Shown one piece after another: positions 1-64,000 of a stretch of DNA of 64,000 nucleotides (the first letter of the stretch is position 1; every line of letters starts with the position of its first letter). The notes beneath the pieces are model-generated. The model made no database searches and was not told the origin of the DNA. It saw only the letters and a list, made by a program, of their open reading frames with translations. The translations under genes and the position numbers were made by a program. The DNA is from Anthostomella pinea (taxonomy: Eukaryota > Ascomycota > Sordariomycetes > Xylariales > Xylariaceae), in NCBI GenBank assembly GCA_963556695.1, contig CAUWAG010000018.1, positions 2,976,001-3,040,000 of the forward strand. The letters are read 5' to 3'.

Positions 1-314
1 TCGGCCTCACTTCAAGGGGGTGGAGCAGGGTCAGGCGGTGAAAGCAATCAAGCAACGCCTTGACGCTTCTGCCTTCCCTTTCCTTTCCTTTCATTCCCTG
101 AACACCCCATGAAAATGCGACAAGCGATGAATCCAAAGCCGCAAGCTACCCATCCCAGCCCGGCCCCGAGGCATAATAGACACTGGGACAAAACACAAGC
201 AAGACCCTACACCGAAAGTATGTACTGTAATCGCAGCATGATATATCAGTCCTCCTCGTGCTGCGTATGCCCTTCTCGCCGTTTCGTCACGCACAGGCCC
301 CGGAGAGCATCCAC
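1..314. other. 3' flank of the first gene, no gene seen
   Basis: I see no supportable gene here. The stretch lies downstream of the stop codon of the minus-strand coiled-coil gene and probably holds its 3' UTR. Confidence 0.5.
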
Positions 315-2327
315 CTAGGTCCGCCCCTTGGCGGCCCGGCCGGCGGGTGCGCTGACGTCCCTACGCTCAACGCCCACGCCGCCCATCATCTGCTTGCGCG
401 GCGTCATGGCGCCCTGGGCCGCGCTCCTGGCTCTACCGCGCCGCTCCTTGATCTGGGCCAGCGCCTGCTCGCGGGTCATGGTCGGCGTCAGCGCTGGGTT
501 GTTGACGTCGAACGAGGGGACGCGGGGGCCGTGGTGGTGTGCCGGTATGACCGCGATCGTGTGCGGGTCGATCTTAACGTCCCGGATGGGGATGCTGGTC
601 GTCGTGGTCACCGTGTAGAAGGCTGCGGAGGTATGAGGACGTGTTTCAGCAGTTTCGGAGTCTGGACGTACGGACGAGGCGGGCGACTCTACTTCAGGCT
701 CATCTGCCTCTTCACCCGCATCCGTGTCGGTATCACAGGATGGGTCATCGCCCGGTGTAGCAGTTGTGTCGATGACAGTGCAGTGAGAATCGCTTTCACG
801 TGGGGCGTTGAGGAGGGATAGAAGGGATGTTCTTTCCTGTACCATCAAGGCAAACGTTGGAGGGTCGACAGAGGGTGTTCGAGAGTAATAGTCAGGGTTT
901 GGGTGCGAACTGACGGGAGTGAGTGGTCCAGGAGCGGATTCTTCGATCTTCTCCATGGCTTCTAGTTCGTGTTGCGAGAGCGTTCGAAAGGTTCCCTCCG
1001 ATGGCAGAAAGACGGTTCCTCGCCTTGGTCCTTTTTGCTCCTGGGCCTCCTCCTGTTTGCTCACTTCTTCGACAGCCGTCTCATTTGGCTCGGTCGGTTC
1101 GGGTGCTCCTAACCCCTCAACTGGCTCAACTAGCTCAGCAGACTCAGCTTGCGCGGTATCTGCTGGGGATTGCCGAGAGTCTTGCGCTGCTACCGGAGAC
1201 GGCGCCGGTGACTCTGGTTTCTTGCCTAGAATTATCAGGTCTGCCGGGTCCACAATGGCAATGGGCCCAGGTCGCTCTTTGCGCACAGAAGCCACAGTAC
1301 TTCGTCGTGGACGACGAGACCTGGAGCCTGCACAACAAGACATCTGGCATTCTGCCTGTACGAACTCCAGATGTTCTTGGGTTCGGTCCGCTCTCCGCCT
1401 CTCCCATTGCCACAGCCGTGTCAGCTCGTCGATCTCGTCTTCGCTAGCGGCGGATGATACAATGTCCATTGTCGAGAGCGACACTCTTGGCTTCTTCGGC
1501 GATGCGAACTCGGTATTGGGTTCCTCCGGGGGCAGTGGGAGACGGCCCTCGGCTGCTATTCTGGCAACCTCTTCGCTCTGAGCAGCAGCCTTGAAAGCAT
1601 CACGCTCCTCTTCCACGAACTTGATGCGCTCGAGAGCCTTCTCTAGCTGCTCTTGGAGACCCACGAGCTGATACCTTGAAGCGAAGGCTTCCTGTTCTCT
1701 GGTTTTGCTAAGCTCTTTCTCGCGTTCGAGACGCTCTTCGATCGACTTGGATGAGGCTCGCGCTACTTTGACCTCCTCCTGTAGCTTGACGATGGACGAT
1801 TGTGACTTGAAGGTCTCCTTGCGCGCTCGCCGGATCTCCTTCTCCCATATGGCTTGCGTATGCGAGTATGTTTCTTTCGCTCGTCCATAGCTCTCCTGCA
1901 TCACATGCAGTTAGTAAGTGTCGAGGCACTTTCCACGGAAAGTCAGCGCAGCGTATGAACCCACCATTACGGTTTCCAGTCTTTCGCCAACTTTGCGCTC
2001 TCGTTCGCGACCATCGTCGACCTGTCTACGCAGCGCGCGGGCCTCGTCTCGATACCGGCGCATCTCGGACTCTGCCTCCTCGCGTCCTAGCATGGCGCGT
2101 TTGAGGGCGGCATCGGCTGTCTTGCGCTCGAGCTGCTTGGACATGGAGACTGATGACAGGTGGTTGAACTGGCGAATCTTATCGAGTACATCGCTGTCAC
2201 GATGGCTGGTTCGGACGGAAGAAAGCATCGGGTTTTCGTTCTCGCGCTGGTGGTTGACGCGATCGGGGGATATTGGTTGGAGCGGCGCCGCGCCAGGCAA
2301 GCCAGGCTGGCTGGACGAGTGATCCAT
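315..2327 (-). CDS. coiled-coil protein of unknown function, two exons
   Basis: Exon 1 is 2327-1965 and exon 2 is 1895-315, giving about 647 aa. The intron 1964-1896 has a GTGGGT donor, a TACTAAC-like branch site and a TGCAG acceptor, and it joins ETVM to ESYGRAKETY in frame. Residues about 45-240 are charged heptad-like sequence rich in E, K, R and Q, predicting a long coiled coil. The following 300 residues are acidic, Pro/Ser/Thr-rich and probably disordered. The C-terminus is basic and contains the stretch REQALAQIKERRGRARSA. There is no catalytic motif. The architecture fits a scaffold, spindle-pole or septation type of protein, but I do not recognise the family and assign no function. 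The gene model is well supported by reading frame and splice signals. Confidence 0.8.
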
Positions 2328-3507
2328 CTCGATTATTTGCTTGCGCGCAGTGAAGATAATCTTGCTGTTGAATCACTGGTGGCGGATACGTCTTCGTTGA
2401 ATGACTGTTGAGTCTTGCGCGGCTGGGCATGGATGTGCAGTCGTGGAAAGTGTAGAGGTTGACGCACCGTGTGTGCCATTTACAAATTATGGTGAAGGTG
2501 CCAAGGCTGTTGTGTTTACCTGAGTTTGAAAGGCGCGTTGGCAGGTCAATATACCGTCACGTGATACTTACCCCCACCTATCCCTTCCCACCCTTTCTTT
2601 CACTTGTCGCGACGGATTCACCACCACCACCACCACCACCACGTCACAGGTATCTTAGCTCCGAGTCTATACCCGAACCTATATAATTCCGAATCGCACC
2701 ACGAGCCTAACTTAGGCATAGCAAGAGCTTGCAACTTCTGCTATATCCAAGGTGGCAGGATCATCTCATGAGTAACACTGTGCTCAAATGATAGGTATGC
2801 ACGTGCACTCATATACAGGAGTCGTACGAGAATAAGCACCGCCGTTGCAGTCCAGGTCTCACATGTGAGCCAAGTGGCGCTGAGTCGCATGCAAACAACT
2901 TCACTGAATCGGCGAACACGGAGCACCAACCACTTGTTGGTATGACTTACAGGCGGTGAACCCAGGGGCAGCAAATCGCGGCTCATTCGACTGTAAAGTG
3001 TCTTGTTTCCCAGCAGTCATCTTCACGCCGTCGCGTCGCGAGGGTGGCAGAGTGCTCGTCACTGCGAAATCACGTTGTATACAGTATCTCTCGACGGTTG
3101 CAGATGAACTGCTCAAGAACAATTGACCCGAATGTAGAACACCGAGGCAGAGCAGGATATATGTCTATTCACTTCTTATACAGGTCATCAACCACCCCGT
3201 GCTCACAGCAATTCAATTGCAACCAATTCAGACTCGACCATGCGGATATGCCGGCCTCTTCGCATGCCCGGACGTGCTCTGGATGGGCCAAGCCTCCAAA
3301 ACTCCAATGAGTAGCCCCCAACAACGATCTATGGAGTCGGGAAGTGTGACACATATTGACTCCAATGAAACCAAACGCCTCTGTTTCTGTAAACGGGTGA
3401 AGGGAGTACAGATGTGTGCAGGCTCACAGCAACCAGGTGTTGTGTCGTAGAATATATCCGCTGCGAACTCGAGTGACATGCGGGAAAGCCAGTCACGCCC
3501 AGCAGTT
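2328..3507. other. intergenic region with a CAC microsatellite
   Basis: No supportable gene. It holds the probable promoter of the minus-strand coiled-coil gene and the 3' flank of the CAP20-like gene. A run of CAC triplets lies at about 2619-2642. Confidence 0.6.
2619..2642. repeat. (CAC)n microsatellite
   Basis: Eight perfect CAC units in the upstream region of the coiled-coil gene. Confidence 0.85.
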
Positions 3508-4295
3508 CTAGTTTTTGGCCTTGTCGCCAGCCTCCTTGGTCTTTTCTCTCGCCTGGTTGCCGGTTTGCTTGGCCTTTTCTGACGCCTGATTGCCGGTTTC
3601 CTTGGTCTTCTCTGATGCTTGATTGCCGGATTGCTTGGCCTGTTCTGCCGCCTCGCTACCGGTTTCCTTGGCCTGTTCTGCCGCCTCATTGCCGAATTGC
3701 TTGGCTTGTTGTTTGCTGGCTCTTATCATATCGCCAATCCAGGTCAGGACCTCAGACGTGGCGACAAGCCCCGTAGAGACCCAAGCCTTGCCGTACGTCA
3801 CCAGACCCTCACCGTTAAACTTCTTACGCTCTGAGGCGTAGACATCGAAAAGATGGTCCTTGGTCTGCATGGATTTGCGCAGAGGGAAGAAGATGATGTT
3901 CTGGCCATAGTCGAGAAGCTCGTCGGTTGACTTGGTCAGGATGGGGAGGCGCTGGTCGAACCTGCCGAGCGCGTTGTCGCCAATGTAGTCTGCCTTCTGA
4001 ACATAGGGCGAGACATACTGATATGGCCTGGCTAAGTATGGCATGATGGGCTTGGCAAAGGTCTGGTAGGCCGAGTCGCTCAACTCGATCGATTTCTGGC
4101 CATAAGGGTTCTTCTTCAAGTAGCTAAGGCTGTCATTGACAACCGGGTACTCGGAAATGTGCTAGAACATATGAGTCAATTGGATGTTCGTACGGGTAAC
4201 CGGACCGGCGTAAAGGGGCAGCCCTATGGACGACGTAGACTTACAGAGAGAGTCGCCGAAGCGGGGTGGGCGTCGCCATTAACCTGGGCAGGCAT
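3508..4295 (-). CDS. CAP20: CAP20/perilipin-like lipid-droplet protein
   Basis: Exon 1 is 4295-4245 (17 codons) and exon 2 is 4161-3508, giving 234 aa. The intron 4244-4162 has a GTAAGT donor and a TTCTAG acceptor, both in phase 0. The joined N-terminus ends in TLS and continues HISEYPVVNDSLSYLKK. The body (SAYQTFAKPIMPYLARPYQYV, LPILTKSTDELLDYGQ, HLFDVYASERKKF) matches the fungal CAP20/MPL1 perilipin family, known from Colletotrichum appressoria and Metarhizium. These proteins coat lipid droplets and influence lipid storage and turgor. Residues about 174-228 are five consecutive 11-residue repeats (for example GNQASEKTKET), predicting an amphipathic 11/3 helix of the perilipin/LEA type. The symbol is by family likeness. 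Confidence 0.88.
3525..3692 (-). repeat. 33-bp tandem repeats encoding 11-residue units
   Basis: Within the 3' end of the perilipin-like gene, five in-frame 33-bp units encode G-N/S-E/Q-A-x-E-x-x-K-x-x. Units differ mainly by Glu/Gln and Ala/Thr swaps. This repeat type can vary in copy number by slippage. Confidence 0.8.
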
Positions 4296-7200
4296 CTTGA
4301 CAGTAGAGTAGAGATGCAGAACTTGTTAGGTGTGAAGGTGGTATATGGCTGGTAATTGAAATAGAGTGTCAGCTGTGGTACAGACAACCCAACCCGTCAC
4401 GTCTGATTCGCAATAAGGTGAAGCAAGTTGAGCAGTCTGACTTACAGGGTGACCAATCGATCCCAAAGTGTAGCGCGGCTCAAAAGCGACTCCAAGGAGG
4501 CAAAGCTGAGAAGAGATGGACGTGCTGAATGTGCCGAATGTGCTGTAACCGGTGACGGCTGTGTGATGATGTTGCGTTGTTGGTTGAGGAGAGGAGGGGG
4601 AAGAAGGGAAGAAGCTCGAGCTCCTGGTGTAAGTTGTGTGAGTCGATGTGGGTGGACGGGTGGGTGGTACACAACCTCAGGCAGGCAGGCACGTTGGTGA
4701 GAGGCCGGATGGGAAAGTAGGTACCTAGAATTGGTAGGTCGGATGGGAAATGGGAAAGAGAAGGAAGATGAGGAGAGGAAGTCCGAGTCCGCGTCCGCGT
4801 CTACCTGCTTCCTTATCTACGGTACCGGTAGGTGAAACAAGGCAGGCAGCAGGAGCGGGCAATATCAGGGAATTAGCTGGAGAGGATACCTAAGGTCTGC
4901 TTGTCAACTGGTACATGCACATGTGTAGCACCGATAACGACATCATACGCGCCACGCCACAGCCCATAGGCACTACGCATCTGCATCTGACGGAAGCTGG
5001 GCAAACATATGGATTTGCATGTGCTTCCCTCTAGATGTCCTTGCCTTTACCTGTGATAGCGCGCGTACCTCCACACCAACAGCCAGACTGACAGCCCGCT
5101 ATCTGACACCAGCAGGTGTCCAATACGGGCCCGTCGAAGCTATTGATTGCGGAATACCCTAGGTAAATGTTGATGGTGGCATCAGGTATCGCATTTCAAA
5201 CACCACCGACACCAGAACCGCAGATATGTGATGCCGCGGCCAATGAAGGTATTCGTCTCTGTGCCCTGCAGGCCGCCATAGACCCCCTGTTAGCCATGCT
5301 GTAGTGGGCTTGCGCACGAGCTGGAGTGGATTCCAAGCCGCGGGCCCTGGTGGGCTGACAGGGACGCGCCCTGGAGCCAAGTCCCGACTCCTGGGACAGT
5401 GCCACAGGCCCACAGTGGGAAGAGCTCCGGCACCAGTTTTGACGCCACTTGAGATAGGGCATCCGGCATTGTGGTTGGCTAACGGTGGTCCCCAGCCACA
5501 ACTTTGAACTGACAAACGGCCCACCCAACCCACCATCCCACGCGGCCTGGCTTCTTTCGTCCCGTCCCTCCCCGTCGCTGGCATGTGAAAGTGTTGCCGG
5601 GTGTTGTGTCATCGTGTCGTCGTATCGGGCTCGCCCACAATCGTAAGTCCAACCTGCAGCCAACCTGGAAAAACAGGCTCTGGGACACGACGGCAAAGAA
5701 GAGCATGTCGGAGCTCTGCCATCAAAATCCCTTTTTCCTATCCGCGCCTTCGAGCTTCGTCTACAGATATCGCCACCTGCATTGTACCGGGTGCGTCTCT
5801 GCCACGGAACCCGAGCGCTTCTACGACGGCTAGTGGCCATATTGACTTCTTATATGCGTCTGCCCAGAGTCTATCACATATATCGGACTGTGTCAGCACG
5901 ATCGTAAGTTTCGATGGTCAGGTCCAGCACGGCTCCTGGCACGTGTATCACCGTCATGATGGCCGCCTAGTTCATCTCTTGTCCGTGTATGCCAATGCTG
6001 TCTATTTGTTGCATGAACCTTATCGTCACCATGTCCGGCCTGCATGATTGCAACCCTACAGCAGCACCAGCCGACAAATCAAGATGGAAATCAAGTGTTT
6101 GACTCTTGAGTACAGCGCAGCCGGCAAGTGGATGGGGTGTTTCTTCCACCTTGATAGGACACGACTAACCCCATGCGACTCTGCTGTACGCTGTGCACAA
6201 ATGCTCGACATGAAGATACAGCTGTCTGGAAGTTGGCTTGGATCCATAAACACTAATTGTGCATTTTACTACCGGTACATCGAATTTTAGTATCACGCGG
6301 CTCAAAGTTTCGGAACATGGACGGACTTCGCCCAGTATTGCATGTCCTCCACCAGAGAAACGTTCCGACACAACCACATAATGAACTACCTCTCGGATAG
6401 ATGGATCAGCAAACATTGAACCTCGGGTCATCGCCAGCCTGCCTGGGTTTCATCCGAGCCGAAGTATTTTTGGGCTCATGAGGCGAGGCCGTTCCTACGC
6501 CCCTGTCAGCCCCGCCTGCACGAATGCCAGTGAGCCCACCTTCACATGTCAGATTGATGGCAAACATCCCAAAATAGGGGACAAGATAGAGATGAAAGGA
6601 AAAGATCGCGGTTAAATTCTCCCATTTCGGCACCTCGAACGCTGCTAAGAACCTGCGGCTGGACAACCTTATAATTGGGACAGACTGGCCACCGCTGTCA
6701 TTCGACCGACGATGGCTTGGATGGCAGCAGACTGATAGCCAAAAGGCCGATTCCTACCTATTCACCTCTAAAGACACAGCACCTGGTGAATTGTCCGATA
6801 CCTGTGCCGTCCGACCTCGGATGTCACTCAAGCGTCTCCATCACGGGATGTGTTCGTCATCTACCGGCAACATACAATGTCGAAGCATGCAGTGAGCAAA
6901 CATACATAGGTTGGACAACCCTCCACCATCCGCAACGTCGGCAACTTGCCTCGGCGAGCCCGGCGCAAGTATTCTCCTCGTACGCAAAGTGCATCTCGTC
7001 CTACTGGAATCCCGGAAGGGCAGATACGACGCTTCCGCCACCGCATTTGCATTGGTGTCAGTACCATCGCCGCACATGCGGGTGAGTGATAGCTGCAGGC
7101 GAGGTTTCGGAGTGATACGACCAAGACAGCATGATGCAATTTACAGGTTTGCGGTGCAGGCACAGCTTCTCTTGGACGAGATAGCTTGGTAAATTGAGGG

Positions 7201-7341
7201 AAAATGGCGACTAACTTCATCCCCGTTGGGTTGTCTCAGAGCGCTTTCGCCGCCTCGTAGCTATGGTGACATGATAAGTTTTGCATCTAGCGGTGACCAC
7301 ATGGGGAATTGACCTACTCAACAACCCCTCCCCTTTCCCTA
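4296..7341. other. 3-kb gene-poor intergenic region
   Basis: No convincing coding region. Several ORFs of 70-215 codons occur on both strands, but they overlap each other, have unbiased composition and show no family motif. One plus-strand stretch at about 6911-7080 ends at a good GTGAGT donor (7081), but I could not connect it to other exons. Confidence 0.5.
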
Positions 7342-8344
7342 CTACCAAGCACAATGCCCACAATCGAACCTCAAGTCCGCCCCGGTCATGAAACTACTCC
7401 CATCCGCCGACAAGAACAGCACTGGTGCCCGGAACTCATCCACCGTGCTGAGCCGGTAGAGCTTGTTGTCCCCCACCCACTGCACCTCCATGCCGGGCTT
7501 CTCCAGCCCTCGGCCGTCGCCGCCGTGCGGATGTACGCCGGGGACAGCGAGTTGACGCGCACGAGCGGCATGCCGGCGCGGGACCCCCACTCGGCCGCCA
7601 GCGAGCGCGCCAGCTGGTGCACGGCTGCCTTGGACGCGTTGTAGCCCGCGGTGTTGAGGCCCTGGTCGGTTGATGAGTCTCGTACATCGTACGAGCCTTC
7701 TTTTTATTAGGTACTCACCCCTTGTTCGACACGTATCCGCTCATGCTCGCCGTCACGTTGGTTCTCAGCACCTCCCTTGTCACGGCCTGGGCCACGATGA
7801 ACATACCCGTCACGTTGATGTCGAGAATGCGGCGGAAGGACTCCACGGGAAACAGGCGACGAGGCCTCTGATGGGGTGGCGGAGCGTAGGAGTGAACTTT
7901 TTGGACACAGGTGACACGCCCTCGGCGTCTCGGAGGTCGCACTGATTGTAGGACAGGATGCGCGAATGCTTCTTCGCGGACGCCACAGCGGCCTCTATGG
8001 AACCGTCAGTCGGATGCTCAGGGTTCATATGATATCGGAACCTACTCCAGTCTGATGATGTTGGGACGTCGACAGCATCGAGACATACAACATCACCACC
8101 GCTCTCGAGGATAGCCGCCGCCACCGTGATGCCGAGGAAGCTGTTGGCTCCGGTCACTTCGCTGCCAGGTCCAGCATGTGTCCAAGTAAAAGTGAGAAGA
8201 GAATTTACCTATGATTGTGCGTTTGTCAAGCCTGAATAGTTCGGCGACTGACGCTGACGGATTCCCCTGAGGCTTCTTGGCCTCTCGGTACTTTCGGTCG
8301 TGGACCTTGACGTTGTTCATAATGAATCCAGATATTGGGTCCAA
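7342..8344 (-). pseudogene. decayed short-chain dehydrogenase (sorbose reductase-like SDR)
   Basis: Fragments of one NAD(P)-dependent SDR lie in order but in shifting frames. The N-terminus (ASVAELFRLDKRTII) joins VTGANSFLGITVAAA, the TGxxxGxG cofactor motif, across an intron with a GTAAAT donor. SRILSYNQCDLRDAEGV and RHPIRGLVAC follow. At about 7850 the frame breaks and resumes at FPVESFRRILDINVTGMF; relative to a typical SDR roughly a dozen residues are missing there. ASMSGYVSNKG is followed by a GTGAGT intron that restarts out of frame at [17 protein letters not shown], which keeps the YxxxK motif. One more shift separates TAATAEG from [18 protein letters not shown]. With at least three shifts it should not yield a full enzyme. 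Assembly errors are possible but unlikely to explain all of them. Confidence 0.8.
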
Positions 8345-8738
8345 ATGATGAGAGGGTATTCCTGAATGGTAGTGATGATTGCAAAACGAAGTTGTCGCTT
8401 TTATTTCCCTCAGTACTTGCTTTATGTACGGTCCTGAGGCTTTGGTATGCCATCAACCAACAGCCAACATGATCCCGTCATTGGAATGTAGCCCCTCCCG
8501 GGTCGTTCTCTGCACGTAGGTTTGGGATATGTGGGTCAAGCAAGAGGCCGCAGAGTCCCCCCTATCTTCATTTAGGCCGTACAGGCGTCCAGACGTCCAA
8601 AACAAATGATTTAATTAGCATCCAATGAAAGGTCCCGGCCGCGAGAAGAAGCTATCTGATTGATGCCTGAGTATACGTCTTCGCTCCTTAGTCAACAGAT
8701 TTAGATGCTGGGTAGTATGCTAAGATGATCGTCTGGAA

Positions 8739-9284
8739 ATGTGCACCGAAGACCTCGTCGTCCTCCTCTCCATCTCAACCCTGCCAACCCGCAGCACCAA
8801 CCACGAACGTGGGATTCCTCGCTTCGGTTCACCACCAGAAAACACCAGAAACGCCAGGGGCTCAAGACCCGACGCGGAAGCAGCGTCTCCATCCTCGAGG
8901 GGTGTCCTAGTCACGGGCCGGTGGAGATCATGGATGATAGACACCCTACAGTCCAAACAGTTCACTCGAAAGATACCTAGCGAGATGATTGGAAACCTTA
9001 ACTTAAGGCAGTGAGTCCCGGCTTCTCTACGCCTCCTTCGGAGCGATGAAACGAGCTCAGCCTTGAAGAGCTGACCGGAGTCGGCATAACCCCGGAACAA
9101 TTTGGCCACTACGATCCCCAAATCACTGAGCAGGCGACGGCCCATCGTATCCCTGGTCTAATCAAGTGAGTGCTGCAGTTAACCCGCGAGAAGAAGTCCA
9201 CGTCAAGCGTCAGTCGCCCAAGCCGTTGAGACAGGTGATAACAGGTACGCCAAGCAGCAGAAGGCCAACGCAAGAATGCGCTGA
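8739..9284 (+). CDS. small three-exon hypothetical protein
   Basis: Hand-built model with exons 8739-9010, 9061-9165 and 9245-9284, giving 138 aa. Introns 9011-9060 and 9166-9244 both have GTGAGT donors and CAG acceptors, and all junctions keep one frame. The joined C-terminus reads LRHLEELTGVGITPEQFGHY, then DPQITEQATAHRIPGLIK, then YAKQQKANARMR and a stop. The composition of exons 2 and 3 is protein-like. The 5' exon is less certain because its first 50 residues look random, so the true start may be downstream or on another exon. I do not recognise a family. The gene faces away from the SDR pseudogene and runs toward the 3' end of the PRM10-like gene. Confidence 0.45.
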
Positions 9285-9770
9285 TGCCCTGTTGATGCCC
9301 TTGTCGATGCCCTTGTCGATGCCCCTATTGATGCTTTAGACTGACATGCCACTATCGAACCATTCTACCGGTGCTCGAGGTAGAATGCTGGATCAGCACA
9401 GTTGCATTTCTAACAAACGGTTTAAAGCTTGGATATGAAGCCAAAAAACCTCAATGAATGGAATTGAGAACTATTTCATTGTCGGCCACTGCCCTGACCC
9501 CCATCGGCCCTGAGGCTGTTTCTCCGTACCGCCTGTCACCCGCTTGGATCATCCCTCCATCCCATAAACCGATCTATACCATATTATGCTGTTCCCTACC
9601 CGCTGGCCTCTATCCTCTATAACGCAAACGCTGTTGAAAAGAATTACTCGCTCGCTCGGTGTATATTGTATATCTTGTGCTCGGAATGCAATTCCCAAAT
9701 ATCAGACGAAGTACCACGCCAAGCAGTCCTTTCCGAGAAAGCAGCCGAACGCCAGAGAGTGATTATGTGT
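9285..9770. other. convergent 3' flanks with a short GATGCC repeat
   Basis: No gene seen. Immediately downstream of the small gene, at about 9284-9332, a degenerate 12-bp tandem repeat contains the core TTGTCGATGCCC. The rest is probably 3' flanking sequence of the two converging genes. Confidence 0.5.
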
Positions 9771-12689
9771 TTATAGTGTCCACAAGCCACTCCGGCGCTT
9801 CCCAAAGGGGTAGACGATCAGAGCGCTCAAAAACAAGCCAAGCGTGATTCCAATAGCGATCTGGATCATCGACCCTGCGACGTTGTAGACAACGTCGTTG
9901 AGTGACTCGCCCGCGTCGACCGTGACCTGTTGTTTCGAGTGAATTAGCTTATGTTCGATATACAATAAATCCTCAAGTCTCAAAGGAATGAGCAACTGGT
10001 TTGACCAGTAGAAGCGATATGGAATGAGCATATGAAATGACTTCAAATTTGAATGCTCATTCCCTTGATTGGAAGGGCATACGGAATGATTTGAGGGGGT
10101 GTAGTGGTGGCAGCATTTTTAGTTCATGGGATAACTTACAGTACTGGTGGTCCCGTTCACAGGATGGGTCGAATTGTTCAGCTCATTGGCGGTGCTCAGT
10201 CCGCTCAGTAGACTTCCGGTCGCCGCCAGGCCACTGGGAACCTGCACGAAAATAGCAGGCAGCAGCGCAGTGACGGCTACGCCATGCCTCAGCCTCGAAT
10301 ACAGGTTGGCAAGCACTCCAATTGTGAAAGCTCCCAGCGTGTTCGCGATCTGTGGGCTGGCTTTGAATTTCGGACCGCTGAAGAAGTTTACGACGTAGCC
10401 GGCGAAGGCAATGAGTATCATAACTGGCATCTGTTTCCACTTGGCCTGGTTGACGAAAGCGAGGCAGATAGTGAAGATCGGTACAAATATGAAGCGATAA
10501 TGGGTAGGCATGGTGTTTGTACAGGACGTGGCAGATGTCGCATTCGAATCTACGAGTCCGTACAGTGCAGTCCCGACGGTGATACCGAACCCGAGGAAGA
10601 GTGAGTAAATGATGGCATACACCATGCGGATTGACCCGGGAACCAAGGCACGAGACTGAAGTTCAAGGGCGGAGCATACTGTCAAGAAAGTATTAGTAGG
10701 GTCCAATAAGAGATATACTGAGTGCTCGGAATATTTCGTCCAGCCCCCCGACCAAAAGATAGTGAATCCAGGGGTGTTCATTGTCTTTGGGAAAAGTACC
10801 CTCGAATAAGCAGTCTTGAAACACCTTGTTCCACGGTGCTAGTTCCAAACACTGTAATTACTCGGGGATCTTGAACTCAAGGCGGGCGAATGGAGCGCAT
10901 AAAGAGGTACGAAAGGTTGAGACTCACAGACAAACCAACCAGGCAGAATCAAGGCAATGGAACTCTGAGCCAAAGCTGAGAAGCAGAACAACTCCCCACC
11001 CCTGATGCTGCCAAAGGCCCGGGCCAGGAAGCTGGTCAGAACTGCGGCACTGATCTCGAAAACGTTATTGTATAAGTCGGACTTCGGGGCGTATATGATC
11101 TGTAATGCACCAACGAGGCAGCCCAAGAAGAAGCAAACGGGCAAGTCGATGAGTCGTCCCTCGAAACCGAAAGGCGCAACCGCCGCGCTGGCAAGGCCGA
11201 AGACGAGAACACGGAGCCAAGGACTAAACTTGTCTTTCATCTCCATTATAGCAGAAAGCTGCTCGATGGCTTCGTCGACGCTGTATAGATCATGCAGAAC
11301 CGACTTGTATATCTCGTGGACGTCTTTAAGTTTCCCAAGGTCAATACCCTGGGTTGTCCTAACAATCTTGACCTCGGTGGTATGTGTCGACTTGTCGTCA
11401 AACGATATAATCATACAGCCAGGCAAGTAGAGAAACTGGCCGTCGATTTCCAAGACTCTGGCTGTCATCCTCAAATACTCCTCCAGGCGATGGGTTGGAG
11501 CACCGTATAACATGAGAGCCTTGCACATCTTGATGATGTACTTCTGACGACTCAAGGTCTCGGCGATGTGCATGGTAATCCGGATCTCGTCCTCCATACG
11601 GGGTCGGCCAAAGTTCATGATCTTGGCACTCGCGTTTCGCTTGTGTTTCGGTCGTTTCGACTGAGGTGACTTCTCTATCGGACTCGAGCTCTCCAGGCCA
11701 CTACCAGCTTTCGCCAAGCGAGCGGAAGCCTCCACGAGATTTGCCAGAGTGTCTTGTGAGCGGTTCTTGTCGTACCACTTCTTCCGGTTGGGAGTGAGAG
11801 CACCGGAGGAGGTTGGTGTGTTGAACCCGCTGGTGCCATCTGACTTCCCCCGACTATGGGGGTAGCTTGGAGTCAGGCTGCCGCCATCTTGAGGCTTGTA
11901 TAGCTTCAGGAGGTTCGAGAGGACACTACCACGGAATTGCGGAGGTGGTGGTACGTAAAGCTCGACATGTCTCTCATGGCTCGGTGCGATCTGAGCAGAA
12001 CTTGTGGCGGTATTTGTGGAGGGCGCCTGGAACGCCTCCGTACGGTGCCGTTGTGTATGAGAGCGGACGAGATCGTAGGCCTCGGCTTTCAAGGCCTTCT
12101 GTTCCTCCGATTTGGTCTTCTGCACATCTTCATCATTGCCACTGGGCAGACCTTCTGCTGGTTTCAAATTGAAATCATCAAGAGGGATTCCGTCGTCGTC
12201 TGGGGGAAGGAGATCATGGTTGCTGTGTACTGTCTCCGCCTCGGAATCCAACGAGGTCCGCCTCGACCCGGGAGCTGAGTGGGAACCTAGAAGCCTGGCA
12301 GCAAATTGCTGGGCGCGTGCATGGGCGGCGTTGGCTGAGATAGCCTTCTCTGAACTGGGATCGTGCTTGTCCTCCTCCTCCTCGGGCTGGCTGGTGACCG
12401 AGTTGTACGAATTGCCACGCAGCACCGACGGTCGGATTTTCGGCTTCGGGGCGGAGGTTCCATCGGGTATCGGTGAAAGACTGGAAAGGTCCAGAACTGG
12501 TGGTGGGTTTTCTGCAGCAGAACTGTTGAAACGTACTCGACCTTTCTCTTTCTTGAGTGACGCTGCGCTCCGTGGGTCCAGCGCGGTGGGACTTGAAGAT
12601 GGACCGGATGGGTTTGGAGGTGTCTCTGGTCTGTGTTCCATAGCGACTGAGAGGCTGCGCAGCCGGGAGGTAACTGCTGATGTGCCCAA
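9771..12689 (-). CDS. PRM10/ThrE-family multi-pass membrane protein
   Basis: Exons are 12689-10928, 10678-10140 and 9926-9771, giving 818 aa. Intron 1 (10927-10679) joins LPGWFV to LCSALELQSR. Intron 2 (10139-9927) joins NGTTST to VTVDAGESLNDV. Residues 1 to about 380 are disordered and Ser/Pro/acidic-rich. The conserved domain follows: ISRQ-type start (AETLSRQKYIIKMCKALMLY), GAPTHRLEEY, LYLPGCMIISF and then about ten hydrophobic segments in two halves. This is the fungal pheromone-regulated membrane protein 10 type (DUF1212, ThrE superfamily), related to bacterial threonine/serine exporters. The substrate in fungi is not established. Family assignment is firm; transport function is inferred. 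Intron 2 contains a palindromic repeat described separately. A second possible start lies 16 codons downstream. Confidence 0.9.
9985..10063. repeat. palindromic element inside PRM10-like intron 2
   Basis: GGAATGAGCA occurs directly at 9985-9994 and 10021-10030, and inverted (TGCTCATTCC) at 10054-10063. The last two form a perfect 10-bp stem around a 23-nt loop. The first copy is followed by a sequence resembling the repeats at 35.8-36.1 kb. Confidence 0.7.
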
Positions 12690-15600
12690 AAGAGGATGAA
12701 ATGTGAAATGGAAGATGGCAAATGCTTAGAGAAAAGCTCGCATCAGCGCCTGGACTCAAGCAATCGTGTCCAGAGGAATTCAGTGGGATATTCACCGGAT
12801 GGTTGATTACACCACAGTACGAAAGAACTGTATGCTCAAGGTTTTCGGCACGCAGGGCGTTGTCGTGGACTAGGTACCTAAAGCTTAGCGAAACTCTGAT
12901 GTCGATTGCATGCAGGTTTCTTCGGTAGCAACGAGATAGTGAATGACTCGCAGTAGGATAAATCGTAAAGTTGACTGTGGACAATCAATAGCAGTGGCAG
13001 AAAATGACAATGTGGCTCTGCGCTGAATGGACGAATGGAATGACGTTGGAGAAAGAAGCGAGGGAAGGGACAAAGAACGAGGTCGATTATGACTCTGAGT
13101 ACGACCGAAGTCGTACTTGGGCTGGCGAAGTCGAAGTCAATAAAGAGAAGCAACGAGACGGCCGAGACGGCGACGCGCGAGAAGGCGACGCGGGCTACAG
13201 TAATAAGATGGAGACGAACTCTGAACTCTGAACTCAGATCTCCCTTCGGTCGGAGCTTACGTTCCATGGGAGCAAGCTCTAACATGAATGGAAGGACCTG
13301 GATGGAACTACAAACCACCTCATTACAGACTACACTCTCATCAGTCATCGTAGGTGGTGGCTATCATCGCAAGACCCAAGACGGTTGTGTGTGGGCCGGG
13401 AACCAGGAACCAAGACGCCGTTGATATGCCGAAAGCGCAGCGCTTGCTGCTGATAGTTGGCCGGGCGGGAGCTGGGCAATGATAGGTAGGCGTCGATTGG
13501 CCGACGGATGGTGGCATGGAAACATGAAAACGTGCTGCCACGGCGCTCGTGGGAGGTGCGACCGGCGCTGTGAATGGCGGCCAGAGGACAGGCGAAGACG
13601 GGAGGCCGGGACCCCTTATCTCGTGTTCTCCACCAACATGAAAATCCAAATGATCCAGGCCTTGATGAGCGCAGCATGGGCCATGGTCAGGACGCCAGGC
13701 AGTGGGCACTGTGCCTGTGATGGCCTGTGATGGCCTGTGATGACCTCAAGAAGTGCGTGTCCCATCCCGCTTGAGTGGGTTCTCGAGCTCGTGTGTGACT
13801 TCTCTGACGTATGGCGTTGGGAATGCTACCACGGTCTGATGCAGAAGTGCCATCTTCCGTCACGAGAGTAGTAGAGTACTTGCAGTGGACTCCGGGTGGG
13901 CACGCGGTGGATCTGCCAAACCAGGATGAGCTCTTCCGCGTAGACCGGGCCTGGCGACGGGCAACCCAAGCCTCCCACCATGTGGGTAGAGATCAGGAAG
14001 GACGAGGCGAGTTATGCAATGCAGGTCTGCCGTTGGCAATGGGCCATGGGCTATGAGCCATGGCATGCAGCAGCGGTACAGCACTGCACTAGCAGAGGCT
14101 GCAGAGCCGCAAGGGGGGAGAGCCAACAACTTATTAACGGATCGCGGAACGGAGGGCGGCAGCGTGGGCAGCGCAGCTCTTCACAGTCACATGCATTTGA
14201 TGTGCCCAGACCCGCCAGGATTTGACATGTAATGAAAGAGTTGAATGTGAGTGGTCCGTGACTTGGCACACTGCAGTGACTGGCGCAGGAGGTGGCGAGA
14301 GGTTGAGAGGTTGCATGCTACTGTACATCTGAAAAACCTGTGACGGTGAAGGAATTGGATGCATTAATGAAGGTGTAGTGGGTGTGGGTGTGTGACTGTG
14401 TGACTGTGTTCTCTGTCAAATGTTAAACCGTCAGATACCGAGACACCGAAACGACGGGAGGGGAGAGATGCAGCCTCCAGCTGAGAAAGCGACCGACATC
14501 GGCTGCTTTACCTTTCTCTTATCTCTCGCCACCTGGCGGCCAGGGACAAATAGTTGGGTGCAGCCGCTGGGATCGACGGAAAGCAGATGCGCTGCAAAAT
14601 ATGACCAATCATTCTTTCGCAGTCCCTCCTCCTTTTCTCCATCCCACGATCCCCAATCCCCAATCCCTAACCCCCATCGTCAATGTGCCCCTTTCTGCTG
14701 TGCATCTGGAGTTTTGCTCGCGAGATTGCTCTAGATTGGAGAACCACTTGTCTATGAATATCACAAATGTCAAACACTCCTGTCGCCCATGCATCCGGAG
14801 CGGCAGCCACCCGCTCCCCACTTTCACTTTATAGGGGCTGCACTCGTTTCCCCCCTACTAGTGATACGGCTGTCTCCAGTCTGGTATCGTGAAGTCTCGA
14901 GCTCGTCGTGAAGTGGTGCACAGCCGGCCAGCCGGCTCCCAGCCGCTCTCACACTAGGGAACCCAAGCTTCCAGAAACTCAAGACAGACTATTGCGGAAT
15001 CCGGCTTCCACTCACCAAGTCCGGCTTCAACAAGCCTCTCCACCAGCTCCACTGATCCAGGGCCTCGAAGTTCACAGCCACAGGATCCCCTGAGTTAGGC
15101 TGACTAGCGCCAGGCGCCAACGCGTTGGGCTCGCGATGGAGCTGCCATCCTGGCGGCCCCATCGACGGGGGGTTGCATGTCGAGATGAAATTCACTAAAA
15201 AATCACCTGAACCTCGGATCGTGTATCAGTGCCTTATCACGACAGATCATCGCGATCCCGACATAGAAACGGACCCTCAGTATAGACTTGCATGAGGTCG
15301 GGCACTACTGTACAGATGCAGGGGATGGTAAAGGTTAGTGGCTCCATATACCAGGGGGCTCTGGGTCCGTATATGATAGTATTTCGTACGCTATAACATA
15401 ATGGGAAGTGACCATCTCTACAACACTCTGAAATCACCATGTATATCTTTGCGCACATCTAGCAGGCAAAGTACGGACCCATCATATGGAGACGCTAACC
15501 TTTACCATCCCCGACATGTATACGTGGTATCGTCTCTCGGTGGATAGCGGCCATGACTACTCCATACCGCATTGGGTATACCGAGGAGGATGTAGCTTGC

Positions 15601-15954
15601 TCCTTTTCTTCCTTTGCTTTTTCTGCTGACACTGGCGTGACTGGAACTTTCCTCTCACGATTGTTCCGTTGTTTCGCTCGGCGCCGACCTTCTTCACGAT
15701 GCGGCCCTGTGAGCCCAGCCTCTTATCGGGAGGCACAGCATCTCATTTGTGGGGGGTGTCAGTTTTCTCGAGTCACGAGACACGATCACGTCTTCATATG
15801 CCGGTCCTCATATCGGAACCCGAAAAGACGCGCAAGGAGACGGCTGTTTTGCTTTGACCAGAGAGCATACTCAGTGAGCAGAGAGCATAACATCCTCTAT
15901 GGCACAGCGCACCGTTTCGAGGCCAAACAGCATTTTCATCCTCATTAATGGTTA
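12690..15954. other. gene-poor region, promoter of PRM10-like gene at its left end
   Basis: About 3.3 kb without a convincing gene. The left part is the upstream region of the PRM10-like gene. A short direct repeat of GGCCTGTGAT (three copies, about 13718-13747) and an inverted-repeat element (15321-15512, listed separately) are present. ORFs of 70-156 codons occur but overlap, lack motifs and have no splice support. Confidence 0.5.
15321..15512. mobile_element. inverted-repeat element, MITE-like candidate
   Basis: GGGGATGGTAAAGGTTAG at 15321-15338 is repeated exactly, inverted, at 15495-15512. Extended inward to 29 bases (15321-15349 and 15484-15512), 27 positions pair. A second inner pair, TGGGTCCGTA at 15362-15371 and TACGGACCCA at 15472-15481, continues the symmetry after a small indel. 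The element is about 190 bp with no ORF, which fits a miniature inverted-repeat transposable element or hairpin. I did not identify a clear target-site duplication. Confidence 0.6.
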
Positions 15955-16212
15955 TTAACCCTCCAGGGGTTCATGCTCGCTTCTGCCCTTACCCATCAGG
16001 ATTGGCACCGGCACCGTAGCATACCGCGTCATTATCTCAGTCACCGCGTCCTTGTCCAGCCAGCGCCCGCCAGAGGCACACACAGTCGCCATCAGACTGA
16101 AGTAGTTGTAACGAGCAGGCGTAAAAGTGTTGAAGTTGGCTTCCCCGTCGCGCGGATTTGAGAACGTGTGCGGCGCCCGCATCGGCACGACCACACTCCG
16201 CCCGCCCTGGCA
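15955..16212 (-). pseudogene. relic of a cupin-domain protein (C-terminal part only)
   Basis: The minus strand encodes GRSVVVPMRAPHTFSNP and then NTFTPARYNYFSLMA, ending with a stop at 15955. The VP-x-x-x-PHTFSNP and NTFTPA segments match the second half of small fungal RmlC-like cupins. No upstream cupin half is present: the frame is closed by a TGA at 16213-16215 and no splice site obviously rescues it. It is probably the leftover end of a deleted gene. The family guess rests on these two short motifs. Confidence 0.45.
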
Positions 16213-18011
16213 TCAATATGCTGCCAATCCGGTGCATGGATTTGGATCATTTCGGCCGTGGCTAGGGACGTCTCGTCGTGCGCTGCCGCATCTCGGGTCG
16301 GTACTTAGCCGTTCACGATATGTTTGCGAGTGTTCGGCGTTTTACGTCCTGTCTTGGGCTTGGAAGCTCTCGTTGGCAATGGGATAATTCCTGAGACACG
16401 GCAGAAGGGGTACATGACAACTGGAGACTTGCCTATTTTCGTGCTTGCGCGCCAGCGGTCCTGTAGTCCTTGCTGGGATAGTGAACTCGGTGGAGTTGGG
16501 TTTGTCAGGCCTGTCTGGGTGGCTCATCGCTGACAATCGCCTGGTTTGCGGCAGAGCCTGATGATGGAAGTTTCGATGCCATCTTTGGAGCTGCTAGGTT
16601 GAGAACCAAGAAGTCAATGTAAAAAACCTCCTTGAAAAAAACACATGGAAAAAAAAGGAAGCCGCTATAGGAGCAACATTACGTCTCGTATACGGATTTG
16701 AATAATGGCATTTCCTGTAGAGGTTCTTAATACCGTATCACAGTCCATCTCAAATAGGTCAAATCCGGACTTCCTTTTATTTCTTTTATTTCTCATCTTT
16801 TTCTTGTTCTTTTCGTTTACGATTCTGCGTCTCTCGATCAGCGTCTTGTAACAAACCATAATCTGTGACCCTGCCCATCTCGAACAGATGTCTCAACTAA
16901 ACCATCAGCGCATATATCTTCTCGCTAATGCATGCATACTTTCCAGCGAAGCGATACAAAAAGCACCAAGGCATTATATTCACCAGAACTGGCGGGCCGG
17001 ATGGCTGTTCCGACACCATCAGTTGAACACCACTTTGACGGTTTCGTTAAGTACCAGCTTGAAGGGGGAACACTGATTATAGCCATCCGGGACTCTGATT
17101 CTCGCGGAAACACTTGGGTGTGGAATTCCGCAACCCGCTGTTGCCCTCGCTCGACTACCTCATATTCGACACGTGCTCTTGATGACAACAAGATTCATGC
17201 TCTCAGACATGTGGAGAATGCCTACGAAACCATCCCTTGTTAATCAATATCATTATAGGACTAGAATGACGCTGACTGCCAGTTTCAAATGGCTTCAGTG
17301 GATGTTCGAAGCGCTCAAGGGTCCCGGTGGGAAGACCCTGAGCAACCGCATGATGAGGTCAGCCGGCTGCCCTACTGAATTATATCTAGGACTTCACTCA
17401 GAGCCGCACTGAGCAAAGGACCTGTGAGAAGTGGCCAGAGGGACGCCTGACTGGCGTTTTAACCAGTGCTACTCCAATTTCTGACCATCTTTCTGCAGGC
17501 TGTGCTGCACCTGGACAGCCACCTGTACGGGTGATTCGTCCCGAAGCGAATACCACCTGTAAGGACTTCTATAATCAGGAGCCCCTCCTTCGGACGGAAG
17601 GAATATGCGAAGTAGCCAAGCATTTCCCACATATTTCCAGTGCATTGACACCTGTAAGCTTGCCTACTTTAAGAGCTGCAGACAGCAGGAAGTGCCGCTC
17701 TTATGACCGTGTAGGCTGAACATGTACGCGCCGAGTATGCAGGTCGGGGTAGCAGTCGGTGTTCGATTTGATATTGGGCTCAGCATTGCGTCTCATCCAC
17801 CGATGGCAGTGATGACGAAACGTTTTGCTTCCGGTCTAATCATTCTCTCCTGACATATTACAAAGCTGGTTCCGCCCTTCTAGATTAGTTCCGCAGGTGC
17901 GCGCCAAAATTCCCGACCTATTTCATTGATTCTCTACGCACCAAGGCAGTACGACAGGCCCGCTACCCTTTTAAATGTACCAAGCACGTCACGGGCTGTT
18001 GATGTGCTTAC
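16213..18011. other. intergenic region, nothing supportable
   Basis: No convincing gene. Two overlapping plus-strand ORFs at 16932-17243 and 17173-17412 read like weak coding sequence, but I could not join them by splice sites or match them to a family. Confidence 0.45.
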
Positions 18012-19915
18012 ATGGATAACACTCAGAGTCTACGTTCGGCTGACCCCATGGATTTGACTGGCTCCGATGAGGAGGCCATGCAGCCAGATCATACGTCCCG
18101 CAACGGGTTCGTGGTCCTCCCGGAAAGCTATATCGCGGAGCACACCGAGCACCTGGCAATCGAACAATCGCGATATCACCTCGAGAAGCTCTCATGCTTC
18201 GTGGATAAAGTGACGGAAGCTTGCAACTCCAGATGGGCTACGAGATCACAGCCTTACCAAGCTGTCGCAGTCCTGATGCTGCGATGGGAGGAAGACGACT
18301 TGGACCTGGACGAAGATATGTCGCGGCTGGAGAGCATCTTCCGCGAGTCATACGAACTATGAAGTCCATTCCTATCTCATGCCAGTTACTGGCAATGTCT
18401 TTATACCTGTGGTGAACTTCATCAACGCTTTTGTTGCAGATCACGACGGCGACGATCACTTGATGATACTGTACTATGGAGGGCACGCATTTCAACCAAG
18501 CGAGCAGGGAATCTCGGGGCCAGTGTGGATATCGTAGGTCAAACAAGCCGATAGTGTCTGCCCTACTTCACATGTTAACCTGGCCCAGGAAACGAAGCGG
18601 CGGCGCTACCTTTCGACCATCATCAATTGGTGACATCCTACAAGACAAAGAGGCGGACGTGCTCCTCCTGTTCGACTCCTGCCAGGCAATCCCAGAAAGA
18701 ATCCAGAACAAGAGGAAAGACGTCGTATCTGCACTGGCAGCCTCCGGATTCGAACATGGCCCACCCGCAGCCGAGGCTGGTAGGGACTCATTCACTCACC
18801 ACTTGATCACGAAGTTTTGCCTTATGTCCCATTGTCCACAACCTACATCTGATATAGAACTGCACTCTCGCTTACTCAGCCGTGTGTAGCAGCGGGAGGA
18901 TAGCCTATGGGAGAGATCCGACCAGTCCCTTTTCCTTGGGGACAACGGCAAGCCGCTCTTGAGTATCAATCATCGGCGAACCCCTATTTACCGCTTCCTA
19001 TCCGGCCCCCCCAAACGTCAGATTCATATTTGGCCATTGCAAACTTCCACGGATTCCCCAGTCCCAGCTAGCCATGAGGCACAAGGCAAGGAGAAAGCTG
19101 CGGAGGAGTGTATCGAGAGTCTAGATGTCCTGATCAGTGTCAGGCTTCAGAGCGGCTGCCTCGACGACTTGAATGTGGATTCTTGGGCGAGATGGTTACT
19201 GGAGCTTCCGCCCGGAGGGCGAGAAGCTGACATCCAGGCAAGGGTCAAGATCGAGGGCGCCTTCAATAGTCTTTCCACGCTCTTGCTTGTACGAGTCCCC
19301 GTCTCGATCTGGGATCTAGTATCATCCAACCCCTCGATGTCTTTCGTTCGTGGGGAAAATGTGGCATCTGACCTGCACGAGAAGATCGGGCTGAGCCAGC
19401 GAGCATCAAGCCGTCAACGCTACCACACGGAAATCCCTATGTCTGAGGATACTGATAAGCCGCCACTGGCACCCTCGGAGCGCAATCCTACTCCGGGGTG
19501 CTCACCGACGTCGACGAGCTTCCCCGTTATACGCGAAACCCTTTCGACTAGCCAATCAAGGACGACTATCCCCAGCATCCCACAGGCAAGCCAGACAGCT
19601 TATAACCCTACTAGCGACCTGGGCACCCCTAAGGGGAGTTCACAAGAGGAGTTGCCTATGACCGTCTCCAGCACACCTCCAGCGACCCAATCAGGAGATG
19701 GGCCTGTGACTGGCGCTATACCTCCCGGAAGCGTTTTCGATGACCGTGGCGAGGGTTTGGAGCTACCCTACTCAATAGCTGCTGCCTCGTCACCTTCTGC
19801 ACCTCGTGGGGGGAGCCTGATGAGCGGTCCGCGAAGTCCAAGCACTACTTTCAACGCAGACGCACCATCACGACTAACGCAGCAGCGCAACTCATTTGTA
19901 ATGGTTCCAGGGTAA
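18012..19915 (+). pseudogene. frameshifted caspase-like (peptidase C14) gene
   Basis: The pieces of one fungal caspase-like protein run in order. Segment 18012-18356 has AVLMLRWEEDDLDLDEDMSR and ends RESYE before a shift. The next frame continues YEVHSYLMPV, then DHDGDDHLMILYYGGH with the expected catalytic His of YYGGH, and hits a stop near 18536. From 18530 another frame gives DILQDKEADVLLLFDSCQA, with the candidate catalytic Cys in DSCQA, then SALAASGFEHG, RDSFTHHLI and a stop at 18889. The last frame, to 19915, has the usual tail motifs (TPIYRFLSG, ISVRLQSGCLDDLNVDSW, IEGAFNSLSTLLLVRVPVSI), then a Ser/Pro/Thr-rich end. At least two shifts and one in-frame stop indicate a pseudogene. Such proteins are linked to regulated cell death in fungi. 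Confidence 0.75.
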
Positions 19916-20310
19916 CGGAGCTCTAGACTCTACACAATCACCTATGTTTATCATTGCGTAAGGCAGGCACTCTACTATTGGAGGCCGAGGCTAACAGGAG
20001 CATAGTGTCAATGTGGCTCTGGGCCTCAGAATGTAGATACGAATCCCGCGTGTTACTCGTGTGGTCATAGACAAGACATATATTGCATGGTCGAGGAAGT
20101 CAAGGTCCCAAAACGTGGCCGATAGATTGGGAGTAGTCATCTGTGATGATTCACGCTTTCCCCTTTCCCCCCCTTAACATATACTGTATCTACCTTTCAA
20201 CCTTAGTATGGACAGATACCTTAGTCTTCCCATGAGATACTGTTTCTTATCCTTTATGCTCACCACCATGTCAACAAACCCAAACGAGACCACACCTTCC
20301 TACCACCTAC
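19916..20310. other. short convergent intergenic region
   Basis: Nothing supportable. It lies between the caspase-like pseudogene and the 3' end of the minus-strand Cys-rich membrane gene. Confidence 0.5.
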
Positions 20311-21177
20311 CTACCGAGGCGACGGGCTAAACCTCCACTGCGTCAACTCATCCACACTAACACCACCCTCCCGCGGCCTCGGCGATGCAGGCGACGGCCT
20401 GAGCGGCGACCTCGGGGGCGGCGTCGGCTGACTCTTGGCATACGCTGGGGCCGGGCTGTGTATCACATCGAGATCCGAATACCTGTTCGCCACAATGCTG
20501 CCCGGGTCGGACCGGGGCCGCGCCAGTTGCAGACGGTGCAATTCCATGCCGGCAAGCCGCTCGTCCTCGACCTGTTGTTTTCTTTTCTTCCGTTTCTGGA
20601 TCAGGCAGAAGAAGATTACCGCCACAATGCACAGGACGAGGAACGGGATAGCGAGGCCGAGCTTGATGTCCAGGTCGCTCGGGGACGGCGGTGGCGTCGG
20701 CGTCGGCGTTGGCGTCGGTGTAGGTGTAGGTGTAGGTGCTGGTTGCGTGACGCCGGTCTCCTCGGGGTCGCCTGTGTCATTTGTCCCACCCGTCTCCCCT
20801 CCGCGGTCGACTAGTAACGGCGCGGCCTCGGTGGCATTGTCGGAGAGCCTCGCGGCGATGAGGTCGTCGTGCTCACAGCCGGCCGAGATGCAGGGGTTCG
20901 AGCCACAGCATCCGAGGAACGGTGGGAAGGTCGTAGCGCAGATCCACCACAGGGATGAGCCTACAGGCGTTACACAACTCTGCTTCGGGATCGCGTCGTA
21001 GGATTCCACGTTGAAGCTGGTGACCTGGAGAGCGTCTTGTGGACAGTGGCCGCTGCCGTCCTCGCAGGGGTCCGTCGCGCAGCAGCCCAGGAACTTGGTC
21101 TGGCTGTCGGCGCAGATGTAGAACTTCCCTGCCACGGGACACGAGAAGCCAAGGTCGGGGTTGGGTTCTTTCGGCAT
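20311..21177 (-). CDS. single-pass membrane protein with Cys-rich ectodomain
   Basis: Intronless, 288 aa from the ATG at 21177; the frame is open to an upstream ATG at 21255, so a 314-aa form is possible. The N-terminal half has two similar Cys modules, FLGCCATDPC near residue 29 and FLGCCGSNPC near residue 87, with further paired cysteines. A Thr-Pro repeat stalk (about residues 145-162) precedes one membrane segment (about 171-194) that ends in a KRKKRKQQ stop-transfer cluster. The cytoplasmic tail is Pro/Arg/Ser-rich. There is no clear signal peptide, so an N-out type III topology is likely. The layout suggests a cell-surface or wall-sensing protein; no function is known to me. Thr-Pro is encoded by a 6-bp minisatellite (about 20694-20742) that could vary in length. 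Confidence 0.8.
   Translation of the reverse strand: MPKEPNPDLGFSCPVAGKFYICADSQTKFLGCCATDPCEDGSGHCPQDALQVTSFNVESYDAIPKQSCVTPVGSSLWWICATTFPPFLGCCGSNPCISAGCEHDDLIAARLSDNATEAAPLLVDRGGETGGTNDTGDPEETGVTQPAPTPTPTPTPTPTPTPPPSPSDLDIKLGLAIPFLVLCIVAVIFFCLIQKRKKRKQQVEDERLAGMELHRLQLARPRSDPGSIVANRYSDLDVIHSPAPAYAKSQPTPPPRSPLRPSPASPRPREGGVSVDELTQWRFSPSPR
20694..20742 (-). repeat. 6-bp minisatellite encoding Thr-Pro
   Basis: In-frame repeats of the type GGCGTC/GGTGTA (plus strand) encode the (TP)n stalk of the Cys-rich membrane protein. Confidence 0.75.
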
Positions 21178-21919
21178 TATTGTCATGCCAGTACTGTGTC
21201 TGGTGGGGAAAAGGTAACGGGGATGGATGCTTGAAGGCGAAGCTGAAGATACCACTTAAGTATAATTTCATTTCGATTGGCAATTGTACAGCATAGGTCA
21301 CGAGGATTGATTCGATTCACTGTTCGGTAGTCTGCCAGGTAAAGTCACAATGGATAGATCATTGTCCCGTGAATCCAAAGGCTGGCAACGAGACCACCAG
21401 GCAGGCAGGATGAGTCTCTTGCAGCCTGTACGATAGGTGCAACGGAAGCCCCATGGAAACCCTATGAATGCAGGTCAGCTCATGTGTCTGACCTGACGTG
21501 CTGCACGAGGTCCTGCATTGTTTGCTTCCGAGCGCAAGGCTCGTGATAGCATCTGCTGCCCCTTTCGCCTCTCTTCCTTCCGACCCCCTGTCATGGGACT
21601 CTTTGCGCAATACCCACGTCACGAGAGGCGAGCGTGCATAGCTTACCACCTGATCATAAGTACCACGATATATGTTTGCTATACTATGTTTGACAAAGGA
21701 CTCATGTCCGTTCAGACAGGGAAGTGGAGATATCGATCGAGTCTGGGATATTCTCGCAGTCGAACTCAAATAATGATGCGTTGTCGTGATCCAGGAAGCA
21801 GCTTTCCAGACGACTCGAACCATGGCCTGTGAGGATGAACGTCCACGAAGAAGACACGGATCAGGATACCGAGCAATTGCCTACTCCAGCAAGAGCGACC
21901 GACCTCAAAGCTCGCTACG
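21178..21919. other. intergenic region, nothing supportable
   Basis: It contains the promoter of the Cys-rich membrane protein gene and the 3' flank of the HET-domain gene. No gene seen. Confidence 0.5.
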
Positions 21920-24277
21920 TCAGACCATTCTGATGCGCTTGGTAGATATTGGGACACTGGATGCGTCCTCCGTCGTCTCCAGACAGTGGCCTGGGTACCA
22001 CCAAGCCGGCACGTTCTCCATACCCATCAACGTTAGCATGCCGACTCTTCTGAACGCACCATCTGGCTCTACACCGGCCAACACCAAACCATCGATGAAG
22101 ATGCCGTCTGAGACACCATCCACGAAGTGACCCGAAGCAACATACAAAGCCAAGGGCATAAAGTGTACCCGCTCACCAATCACGAACGCTGCGTCGTATG
22201 TGTCATCGGCGTGGTAGGATCCGGTCATTGCTTCACCATCACCATTGACAGACCTTACAGTCGCCTTCACAATGTCGGGACAGTATCTTCTGTTGCGTTC
22301 AGGTTGACGCACAATGCTCAAAAAGTAGACTGGACACTTCACGTCGAGGTATGCGTTTGTGAGCGGTCCAAAGTGGCTTGCGTTGCTCGATTGAATCGAG
22401 GCTTGTTCGATAACGAAATGATCTTGCCAACGCGGTCCCTCCACCGTGTTGCTGTCGTCGTTCCACAGCTTTGCGCCCCATCCCAACCCCCCTCTCCGTC
22501 CCCATCTTTGGTTCATCCCGCGTTCGGTGTACCATTGGTCGTTCTCGACGGCGAGGTTCTTGCGTTCAAGGTTCGGGAGAGAAGCCCAAGACCAGGACGG
22601 CGCCACATACTGCTCCGGAGACAATCCGAGTTTTGCGGTGCGTATTGCAGGCTTTTGCAAGTGCCATAAGAGATGTCTACATATGTCTTGCCGCCATAAG
22701 CCAGCCAGGTAGTCGGTCTCGCCTTTTTGGTGGAAACGGGCGTAGGCTTGTGCAATTGCAGAGAACGCAACAAGTCTATCAGTATGGTATGTCAAGACTC
22801 TTTGCATGTAGCCTTGAACAAGTATTGGCCATCTCCCATCCTCGATCGCATGGTCCATAATGTCATATGATCGTATTCCTCCGGCAGAGTCCACGTCAAG
22901 GTCAGTTCCGGTCTCGGAGTGACTCTGCCATCTGATCTGATCACTAGGGAACTCCACAATCCTCGATGACAGTAGCCGCTCTTGCAGTACCCATGCGCGC
23001 TCGTCCAAGGGAGAAGGGGGCATCAAGTAGCTTCTGGCACTATCCGGGTCGGACGGGATGAAGGGACACAAAAGGTACCATACCCCATCGATTGCCGACC
23101 CTCTCCAGTGAACCTGAACATCCCGATCGGTGGTACTCTCCGCCTGCAAAAACAGACCTTGCTCGCTGTTCCGAGCACCCGTGGCAGCAATGTTGAGTAC
23201 TGAATTTGCATATATCGATCCCATCTGTACAGATTCGCGAATCCAATCCTCCCTCGAGTCCTGGATAATACAGAGGGCGTCAATCCATATATACTGGAGT
23301 CCGAGGGCTGACGCGACCTCCAGGGCGTCTCGGAATGTCTTGGGAAGGTCAGTCCATGGTACTCCGGACTCCAGGCGACCATGCTGTGACCTCAGTAGCT
23401 TCTGGGATGGCCCGCTGCTTCCCCAGCAATGACTGAGGGTCGCATATGAGATGCTCTTGGCTTCAAAGTCGGCGTGGTCAATCTCTTTCAGCTGTACTCT
23501 CTGCTCGAATGGGTGGTTCAAAATGTGCAGTAGCCTCCTCGGTCTACCTGTAAAGATTCCACGGGACGACTCCGAGGCCTGAACGCTGTCCGCACGGTAC
23601 TCTGGCGACTCGTCCTTCGATGCTGCTAACCACTTGACGAGTTTGTCCAGGGTTGGCTTCTGAAAGCTACCAATGCGTTCTGTATCTGGTGGTAGTCGGG
23701 GACCTTGCAGACCAATCCGTAACACTGGTCCATGCGCACCCGGCCAGCCGAATCGAATGGAGTCACCATCTCGCAGATACCACAGTCGAAGTTGCAGGTG
23801 TTGTTCTTTCGTTGTTGGGCCTCTCGTTTGTTGCGATAGCGAGTCCCGATCAACGATGACTGGTATGCCGCGAATGGTGCGTTTCTGGTCCGAGGAGAAG
23901 TCGTCCAGTACTCCCATGGGCTGCGAGACCAAGAGGCTGCATGATATGCAGCCACGCTCTGCCGACAATGATAACTCTTCCAGAGTATGGTGGAGATGGA
24001 ACTTGGTCTCTGGCTTGAGAGGCTTCTCGTCAATCCGGTAGGAACTATGCGACCGTGACTCGAGACGCTGCGAAAGCCACTCCCACGTAACGTGCGGTTC
24101 AGAGCCGTGCTTGCTGCATTCGGGGTTCCGGCAAGGCCGCCATATTGCCCAGTGATGGGTGCTGTTGTTGTTCATGATCCTGATCTCGGCGAGTCCTCCA
24201 TTGAAGATCTCGTGGCACTTGTCGCACAGCATGTCCACAGATGCCAGGCCGGCAGACTGGATGCAGATGATGGCCAT
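21920..24277 (-). CDS. HET-domain (heterokaryon incompatibility) protein
   Basis: Intronless ORF of 785 aa. The HET domain spans about residues 278-420 with all three signature blocks: YATLSHCWG, then LPKTFRDALEVASALGLQYIWIDALCIIQD in two parts, then SVQMGSIYANSVLNIAATGA. The N-terminal region has LCDKCHEIFNGGL and an HHTLEELSLSAERGCISC segment, both common before HET domains. The C-terminal half contains LDERAWVLQERLLSSR and a late APSWSWASLP motif. HET proteins can trigger programmed cell death when incompatible hyphae fuse, but most family members have no assigned partner. A second in-frame ATG at 24232, right before LCDKC, could be the real start. The gene lies near a decayed caspase-like gene. 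Confidence 0.93.
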   Translation of the reverse strand: MAIICIQSAGLASVDMLCDKCHEIFNGGLAEIRIMNNNSTHHWAIWRPCRNPECSKHGSEPHVTWEWLSQRLESRSHSSYRIDEKPLKPETKFHLHHTLEELSLSAERGCISCSLLVSQPMGVLDDFSSDQKRTIRGIPVIVDRDSLSQQTRGPTTKEQHLQLRLWYLRDGDSIRFGWPGAHGPVLRIGLQGPRLPPDTERIGSFQKPTLDKLVKWLAASKDESPEYRADSVQASESSRGIFTGRPRRLLHILNHPFEQRVQLKEIDHADFEAKSISYATLSHCWGSSGPSQKLLRSQHGRLESGVPWTDLPKTFRDALEVASALGLQYIWIDALCIIQDSREDWIRESVQMGSIYANSVLNIAATGARNSEQGLFLQAESTTDRDVQVHWRGSAIDGVWYLLCPFIPSDPDSARSYLMPPSPLDERAWVLQERLLSSRIVEFPSDQIRWQSHSETGTDLDVDSAGGIRSYDIMDHAIEDGRWPILVQGYMQRVLTYHTDRLVAFSAIAQAYARFHQKGETDYLAGLWRQDICRHLLWHLQKPAIRTAKLGLSPEQYVAPSWSWASLPNLERKNLAVENDQWYTERGMNQRWGRRGGLGWGAKLWNDDSNTVEGPRWQDHFVIEQASIQSSNASHFGPLTNAYLDVKCPVYFLSIVRQPERNRRYCPDIVKATVRSVNGDGEAMTGSYHADDTYDAAFVIGERVHFMPLALYVASGHFVDGVSDGIFIDGLVLAGVEPDGAFRRVGMLTLMGMENVPAWWYPGHCLETTEDASSVPISTKRIRMV

Positions 24278-25309
24278 ACAGTACGAGAAGAAATGGTTGT
24301 TAGTCCGTCTACTTCACTGCCGCCTTCGCGACTTCGCAGGTGCCGTGGCATCGAGCCAGTGCTTGGTTGGATTGCTCCAGCCCATGTGCTAAAGGGCATC
24401 CAACAATTCAATCAACCAGATTAACACCCGTTTAGTTAAATTAAATTGCCTTGACTAAGCAACTTGATTCGATTAATTGGTATAGATTGTTATATCGCAA
24501 TCAACTATCGGCACTCCTCGCATCCAACCAACCAGCCAATGCATCCCGCGTCCTATGCACGACCCAGCGCAGGTAAAGCAAGGCAACCAAGCCACCACCA
24601 CCCAAAAAGGTCACCCATGTGATCGCCGACCAAGCAGTGCCTGCAAGTCTAGCAGCCTGGTCTTTGCGGCTGCCTCGCCGCGACTCATAGGATCGGATCC
24701 GGGTGGTGGCCGACCTTACACAGTAACCTCAAAGAGCCGACATGCAAACATGTAAGCTTCGAGCTGCGGGATAGGCGGGCATATATGCGTGGATGATGAC
24801 TCAGACGTCTGCCTGCCTGCCTGCCTACATTGCACACTCACACTACACATCGCAGCCTGCCTGCAGCCCCCAAACCCGATGAAAATCGCACTACGCAATC
24901 CGATCTCTCATTTGCTGGGGTGCGTACAGGGTGAGGCTGTGGCCCGCGATCCGGGCGATCGGGTTGCAGTACCGGTGGGACGACAACAGAGCCGTATCAG
25001 TCATACCTTAATGAATGGACGAAGTCGGACCAGCGCGATGCAGTGAGATGCACAAGAGGATTACGGGCGAGGCTGCAGCAGGCTGTAGGTAGTGAGAGGT
25101 AGTGTGAGCGTACATGACGATGCGCTTACCTGGGTACAGTACGAGGGGAACGCGAAGTGGACAAACATATAAGGGGGAGGCTGTACCCTCCCTTTGGTTG
25201 ACGTCGAATTTCTCTCTGGATCTGGACTACCCTCGTCATTCACAGGGCCGGCACTCCATACTGAAACTGCCTAATACTGAAGCCTCGTGTTACGAAGAGC
25301 TGCTCCAAG
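24278..25309. other. divergent promoter region
   Basis: About 1 kb between the minus-strand HET gene and the plus-strand small basic protein gene. No gene seen. Confidence 0.5.
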
Positions 25310-25813
25310 ATGCCCGTCGACTACCCCCAGCAAAGGCGCAAGTCCAAATGGAGCTCGAGTTCGACATCGAGGTTACCCAGCCCATCATCACCTGCTGCGC
25401 CCGCTCCCCTCCCTCAAACTGCGCAACCATCCACCCCCGAGCGCAGACCAAGGCACTCGACCCAACCTCAGAGTCAGGCCAGCAGCAGCAGCAGCAGAGC
25501 AATCGCAGAATCCACCACGAAGCGCAATCGTCCCAGTCCCCGCAGGCGGGGCCCAGACGATACAGACGCCTACCGCGAGGGCACTGGGGGCAACGGCAAG
25601 GGTAAAGGCAAGCAGCAGCAGCAGTCCGCCCGCGCCCTTGACGCCAAAGAGATCCTGAGCAACCCGCGCCTGCAGCAGGTGACGGGCCTGCTGCCACGCA
25701 AGCTGGGATGGTGGAACGGCATGCAGCTGCCGTACGACGAGCTGGAGCGTCTCGAGCGCGCCATGAGGATACCCGACATGTATCCCGCCAGGCGGCCGAG
25801 GGGTAATCGCTAG
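25310..25813 (+). CDS. small basic low-complexity hypothetical protein
   Basis: Intronless, 167 aa. Residues 1 to about 105 are Ser/Pro/Gln/Arg-rich and probably disordered, including a CAG-encoded Gln/Ser run. The last 60 residues are more ordered, with ALDAKEILSNPRLQQVTGLL and LPYDELERLERAMRIPDM. The Lys/Arg-rich centre could be a nuclear or nucleic-acid-contacting segment, but that is only inference. I do not recognise a family. The start was chosen because the only longer alternatives lie in other frames. Confidence 0.6.
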   Translation: MPVDYPQQRRKSKWSSSSTSRLPSPSSPAAPAPLPQTAQPSTPERRPRHSTQPQSQASSSSSRAIAESTTKRNRPSPRRRGPDDTDAYREGTGGNGKGKGKQQQQSARALDAKEILSNPRLQQVTGLLPRKLGWWNGMQLPYDELERLERAMRIPDMYPARRPRGNR

Positions 25814-25838
25814 CGGCGTCAATCTAGCACCGGAAAAG

Positions 25839-25863
25839 GAGAGAGAGAGAGAGAGAGAGAGAG
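25839..25863. repeat. (GA)n microsatellite
   Basis: An uninterrupted GA run just downstream of the small basic protein's stop codon. Confidence 0.85.
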
Positions 25864-26067
25864 GGAGGCTTTGAAGATGGAGAAACAATCGCAACTCATA
25901 TTTCATTTTGGAACATCCGCCCGCTATCCTATACGCCGAACGATGATGGTGATGCTGTAGTAACATGAGGTATCAAAAAGGGGGGATGCAGGAGAACTTA
26001 GGTATATACAGGGGCAACACGCAAACCCAAAAAGAATACAGAACCAGAAGGGCTGGGCAGGGCGCAA

Positions 26068-27257
26068 TCAATGCACCATCGACTTGCCGATCTCACTCGC
26101 CCAGTCCTTCGCCCTCTCAAAACCGTTCGTGTGGAACTGGTAATCGAACATTGCCTGCCGCACCTCCTCAGGGCTATTCAGCACGAAGGGGCCGTACTGC
26201 ACCACTTTCTGATCGAGGATCTGGCCCGCAACAAGCACGAACCGCGCATTCCCGCTCGCAGTCTCCGGCACCTCGACATTGACGGCATCGCCCTCGGGCT
26301 CAAACACGCAGTTGTGGTACTGCTCGACAGTGCGCTTCGCGTCGCCGTGCCCAAACACGGCCGCGCCCTCGAGCTGATACGAAAACACGTTGAACCCCCT
26401 CGGCACCGGCTGCGCCAGCCGGCCGCCGGGCTTGATCTCAACGTCCAGGATCCAGACGGGCGTGTAGGCCAAGTCCTTGACGCTGTCGACGCCGGCGGCG
26501 CGGCCCGAGATGACCTTGATGTGGACCCTGCCGTCGTCGACGTCGGCCTGCGGGATCTCGGCCGCCTTGAGGTCGCGGTACCGCGGCTCGCAGGACTTGA
26601 GGTGCGCCGGCAGGTCGACCCACAGCTGCAGCCCGACGTTGGCGCTGCCGTCGGGGTTCTGCCGCGGCATCTCGGCGTGCATTATGCCCCGGCCCGCTGT
26701 CATGAACTGCAGGTCGCCCGCCTCGATCGTGCCGGCGTTGCCGGCGAAGTCCTCGTGGTCGACGCCGCCTGTCAGGAGATATGTTATGCTGGAGACGCAT
26801 GGTTAGACAAGGTCATTGACACTGGAGGGTCGGGGGCGGTAATGTACGTCTCTTGCCCGCGGTGCGGGTGGTCTGGGAACCCGGCGCCGGGCTTGATGCT
26901 GAAGTGGTCGAGCATCAGGAAGGGCGAGAATTGGCGCAGTTGTGGTGTACCGATGGATCGACGGACGCGAGCGCCGGCGCCCTCGGCCTGCTCGACGGCC
27001 AGGAAGACCTTGCTGATTGCGCGCGGGACCGACATGTCGTCTGCGACGGGCTGTTCGCTTGGATTGTAGTAAGCCGAGTCGGATTCGACGGTCGAGTTCG
27101 TCGTGGAGTTGGCGCTCGAAGGATCGCTTGCCAGATTGTTTATGTGCTTGAGGATACTGTCAAAGCTAGCGATCGCAAAATCGAGGACTTGGTCGCGAAA
27201 GACAATGATGGATACGATGGCTACGGCGATCGATATGGACAGCGAGAGGAGCTTCAT
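26068..27257 (-). CDS. pirin-family cupin protein with N-terminal membrane anchor
   Basis: Exons 27257-26848 and 26788-26068 give 376 aa. The 59-nt intron has a GTACAT donor and a CTCCAG acceptor and rejoins HPHRGQE-T to ITYLLTGG. The pirin N-terminal cupin carries all four expected metal ligands: two His in DHPHRG and His plus Glu in HAEMP. The second cupin (PVWILDVEIKPGG through GPFVLNSPEEVRQAM) is complete. Pirins are Fe-binding nuclear or cytosolic proteins; some have quercetinase activity. Unusually, the first 22 residues are a hydrophobic signal anchor (LLSLSISIAVAIVSIIVF), followed by an Asn/Ser-rich linker with N-glycosylation sequons. That implies entry to the secretory pathway, or a downstream start for a soluble form at the Met of DDMSVPRAIS. 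Confidence 0.9.
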
Positions 27258-27990
27258 AGGGACCGATGGTGTCGCTGATGGGCGGGTGGAACGTGGTGAC
27301 TTTATAGGAAAGCAACGATGAATCTAGATCACGTAGGAGCAGAGCAAGGATGTATCATGTTTCAAGGAATACGGGCAAGAAGAGAAACATCACGAAGATT
27401 CGGCCTTGTCCTGTCGCATGTATGGGAGATGTGGCTTACATCGTGGTTTGTGATCAAGGACAAATCATAACCCAAGGTTGTCCAATTGCCCCCGATGCAG
27501 GCATAAAGGGACCCCGCCAATGCCCGCTATCACACGCCGTCGCGGCCCCACCCTGTCCCTTACGAAGCCTTACATCAGCAGAACCGCGGTTTTGGTCACG
27601 ATTTGTTAACTGAGCACTATGGGATAGGAAGATATGCTAGTACTATATCACATATAAACCACGATCAGATGTAGAACGCGTGGTAGCCGTCGCTAGAATG
27701 CTCAACCACTGTTGGTAGAGCTAAGAACATGAGTACCGGCATGATCATCGACACGATCATCGATACGAATACCGACATGAGTACCAATATGATTACCGAT
27801 ATGCGTTGGAGACGGTGAATATTGAAGGAAGTTCCCACCCAAATCTACCTTACTGATCAGGCAGACGACATCGAGCGTCTATGTGATGACTACAATCAGA
27901 TTTCAGTACCTTTTCAATTGAGACATACAAGCTGATATGCAAAGTTTCGACCACATCTCCATCACATCCGAGCATACAATACAAAGCTCA
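27258..27990. other. intergenic region with degenerate tandem repeat
   Basis: No gene seen. A degenerate repeat of ATGAnTACCGnC-like units lies at about 27727-27805. Confidence 0.5.
27727..27805. repeat. degenerate 12-bp tandem repeat
   Basis: Units such as ATGAGTACCGGC, ATGATCATCGAC, ACGATCATCGAT, ACGAATACCGAC and ATGAGTACCAAT follow one another. The frame is open for 29 codons but reads as low complexity. Confidence 0.65.
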
Positions 27991-28906
27991 CTAAGGCCCC
28001 GACGACCTCCACTGCTGCACCTCCCCCTCCCCCAGCTCCCTCAACTTCTGCACCTGCGCCGCATCGCCCGTAAGCGCCCCCTTTGCGACCTCCGCCATCC
28101 TCCCCACCACCGTCTGGTTCGTGACCGCATACGTAACACTAGAAGTCTTCATGCGCAAAACCCCGATGCGCGGGTCGTTCTCGGACCCGTCATGTTTACC
28201 ATCGCCCAGGTCGCCGAGCCAGGCTTTTAGGGCGGGGCTGTAGTACTGCTTGACGACGTCGCGGGACGTCTCGATGGAAGTGTTGCCCGCGAACGACGCC
28301 CACTGGCCTGATCCGTCGTAGAAGGACACGTTGGTGTGCTCGTCGGCTTTGACTTCGTCTGTTTTGTGCGATTCGGTGTTTGTCGTGAAGACTAGGTCGA
28401 TGCCGCTGCCCTCCTGTAGATTCGGGGTGGGAGTGTTAGTCGTTGGTCGTTGGGTTATAGCATATGGAATGGCACATGCGGATGGACAGGAGGAAGGTTG
28501 TTGAGTGGGTTTGATGTTGGGGTCGGTCTGGGGGAGGACTACTGACCTTTCCGGCAATAGCCATGCACCGCGAGACGAGCTTACCCGACGACGGGTCGCG
28601 CGTGGTCATCATGCCGAACTTGCGCGACGACACGAACTTGGTCAGCGTCTCGACCTTCTCCTTCAGGGGCACGTCGTTGTCGACGTTCTTGTTGTAGTAC
28701 GGGCCGGACGGCTTGTCGCCCGTGTCTGTGTTGGAGAAGGAGGCCATCTTGCGAGTTGTGTTTTGGCTGATTGGATAGCGACAAAATAGTCGATAGGGGG
28801 ATGCTGTTGTCGAGATCTGGAATTGCGTTGCTACTTGACCTTGGTAGACGACACGATATGAATTTCTGAGAAGGACTCGAGAAGAGGCGGTTGGTCTGGC
28901 GAGCAT
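27991..28906 (-). CDS. bli-3: BLI-3-like pyridoxamine-phosphate-oxidase-fold protein
   Basis: Exons 28906-28547 and 28413-27991 give 260 aa. The intron 28546-28414 has a GTCAGT donor and a CTACAG acceptor, joining CMAIAGK to EGSGIDLVF. The domain KEKVETLTKFVSSRKFGMMTT, VFTTNTESHKTDEVKADEHT and YYSPALKAWLGDLGDGKHD matches the general-stress-protein-26 FMN-binding split barrel, known in Neurospora as blue-light-inducible BLI-3. The biochemical role is unsettled. There are two plausible starts: 28906, whose first 40 residues are Arg/Ser-rich without acidic residues (mitochondrial-presequence-like), and 28747 (MASFSNTDTG), giving a 207-aa cytosolic form. The frame is open further upstream to 29035. 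Confidence 0.88.
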
Positions 28907-29783
28907 TGTCGGTGTTGTTATAGGTTGCGATAGGTCCTGAATTACGTAAAAAGCATCGGACTCCTCCCCGGACATATAGTCAGTGCTACGTGAGCAGTAC
29001 TTTATTGGATTGGCTAGCTGTAGGGAATGATTCATCGAGAGCGCAACATGGTGCTCCTTGCGGGTGGCTTTTCTATGTTGCGTGATGACGTCTATGAGAG
29101 ACGCCGCGTCTCAACGCGTCATAATTCGGTGTAACCGTCTTCACTTGGCAAACGGAAACCTTCTTCTCCACGCAACAACTTGAGACTTGGGACAATGGAT
29201 CTTCCATATTGGATGCTCTAAAGAGCTTCTCGGTGCTCGGGCCGTCAAGCTACCCCGAGCTTCATCGACATCCATGGATGAGCTATATCTTCCTAAGGTT
29301 AGCTCATTACCTATTGCTAGTGCACGTAAACGGTAGACACCAAGTTTGACGACATGCCATCCGGGATCTCGGAAGTGCTCCAGTATCATGATGGAGGGCC
29401 TTTAGAGGTGGTGAACTGGTGAAGCACCTGCACTATTTGATACATGATCTGGGCCTTTTTCCGTGGCGAGATCTAATCCCAACACATGATCGAGACTGTA
29501 AGGTTGTCTTCTATCTTTATTATAATACAATGCTTTCCAATGCACCCGGCGCCTACGTAGCATCCAGGGTTCGCTAGCTACGTTCGGCGGTGCTGGTATT
29601 TGCACACAAAATCGCTTAAAAAAAGTTATGAAATGGAATAGGTAATGTCGTGCATGCCTTGCAAGTACGTCCTCAGACTGCCGCTCTCTCATTCTCAAGC
29701 ACCAACTAAAACCAAATGCATGCCTTAGGTCACCATCCGCAGGCGTCCATCCGCTCATCCATGAGTTCGTTCACGCAGGGTAC
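28907..29783. other. intergenic region, nothing supportable
   Basis: Upstream region of the BLI-3-like gene and 3' flank of the lectin-like gene. No gene seen. Confidence 0.5.
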
Positions 29784-31439
29784 TCAAGGGTACGCCACGC
29801 CTACGTACGTGAACTGCGAAGGATTCGAAGTGTCCAGCGAGTACTCCAGGACCTCGTCGTCGGAGATGCCGTAGAACATGGCGTCGGTCGTCATGGCGAT
29901 AGCCGTGAAGCTGACGTCGGGCCCGCCGTTGAACGAGATGCCCGCCAGCGACTTCATGCTCGTCCCGTCGTAGTGCGTGCCCTCGAGCGTGCCGTCTGAC
30001 AGAAGTGCGAGGTACAGCGCCTGGTTCCAGCTACCCCATTTAGTGACGGTGAATTGCTGGCGCGTCGCCGGCTGGGGAATGTCGGTGATGAGCTCGGTCA
30101 CTGAGAGGGGTGGTCAGTTGGGCTGATTCCAGATTGAATGGGCAGAGAGAAAAGGGGGAAATGTCGGCCTACCTCTGTCTTCTGACGAATCCCACGTGTC
30201 GGCATAGGTGGTCACGCGCATCGTCCGCGTCGACGACGCCTTCTCCGACACGAGCTCGATGGCGTCGAGCCAGGGCCCGCTCAATTGCGGGATGATCGCC
30301 AGACTGGAATTGGCGGCCACATCGGTAGAATTCACTGCTACGGTGGCAGTGGCCCACATGCTCGAGTTGGCCGTCTTGATGGCGCCCTCGGGCCGCTGGT
30401 AGGCCACGACCCAGGTCCCGTCGCAGTCGGCGCCCTCGCAGCGCTGCCACATCGCGGCTAGCTGGCCACCGTCCCATGTCTGCAGGAATGCGTCGTCGAG
30501 CGTGTCGTTCGCCCAGCCTGACGGCGTCCCCACGGCATCCGTCGCTGCCATTGAGTGGATATAGTTGTTCGGGTCCAAGAACCACAGATGCGTCTCGTAA
30601 TGCGGGTCGAGATCCATTGACGCGCTCGCCAGCGGCGTGCCGGCCGCCACGTCCAGCGGACGTGTTGTCGCTATAAGTTGATCTGTCAGGTTGTCCGTGG
30701 CCCAGGACTTGCTTTTTGAGTCCCATCGCCTCGCAATAATCGAGTTGTACTCGTCCTGGAAGAAGAGCGTGCGGTGGACGACACCATCGCCGTCCGTGAA
30801 GTTCGACGCCGTCAGCTTCGAAATGTCCAGGGGCTTCGGCCCGGAGTCGCTCGCGGTCGCATTGCCGCCGCCTGATGATGAGCCGTCTGCTGGGGATTTC
30901 GAATCTGCTGAGCTGGTTTTCGAGCTATTTTGTGCGGCCAGTCCGCCTGCGACGCCTCCTGCTACCGCGGCGACTATTATCAAGATGGCAACCGCTAATA
31001 TTATGTAAAAAGTCCTCTTCTTCATTCCACATATTGTTGCGGCCGGCGCCTTCGCTTTCTCGCCGGCATCGCCGGCTAACGGCGGATACTGATCGCTGTA
31101 TACTGCTGTCGTTCCACCACTCATCGGACTTCCTACGGGACCATACGGACCTGGAGGGCTATTCGCCGCGTGCGGGTCAACGTATGCCCCGGCATAGCCG
31201 GGATGCTGGTTATAGGTGTTTTCTTGTCCAGGCTTGTAGTATCCATACTCGGACGCGGAGGTGACGACTTCCTTGGTCGACTCGGGACTGGTGTACGTTG
31301 GGGAGGCGCCTGTCCGCTGCTCGAGGGGCATGGGCTGCGGTAGGCTGTGGTCCGGGTAGGAGACCACCTGCTTCTGGTACTGCTCGGGGTCCGGTTCGTG
31401 GACCTCAAGGGAACTGTAAGTCTGCGAGCCTTGCGACAT
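29784..31439 (-). CDS. membrane-anchored lectin-like beta-propeller protein
   Basis: Exons 31439-30173 and 30100-29784 give 527 aa. The 72-nt intron has a GTAGGC donor and a CTCTCAG acceptor. Residues 1-140 are a Pro/Tyr/Gln-rich cytoplasmic tail. One membrane segment lies at about 142-168 (FYIILAVAILIIVAAVAGG), then a Ser/Gly linker with many N-glycosylation sequons. The rest reads as propeller-like repeats (RTLFFQDEYNSIIARRWD, THLWFLDPNNYIHSM, GTWVVAYQRPEGA, WNQALYLALLSDGTLEGTHY) resembling the fungal fucose-specific lectin superfamily. Topology is type II with the propeller outside. Sugar specificity is not evident. The frame is open 14 codons further upstream; I chose the Met of SQGSQTY because it matches the Gln/Tyr-rich start of similar proteins. 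Confidence 0.82.
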
Positions 31440-34400
31440 GGTATCGATCTTTCTCGCACTCGGCCAGCGAACGGTGTGCAAGTGAGCCTTCGACTGTCGT
31501 CCGTCTCTAAGGAATGTGTGGGATAGCGAACCAGTGGCCTTGCATGATGTGTCCGAAAGGCAGCAAGACTTTCAAAGCAAGAGAGCAGAGATCGGCATCC
31601 GAAGCGAGGGCTTCGCTGGGTGGCTCATTATGAGTGCGGAGTGTCTCCTCACAGCAAGATCCACCGTCTCATCACCCATCGCTCTTCCGCAACTTGGCAA
31701 GGTTCGTGCTGACCGAGCCGTGGGCGTGCGCCGTGAACATGGGCGGTGAGACAGCGGGTGATCCTACCCATGGCCAGGAATCCTTCTCGCCTCCGCAGCT
31801 GCGCCGTAAGCCAGACAATCCGGCCATTCGCGTGTCGTCTTTGACGATCACCACCCCTCTGCTGAGTCTGCTCGCCCTTTCCGAGCACTGCATTGCTGGG
31901 ACAGCAGATACCGAGGGTTTCAGGGTTGCGAGGGTCCTTGTCTTGGTATAGTGACTAGTAGCCGCTCTGCTGGGGGCCGGTCAGGGGGCCAGACAGGGTT
32001 GACTGGCACTTTGTCCAATGGGCGGCTGCTGGGGGCTAATTGCGCCTCAGCCCTGCCTGGGGCTAAGAGTTATAGTGCAATGCGTCTGTGTCCGCGCCTT
32101 CAGGCTTCAGGGGGAGGCACGTATTTCTCCAGCTCATGGGTTATGAGTCCGCAACATCCTCCCGTCAGCTTACTATTGTAGGTCAGTGCTGGGTGCACCT
32201 AATGAGAGAAGTTGGCCAGTTTGAGGGCCCTCCAGTTATGAGTTGTCAATGCTGCCCGAACTCAGCATTTGCTGCGAATGACGGGGACTGTATTGAGTGT
32301 GCATTCATTCGGCTTGAAGTACACAGGTTTCTCACAGCATATCTTCGAGTAATGAATGCCGTCTGTGAGGATGAATGTCCCACCTCAGTCTAGACGGGCG
32401 GGAGGGAGGAGCCAAGTGGCTTGTGGGTGACGTCAAGTTGTGTTCCAGGCACACACACGACGGCACGGGGACTGGAAGGAAGATGGGAAGGTCTTTGGAA
32501 GGTTCCTCCACCTGCTGAGGTCGTATGGTGAGGGTGCATCCAGCCACGTGATCGCTTCTCTCCGTTTTCTATTATGAATGTCGGTTTGTGGTTTTGTGTC
32601 ACACCAAGGGGGCTATTATTATATTATGACAGTTTCATGGGAACGCCGGGCACGTGGTGTGCAGCTGTGGCAATTCTGATCGACACTCGAGAACCTTTAG
32701 TTCCTATCCAAGAATAGGCGATTAGGTATTACGTCCGTACTGTTAGCTGCCCTCTAGACCCCTACTTGTCGCGATGCGCTTCAGCGGTATCCGATACTGT
32801 ATACATACTCCTGCCCGAAAAACGCACCGCAAGCGGCAAGAGGAATATGCACTTTATCTGTAGCCAATGTCAGCCATGAGCAAGATCAGCATTGTGTAAT
32901 TGTAACTACCGTTTAACTGTGCCGCAAGCCAGTGAGCCGTTGTGAGCCTATCTCAAATTATAGTCCAGGGTCCTGGCTCGGGTGTGCTTTCAGAGTAACT
33001 TGAGATCGCCACCCCAAAAACCATAAACCGCCGCCCACTAAGCCCAATTCGCATAGCGTCCTAGATTACAGCGCTCAGCCCACTGTAATTACAACGCGTC
33101 GAAGAGCCTCAACACCACACCGCATCACCACCGCCATCACCACCACCATCACGGCGCACACAAGGACACATTCACAAATGGGGGCCTCGCACCGCCTCCC
33201 AAACCCCCGGCTAACCCTAACCACTAACCATGATCCTAAGCCTACCTCGTTACCCGGCGAGATCATGATCGGTACCTTTGGTTTGGTAAGAAACGCACCC
33301 AAGTGGATGTATTCACGATGTTAAAGAACGAGTGCAGCCAAGTGGGGGTAGGATGCTATCCAATTGGGCTTAGCGGGTGGCGGTCTAAAGTTAATGGTAC
33401 TTTTAGGCCTTGGCAATTTTGGGTCTTGTCAGGTTGAAGTTCACCCGAAATTCCCAGCGTGCGGCGCATGATTCTGACATCCTTCCAGTCTGCCTGGGCA
33501 CACAATTCCAAGGCCACGTGGGGTGGCCGGACACGGTCGCTTGAAGATGTGAGATGGGCGACTTCGGATATTCGCAACCATGCCGCTCGCTCTGAACTTG
33601 TACTATCATTCAGCGCTTAAAGGGGATCCATACACAGTGAGGCTACAAGTCGAGCGGGGACACTCGTAACAAGGTCTGAGGGTCATCAACCAGCCCGCGG
33701 CTAAAAGACTAAAGTCCGGGACCACCTGCTAAGCCCTGTCACTGACGGCCTAACCTGAGACAATTCCTACTGTCACGGGGTTACAGTGACGACCGTCGAC
33801 CGCACCAGATTGCCACAAGGCTTCTTCGCATTCGTCCATAAGCCGCCGTGCTGTGTGGACTCTGCTGCAACCAGCAAGCGACAGGCGCAGACGCAGTCGC
33901 GTATAAGCGCCTAACATGGGAGGCGACCTACTGTCTGAACTCAGCTCTCGATCCTTCGCCATCAAGTACGTCTGTGCCTATTCGAAAGACGCCCCCTCTC
34001 AAGTCGATCCTCCAAGTAGTCAACTGGAAGCTGAAGATGCATAGGGTGGTACATAGGTTTCAGTCTCTTGGAAAGGCACCTGTGCGGCGAAATAAGGTAA
34101 GTCCAAAAGGGGCGATATGGAAGTATTCCATCTTAAGCTTCGCCATCTTGACCCGGCTAGAAACAATATGTGCTGACCATTGTCCAGTCTCCTGCTGCTG
34201 AAGCATCAAGGGTATTGACGTCTACACCGGCAACAAGAGTCTCGTTGCTCTTGGTAAGCCCAGAGGCATTGGTTCCGATAATGATGAAGATTACACCATG
34301 CCGGATGCTGCGAATAGCATATCTGGCTGGCAAGAAGCGAAAACCTCGGCTGCAGACATAGGTGCAGACATAGGGGCGGTCTCAGGCAATCCTGACAAGA

Positions 34401-35231
34401 CGAATACCAAGCCCCTGGCCGACAGTGGTGCCGAGTTGCCATGAGCTCGATCCCACCATAGACCGCAATGCTGGATGTGGATGCCGCCACGACAGACGCC
34501 GGTATCATCATGTCCCGCCATCATGATAGATACGGCTCAGTCGTCGTCCTAAAGAGGGGAGCCAGACCGGTGGTGTTCAGAAAGCGATCATATTCGTGTG
34601 CAGGCGGAATGCCGCTCGAAGGGCGATCCATAACGTTAGGATGCACTTTGTGGCCAGTCTGGCCATGCACATGTGTGGTTGTGGTTGACATGGCACCTCC
34701 AGTGAAGGGCGATATAGCAGTGGTGAAGTCTGGTTACAAGAATAATCGGGAAACCCTCTGTAGAAAGGTCGCGGGTGTCGTTATCGAGCAACGGTCAAAT
34801 CTCTTGGTGGAGCGCACACGGCTGAACTGCTGCACCTCAACTTCGCGCCAGGCATCTACACGATTTGAATTCTCGCTCCGGTTCGCTTCTAAGGTCACGC
34901 ATCACGCCTTGGCGATTTGTTTCTGCTCAAGAATCACCTCCACAACGAGCATCTCGAAACTCGCCGCACTGCACCATCTCGTCGCGCACCGCACCGTTAC
35001 ACACACCTCTCTTACAACATCACTTGACACCCAGATCTTGCCGTCAAGATTTCCGTCACTTTACACACGTCCCACGCGCGTCCGATCCCGCTCTGCGAGT
35101 ATTCTCCCCCGTCAGCCATCGATCCCTCCGACCATCGCTTTTACTGGGTCAACGGCCCCCATGGCCCTGGCAACCGCCCGCACTTTCACGTCACAGTGAA
35201 TACGCTTGGTTCCGAGGAAGCTGGCAAGCAC
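31440..35231. other. 3.8-kb gene-poor region
   Basis: No confident gene. A CAC/CAT-rich low-complexity stretch lies at about 33110-33155. Near 34036-34443 there are exon-like pieces: ATG at 34036, a good GTAAGT donor at about 34096, a TGTCCAG acceptor at 34187, and an open acidic frame ending at 34443. I could not assemble one consistent protein from them. Confidence 0.45.
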
Positions 35232-35576
35232 ATGTCAGAAGTCAACTATATCGAGGCCGTCTCTTTCTCTAAGACCGAGCAAGAGATGGGCGTGCGACTA
35301 GCACAGCACCAGCGCGAGAGAAAGAAGCAAGCCAAGGAGTCCGCGAAGAAGGACAAGGCTGCCAAGAAGAAGGAACGTCAGTACCTTGGAAGACGATACC
35401 AGCTGCGCCAGAAGATGAAGAACATCGGCACACTCATCAAGGATACACTGAACATCGCTCCCTGCCAGCCCAAGCACCGCGAGAACAACAACTACGAGCC
35501 ACTCGCTCTCGATTCGGACAATGAGGACCCTGCCATCTACTCGAACATTATCCCCAACGTACCATACATGGCTTGA
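35232..35576 (+). CDS. small Lys/Glu-rich coiled-coil protein, 5' end uncertain
   Basis: From the first in-frame ATG (35232) the product is 114 aa: a short acidic start, a very charged helix (ERKKQAKESAKKDKAAKKKE), RRYQLRQKMKNIGTLIKDTL, and an acidic tail with LALDSDNEDPAIYSNII. The frame is open back to a TGA near 35027 and reads protein-like just upstream (FYWVNGPHGPGNRPHFHVTV), so there may be an upstream exon spliced in at one of several AG sites between 35038 and 35117. I do not recognise the family. The charged helix suggests a nucleic-acid or protein-binding role, which is inference only. Confidence 0.5.
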   Translation: MSEVNYIEAVSFSKTEQEMGVRLAQHQRERKKQAKESAKKDKAAKKKERQYLGRRYQLRQKMKNIGTLIKDTLNIAPCQPKHRENNNYEPLALDSDNEDPAIYSNIIPNVPYMA

Positions 35577-36369
35577 GCTCTTCACCATCGACCGGCTTTG
35601 GGGTGCTTTGGAAGTTTGAAGGAACTCTGGTTGGAAGCACATGAGCTTGGGTCTGTGTGAGTGTTTGTTCTATTACTGTCTATTGCATCCTAAGGATTCT
35701 ACTAACTATCGCTAGGCTTGTATTAGAACAATGCGAATTTGCCAAAGAAGACCAGAATGGGGACTGGAGGAGGTCTAGGTCTATAGATGCGTAATACACA
35801 TGCATTCGGCTTTGCCCTGGTGACTTGACCCGTGAATACTGAAATGGTATAAGCATACAGGAATAAGCAGCTTTGGTTTGATACGCCACTTCCAACGCTT
35901 ATTCCGTTGTGCTTATTCCGATTTGGTGAATATACCGTGCTTGCTGGACCGCGTGGTAACTTGAACTGTGAATACTAAAATGGTATAATCATATAGGAAT
36001 AAGCAGCTGTGGTTTGATACGCCACTTTTAATGCTTATTCCAGTGTCCCTATTCGGATTCTATGAATAGGTATATCGTTGTTTGCTAGACGGGTGGTGTA
36101 CGGAAGACTCATGAAGGTTCAGTGCAACAAATTCCGCCCATCCCAACGTGAGTCAGGTATTCTCCTCTGGACTGTTAATAACAAGCAGATAGATTCAACA
36201 CACAAACCCGAAAGCTTTCGCCTGAACCGCTTGGGCTTAGTCAACTGGCAAGCAACCAAGCTTCACGATCAAGTTACAGCTCTTGGGATATATCAATGGT
36301 GTGGTGCTCCTCCTCCTTCATGCTACCATGAATGTATGAGTGCACATCAGATAGCCAGTCGACCCAGCT
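35577..36369. other. intergenic region with tandem duplication
   Basis: No gene seen. It contains the 137-bp tandem repeat listed separately. Confidence 0.5.
35822..36096. repeat. tandem duplication of a 137-bp inverted-repeat unit
   Basis: Two diverged copies, about 35822-35957 and 35958-36096, share GTGAATACT, AAATGGTATAA, GGAATAAGCAGCT and GGTTTGATACGCCACTT. Each contains an internal palindrome. In copy 2, GGAATAAGCA at 35996-36005 pairs perfectly with TGCTTATTCC at 36032-36041. In copy 1, 35860-35869 pairs with 35897-35905 and again with 35910-35919. Similar sequence occurs in the PRM10-like intron. Confidence 0.75.
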
Positions 36370-37446
36370 GTGTGTGACTCGGACCCAATCTTGCTGAGAC
36401 CCCCTACACCTCAGAAGGCGGTCTATTTCGCATCATGGCCACAATCGCTACAGTGTACCCGTGCCTGTCTTGACACCATGGTTGCCAAGGCCACTTATGA
36501 CTCAGCCCGCACGAGGAGACAGAGTAACTTGGCGGGCTGGAAAAGCCCAAGTACGGTCTTTGACGCAATATTATCCACGTTATTCTGTGCGGAACTGCCC
36601 CCCAGGCGCAAAGATTCCGGCAAAGAACCAAGGCACCACAAGATCAAGTTCCGTCGAAAGCATTCGCCTAAGGAAGAAAAGGGATGCCAAGCTGGCGACA
36701 ATCAGCCCGCTAACGGGGTAACTCATCAGGAGAGAGGCACACTGCGCTGTAAAGAAAAGCCGTGTCTAAGAGAGGGCAATGACCTTGCAATTCGAAGCAG
36801 AGAGCATTGTCGTGAGCGCTCTACAGCTAAGAAGCCTGAAGTCGCCACATCCGGGAATGAAAATGGTAAGAAGACCCAAGGGCATGGTGATGGCTACTCT
36901 TCTTTGGACGGTCACAAAGACAAACAGTCACTGGACAAGGAGAGCGAGAAGTCGCGTGACAAGCTTTCCTTAGCCAAGGGCAAAGGCAACGGCATAGGCA
37001 GGAGTAAGGGCAAGGACAAGAACAACAACCTGGGCAAGGACAACAACAGGGACAAGTCATTTCTGAGCACCAAGCAAGAGCCTCGCGAGCACTGCAAACA
37101 CCAGGAGGAGTCAAAGCCAGAGTCCACCACTGGCGACGACCCTGACTCCCTCAAAGGGTCTCACAACCCGATGCCAGGCGCTCCAACATCAGATACCAAG
37201 TGGAAGATAGAAAGGGTGAAGGACGGCTTCCACGCCCAGGCCCCGGGTCGCACTGGTCGCTATCGAGAACTGAGAGACACTGAATGGTTTCGGGTCCCAA
37301 AGCCGCCCGACGAGGCATCCAGCTGGAAGTACAAGAAGTTGGCGAGCGGGTGGCTTGCTGGGAGCCCGGGTCGTACTGATCGCGTACGGAACTTTGGAGA
37401 TGACACCTGGTCCCGTGCTGCTCAATGCGGAGAGTCACAAGCTTGA
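36370..37446 (+). CDS. charged low-complexity hypothetical protein
   Basis: Open frame of 358 aa; an inner ATG at 36478 would give 322 aa. Residues about 90-260 are Lys/Asp/Glu/Gly/Asn-rich with many short KDKxxxxKDxxxDK-like runs, predicting disorder. The C-terminal 85 residues look ordered and contain a duplicated motif, PGRTGRYRELRDTEW and about 50 residues later PGRTDRVRNFGDDTW, each preceded by a Trp/Lys-rich segment (KWKIERVKDGFHAQA, SWKYKKLASGWLAGS). I do not recognise a family. The length and strongly non-random composition support coding, but the lack of a known domain makes it a lineage-specific candidate. Upstream exons cannot be excluded. Confidence 0.5.
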   Translation: MCDSDPILLRPPTPQKAVYFASWPQSLQCTRACLDTMVAKATYDSARTRRQSNLAGWKSPSTVFDAILSTLFCAELPPRRKDSGKEPRHHKIKFRRKHSPKEEKGCQAGDNQPANGVTHQERGTLRCKEKPCLREGNDLAIRSREHCRERSTAKKPEVATSGNENGKKTQGHGDGYSSLDGHKDKQSLDKESEKSRDKLSLAKGKGNGIGRSKGKDKNNNLGKDNNRDKSFLSTKQEPREHCKHQEESKPESTTGDDPDSLKGSHNPMPGAPTSDTKWKIERVKDGFHAQAPGRTGRYRELRDTEWFRVPKPPDEASSWKYKKLASGWLAGSPGRTDRVRNFGDDTWSRAAQCGESQA

Positions 37447-38967
37447 GCTTCAAGGACGGTGGCAGCTGGAGGACATATGGCAAAGTGGAAGTGAATCGGT
37501 AGACCTCGGAACCACACGGGAGCCTAGTTGCTCCCGTGCTGCAAGCAGAGGCCACGAGGCACTGCAAAGGCACAGCGCAATCACATGCACTGCGTGTCAT
37601 AAAACCGGGACAATCCACGGCATCAGGAGCTCCTTTGCAACGTGCCGTTGAGCTTCTCATCATCCCAGGCGGGATGGAGGTCTGGCAGAGGGGGAAGTGT
37701 TGGTATGCGAGCCGCCTTGTCATCACGACCACGTGAGAGCCTCTGGACGAATGCCGAATGGTGTAGCGACCGCGGGGACCAGCTGCCCGAGAGCAGTCTA
37801 CAGTCTAGACTGCGGATAATCAGTGATCACATGCAGTGACGAGGCACGGAGATCTAAAATAGAAAGATCTCTGCAGAACATGGCATACGAGGGGTCTTTT
37901 TACAGTTGAGTTTATGGGAGGAAAAGGGGGGTGGATCATGATTGTGTGACGGATGCTCTGTGCCTCCATGCTGCAGCTGTCCAACTGCAGGATGCACCAA
38001 TACAACGCTGTGACTGTACTGGGTGTGGGCGGGATTTATCGCTATAAGCGATCCTCATTCAGCCCGCCGACGGCCCCCAAACAAGGCATCCTAGTCTTAC
38101 GTTGCCTCCATTAAATGCAGATACTCCCTTCATTACGTGCCCTTACAAAGCACGTTACAAGCCTAGAGCGGGGCTCTCGGGCTCTTGCCCTATAAAGTAA
38201 TTTTTATATTATAAATACGTATAATAAGTATTTTAAGCGCGAGTAACGAAAGGAATGTTTGTAAAAAAAAGTAGCGTTTGAGAGGCGTTTAATAAATTAG
38301 TTGCTATATAAATTTAAAGTTACGTACTTTACGTTGTTATTAATTATGCAACTATTATAATAAAAATATAAAAGTAATTAAAAAAGTAACGTAGTAAATT
38401 AAATAACGGTTCTTTTAATACCGATATTTTAACATTTTAAGGCTTAATTTAATTACTTGTCGTTATTAAGGCGTTAACTACTTAATATAACGATTTTAAT
38501 ATATATATATATATATATATTACGCTATAAACGAATAACTACGTGTTAAACGATAGTTTTAGAACGTTTAACTAATTAGTTTAAGCCATATTAACTTTTA
38601 ATAAATTATAAAAACTTTTTTTAACACGTAGTTATTAGTCAGCAGCGTTATTAATATACGTATATATAACGTACCAGCCTCGTAGTTATAAATTTAATAA
38701 CAAATACGTAACCTTGACATATTAATGCTTTAGGCAGTGCCATATCTGCCCAGACCGTAAATCGGCTATTCGTGTAAAAGTGGGTCGATTTACGGGCTTG
38801 GTTTTCCGAGGCAAGTCGGCCAACTGCGATTCCCAATTTCCACTTCGTTAGGCAGCAAGGCGTGCAAGCCTCGAGGAGGGAGGCCACCTGCAATTGTCCG
38901 TCAGTCATGTTTAAGCTGAGGTGATCCATCTCCAGGAACCATAGGTTTCCAACGCGAGCGCCTCCAG
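37447..38967. other. intergenic region containing an AT-rich block
   Basis: No gene seen. The AT-rich block at about 38190-38700 is listed separately. The GC-normal stretch 38700-38967 has a minus-strand ORF without recognisable motifs. Confidence 0.5.
38190..38700. repeat. AT-rich block, probable RIP-mutated repeat
   Basis: The composition changes abruptly to A/T-dominated sequence rich in TA steps, with a TA run at about 38500-38520. The remaining C/G bases are mostly in ACG/CGT context, while CA and TG steps are scarce. That is the mark left by repeat-induced point mutation, which converts CpA to TpA. No ORF survives, so the original element cannot be named. Confidence 0.65.
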
Positions 38968-39996
38968 ATGTTATTATCACTCCTGCCTTTGCGCAGTTTC
39001 ACATCAAACTCCGGCGTCAGCGAGCCGGTGTCAGACGGGCCCCACGGAAGTACCCCGAACCCCGGAGACAGTCACCAACGTCCGGATCGCAACAAGATGA
39101 GGAAGAGAGTCTCCCAAGCAAGCATGAAGGACCGCATCCCGAAAAGCACGAGCTTCGAGTTTCTCGACTACCACTCTCATGACGACCCCAAGCCCGGGCC
39201 CGAGATATCAGTCAAAAGCGATGCCTTCTGGAGCTACTGCGGCCCGCTCCTCTCGGGGCCGGAGGACATGCCATCCAACCTGGACGACTGGAGCGCCGCC
39301 TCACTCTCAAGCCCACTCCTTCCCCTCCTCCTCCCCTTCCTGGCCTTCGCCAACGCCTTCATCGCCCAGCAGGGCCTGGACCACTACTGGGTCACTATCC
39401 GCGCCACCAAGGCCACAGGCGAGTTCGACCAGCCGCGTTGGCACACCGACGACCTGTTCTTCAGCGCCGACGGCAGCGGCGGGCTGCGAGCACCAGCCGG
39501 GGAGAAGAAGAAGAAGACGCCGCTGCCGACCAAGCGGCGGAAGCTGGACCTGCAGACCGACTGGAAGCTCTGCACCACGCTGCTCGGGCCATCCACCATG
39601 TTCATCCCGTCGGCGCACCAGGCGCGCGCGCGGGAGACGCAGCGCACGACCAAGCGCGCCCTCGCCACCGACCACGCCTGCACCTCGATCCGCTGTCTGG
39701 GCTGTGCGGCCACGGCCGAGGCCGTGCGGTCGCGCCTCGCGGACGAACTGGCGCCGCTGGGACGGGCGCAGGCCGCGTCGGGCGCCTGTGCGTTTTTCCG
39801 CATCGGCGAGGACGGGGGCGCCGTGCACTCGGAGCCGGGTATGGGCCGCGGGGACCGCATCTTTGTCAATGTCGTGCCGGGAAGAAGGGACGAGCTGGGC
39901 AGGCTGATGACGACGTGGGGGATGGGCTTCCCGAGGGCGTGGTGGATCGCGCCGGCTGTGCCGAGTGGGAGGGAGGCGGGCTTGTGGAAGTATTGA
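38968..39996 (+). CDS. DUF1826-like protein
   Basis: Intronless, 342 aa. After an about 60-residue disordered start come FEFLDYHSHDD, a Leu/Pro-rich segment (SPLLPLLLPFLAFANAFI), and a conserved core: QPRWHTDDLFF, then DWKLCTTLLGPSTMFIP, an AxRSRL-type helix, CAFFRIGEDGGAVHSEP and DRIFVNVVPG. The order WHxD, LLGPSTMF, AVHSEP and R-I-F-V resembles DUF1826 proteins (WHxD, GPGTEW, HRSPP and R-L-L), possibly a degenerate double-stranded beta-helix fold with His/Asp/His metal ligands. A role as a 2-oxoglutarate-type oxygenase is only a structural guess. A Lys-rich insertion (GEKKKKTPLPTKRRK) could be a nuclear signal. The gene is close to the left edge of the biosynthetic cluster, but I have no reason to include it. 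Confidence 0.75.
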   Translation: MLLSLLPLRSFTSNSGVSEPVSDGPHGSTPNPGDSHQRPDRNKMRKRVSQASMKDRIPKSTSFEFLDYHSHDDPKPGPEISVKSDAFWSYCGPLLSGPEDMPSNLDDWSAASLSSPLLPLLLPFLAFANAFIAQQGLDHYWVTIRATKATGEFDQPRWHTDDLFFSADGSGGLRAPAGEKKKKTPLPTKRRKLDLQTDWKLCTTLLGPSTMFIPSAHQARARETQRTTKRALATDHACTSIRCLGCAATAEAVRSRLADELAPLGRAQAASGACAFFRIGEDGGAVHSEPGMGRGDRIFVNVVPGRRDELGRLMTTWGMGFPRAWWIAPAVPSGREAGLWKY

Positions 39997-40205
39997 TGGG
40001 CGTATGATTATGATGCTTGGGTTAGATATGTGATGAGAGCATGGTGAGCGTTTTTGATACCAGGTGAATTTCAGCGTTGGAGAATAGGTAGGATAGCTAT
40101 GTTGAGTTTCTTGTGTGTGTCTTCATAGGAATCACCTTCCTCGACTCGGCGTATCCCCCTTCCACGGCTCACGACCATTGAAGTTGACCTCAAGATCATG
40201 ACCTA

Positions 40206-41465
40206 TTATGTTCTTGCTTGTGGATTAATCGCCTTGGCCGGTATATCTGTCTCATCCGTCACGCTGTTGTTCGCAAACGCCTGTACAGCTCCCCCAATCG
40301 CAGCCAGGCCCGGATCCAAACCTCCCTCACCCCAGCCATCAGGCGCATCAAGCGGTGCCGCAACCCCCATCCTCACCAACCGCACAATCTCCCGGCCACC
40401 CTCACCGTCCGCGCTCCTTTCCCTCTCCCAGACCTCATAAGCCTCCCACCACCAGCGATGCGTCACCCCATCCCTGCCCTTATACCCGGCCACGCCATCC
40501 GCGCCCACGCGCCTCGTCCACGGCTTATCGACGATGTAATGCAGACACACGACCTCGTCGTCGCGCCAGAGGTTCTCGTGCCAGTACCGCATCGTCTTGA
40601 GCGCGTTGAACCGCCACCCCAGCGCGCGCCACCTTTCCCTAAAGAAGCGCGCCAGGAAGTCCTGGTCTGGGAACTTGAAGGTCGCCAGCAGCGGCGCCGA
40701 CGATGAGAAGAACGCCATCATGTCCTCCCACAGCTGGGCCGAGGGATGGAACACGAACATGCCCCCGTTGAGTTGGTGGTGCGTTGCGGGACCCCCGGGC
40801 AGCGGCTGTGTCGGCGTGATTAGGGCCTCGGGGTGGGAGACGGGAGTGTAGGCGCAGTTCTCGCGTCGCCAGTCGGATGGCGCCCAGGGGTCGCCGTCGC
40901 GGTTGCACACGCAGGAGTGGTTGGCGGCCAGCCCGCCGGGCGGGAGTTCCGCCGCCGCCGCCGGCTGCGTGAAGATGATGTCCAAGTTCTGGAATATAGC
41001 CATGTCGGCATCGAGGTAGCAGACGGCGTTGAGCTTGTGTCCGAGCCCCGGGACGTCGTGCAGCTCGAACACGCGCAGTTTCGTCCACGTGTCCTCGAAG
41101 CGCTCGGCTATTAGCTGGGGCTTGAGGTCGCCGGGCGGGAGGAGGTAGGCGCAGGGCTGGAGGATGATATTGGTATTGCTGCGCGAGGCCTCGAGCTGGA
41201 GGGCGCGGAGGGCGTGGGGGGCTAAGTCCGGGGTGTATAGAACTATGAGAGGGTATTGGGAGTTGTGCTGCCGGAGGGTGCGCGCCAGGATTATGACGCC
41301 GGCGAGGTAGCTTGCCCGGGTGATGAGGGTTGCGTAGGCGAAGCGGCCGGGTTCCGGGTTCGGCTCCTGCTCCTGCTCCGGTGTCTTACCGGAAGGCGTG
41401 ATTGAAGCCATTGCGTCCGACGACAGGATAGAGTAGCCTGATGAAGTCCTTGGTATCATGTACAC
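40206..41465 (-). CDS. GT8-family glycosyltransferase (glycogenin/galactinol-synthase-like)
   Basis: Intronless, 419 aa. The fold runs from FAYATLITRASYLAGVIILA (residue 42) through LIVLYTPDL to the metal-binding DxD in CYLDADMAIF (152-154). It continues with HHQLNGGMFVFHPS and FPDQDFLARFF and ends with LHYIVDKPW, the GT8 His-x-x-x-Lys-Pro-Trp-type motif. Family members use a nucleotide sugar and retain anomeric configuration; most are cytosolic, and no signal peptide is present. The gene reads in the same direction as the O-methyltransferase gene 395 bp away. I infer it could glycosylate the cluster product, since glucosylated fungal mycosporines are known, but a housekeeping role is equally possible. 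The C-terminal 50 residues are poorly conserved in character. Confidence 0.88.
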   Translation of the reverse strand: MYMIPRTSSGYSILSSDAMASITPSGKTPEQEQEPNPEPGRFAYATLITRASYLAGVIILARTLRQHNSQYPLIVLYTPDLAPHALRALQLEASRSNTNIILQPCAYLLPPGDLKPQLIAERFEDTWTKLRVFELHDVPGLGHKLNAVCYLDADMAIFQNLDIIFTQPAAAAELPPGGLAANHSCVCNRDGDPWAPSDWRRENCAYTPVSHPEALITPTQPLPGGPATHHQLNGGMFVFHPSAQLWEDMMAFFSSSAPLLATFKFPDQDFLARFFRERWRALGWRFNALKTMRYWHENLWRDDEVVCLHYIVDKPWTRRVGADGVAGYKGRDGVTHRWWWEAYEVWERERSADGEGGREIVRLVRMGVAAPLDAPDGWGEGGLDPGLAAIGGAVQAFANNSVTDETDIPAKAINPQART

Positions 41466-41860
41466 GTGCTGTTAATGCGATTGGGTGTTCAAGTATCCGC
41501 GGCGAGATACACTTTTGCCAGTTGCCGAGTGCGTTGTGTTCGGAACTAAAATATTCAGAAAGTTTTGGTGGTGATTCATTACCTCGGGTGCAGGCCTAGT
41601 TTGCTAGTTGGTCGTCCAATGACGATACTGTGACACGTTGTTTTCCCTCTGGTTTGATGAGCTGGTCACACACAGCTGTCCTGCAACACATGATGGCGGA
41701 TCATGTCGGCGGTCGCTTCTGGCATTTCACCATGGTACTGGGATTCATCGCCCCTTGAACGTGACTTGAGGGACTGAGATGACTATATCGTCTTTTTGCA
41801 TGTCACTTTCTCATTTAAGTTGTCTCTACTGATGCTGTGCTACCTGTCTCGGAAAGCTCG
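41466..41860. other. intergenic region between GT8 and O-methyltransferase genes
   Basis: Probable promoter of the GT8 gene and 3' UTR of the methyltransferase gene. No gene seen. Confidence 0.5.
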
Positions 41861-42849
41861 CTATTTCAACATAGATGCCTGTATATCAACGCACCTAGTT
41901 ATTTCGAGTGCATCCTGCTTCCTGTTAGCCATCAGCCTGGATGTGAGATCACCTCAGCTTACAGGTACACCACTGGGCTCCCAGCCTTTCACTAGCTTGC
42001 TTTCGTACACCAGATTGGGGTTTCCCTTCGGTCCCTCCTCAGTGGGCTTGCGGTACTGTTCTCGCTTCTGGTCGACAGTGCTCCTGACATACTCCAGATA
42101 TGGAGGATTGCCTGGCTTTATGACTGATATGCTGGCGTCAGTATGGAGTAGTTGGTACCATTTTGTAGGTACTGTAGGCAGAAATTAGGCTTACCATTGT
42201 CCGCAGCATAAACGGAGCCTGGTCCAACCAATCCAAGCTCTTCGCACAGCTTCAAGTCTGCCGTATACGCGGGCTTATAATGGTCAAGAAACAGTAGGTC
42301 GATCTGCTGCAGTTTGCCCTGGGTGAACAGGTGGCGTATGGAATCCGAGCTGGGCCCAACGACCACCTTGACGATATCACTGAGTCCCGCGAGCACGACG
42401 AGCTTCTCAATGACACCCCCAAACTCGGGATTCTTCTCCAAACTGAAGTACTGCTTGCCGCCAGCTGCTCTCTGGGCGGCAGCAAAGGCGATAGCTGAGT
42501 ACCCAACGTATCCTCCCAGCTCAACCATCACCTCGGGCTTCTCCTTCTTGATCAGATCGACGACGGTCTTGGACTTGTACTCGCCAATGTTCATGAGATA
42601 TTTTTGCGTTCTCCCGAATTCGTCGATGGCGTCTAGCACCTTCTGCGGGTTACCGCGGATCTGATCGATTTTGTCATGGTTGGTGACAAAATGAAGGAGC
42701 TCTGTTTCTCTACCGTCGTCGAACTGTAGATCACCACATTTATGAGATTTAGGTACGGTTTTGGGGGCGATTCTGAGCCTACTCACAAATACCTCCTCTT
42801 GCGGTTGGTAGGCCTGGCCTTGAAAGTTTTCCTGTGCTGAGTCACCCAT
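41861..42849 (-). CDS. catechol-type SAM-dependent O-methyltransferase (candidate 4-deoxygadusol-forming)
   Basis: Four exons, 42849-42787, 42723-42195, 42123-41963 and 41914-41861, give 268 aa; the introns are 63, 71 and 48 nt with GTGAGT or GTAAGC donors. The SAM site is VMVELGGYVGYSA. Metal ligands of catechol O-methyltransferases are all present: Asp in LLFLDHYKPAY and Asp-Asn in ADNVIKPGNPPYL, the latter restored by splicing intron 2. The C-terminal motif GVPDALEITRC is rebuilt by the 48-nt last intron. In mycosporine pathways an O-methyltransferase converts 2-demethyl-4-deoxygadusol to 4-deoxygadusol. I assign that step from position: the gene shares a divergent promoter with the cyclase gene. 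By sequence alone a generic catechol methyltransferase is possible. Confidence 0.9.
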
Positions 42850-43843
42850 AGCGTGAATTGAGTGTTGAGTTGCTTGTGGTTGCTTGTGGTTGATTTCACG
42901 CGGTATTGAGCTGATCGTTGCCGACGAGATAGTACGCAAGAGTTGACACTCAAAGCCAGAACAGTGTCAACAGATGGTAGCGACTCACGGCTCGTACGAG
43001 CGGACGCGACACATGTGCTTTTACAATCTCATGTGTCACCACATGCATCTTCGATGTCATCGACTTTCTGGTCGCCTGTACAACACACGTTCTGCGCTGC
43101 GCTAATAATGTCTTGGCCCTACTACTCCCTGCAGCTAGCCGGCTAGAGGGACGATCTGGAATGCAAAAACATGGGATTCTCATGAAAGTCGATGTTGAAA
43201 ACGTCCGCAAGGCCGAGGACTGAGACAGTCTCACAAGCCCACTGAAGGCCTATGATACTTCCACTATGCTAGCTCGCGCCAGTCTAACCGCCCGCCATAT
43301 CAGCCGTCTCAGGACTAACAGGTACCGGATGCCCCCCGAACCGAGCATCAATGTTCCGATCCAGATCCGCTCGTCTCGGCACCTAAGCTGAGTGCCATTG
43401 GCCAATAGGGAACGGGGATCTTTGGGGTAGATCGTAGTCTAAACTAGGAGATCTCACTTCTCCGCTGCAAGCAGCTCCATGTAGATCAGGGACCACGCCA
43501 TGGTCTGGTTGCCGGACAATACCATCCAACACGTAGTTGAGTTGAGCCAGCAAGACGAAGTGCGGAGCTTGCTCCGTAACTTTTACTCCAGGGCAATGGA
43601 TGCTTTCAACACCCGACCAAGAATTCCAGGGCTAAGAGTGAAGTCAATGACGAATTGAGTTCTCGGAATGGGAAAGGGTCAGCATGTGACCCGGACTACT
43701 TGAACCTTGCTATGGCTTGTCGACATGAGCCGATTCTCTAGATACCATCAGTCAACCTTCTTCTCCCATTCCCAAACCATCCAACAACTACTCGGGTAGC
43801 CACTCCTTTTTCGCTACATTCTCATCATACACATATAGCCACC
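42850..43843. promoter_or_regulatory. divergent promoter between methyltransferase and cyclase genes
   Basis: A 994-bp region separates the two start codons, so both pathway genes are likely to share regulatory sites. A symmetric CGG-N7-CCG lies at 43326-43338, the style of site bound by Zn2Cys6 dimers; it is only a candidate for the regulator at 55 kb. No gene seen inside. Confidence 0.5.
43326..43338. promoter_or_regulatory. candidate CGG-N7-CCG Zn2Cys6 site
   Basis: Perfect inverted CGG/CCG half-sites in the divergent promoter. Such sites occur by chance at moderate frequency, so this is a weak call. Confidence 0.25.
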
Positions 43844-45656
43844 ATGTCTGACCTCAAGGCCTCCGTGAAAGAGACCAAGAACGGCTTCCACGTCGAGGGC
43901 TACGAGAAGATCGAATATGACTTCGCCTTCGTGGATGGCGTCTTCGACGTTGCCAACTCGAACCTCGCGGACTGCTATAAGAAATGGGGCCGGTGTGTAC
44001 ACCTTCGAGTCTTTTATTTCCCCATATGGTCATGCCCTGAGCGCGAATTCCTACTTCTAGCCTGTGTCAAGAGCCTCTGCTCCCGAGACACGCATTACAA
44101 CTCCATTTTTTCTCGGCAAACTACCTAAATGAAGCAATTACTGACTCAAATTTGCGAGGAGGGTTCTCGCCGTGACAGACAAGAATGTCTTCGCTCAGTA
44201 CGGTCAGAAGATGGAGAAGTATTTCGAGCATTACAATCTTGAACTCAAGATTCATCAAACATCGATCGGAGAGAAGGCGAAGACCATCGACACATTCCTC
44301 AGCATTGCTGATTCGATGACTGAGTTTGGCATTATCCGAAAGGTGAGCTTGCCCCCCTTTTGGATACCCAGCAAAAGAGGCTTACGATTATACTAGGAAC
44401 CTGTGCTCGTCGTTGGAGGAGGACTAGTAACAGATGTTGCTGGGTAGGATGACACTCGACCACTGTCTTTACAGTGAACCTGCTGACGGTGCAATAGCTT
44501 TGCGTGCGCCGCATACCGCCGCAACACCAATTTCATCCGCGTCCCAACGACCGTCATCGGTCTCATCGACGCCAGTGTGAGCATCAAGGTCGCCGTCAAC
44601 TACGGACGGTACAAGAACCGCCTTGGAGCCTATCACGCACCCTTGCACACGTTCCTTGACTTCACCTTCCTCCGGACCCTGCCCATTGCGCAGGTTCGGA
44701 ACGGGTTCGCGGAGCTGATCAAGATCTCCTCCTGTTCTCACCTGCAAGTCTTCGACCTGCTGGACAAGTTCTGCGAGCAGCTTATCGAGACCAAGTTTGG
44801 ACGGGCTGATGAGGCTTCTATGGAGGTTCGACAAGCCGCTGATACAGTGAGTACCATCAGTCGAATCATGCTCATTTCGCCTTGCTAATCATATGGCAGA
44901 TCAACCGTGAGGGTATCTACGAGATGCTCAAGTTAGAGACCCCCAATCTCCATGAGATCGGACTGGACCGCGTAATCGCATACGGCCACACGTAAGTCTC
45001 ACCAGAGTTTCCGCAAAATCATGCGATCATTTACTCACGGATGGTACTATAGATGGTCGCCGCTGCACGAACTCATCCCCGAGACGCCCCTGCGACACGG
45101 CCACGCCATCTCCATTGACATGGCCTACTCAGCTACGCTGGCTAACCAGCGCAAGCTGCTCTCCGACGAGGAGCACCACCGCCTATTCAACCTATTCTCG
45201 AGAGCTGGACTCTCCATCGACCACCCCCAATTCGATGATGACGTCCTGGACAAGGGCACGGCAGCGATCCTCAAGACACGAGACGGTAAACTGCGGCTCG
45301 CCGTACCCAACCCCCTGGGATCATGCAGTTTTATCAACGACGTCACGGCGCAGGAGTTGAGAGACGCTCTGCGCAAGCACAAGGAGATGGCCAAGACGTA
45401 CCCACGCGAGGGCGCTGGCGTTGAGGCCTACGTCGACAGCAGCGACACAGGCTACACGGACCTGGCGTCCGAGAACCTGAGCGTCGAGAAGGCGGCGAAG
45501 GAGGCGGGCGTCCTGTCCGAGAGCCAGAGCGTGGGCAACGGCTTGTCTGGCCAAACGAACGGGCATGCCAACGGCAAGACCAATGGCCATAGCAATGGTG
45601 ACGGCCTGCTGGAGAAGGCAAAGGCGGCTGTCAATGGCATCAAGGCGCAAGCGTGA
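43844..45656 (+). CDS. sedoheptulose-7-phosphate cyclase, DDGS/EEVS type
   Basis: Six exons, 43844-43992, 44162-44342, 44397-44443, 44498-44846, 44900-44991 and 45053-45656, give 473 aa. The fold is dehydroquinate-synthase-like: [15 protein letters not shown] binds NAD, and [20 protein letters not shown] follows. The Zn ligands are Glu198 (FAELIK), His272 (AYGHTW) and His290 (RHGHA). Fungal dehydroquinate synthase is part of the pentafunctional AROM protein, so a free-standing copy with GHTWSP and [11 protein letters not shown] points to a C7-sugar cyclase. Such enzymes turn sedoheptulose 7-phosphate into 2-demethyl-4-deoxygadusol (DDGS) or 2-epi-5-epi-valiolone (EEVS). The O-methyltransferase and ATP-grasp neighbours favour DDGS. 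The last 45 residues are an unusual Asn/Gly-rich tail. Confidence 0.93.
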
Positions 45657-46562
45657 AGGGGGGTTCCTCTGGCCCGTCAACGTGATTTCCTGACACTTTG
45701 GATTATCTAGCGTATCATATTGGGGTCTACATTACCTAGTCTACATTACCTAGTATACATTCTTAGAACTTGCCCCTTGAGCAGAAGGAAATAAAAAAAT
45801 TACCGAAATCGAGCCGAAATAAGACGTTCAGACCGCACGTGAAAATGTTCCCCTCACCGAGTACCTACCTGTGTCCCCTAGCGCCCAACTACCGCGCGTA
45901 AGGCTAAACCTAGATACCCCTGGACACCTTAAGCGTCGCCTTATATCAGGGGCTAGTATAGGCCGTGCCCCAGGCCGGATGAGATCTAAGATCTCGGATC
46001 TCACCTAGTGATGAATCACCTGCCGAGGCCAGCAAGGGGGCCGCGGAGACTAAGCAAGTCGTGACGTTTGTTTTCCGCGCCTACTCTAAGACACAACGTG
46101 TTCGGAACAGCCCGTTGCCAGGCATGTGGGATGTGGGATGCGGGTCGACGTGATTCATCAACTTTATCTTGACTCGGATGCCATGCCTCAACTATAGTAC
46201 CCAATGACATCCGGAATACCTTACGACTGTGTTCCGCGGGCCGCGGCTGCATAGGTAGCTAGCTAGCTATTGCGAATTGCACTCCGGGCCGAAGCTTTCT
46301 CGTCGAGGCGTCATTTGCGTTCTGCTTAGGCTCCTGTGGCGTCAGCTCTGCATAACTCAGTCTGGTCTCACTTTCGGATCTACGATAGCTTCCGGCAAAC
46401 CACACAACTGCGAAGTCACCTCAGGCGAGGAGGGAGGAAAGAGCAAGAGGAACCCCAGCCACGTTGGACGGATCAGTATCTCGCGAAACCCTCATACACC
46501 ATTCAGTCAGTCAGTCAGACAGTGCCCGTCCAAGCGTTGCCCACTGTTCACCTGCGAGGGCC
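45657..46562. promoter_or_regulatory. upstream region of the ATP-grasp gene
   Basis: About 0.9 kb between cyclase and ligase genes, both on the plus strand. It contains the doubled palindrome CCGCGG-G-CCGCGG at 46234-46246 and the run TAGCTAGCTAGCTA at about 46256-46269. No gene seen. Confidence 0.45.
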
Positions 46563-48089
46563 ATGGAGGCTCTGCTGCGAGTTGAGACGCTGAGGTGCTT
46601 CAGCCTAGTCTTTCTCAGCCTGCTGTTGCTTCCGGTATCTATTGTGACGATATGGATCAACCGTTTCTTGTACGAGATCCAATCAATCTCCCGGCCGGCC
46701 TTTGAAAGGAAAACAATTTTAGTCACCGGTGTGGGCATGGCCAAGGGGCTGACGCTGGCGCGGGTATTCCATCGGTGTGGTCATCGTGCCATAGGCGCCG
46801 ACTTCGAAAGCCGCTGGATCCCGTGTTCTGGGCGCTATTCGAAAAGTCTGTCACGGTTCTATCGGTTGCCCAAGCCCAACAGCGAATCCGGCGCTCAGGT
46901 GTACATCGAGCGCCTCCTCGAGATCATCGACGCCCACAAGGTCGATCTATGGGTATCCTGTTCAGGAGTCGCCAGCGCCTTCGAGGATGCCCAGGCCAAG
47001 GAGGCCATCGAGAAGGGTAGCCCGTGCAAGTGCATCCAGTTCGACGTCTCGACCACGTCGGCACTGCACGAGAAAGATGCCTTCATGCGGGCGTGCACGG
47101 ACCGCGACCTGCCGGTCCCGGAGACCTACGACATCAAGTACCGCGACGAAGTCTTCGGCATCCTCGCCGAGGTCGTGGCCCGGCATCCCGATCGCAGATT
47201 CATCCTCAAGCCCGTGGGCATGGACGATTTGCACAGGGCCAATATGACACTGCTCCCGCTGTCGTCGGAGCGCAAGACGAACGAACACGTGTGCCGCCTG
47301 CCCATCTCGCCGGCGAACCCGTGGATCCTGCAGCAGTTCATCTCGGGCGGCGAGGAGTACTGCACGCACGCGCTCGTCGTCCGCGGCGTGGTGCATTGCT
47401 TCGTCGCGTGCCCCAGCGCCGAGCTGCTCATGCACTACGAGGCCCTGCCGCGCACCTCCGCGCTGTGGCAGGCCATGCTCGAGTTCACCGTACAGTTCAT
47501 CGACCGCTCGCCGGACCCCGAGGCCATGACGGGCCATCTGAGTTTCGACTTCATGGTTGAGAACGGGGCCGTGCGCGCGGACGGGTTCGAGAGGAAGATC
47601 TATGCCATCGAGTGCAATCCCCGCGCGCACACTGCTGTGGTGCTGTTTGCGCAGGCGGGGCCGGAGGAAAGAGATATGGTGCGGGCTTACCTCTCTGCAA
47701 CTGACCCGGTCACCGCTGTTCTCTCGGACGACGTCACGTATTCCATGGCCGTGTCGGGAGAGAAGCCGCGCGTGAGTCCGCATCTCGTCATGCCACCCCA
47801 GGATACCCAGGCGCGGTACTGGGTCGCGCACGACCTGATATCGCTACTGAACCTACCTCTGGTGCAGATGGACCGTAGACGGATGGACTTGAGGATGATG
47901 GCGGAAGCGTGTTTCGCTTTCTTGATTCGTCTTTTGACGTGGAAAGACGGGACGTTCGAGGCTTGGGATCCGTGGCCGGCTCTTGTTCTGTACCATGTGT
48001 ACTGGCCGTTGACGATCCTGGATGCCTGTTGGCATGGGAGGGGGTGGAGCAGGGTCAACGTCAGCACGACGAAGATGTTCGCCTGCTGA
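46563..48089 (+). CDS. ATP-grasp ligase (candidate mycosporine-amino-acid synthase)
   Basis: Intronless, 508 aa from the ATG at 46563; the frame is open 33 codons further upstream but that part looks like 5' UTR. Residues about 10-35 form a hydrophobic segment (CFSLVFLSLLLLPVSIVTIW), then a Rossmann-like start ILVTGVGMAKGLTLARVF. The ATP-grasp core has RRFILKPVGMDD, WILQQFISGGEEYCTHALV and the metal-binding end IYAIECNPRAHTAVVLF (Glu and Asn). In cyanobacteria and animals the third mycosporine gene is an ATP-grasp enzyme that joins an amino acid, usually glycine, to 4-deoxygadusol. I assign this role from family plus neighbours. The membrane anchor is not typical of cytosolic family members. 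The amino acid used cannot be read from the sequence. Confidence 0.9.
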   Translation: MEALLRVETLRCFSLVFLSLLLLPVSIVTIWINRFLYEIQSISRPAFERKTILVTGVGMAKGLTLARVFHRCGHRAIGADFESRWIPCSGRYSKSLSRFYRLPKPNSESGAQVYIERLLEIIDAHKVDLWVSCSGVASAFEDAQAKEAIEKGSPCKCIQFDVSTTSALHEKDAFMRACTDRDLPVPETYDIKYRDEVFGILAEVVARHPDRRFILKPVGMDDLHRANMTLLPLSSERKTNEHVCRLPISPANPWILQQFISGGEEYCTHALVVRGVVHCFVACPSAELLMHYEALPRTSALWQAMLEFTVQFIDRSPDPEAMTGHLSFDFMVENGAVRADGFERKIYAIECNPRAHTAVVLFAQAGPEERDMVRAYLSATDPVTAVLSDDVTYSMAVSGEKPRVSPHLVMPPQDTQARYWVAHDLISLLNLPLVQMDRRRMDLRMMAEACFAFLIRLLTWKDGTFEAWDPWPALVLYHVYWPLTILDACWHGRGWSRVNVSTTKMFAC

Positions 48090-48600
48090 TCGTCTTGGGA
48101 GCGGAGAATATCCTAGTGCGTTACTTATCAGGGCCCGGGTTTCTGGGAGGTTGAGCAGTACATCAAGAGGCATCTTGAAAACTAAATAATAAGTATTCAG
48201 TACGAAGGGGGAGTCAAACTTGTACACTTCTTCCGACCCTTCCACCGTGTACCATAATCGTGATATGTCGATGACGCCGTGGGATTCTCGATGTATGTTT
48301 CTCAAAGTGACGCGAAGATACAAAGCCGTTTAGCAGGATATTTACTACGTTATATAGCAATCAAGTATCGATCGGGAGTAACTAGATACACTCAGAACTG
48401 AACAGACTTGTGTGCCAATATGCAGGGCAGCCCGCAAGCTTCATCTGCGGACACCGCTCGTACATCAGGTGGAAGGCAAGCTAGCCACATTCACGCCCCA
48501 GATTGAAAAGACCAAGGTGATCAAGAAAAGCCCAGCCTAGACATCGAAACAGCATGACGAAGCACGACAAAGCAGACGCCCTGGCCAACGGTTGCTTCGC
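48090..48600. other. convergent 3' flanks
   Basis: Lies between the ends of the ATP-grasp gene and the minus-strand secreted-protein gene. No gene seen. Confidence 0.5.
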
Positions 48601-49477
48601 TCAGACCACGACAGCATTGGCGTTCCCGCCGCCCAGCAGTGCCGCGAGGATATCAGCAAGCGAGCTGCCCGTCGCTGTGCCAGCGCCAGCACCAGCGCCA
48701 GCGCCAGCCGCGGCACCTGCGCCGGTGCTGGCGGCCGGGTCGGGCGTCAGGAGGGCGAACTCGCCGTTCATGAGCGCCGTGTTGGTCAGCGTGACGGCGA
48801 GCTCGTCCTCGACGGCCTCGAACTCGCGCTCGGCTAGCGTCGAGTCCAGGACCACGAAGCTGTTGGTCTCGGTGCACAGGCGGCCGATCTGGGCCTGCGT
48901 GATGTCGACGGCTTTTGGGGGGAATACTTAGCGCGGCGTTTCGAGGGTACGTTCCAAGTCATTAAATCCATGAAAGATGGGGAACAGTGAGAAGGGGGAA
49001 GGGGAAATAACGCACCACGGTTTGTTCCAATATAATCAATCTGGCCCCTGGTGATGGCGTCCACGCTGCCGGTGAACTGCACCTTGAAGGATGAGGGATC
49101 GGCCAAGACGAAGCCGGACGGGGCCGCGGCCGGAGTCTTGTTCTCGGTAACGGTGAAGCTGTTGGCGACTTTGTCTGCGAATTCAACCTCGATAGACCCG
49201 ACAGTCTGTGCCACCCAATATCAGTGACACCGTACTTTGGGCACTTCCACGAGTCCGCGTCTCTTGCTGATGAGCTTACCGTCGGGGGCATGGCAATGGC
49301 CTGGAGCAGGTCTCCACCCTCGACGGGCGTGTCGGTGTCGAACGTGCCCGTGCTCTTGACCTTGTTCTTCTCGTCCTCTTCCTGGCGGGCCGAGAGAGAA
49401 GACCTCCGGGCGGCGGGACCCGTGGGGAGGGCCGAGACAGCGGCCGCGGCCAAGATGAGAAGCCGTAGCATATGCAT
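48601..49477 (-). CDS. secreted protein of unknown function with Ala/Gly-rich tail
   Basis: Exons 49477-49280, 49205-49016 and 48911-48601 give 232 aa. Introns of 74 and 104 nt have GTAAGC and GTGCGT donors; phases match throughout. A signal peptide is clear (MHMLRLLILAAAAVSALP), followed by a basic Arg-Arg/Ser-rich stretch that could be a propeptide processed before RQEEDEKN. The middle domain contains GSIEVEFADKVANSF, FVLADPSSFKVQFTG and TNSFVVLDSTLAEREFE. The tail is an Ala/Gly run, then SSLADILAALLGG. I do not recognise the family. It interrupts the cluster on the opposite strand between the ATP-grasp and A-T-R genes; whether it takes part is unknown. Confidence 0.8.
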
Positions 49478-51034
49478 GTTGGTCGGCGGCTTGGGAGTAA
49501 ATGAAGGGCTGGAGTATGGAGTAAGTCGCCGGTAACGAGCGAAAATAATGGAGATTGGTAAAAGAGAGGGCCGGCCCCATGAGAACTGAAGTCGGAAGGA
49601 GAGAAAAGACGACAAGACAAGAAGCCAAGAGGTATGATAGAGCGCCACGGAGTATGAAGATCCAGACGATCCATACTGGCGTCCCACGACACCTCATATA
49701 CGGGAGATGGCTACGGGCATGTCGACAGTAGGTAAGCCAAGGCTTTCAAGAATATAGGAGAGGCCGGCTCTACGAGCGATTTGGGATCACTTCAGCCGAC
49801 AGACACGACGTCTGCTACATGGTTCCGTTTCGTGACAAGTTTGAGAAATGAGGCTATCTTGGCTATCCTCTTCCAGCCAGACTCTTTTCTTATCCGAGAA
49901 CTCTGGGATCCCCACGCAGCCAGTCTCCCTTGTCTGGCAGTCTGGGGGCCGAGGAGAGTCGTGGAGAGGTGCCGTCCGAACCGTGGCAGCCGTGCGTAAG
50001 AGCCAAGTCAAACCCGATGCCCCCGTGCCCGCAATTCCAACGGCTCGGCGCACCCGATCCTCGTCGGGATCCATCGGCCTGCTCTTGACAAGGCGCCCAC
50101 CAAGGAGGAAGTAGATATATGCAACGTGCCATGGGAAGCTGGGTGCGAATGATCGTACACTGATCTATTAATACTACGGGCCCCAGAGATGTTCGGACCA
50201 CTACGCGTGCCGGGCTGCATCTTTTCTACCGACGACGTCCTCCGTTGCATTGTCGCGAACGACCTCACTGTCTCCACACAACCTTTGAGCGAAATGAAGG
50301 CGACTTCAACCTGGGTCGCCAAGCGGTCGCGAAACTGGTCGGCGAACTCCATTTCAGTCGCTGTGACCGGGAGACTGTTGCGGAGGACGTCGTGGGCATG
50401 AAGTCTTGACCCGGTGAAGTCAGTTGTGGTACCAGTATGGCCTCATGAGAAAGCGAATGTCTTGGTTTGGCCGCAGACGTTGCACACTTATCTGTCCCGG
50501 TCCCCGGCCTTCCACATGGTCAATCAGTTACTTGCTTCCTTGCATGAGACGGATAGCTGGATCAGGGCTTGTTCATGGCGGAATATTGATGTATCGACGA
50601 CGGCGTGGGTGGGCTGTCCAGTGATGTTCTGACTATTTACGGTAATGGTGGATAGACAGTCTGTGGTTCAGATGCGCCGTCGCTCTCTTACCGATTACGA
50701 GATGCAATAACACCTCCGACGTGTTGAGGAAGCAGCTGCCTGCGTAAAGAAAGGTCTTACTGGAATGGAACTACCAAGTCAATGACCTCATGGTTCAACA
50801 CCAGCGCGTCACCCACCAACGTCCCAATGAGTCGCACCAAAATACATCGCTTAGTCGCCAACAAATAATCTTGAACAATCTGCAACCACTTGTCGGATCC
50901 AGCCAAGCCTCCTATTACCAGTGTGATGTGCTAGGTACACACAAGTCTATCGCTTCACCTAGAGATACATAGACCAGCAGCCCTGCCTCTACCAGTCGAA
51001 GGACACACGAGACTAACCGCTCAACATCATACTC
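49478..51034. other. 1.5-kb intergenic region upstream of A-T-R gene
   Basis: Probable promoters of the secreted-protein gene and the A-T-R gene. ORFs near 50008-50352 (minus) and 50414-50632 (plus) look mildly protein-like but match nothing I recognise and lack splice support. Confidence 0.45.
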
Positions 51035-54000
51035 ATGGGGGCCGCCGACCTCAACTACTTCACGTGCACCCTTGGCCAGGCTGCGCTACTGAAGAAAGAG
51101 GGTCGCCAACAGAAGGACTCATTCCAGACGGTCATTCAACTGATAGAAGAGCAGGCTGAAAGTCTACCTGATTCGCCTGCTCTTGGGTTCGCCAATCTGC
51201 GGAAGGGAGAATGCCGCAATCAGAGTTGTGTGTGCCAAGTCAATCCTAGAACACTCGCGTATGCTGACGGATGCGCAGTGCCCGACCAAGTCACCTTTTC
51301 GGAACTTTGCCGTCTATCAATATCTGCAGCTGTACTCCTGAAGGCGTCGTTGCCCTCGGCCGCTGATGGGCAATATTCAGAAACAGTCGGGCTGATCTGC
51401 AGCAGTAGCTTGGATTTCGTACTCACATGGCTTGGTCTCATGCAATTAGGTCGCAAGGCCTTTCTGCTGGCGTAAGGTTCCCCTGTCTACACTCCGTTTA
51501 CGATCTTCAGTATCATGCTGATCCCCCAGTCCTCAATTGGATTCTCGATCGATAGACCACCTCTGTACTGGCTCTGACGTAAGAAGTATCCTGGTGGACA
51601 AGGTCCACGAGCAGAGAACGTCGCAATTTCGTGACAGCATCAACATCGTGAAGATCCCACAATACGAGGGAGACTCGCAGTCGAAAACAGACATCCCGGA
51701 GGGCAAGGGCCTCAGTGGCAAATCGTCCGATATTGCTTATCTTCGCCACACATCGGGCACGTCTTCGGGATTACCAAAGCCCATCCTACAGACACAATGG
51801 GGAGCTGTAGGCTGTCTACCAGTTCTACCTGACCAAGGCCAGGCCGCAACCTTCTCGACCACGCCACTCTACCATGGGGGTCTTGCCGACTGCTTCAGGG
51901 CATGGACCAGCGGGGCCGCAATCTGGTTCTTCGCCGAAGGGTTGATGCCCATTACCGGTGCCAATGTCCTGAAAGCAGTCGCTCATGTTCGCGAAGAAAG
52001 TCAGGCTTCTTCTGTCAAGTACTTTTCGTCTGTCCCGTACGTGCTTCAGATGCTCGCTGAGGAAGACGAGGGCATAAAACTTCTACAGACCATGGATATG
52101 GTGGGCGTTGGCGGAGCTGCGTTGCCCCCTTCGGTTGGTGACAGACTAGTCAAGCTGGACGTCAACCTCGTCTCGCGGATGGGGAGCGCCGAGTGCGGTT
52201 TCCTCATGTCATCACATCGCAACTATTCCGAGGACACGGAGTGGCAATATCTTCGGCCAATGGACGATCCAAGCTTCCTGTCATTTGAGCCTCGCGACGA
52301 TGGTCTCTCGGAGCTCGTGGTGAAACCAGCTTGGCCTCTGAGGACAAAGGTGAACCGTGACGATGGGTCATATGCCACGGCAGACTTGTTTGAGCCGCAT
52401 CCTTCGATGCCAAACGCATGGCGATACGATAGCCGTGCGGATGCTCAGATCACACTTGCCAATGGCAAGAAATTCGACCCGTCTCTACTCGAAGGCGCCA
52501 TTCGAGCTTCAACCGACATGCTACAGGATGTACTCATATTCGGCGCTGGCAGAGATTATGCTGGGGCTCTCCTATTCAAAGCATCACCCGATGTCTCAAC
52601 TAACGATGTACTTGATGCCGTATGGCCAGAAGTGCAGCAATTGAACACAAGAACGCAAAGCCATGCTCGGCTGACAAAGGCGATGCTGGTTATTATCGAT
52701 GCTGAAGGCCACGATGCGCCCCTGCCGAAAAGTAGCAAAGGAACTATACTGCGTCATCAGGCTGAGGACCGCTATGCCGATGTCATCGACTCGGCCTACA
52801 CTGGCCGAGGATCCAACATGGGCCAGGCTCGACACATGTCTGGCGATGACATCTTTTCAGTCGTCTCCAGCCTCTTCAGTGAGGTTTTGGGGAGAGAAAT
52901 TGATGCCGAGCAAGACCTATATGAGCAGGGGGTCGACTCGATTGCTTGCATTCAGATACGGAAACTCGTTGAGATCAGTGTGCTGCCCCCGGGCTCCGCT
53001 CCATTACCGATGAACGTTATCTATGACAACGGCACCATCCGCTCACTAGCCAACACCCTGGTAGAGGTTCGTCGGGGGACCAGCGATCTGAATAACCCTG
53101 CCGATCATCGCGAAGGGAAGTTGATGAGAGAGCTAGCTGACAAGTACTGTCAATTCCCGCCAATGCAAGTGGACGTGATGAAGAAAGAGGGGATCGTCGT
53201 GGTTCTTACAGGGGCAACGGGGGTATTGGGGGTTCACGTACTATCACAGATGAGCAACGACCCCAAGGTGCGCAAGGTGTATTGCCTGCTGCGTGCATCG
53301 ACACCCTTCGCCGCCCGAGAGCGTGTCGCCAAAGCACTTCTGAACAAGAAATTGATCGGCCTGCAAGAGGTCACAGAGGCGCATGCCTTGGACGACAGAA
53401 TTACCTGCTTACCTTGCGACCTAACCGGGCCTCAGCTGGGCCTCTCGGATGAAAGTTGGAGATGCCTGGTCTCTGAGGCTACCGTCTTCATCCACTCCGC
53501 CTGGTCTGTCAACTTCAGTCTTCGGCTCACCTCATTCGAGAACCAGCTTGCGGGAACTCTAAACATGATCAATGCGGCTCTAGCAAGCGACTCGAAGTTC
53601 TTCTTCGTCAGTTCCACTGCGGCTGTGAGCAACACGTCTTCTGGTGACATTGCTGAGAAGCCCTCGCTGGACCCGAAAGACGCATCACCCTTGGGGTACT
53701 CAAGATCGAAGTGGGTAGCTGAACGAGTGTGCTCAGCAGCACATGAACACTTGCTTCATGATCGAACATCAATCGCAGACTCCCGGGGTATTTCGATCAT
53801 CCGGGTAGGGCAGCTCTGTGGCAACCAAGCTGGGGCTTGGAATGCCTCTGAGGCATATCCACTGATGTTGTCGACCGCCAGCTTCGCGGGATGCCTCCCA
53901 GCTCTGCCCAGCGAGTGTCTCAACTGGTTACCAGTAGATACAGCTGCAAAGGCAGTCTTGGATATCGCCTTGCCTAGCCCGGCAACGCAGAACAGGGGAA

Positions 54001-54401
54001 GCTCAACGAGCGAGTCGCAGCCCCCAATCCCTGTGTACCATGTGCTCAACCCGCACAGAACACCATCCTGGCGTAAGATGCTCGACTGGATCGCAAAGGC
54101 CCCCGGCGGCTCGTCGTTCGATATAGTGCCAGCGGCTGAATGGCTTGATCGCCTTGAGAGAGCCTTGAAGGCGTCGGAAACGAAACACCCCTCGCAGGCG
54201 CTCTTGGGGTTATGGAAGCGGAAGTATTCCCTGGCAGAGACCATTTCTCAATCCGACGAGGTTGAAAAGTCCGCTGGGAATGGTCCTCCCAAATTCCAAG
54301 TGTTGTTTACCCAACGAACGTCGGAGACGATGCGAGATGTCGAGCCATTAGAGGAGGGGGATGTCATTCGGATGTGGGAATGGATACAGGGCAATTCTTA
54401 G
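51035..54401 (+). CDS. NRPS-like adenylation-carrier-thioester reductase (A-T-R)
   Basis: Exons 51035-51471 and 51530-54401 give 1102 aa; the 58-nt intron has GTAAGG and CCCCAG ends. The adenylation domain carries the phosphate loop TSGTSSGLPKP (about residues 220-229), TTPLYHGGLADCFRAW in the A4 region and SRMGSAECGF in the A5 region. The carrier has its phosphopantetheine Ser in GVDSIACIQIR (about 614). The reductase has TGATGVLG (about 705) and the YxxxK pair in GYSRSKWVAERV (about 868), as in NAD(P)H-dependent thioester reductases. Such enzymes load a carboxylic acid as a thioester and release it as aldehyde or alcohol. At 1102 aa it is shorter than Lys2 (about 1400 aa). In this cluster I infer reduction of a mycosporine-bound amino acid to the amino alcohol. 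Confidence 0.93.
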
Positions 54402-55170
54402 AGGTGCTGGACTTGGCGAATTTTAATAAATATCCGTGAATATCACCATCACGGGTCGACCCTTACTAGGACAGTGGGTTTGCTCATACTGGAGAGTCGC
54501 GATGCCTTTAGCAGCCCCTCCAGGCTGGCCTGCGTCTGCTTGGCCAGTACCTAATGTCGTGGGAGCCGTCGGGTCAGCTTTCCTGACTTCTGAAGTACGT
54601 AGAGCAACGTCGACGTAGCCAATATAGGCATATAGTTAATCTCGGAATCATCATCTCTTGTGGATGGGTTCTGGGAAGTGGGCTGCAAAATTGTGTGCTT
54701 TGGTATTTCTTATCTACCTAGGTACCTACGAACACCCCTATCCAATCCGCATATCTCGGACTCTTGGGTTGTCCGAGATGCCCTAGCGCCCGGGCCGGAC
54801 AAACTTCGGAACAAGCTGTCCGCCTACCGAATTACTTAGTAAGCACTTTATTTTCGGACACCTGGACTCCCAGTCTCATCGGGCTTTCGACCGCTCCGAA
54901 TCTCGGTTGGTCGACGGGAGTGACATTCATTCACCGAAATCTCTCGACATTCTACCGCAACACGCCAGCATGTCCAATCTATGACTTAGGCTCCGAGTAA
55001 GGCTCCATCCTAGATTGAATGTGCCGGCGCCCCTGTTGTCCGACGAGGTGCAGCCATCCCGCGCAGCCGTGGTAGTGGTAGCTGGGTGACAGCGGGCATC
55101 ATCTCCTGGCTTGCGTCCGCTTCATCGTCTCAGCGTTGGTGTCGGTCCTCCGCTTACGAGTATCGCAACC
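54402..55170. other. intergenic region between A-T-R and regulator genes
   Basis: Probable promoter of the Zn2Cys6 gene; no gene seen. Confidence 0.5.
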
Positions 55171-57605
55171 ATGTCTACAGGGCAAGCGGCTCCGGCTCCC
55201 GGTGCATCGTCTCCGGCCATGCCACCCTCCTCTTCCCAGACTTCGAGGCCACAGCGGGTACTTGCCTGCGTGATTTGTCATGCACGCAAGGTTAAATGTG
55301 ACCGCAAGTTTCCTTGCTCCAACTGTGTCAAAGGCAACGTACAGTGCGTGCCGGCGGCAGTGACCCGTCGTCGGCCGAGGCGTCCACAGCCCGAAAAGGC
55401 CCTCCTGGATCGCCTGCACCAATACGAGGAGCTGCTCCGCAACAACAGTATCAAGTTTGAACCGCTCCACAAGGCCCCGACTACCGAGACAGTGTCTCCA
55501 AATACGGAGCATGAGGCGGCGGGCTATGCTTCGGACGATGACCAGCCGCCGGATGCTACCGGTACTCCGACAGACGCGCCATCTCCTTCCACCACTGCCA
55601 AGTCCGATAAACCACTGCAATCTGTGGCCAAGTGCGTACACCTCCCCAAAGAGTTCTTTTGCGGTGAACTGACGATCACAGGAACTTCTGGCAGCTCGTA
55701 AACTCGGGGGTATGTCTACTTTACGCGTGCTCAGAGCTATACTAAACAATTTGAACTAGTTCCGGGACAGCACCGACAACGAAGCTGATCACATCGAGGA
55801 GGATGTGCGTGCGGTTATAGTCAGGAAGGCATGGGAGCAGGCGACGGGGGACTCGATATTCCTTGCGCTTGGCTCGCGAGGAACGCCCATCTCCCTCTCT
55901 TTCCTGCAGCCCGAAACCGTACAGATAATCAGGTTCTGGCAGATCTACCTAGACAACGTCAACCCCCTACTCAAAGTCACGCACGCGCCCAGCTTGCAAG
56001 GCCGCATCATAGAAGCTATCGGCAACTTGGGCAATGTCAGCCCCACCTTGGAGGCTCTCATGTTCGGCATATACTGTGTGTCCATCATAACCTTGTCCGC
56101 GGATGACTGTCGAGCCATGTTTGGCTCGCCGAAGGAAGAGCTCCTCACGAGCTATCAAACAGCATGTCAGCAAGCTCTAGTGAACTGCAAGTTCTTACAA
56201 ACCAACGATCGAGACTGCTTAACCGCTCTTTTCCTTTACATGGTGAGTACGCATTTGAGCTGTGTGACTATCACAAGTTCGCTATTGCTGACTTGCATAG
56301 ATTTCGGTCAGTCCCAGCACGGATCCAATGACCCTGTCGTCCATGCTTGGCAATGCCTATCGCATCGCATGTCGCATGGGCATTCACAGGGAGGCCAGTC
56401 TTGCGAAGTGCAGTCCCTTCGAGGCGGAAATGCGCCGAAGGCTGTGGTGGTCCTTCGTACTCTTCGACAACCGCATCGGTGAGCTGGCTGACAGCAAGTG
56501 CGGATCGCTGAACCCTACCTGGGACTGCAATATCCCCCTCAACGTGAATGATTCCGACCTCCGACCAGAAATGAAGGAGGCAGCGACACCCCAAGCCCAA
56601 GGGTACACCACTGACACCATCCACGTTGCCGTCCGCAGTGAGTTTGGGAACTTCCTCCGTCACTATGATGCCTATCTCGACTTCACCAATCCATCTCTAA
56701 AGCGCCTCACAAAAGACGCACGCGATAATGTCCCAGAGATTCGCGAGTTGGATGCCCTGGAGAAGATGATCGAGGATACATACCTCAAACTCTGTGACCC
56801 TGAAGTGCCACTCCACTTCTTCACTATATGGTTTATGCGCGGGCTCATTGCAAAGTGCCACCTTGTTACCGGTTACGCAAAATCCAACCTACTCCGCGAC
56901 TCTACCGCAGAGCAGGTCATTGCACAGCTCGATTTGGCGACTAATTATGCGATGAGGGCGCTCGAGTGCGATACAAAAATATCCAGCTCGCCCCTCACCA
57001 AGAATTACCATTGGGTACTCCACTTCCACTTCCCGTTCCCCGCCTACATCCAGATCGTCGTAGACCTGAGAAAACGTCCCTTCAGCAAGCATGCCGATCG
57101 TGTATGGGATCTCATGAGCGACCATTGCGAAGCCCGTTTCTCCTCCAGTGAAGGTGAAGTCTCCGTCCTGAACGCACTCTTCCAGGTGTTTTCAAAGACG
57201 ATACTTCCAGCCTGGGATGAGCGAGAGGCAGCGGCAAAGGAGTCGCAAAAGCCATTGGGCCCAACTCCCAGAATAGTGACATTTATCAGAGACAGGCTGG
57301 ACCGAATAGCCCGGGATTCGCAGGGTGGACAGGATTCCAATACCGCAAGGCAACAGGCCAGCGATCTAATGAACCTGGACGACGTGGACTATTCCATGTC
57401 GGTGCCCATGACCATGAGTCCGAACAGCTTGAATACGCTGAACAATCTCATGTACGGTATGGGGATGGGGATGGGCGGGCAAGCCGGTTCCCCGGGCACG
57501 ATGCCCGGGCTATTCCCTCCGACACCTGCACCGAACTCATTAGACATCAACCAGGTGGACTGGGCTCCTATGGGCTGGGGTCCGGGGGAGCGGCGCGGCT
57601 GGTGA
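55171..57605 (+). CDS. Zn2Cys6 transcription factor, candidate cluster regulator
   Basis: Four exons, 55171-55631, 55682-55709, 55760-56242 and 56301-57605, give 758 aa. The first intron (GTGCGT to CACAG) and the 28-nt second exon rebuild AKNFWQLVNSG; the unspliced frame would stop. The DNA-binding domain has six cysteines at 33, 36, 43, 49, 52 and 59 (CX2CX6CX5CX2CX6C), followed by a basic linker RRRPRRP and a short coiled coil (LLDRLHQYEELL) for dimerisation. The middle region has the fungal_trans signature (MLGNAYRIACRMGIHRE, then RRRLWWSFVLFDNRIGEL). The tail is Met/Gly/Pro-rich. Its position next to the A-T-R gene, same strand, suggests it controls the cluster; this is inference. Confidence 0.93.
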
Positions 57606-58790
57606 TGATTCGATAGCTACCCGCCACTTCGAGACTAGGTTATGTCCGCCGATGTTATCAAGAACATGATGTCTACTAGATACATACCCCGTGCGGGGTT
57701 CCAATGGCAGACCGCCTAAATCACGAATGAAGCAAATAGATATCCGCCTCAGCCAGGGCCACGGAAGCTGGGGTACTTGAAGATGGTGGATGGCGAGGCC
57801 CTAAGAGCTGACTGTATAGTAGGAGACACACTTGGAAGTGGTCATACCACTTATACTCCCAGCTCAGCGCATGATGTGTGGAGTATATAGGCACTCATCG
57901 ATACCCAGAATCACTCACTTAACTTTGTTTCCATGGATTGATCTCATACCCCAACTGATACTGTTCATGCTCGGAGACGATGTTGATGATATATGTATAT
58001 GAAAATTTTAATGCTGTCTTGGCTACATGGAGGGAAAGGAACGTCGGATTCAACAGCACTCGATATTGGTGGCCATGGAATATACTACACTGCGTCACTC
58101 TGTGACTACCGTGAGTCAGTGGTAGATTGAATAACGCACTGTCAAATCTCGCCCGCTATATCTGCACCTCACTAGCATTCAGGGATTACATCCTCACGGG
58201 CTTCGACTCAGCAATGTAACAGCCACTCTCCCTGCTGAGGAATATGGCCGCAACACAGGCATGTATGCTGCTTGGCAATGTCTTTGCGAAATGCGCACGC
58301 ATGCTCCTGTAAGGAGTGCATAAGGTATAAGAGAAGTAGACAGGTCCGTCTTGCCATCTGATGCTTGTGTACTACGTAAGGAAGCCAGAGGTTACGCCTG
58401 CTCAGTCGGCTGTCGATGTAGATGCAGGACCCAATCAACTGCATTGAGATCAATGTTATATGCACCACCCGTGGCGCAGTACATACCGAGCCTGGTCGAC
58501 GCTCAATCTGGAGCTACCATGCCCAACTGCACATGGACTGACGGCAGGGGGGATAACGAGGAGTGCATGCGGCACAGTGAAACCTCCCTGAAGTGTTGGC
58601 CTTCCTTCCCGTACTTGCCCACACAAAGACCTTGCTCGCCCACCCAGCCATCTGTCGTTGTTCTTCACTCTAGATTAAAACACAATAGCATCTCAAGACA
58701 CTCCTATATAGCTTCACCAAGCTACGCCGTCCCATCGGTTCGCATTAAATCAAACAACCTCACAGAGCCCCAGCAGCACATCAATCCACC
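57606..58790. other. intergenic region, nothing supportable
   Basis: 3' flank of the regulator and upstream region of the NTF2-like gene. A TATATAG-like box lies about 80 bp before the ATG at 58791. No gene seen. Confidence 0.5.
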
Positions 58791-59292
58791 ATGGCCGACC
58801 TCCGCACAGTCCTCCAAAACACCATCAACAGCTTCGTTTCGAACAACACCCTCGGCATCGCCACCAAAAACGCCGCGCTCTTCTCCGCCGTCTGACGCCC
58901 GACTGCGTGCGCCTGCACCGGCCCGTCTCCTTCGTGCGGCGGTACCCGCAGTTCTTCCGGGCGCAGGGGGAGACCAACGCCGACTACGAAACACAAAAAC
59001 AACTCGAGTTCCACACCATGCAGGCCGTGGCGCAGAACGTCACGCGCACCGTTATTGATGTGTCGGCGCGCCGGGCGACTATCTGGACTGAGCAGACTAT
59101 CACTACTACCACGGCGAATGGTGGAAATGGGTTGCAGGGCGGAGTCGTTGAGGTCATCTGGGATTTTGATTTTACCGAGGATGGGACCCGGATTAAGAGG
59201 ATTATGGAGTTTGTGGATAGTTATGAGAGCACGCTGATGTTGGAGCAGATGTTGAGCAATGCGGCAGCGGCCGGGCGGCGAGGGGGCTTGAG
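58791..59292 (+). pseudogene. frameshifted NTF2-like/SnoaL-fold protein
   Basis: From the ATG at 58791 (context CCACCATGG) the frame reads MADLRTVLQNTINSFVSNN and continues to ALFSAV, then a TGA at about 58893. One base out of frame, the sequence goes on at once with LTPDCVRLHRPVSFVRRYPQ, then LEFHTMQAVAQNVTRTVIDV and VEVIWDFDFTEDGTRIKRIM, ending near SNAAAA. The joined order fits small fungal proteins of the NTF2-like superfamily. No intron can bridge the few bases at the break, so it is a one-base deletion or a sequencing error in a homopolymer-poor GC stretch. The end position is approximate because the shifted frame stays open past the usual family end, to 59509. Role unknown. Confidence 0.65.
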
Positions 59293-62200
59293 AGCGAGCT
59301 CACTGCGTGTTCCGTGTTGTTGGTTCGGTTTGATACATCTACGTCGCTTGAGCAGGTCAGGCTTGTTCATTCTCTGTAGTCGGCTTTACTCCGTGAATCT
59401 GAGAACGGCGGTGATACCATCACGCGTATATCGATCGAACTGTCCCGAAGTGTCCCGCAGCATCGCGAGACAGACAAAATGGAGGCTCATCCTCACCGGG
59501 CCCTTTTGAGAAGCACCAGGCTTTATTAGCTGGTGGAGATGCGCCGATGGAACCGCACCGGGCAGGGTTGAGTCGCTGGACAGTCAAGCTGGCACATCTG
59601 AAGCAGAGATAGGCCTAGGATGTCGCGGCAGCCCCGAGCGTGAGGAAGGGATTAACCCTTTGTCGTTGTAGTGATGATATTGAAGTCTAAGACAAAATTT
59701 GCGATGCCAAACTAATATGATGGAGTTTCTCAGATGAAGCCGAGGCTGGAGACACTAGCTATATGGAAGCCACTGTACTGTAGTCTAGACGTGACATTAT
59801 GGTGTGCTTCCCATGTCAGCACAATACGTTTATGCCGCTTTCATCCAGAGGAGCATCATCAAACTAGGCGTTCATGTGTACGCCAGAAATCGACCACTTG
59901 CTCCACAGCATAATGATGAATATTTTCGATGCTGACGACTCGCTGATATTGCAGTCTGGCTATGGAATGAATATTGAAAGGGGTGCTTGTGTAGGCATTG
60001 GACTATCAGGAGAGCACGTTGTACTACACAGTTGCCACCCAGCAACACGGTACTTGGATGATTGAGTGTTGGTCTGTGATCCCGGGAACTCCAGTTAGGA
60101 ACTCTGAAAACTCTGGGCTGGGTAGGTAGGTCTCTCGAGCTCTCTTGGCCCGAGGTCGACCTTCAACATCAGAAGATTCAGCCCCTTTTTGACGTAACGA
60201 CAAGGACCTAACTCCTAGTCGCTGAAAGAAAAGACAGCACTCCAGGTAACGCGGCCCACACCGAAAGCTAAGTAGTAATCCATAGACTTAGATAAGAAGA
60301 AGATCTCGTTCCACTCAGAGGGTATCAAATCGAATCGACGCCGTGAAGTGAGGCATCAGATGGATGGTGGTGGTACCGCGTCGACAAGCTGAGGATACCA
60401 ACCGAACTCATCGTCAATTAAATTGGTTAAACCCCATATAGACTACTTGCAATTCCATCGCGCGCTCGGTGTTGTCGTGAAACTGATTTCAAGGGGCCCC
60501 GGGACAAGTAGGTGTCAAGTAACATACCTAGACAAAAGAGTGATGACCAAACTCTTCGTCACAGAAACTAGCAACGAGAACACCAAGGTAGCCAATTCCA
60601 TCCGGGGCGCTTCAAGTGCTCGGGGTGATTAAGTGTTCACTCTTGGGAGATATTGTCAATAATAAGTAAGTAGGTAGGTTGGAGATTCCGTTCTCGTCTC
60701 GAGTGGGTAAGCCACCGTGATGGGCAGCTTTACGGGATTGAAAGACACTGCGGCTGCAGTATTGCGTGAACACAGGTGTAGCCATACCATACAACATGTC
60801 TATTGAAGAGGGCTTGAGCGCGTATCGGTTTGTACAACGTCTCGCATGTTGCGGTAAGACCACACGAGGGGCGCACGAGGAGGCAGAGGACGCGCGTTGG
60901 CGTCGTGTTTGCAGCATGCAGTCACGAATGAGGCTGCACGTGGCGGCCACACCGCCTTCAAAGCGATATGGTCTCGTGTCTTGTCGCCTCGGATCATGGC
61001 GAGGGCGGTCAGACTCGAGCGTGGCATCAAAGCTCCCTCGTGGTCAGCAGGTCGTGGGGAAGACCGAAGGGAGCTTCTGGTTGCAGGAGGGTTGGTCCTT
61101 GTAAGTTACGGGCACAATATCAGATGCTCATCTCACCATCCAAGGTCTGGTCTGATCTTTATCTTTGGCCGGCTTATTAACTCTAGATTGGGTCTGCACC
61201 TGAAAAGTGCCGGCGGTTTCGTATATCGGTAGTCCCAAGTTAGTAGTGCCGGTAAATGCGTCTCTTAGTGCCCGAGGAGCGCATCAGGTTGGGACCAGAC
61301 GCCAAAGCTTCTTATCTACGGTTTGACGGTCTGACCGTTTGGACGAAGGGACGCGAGTTTTGCTCTTTTCATCCATCCCGTCCAGTTGTCAACATCGTGC
61401 ACTTAAGGTATGTATGGTGGGGGCAGGGTGGAGGAGTCATCAGGTTTGAGCCATCCTTCTGTTCTCTCACCAGCTTCATCCCCGCATAGGAATCCGCCGA
61501 GCCCGCATACGGGCAGTGGACCCCGATCGAAGAGATCCGAGAGCTGTTCGTGCCTTGCATGTTCGCATGGGAATCCCGTGTTCGCATGGTGTCCACGGTT
61601 GAGCTGCGCTGAGTAGTCTGCATCTCCACCAGCTCGACCAATGGTAGCCATCACGTGAAGAGAGAAAACAGTCGAGACTCCCGGCTGCCTGCTGGAGCCC
61701 AGACCCCGCGCCGGCTGGGAAGCGAATGCAACCTTACAAAACGGCTGGGTCAAGGGTCAAAAGAGATCCCAGGCCGCTTGGTGATTAGCTGATGAGATAT
61801 ATAAGTTTAAGGGCCATACTTGTATATATGTGACGAAGCTGTTTTCATCGAGATACTGTAGCCATGGTGAAGATAGCGAGCTCACTGTTGTGGTATGTTC
61901 AATCCTTGCTTCTTTTCAACCCTTCCACTGCGTCGCTCAAACGCAGGAAGGTCGAAAATAGAATGAAACACGTGCAACAGAATAGTGATCATTATGCTCA
62001 CTGCTGGTGATGTGCATGATTCGCAAGATGTGCCATTGTGGACGGTTTGCGGGGAATTGTGCGAGTGGATGCTGGAGGGGCAGGGGAGTTGATTCTGTGT
62101 CGGCCGAGAAAGAGAAAAAGAGAGATAAGGAGTCGTATGTATGGAAGCATCTTCACTACGTTTTTATTCTATAGGCGAATGGGCACCGAGATAGTACTGC

Positions 62201-64000
62201 AGTATAGTCGAGGTGCGTATTATGATTATACACTCGTTCAATTTCCTCTCGTTTATGGTGCGTAGTAAGATCATAATGACCCAATATATGCCATACCTCG
62301 GAGAGTTTCGTTGGCATTGGTGGTGTTGCACAACCGGGAAAGGCGTTTTAATAGTTGACGCGTTAATGATCCCTCGTTGCCAGGTTCTTTGATGACAGGT
62401 GTTCCCGTCATCCGTGAGTTTGTGGCGCAGACGCCGTGAGAGAGCAGCCATCGTGTGTTGATGTTCTGCGACGAAGGATGTATTCTGAAACATTGAATCG
62501 CGGTGCGACGAAGAATGCCCCGATTCAGACATGGCGGCGAAAGACATCTGACGGATCAAGGGATGGATACGGCGGTATGGATGGCGTCGGGCTGACAGCC
62601 TCAACATTGAAGCTGTCACGAAATTCGATAGACCTTGCCACGAGATGTCTTGGAATGTGAGACAGGTAAAATATACAATTCCACGCCGCCTCTGGGCGGA
62701 GGATTCCGAGCCTGGCATTGATGAGGTCAGAAAGCGTGGTTTGCGCTTCAAACGAGATCCCGCTCATCTCATCTCATCTCATCGCGTCCGTCCATTGTCC
62801 ACGAGGCTCGAGAGCGATAAACAAGTCCAAGACGATGATAGGGTGGCCCAAGGAATAAGTCTGGGCGGGTTGGTGGATGTTTGTTTGCCTTTCCGTCGTC
62901 CCGTGTCGGCCGCAGATCCTCGACCCGATTGAAGTGATAATTATTGAAAATCGATAAAGGGAGCTGGGCTATCGAGCTTTTGATGATCACCTGTACATCT
63001 CAATAGCTACCAAACCTTGCAGGGCAGTATTCCCGCCGCCCGTTCACGCCGTTCTTTGATCCAATGGATCCCGGACCAATGCCGTTGAAAACCTGAGAGG
63101 ATGGTAAATAAACCTAACCCTCCCCGAGATGGGGCAACACTATCATCTATGCTGAACCTTTGTACGTACGGTACCTAAAGTGTTTAAAGTGTCCAACTGA
63201 CCGGTAGCCCGAGTCAAAGCTGGCGCGGCGTATTTTGATCCGGCATTGATATGTCCTAGTATCGTTGTCCAACGGGCTGGATGATGTATTCCATGACAGC
63301 GACATGCTCGACATGCTTATGCTCTGACATGCCATGGGAATTCTTTGAAGTTTGCAGTGCATTATTACCCCTTTCTTTTGCCACTCTGTACTAGTCCTAT
63401 CTTATCCCGCGCTTCGGTATTCCACTCACACGAGCCCCACCCTGATTCCCACCTAGAACCGCCTTTGGGCCGTCAACCAATCTTACCATCGGCCGTTCTG
63501 GGGAATGCAGTGGGCCTTCCGAAATTTCCCAGTAGCAGGGCCTCGAACGGTGCAGTAGCGTAGCCCGGGGACGCACTCCAGATCCAAGACCTGGAAGTAC
63601 TCTCTACCGCAGTGACGGCACCGTTTCAGCGGTCTCCGTTACTGCTGATAGTGCCAGCCGCAGTGACCAGACAGCTGCCAGATCGGTATCTAACAGTTCT
63701 GGCATCCTCTGCGATCGGCGCTGCAGTAGCGTGTACCTCTCCCATCTCGCTCTGTGAATGCACGGGCCATCGTGCAGCTGGGCAACCCACCACTTATTTC
63801 CCGTTGACCCTTGTCCAGTAGATTTCAATGTTGCAGTGTCATTGCGCCCGTACATGTACTTTTACCTCCCCTCCCGCCCTCTTGTCTACCTGCACCGGTT
63901 GTTGCTCTCAATGGAGAGTGAATGAAGCGAGAGTGAATGCTTTGCCGTCGTCACATCGTCACACCTTTGTGAGGTAGAGCAAGAGCAAGCATCCATTCAC
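59293..64000. other. 4.7-kb gene-poor region
   Basis: No supportable gene. ORFs of 60-195 codons overlap on both strands and show no motifs or splice structure. A short ATCTC repeat lies at about 62764-62786. The last bases may belong to the flank of a gene beyond the window. Confidence 0.5.

Follow-up and report, generated by a model that had tools for sequence, protein, structure and literature searches.

The reductase gene beside the mycosporine core genes of Anthostomella pinea (Xylariales) is no chance neighbour of them. At window positions 41954-54401 lies a core set of four genes, encoding a DDGS-type cyclase, an O-methyltransferase (OMT) and an ATP-grasp ligase (together, the trio), and an NRPS-like carboxylate reductase (A-T-R). 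We propose, at about even likelihood, that A-T-R acts on the ATP-grasp product and reduces its carboxyl, so that trio and A-T-R together would yield an amino-alcohol mycosporine. Many fungal mycosporines, which absorb UV light, bear amino-alcohol side chains, and because the reductase gene has stayed with the trio in Xylariales-type fungi, the reduction step is directly testable. A-T-R would also be of use in developing new UV filters that dissolve in water.

The window is the whole 64,000-nt stretch analysed (assembly GCA_963556695.1, contig CAUWAG010000018.1, positions 2,976,001-3,040,000), and all coordinates refer to it:

40206-41459, minus strand: GT8-family glycosyltransferase, 417 aa, PF01501
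41954-42849, minus strand: OMT, 253 aa, 3 exons (42849-42787, 42723-42195, 42123-41954)
42850-43843: intergenic region between the divergent OMT and DDGS gene models, presumably a shared promoter
43844-45656, plus strand: DDGS (2-desmethyl-4-deoxygadusol synthase), 473 aa, 6 exons (43844-43992, 44162-44342, 44397-44443, 44498-44846, 44900-44991, 45053-45656)
46563-48089, plus strand: ATP-grasp ligase (MysC relative), 508 aa, one exon, hydrophobic N-terminal stretch
about 48601-49477, minus strand: probable small secreted-protein gene, spliced, ends approximate, drawn from open reading frames
51035-54401, plus strand: A-T-R NRPS-like carboxylate reductase, 1102 aa, intron 51472-51529
55171-57605, plus strand: Zn2Cys6 transcription factor, 758 aa

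The six genes of the initial annotation were recovered at or near their positions, but A-T-R does not directly adjoin the ATP-grasp gene: the probable secreted-protein gene intervenes on the other strand. The latter has no Pfam match above cut-off and is not proposed to take part in the pathway. The GT8 and Zn2Cys6 genes are likewise present, but their claimed membership of the cluster is a matter of position and is not borne out by the promoters of the locus, among which no common motif was found beyond those of Markov shuffles. GT8 has weak PDB matches only, to Skp1 galactosyltransferase and glycogenins; our guess is that it could be a candidate glucosyltransferase for mycosporine glucosylation, and the Zn2Cys6 protein is by position a candidate regulator.

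The mycosporine core trio

Family searches identify all three core enzymes, in agreement with the initial annotation. DDGS carries the Pfam domains DHQ_synthase and DHQS_C, and its best PDB match is 5tpr (497.7 bits, E 2.9e-148), followed by 4p53 (232.6 bits). Additionally, it matches 24 of the 30 residues of a signature peptide of Phaffia DDGS. The public model P0241 (Uu.00g070590), whose exon 2 starts three bases upstream of that in the present model, differs from it by a single extra residue where exons 1 and 2 join. In line with the DHQ-synthase fold and Zn ligands claimed earlier, E199, H273 and H289 (P0241 numbering), which we take to fit the Zn ligands of DHQS, are invariant in the alignment of 17 fungal DDGS (17 of 17). 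The protein would thus be a sedoheptulose 7-phosphate cyclase of the DDGS type found in the fungal MYC cluster.

OMT, encoded on the minus strand and divergent from DDGS on the plus strand as first described, belongs to the catechol-OMT (COMT) family (PDB 5zy5, probable catechol O-methyltransferase 1, E 1.2e-40) and is the sole matching gene in this genome. A catechol-type OMT thus stands beside DDGS as in the fungal MYC cluster, its likeness to the Phaffia OMT being one of name. The ATP-grasp ligase has no Pfam match at 0.001; it matches NCBIfam PRK06849 at 182.7 bits, under the model cut-off of 406, and shows 31% identity over 460 aa to a Nostoc HK-01 protein encoded two genes past DDGS, with which it is collinear and which is located on a plasmid after DDGS and OMT. 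These matches to PRK06849 and Nostoc, rather than to the Phaffia protein, mark it as the MysC-related ATP-grasp of the fungal MYC cluster, and place such a ligase beside the cyclase as claimed. It is the sole match in this genome, and its Xylaria relatives among the 120 matches listed are annotated as carbamoylphosphate synthase. The Phaffia mycosporine genes are called catechol OMT and carbamoylphosphate synthase in passages of PMC8875396.

A trio of the Phaffia MYC enzyme types is already known. In Phaffia rhodozyma, mutants and yeast expression prove the mycosporine role of the MYC cluster (DDGS-OMT-ATPG), according to sections of PMC10057719. The two loci have the same three enzyme types, an OMT called catechol OMT and divergent transcription inside the trio. 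They differ in orientation, DDGS standing opposite OMT and ATPG in Phaffia whereas OMT stands opposite DDGS and ATP-grasp in A. pinea, and in that the Phaffia cluster of 7.9 kb is described in PMC10057719 without an A-T-R; protein comparison with Phaffia covered one DDGS peptide. Relative to cyanobacterial mysABC(D/E), A. pinea DDGS is 54% identical to that of Nostoc HK-01. The OMT belongs to a different methyltransferase subfamily: it aligns with its Nostoc counterpart over 144 aa at 23% identity, which does not make it MysB-type. In searches run without a positive control, neither the Nostoc OMT (MysB-type) nor its D-Ala-ligase-like neighbour (MysD-like) matched this genome. The genome contigs searched contained no prokaryotic DDGS locus, and the Nostoc plasmid was used as reference.

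Linkage of A-T-R to the trio

Homologue lists held the best 120 matches each for A-T-R, ATP-grasp and DDGS, and linkage was read from contigs of exactly equal size, locus tags and fused gene models. By equal contig size, 42 of the 50 Xylariales-type A-T-R rows among the matches listed share a contig with a DDGS and/or ATP-grasp relative (both partners in 27, ATP-grasp only in 6, DDGS only in 9, neither in 8), and a 43rd is linked by a gene model fused to ATP-grasp, which supports a genetic tie between A-T-R and the trio across Xylariales-type fungi. On contigs below 1 Mb, 21 of 27 such rows share a contig, against 0.23 expected if the genes were placed at random in a genome taken as 45 Mb. A smaller table (62 A-T-R, 66 ATP-grasp and 59 DDGS rows) gave identical Xylariales counts. 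Among the 120 matches listed, DDGS and ATP-grasp rows have 45 contigs in common, 18 of which are absent from the A-T-R list. One of these 18 carries the window itself, from which the A-T-R query was taken.

Close spacing is seen in the locus tags of DDGS, ATP-grasp and A-T-R in Pestalotiopsis fici (12759, 12761 and 12763) and Apiospora marii (9726, 9727 and 9729), in those of ATP-grasp and A-T-R in A. hydei (Apiospora; 1698 and 1700), and in Xylaria curta, where g783 is a fused ATP-grasp/A-T-R model and g784 is DDGS. ATP-grasp runs into A-T-R in three gene models (P0007, P0027 and P0031), two of which belong to the 42 contig-sharing rows. In the midpoint-rooted A-T-R tree, Apiospora and Pestalotiopsis rows group with the Hypocreales side, so that the Xylariales-type rows are not a single group, and linked rows occur in both parts holding Xylariales-type fungi.

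Fungi named as Hypocreales supply 56 of the 120 A-T-R rows listed, and none of the 120 DDGS or 120 ATP-grasp matches listed. By equal contig size, none of these 56 rows shares a contig with the trio lists; the neighbours of A-T-R seen in fused Fusarium models are a Zn2Cys6 regulator and a Pyr_redox protein. On co-conservation of A-T-R with the trio, named beforehand as a point on which the proposal could fall, the picture is divided: linkage is seen in Xylariales-type fungi, and in 0 of 56 Hypocreales rows among the matches listed, which partly goes against the proposal. No tie to mycosporines was found in excerpts of the literature on Fusarium NRPS11 or of the Verticillium ANN cluster paper, and among the papers listed for mycosporines together with Fusarium, Trichothecium or Nectria, none mentions mycosporine.

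Another reading, which we consider possible but rather unlikely, is that the trio alone makes the mycosporine and A-T-R, merely adjoining, serves a separate pathway as its core enzyme, one of the Fusarium NRPS11 family. The Hypocreales enzymes, with a near-identical pocket and different neighbours, point that way, as do the contigs with DDGS and ATP-grasp but lacking an A-T-R among the 120 matches listed and, in passages of PMC10057719, the sufficiency of the Phaffia trio in yeast. There, DDGS, OMT and ATP-grasp expressed in S. cerevisiae gave an HPLC peak co-migrating with mycosporine-glutaminol; a word search of the main text returned no mass spectrometry. If the peak is right, the reduction can proceed in some fungi without an A-T-R in the cluster. 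The 2016 Phaffia genome paper names no reductase in its consulted sections. Against a separate pathway stand the 43 of 50 linked Xylariales-type rows, their presence in both Xylariales-holding tree parts and the three ATP-grasp/A-T-R fusions.

The reductase and the proposed reductive step

A-T-R consists, in order, of AMP-binding, PP-binding and NAD_binding_4 domains, with Ser616 in the T domain and Y869/K873 (YxxxK) in the R domain, whose nearest PDB sequence is 8aep. This is the domain order, with carrier Ser and YxxxK, of fungal A-T-R carboxylate reductases (NcCAR, PnlA and others), with which it also shares a His-type A domain, and it is predicted to be an ATP- and NADPH-dependent carboxylate reductase; it differs from them in genetic context and predicted substrate. 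The MysE NRPS of cyanobacteria ends in a thioesterase, whereas the A. pinea protein ends in a reductase (NAD_binding_4), and no thioesterase match appeared in the domain search.

Amino-acid-activating A domains carry at the GrsA-235 position an Asp that holds the free amine. The column that we take to correspond to it, placed by eye from GrsA motifs, is occupied by His in all 106 rows that bear a Xylariales-type or Hypocreales name among the 120 matches listed. Of eight A-domain stretches read in this genome, five have His, two, both NRPS-type, keep Asp, and one has neither; the His also occurs in paralogues of other function. Such a His is well matched to an acid with its amine taken up in the enaminone and is compatible with carboxyl reduction, and because it replaces the amine-holding Asp, reduction would come after coupling rather than before. 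It is improbable, on the same residue, that A-T-R reduces free glutamine, glutamate or serine for ATP-grasp to couple the amino alcohol to 4-deoxygadusol, even though the Phaffia authors hold glutaminol to be incorporated by ATP-grasp itself (passages of PMC10057719) and reduction of amino acids is proposed for the fungal A-T-R enzymes of clade I (excerpts of PMC9605436). The Asp that would be expected of that clade is absent from A-T-R.

At 90% conservation, Xylariales-type and 46 Fusarium A-T-R sequences differ at 4 positions only, so the substrate may be common with fungi lacking the trio. Pocket residues were accordingly rejected as a divider of Xylariales-type and Hypocreales substrates, being almost identical; an R-domain column considered as catalytic Thr was rejected as not conserved in Hypocreales.

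By homology to tested genes, the trio would convert sedoheptulose 7-phosphate via desmethyl-4-deoxygadusol and 4-deoxygadusol to a mycosporine-amino acid. The A domain of A-T-R would then adenylate its free carboxyl, the T domain would hold it as a thioester, the R domain would release an aldehyde with NADPH, and a further reduction, by A-T-R again or by an enzyme of the host, would give the alcohol. According to the abstracts of PMC9605436 and PMC10168641, carboxylate reductases of fungi typically halt at the aldehyde; the latter also describes a fungal CAR shown to reduce aldehydes to primary alcohols. An aldehyde released by A-T-R might thus cyclise or condense into a new mycosporine type, which we regard as very unlikely, amino-alcohol mycosporines (glutaminol and glutamicol types) being known from fungi in abstracts, including that of PMC10057719. 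An unreduced fungal example, mycosporine-alanine of Colletotrichum, appears as a cited title.

A reductase role for A-T-R in the mycosporine pathway is plausible. The claim that it supplies the carboxyl reduction is favoured by the linkage and the compatible His-type A domain, but is set back by the reported activity of the Phaffia trio alone and by Hypocreales A-T-R without a listed trio. We know of no cyclised mycosporine product, nor of any mycosporine product from Xylariales. More tentatively, A-T-R could be the missing carboxyl reductase, acting on a thioester-held mycosporine-amino acid in place of the cyanobacterial second-amino-acid step, in an ancient Xylariales-wide reductive branch, with the Hypocreales relatives descending from the same enzyme after loss of the trio. 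No enzyme for mycosporine carboxyl reduction was found in the portions of the literature searched. PMC9605436 counts PFICI_12763, the relative in P. fici, among the uninvestigated enzymes. NRPS-like genes co-occurring with mycosporine-like clusters were described in Hypoxylaceae in 2021 (PMC8403587), where the consulted sections name the family, leaving the product unidentified and proposing no role for the NRPS-like enzyme; these clusters, from neighbouring species, probably belong to one family with that of A. pinea.

Probable mycosporine genes of the window

The assembly of A. pinea (Xylariales, Xylariaceae) consists of 16 contigs (53.7 Mb), with the window on C14 (2976001-3040000).

Genes of the candidate cluster, in window coordinates
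42849-41954, minus strand: O-methyltransferase (OMT), a catechol-OMT relative
43844-45656, plus strand: DDGS cyclase, from PDB and the Phaffia peptide match
46563-48089, plus strand: ATP-grasp protein, from NCBIfam PRK06849 and a Nostoc alignment
51035-54401, plus strand: A-T-R, a predicted NRPS-like carboxylate reductase, 1102 aa long; its domains are AMP-binding, AMP-binding_C_3, PP-binding and NAD_binding_4

The closest PDB match of the DDGS is 5tpr (497.7 bits), which we take to be the Anabaena DDGS and whose record is itself titled 3-dehydroquinate synthase, followed by 4p53 (232.6 bits) and 14 further matches at or below 109.1 bits. Within the window DDGS, 24 of 30 residues are identical to the peptide by which the Phaffia authors identify DDGS (PMC10057719). 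The gene matches the public A. pinea protein Uu.00g070590 (P0241) at 100% over its length, with a single-residue difference between the models at the exon 1/2 junction. At exon 2 (window 44150-44170), tandem AG acceptors 3 bases apart give two models, with or without one Arg. In this genome the DDGS also finds a single broken fragment on C9 and a distantly related stretch, 27% identical, within a frame of 1592 aa. The fragment (G000:C9:298884-299097; L001:3382-3847) shares 81-87% DNA identity with a portion of exons 3-4 of the window DDGS, no rest of the gene lies beside it within the 7-kb stretch examined, and it is probably a decayed second copy.

The ATP-grasp protein has no Pfam match at 0.001 and matches PRK06849 at 182.7 bits. 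A Nostoc HK-01 plasmid protein encoded two genes after DDGS scores 560 bits against the same model and aligns with the window protein at 31% over 460 aa. In PMC8875396 the mycosporine genes reported in Phaffia go by the names catechol OMT and carbamoylphosphate synthase, and among the matches listed Xylaria relatives of the window ATP-grasp protein bear the second of these names too. The window OMT aligns with the Nostoc OMT at just 23% over 144 aa, and the Nostoc OMT found no match in the genome in a search that had no positive control; the window OMT and ATP-grasp queries each find one gene there, their own. Public names mislead in P0265, P0194 and P0222, where a DDGS is labelled "chitin synthase class 7" and proteins of the ATP-grasp type "catechol O-methyltransferase"; the latter name may hint at OMT/ATP-grasp fused models in a reference set.

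According to PMC10057719, deleting any one of the three genes in Phaffia abolished mycosporine production, and the ATP-grasp mutant built up 4-deoxygadusol; when S. cerevisiae expressed the trio, a peak appeared that was attributed to mycosporine-glutaminol. The mycosporine trio proposed in the initial annotation is supported, its DDGS, OMT and ATP-grasp being homologous to tested types, and we are highly confident that the cluster is one for mycosporines.

The A-T-R enzyme and its linkage to the trio

Carrier Ser616 is conserved in 108 of 109 named A-T-R relatives (the remaining one has a gap), and R-domain Y869 and K873 in all 109. By sequence, the nearest PDB entry to the R domain is 8aep, apparently the NcCAR R domain of PMC10168641, a paper that reports that full-length NcCAR converts aldehydes into primary alcohols. 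The A domain carries the motif PLYHGG, with His at the Asp site of amino-acid-activating domains. In a mycosporine-amino acid, the nitrogen is tied in a vinylogous amide, with no free ammonium to hold. Carboxyl reduction after coupling would be favoured because His, not Asp, occupies the amine site and the nitrogen sits in that amide. This His is common to paralogues too: of 14 loci in this genome, 8 are readable, with His in five, Asp in two (L011, L012) and neither in one (L008).

According to PMC8403587, NRPS-like mycosporine clusters have homologues in most Hypoxylaceae, and two four-cluster groups are labelled mycosporine-like with the product unidentified; no proposal of carboxyl reduction was found in its accessible part. 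PMC9605436 counts PFICI_12763 among uninvestigated A-T-R enzymes. A literature search, which left subscription journals mostly outside its reach, found no paper assigning carboxyl reduction of fungal mycosporines.

The best 120 of 886 A-T-R relatives, with lineages that we assigned from genus names, comprise 50 Xylariales-type, 56 Hypocreales, 3 other and 11 unnamed rows. The search gives the size of the longest contig per match, and exactly equal sizes were read as a shared contig. Among the 50 Xylariales-type rows, 27 share a contig with both ATP-grasp and DDGS; a further 6 share one with ATP-grasp alone, 9 with DDGS alone, and 8 with neither. One of these 8 is P0027, which, like P0007 and P0031, is an ATP-grasp/A-T-R fused gene model; five of the other seven are multi-sequence clusters, whose listed contig is possibly that of another strain, and P0001 and P0110 are single sequences, unlinked among the matches listed. 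The DDGS row of the P0001 organism (a cluster of two) has a contig of different size. On contigs below 1 Mb, 21 of 27 Xylariales-type rows share, vs 0.23 expected for a partner placed at random in an assumed 45-Mb genome, the rows being related by descent. Among the matches listed, DDGS and ATP-grasp rows share 45 contigs, of which 27 recur in the A-T-R list and 18, including the window's own, are missing from it, a result that weighs against a tight tie.

Locus tags place the genes close together in Pestalotiopsis fici (DDGS/ATP-grasp/A-T-R: 12759/12761/12763); the corresponding tags are 9726/9727/9729 in Apiospora marii and, for ATP-grasp/A-T-R, 1698/1700 in Apiospora hydei, and Xylaria curta has adjoining g783 (fused) and g784 (DDGS). 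In the A-T-R tree (quick method, midpoint root, several open forks), linked rows fall into a Xylariaceae/Hypoxylaceae part and an Apiospora/Pestalotiopsis/Diatrype part, the latter appearing, as drawn, on the same side of the root as Hypocreales.

Relatives in Hypocreales

A lack of co-conservation between A-T-R and the trio, which the initial annotation said would refute its reading, is seen in part. In Xylariales-type fungi A-T-R is mostly linked to DDGS or ATP-grasp; among the matches listed, none of the 56 Hypocreales or 3 other A-T-R rows shares a contig with DDGS or ATP-grasp rows, and 1 of the 11 unnamed rows does so with an ATP-grasp row. Hypocreales names are likewise absent from the best 120 of 3240 DDGS rows, which include some that we take as Dothideomycetes, Leotiomycetes and lichens, and from the best 120 of 1318 ATP-grasp rows, which include lichens, unnamed rows being unplaceable. 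In the fused gene models P0061, P0066, P0068 and P0092, the Fusarium A-T-R relative (NRPS11 family) is joined to a Zn2Cys6-type regulator, a Pyr_redox protein or both; P0068 and P0092 extend into the Pyr_redox protein, and in P0092 the Zn2Cys6 domain comes first. Because these models join A-T-R to such partners, they suggest a different cluster in Fusarium, and six long Hypocreales models have no match in the window outside A-T-R.

At ten A domain pocket positions, the two groups mainly differ at one among the matches listed (Ala in 49/50 Xylariales-type; Pro 41, Ala 12 and Val 3 of 56 Hypocreales), and at a 90% conservation level just four positions set 46 Fusarium sequences apart from the Xylariales-type rows. 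Since the pocket is near-identical and so few positions separate the groups, A-T-R may, judging from sequence, act on something common to both. Taken together, A-T-R as the carboxyl reductase of the mycosporine cluster is the best single reading, about equally likely to be right or wrong.

Flanking and neighbouring genes

GT8 and Zn2Cys6, proposed as further cluster members, are real genes by domain content; their membership is unsupported, as no promoter motif common to the cluster genes was found beyond shuffles. A probable small secreted protein gene with an Ala/Gly-rich tail and without family lies between ATP-grasp and A-T-R (48601-49477, minus strand), and Pestalotiopsis and Apiospora locus tags leave space for one gene there. 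By eye, two further ORFs resemble a HET-domain protein (window 21920-24313) and pirin (26068-26802).
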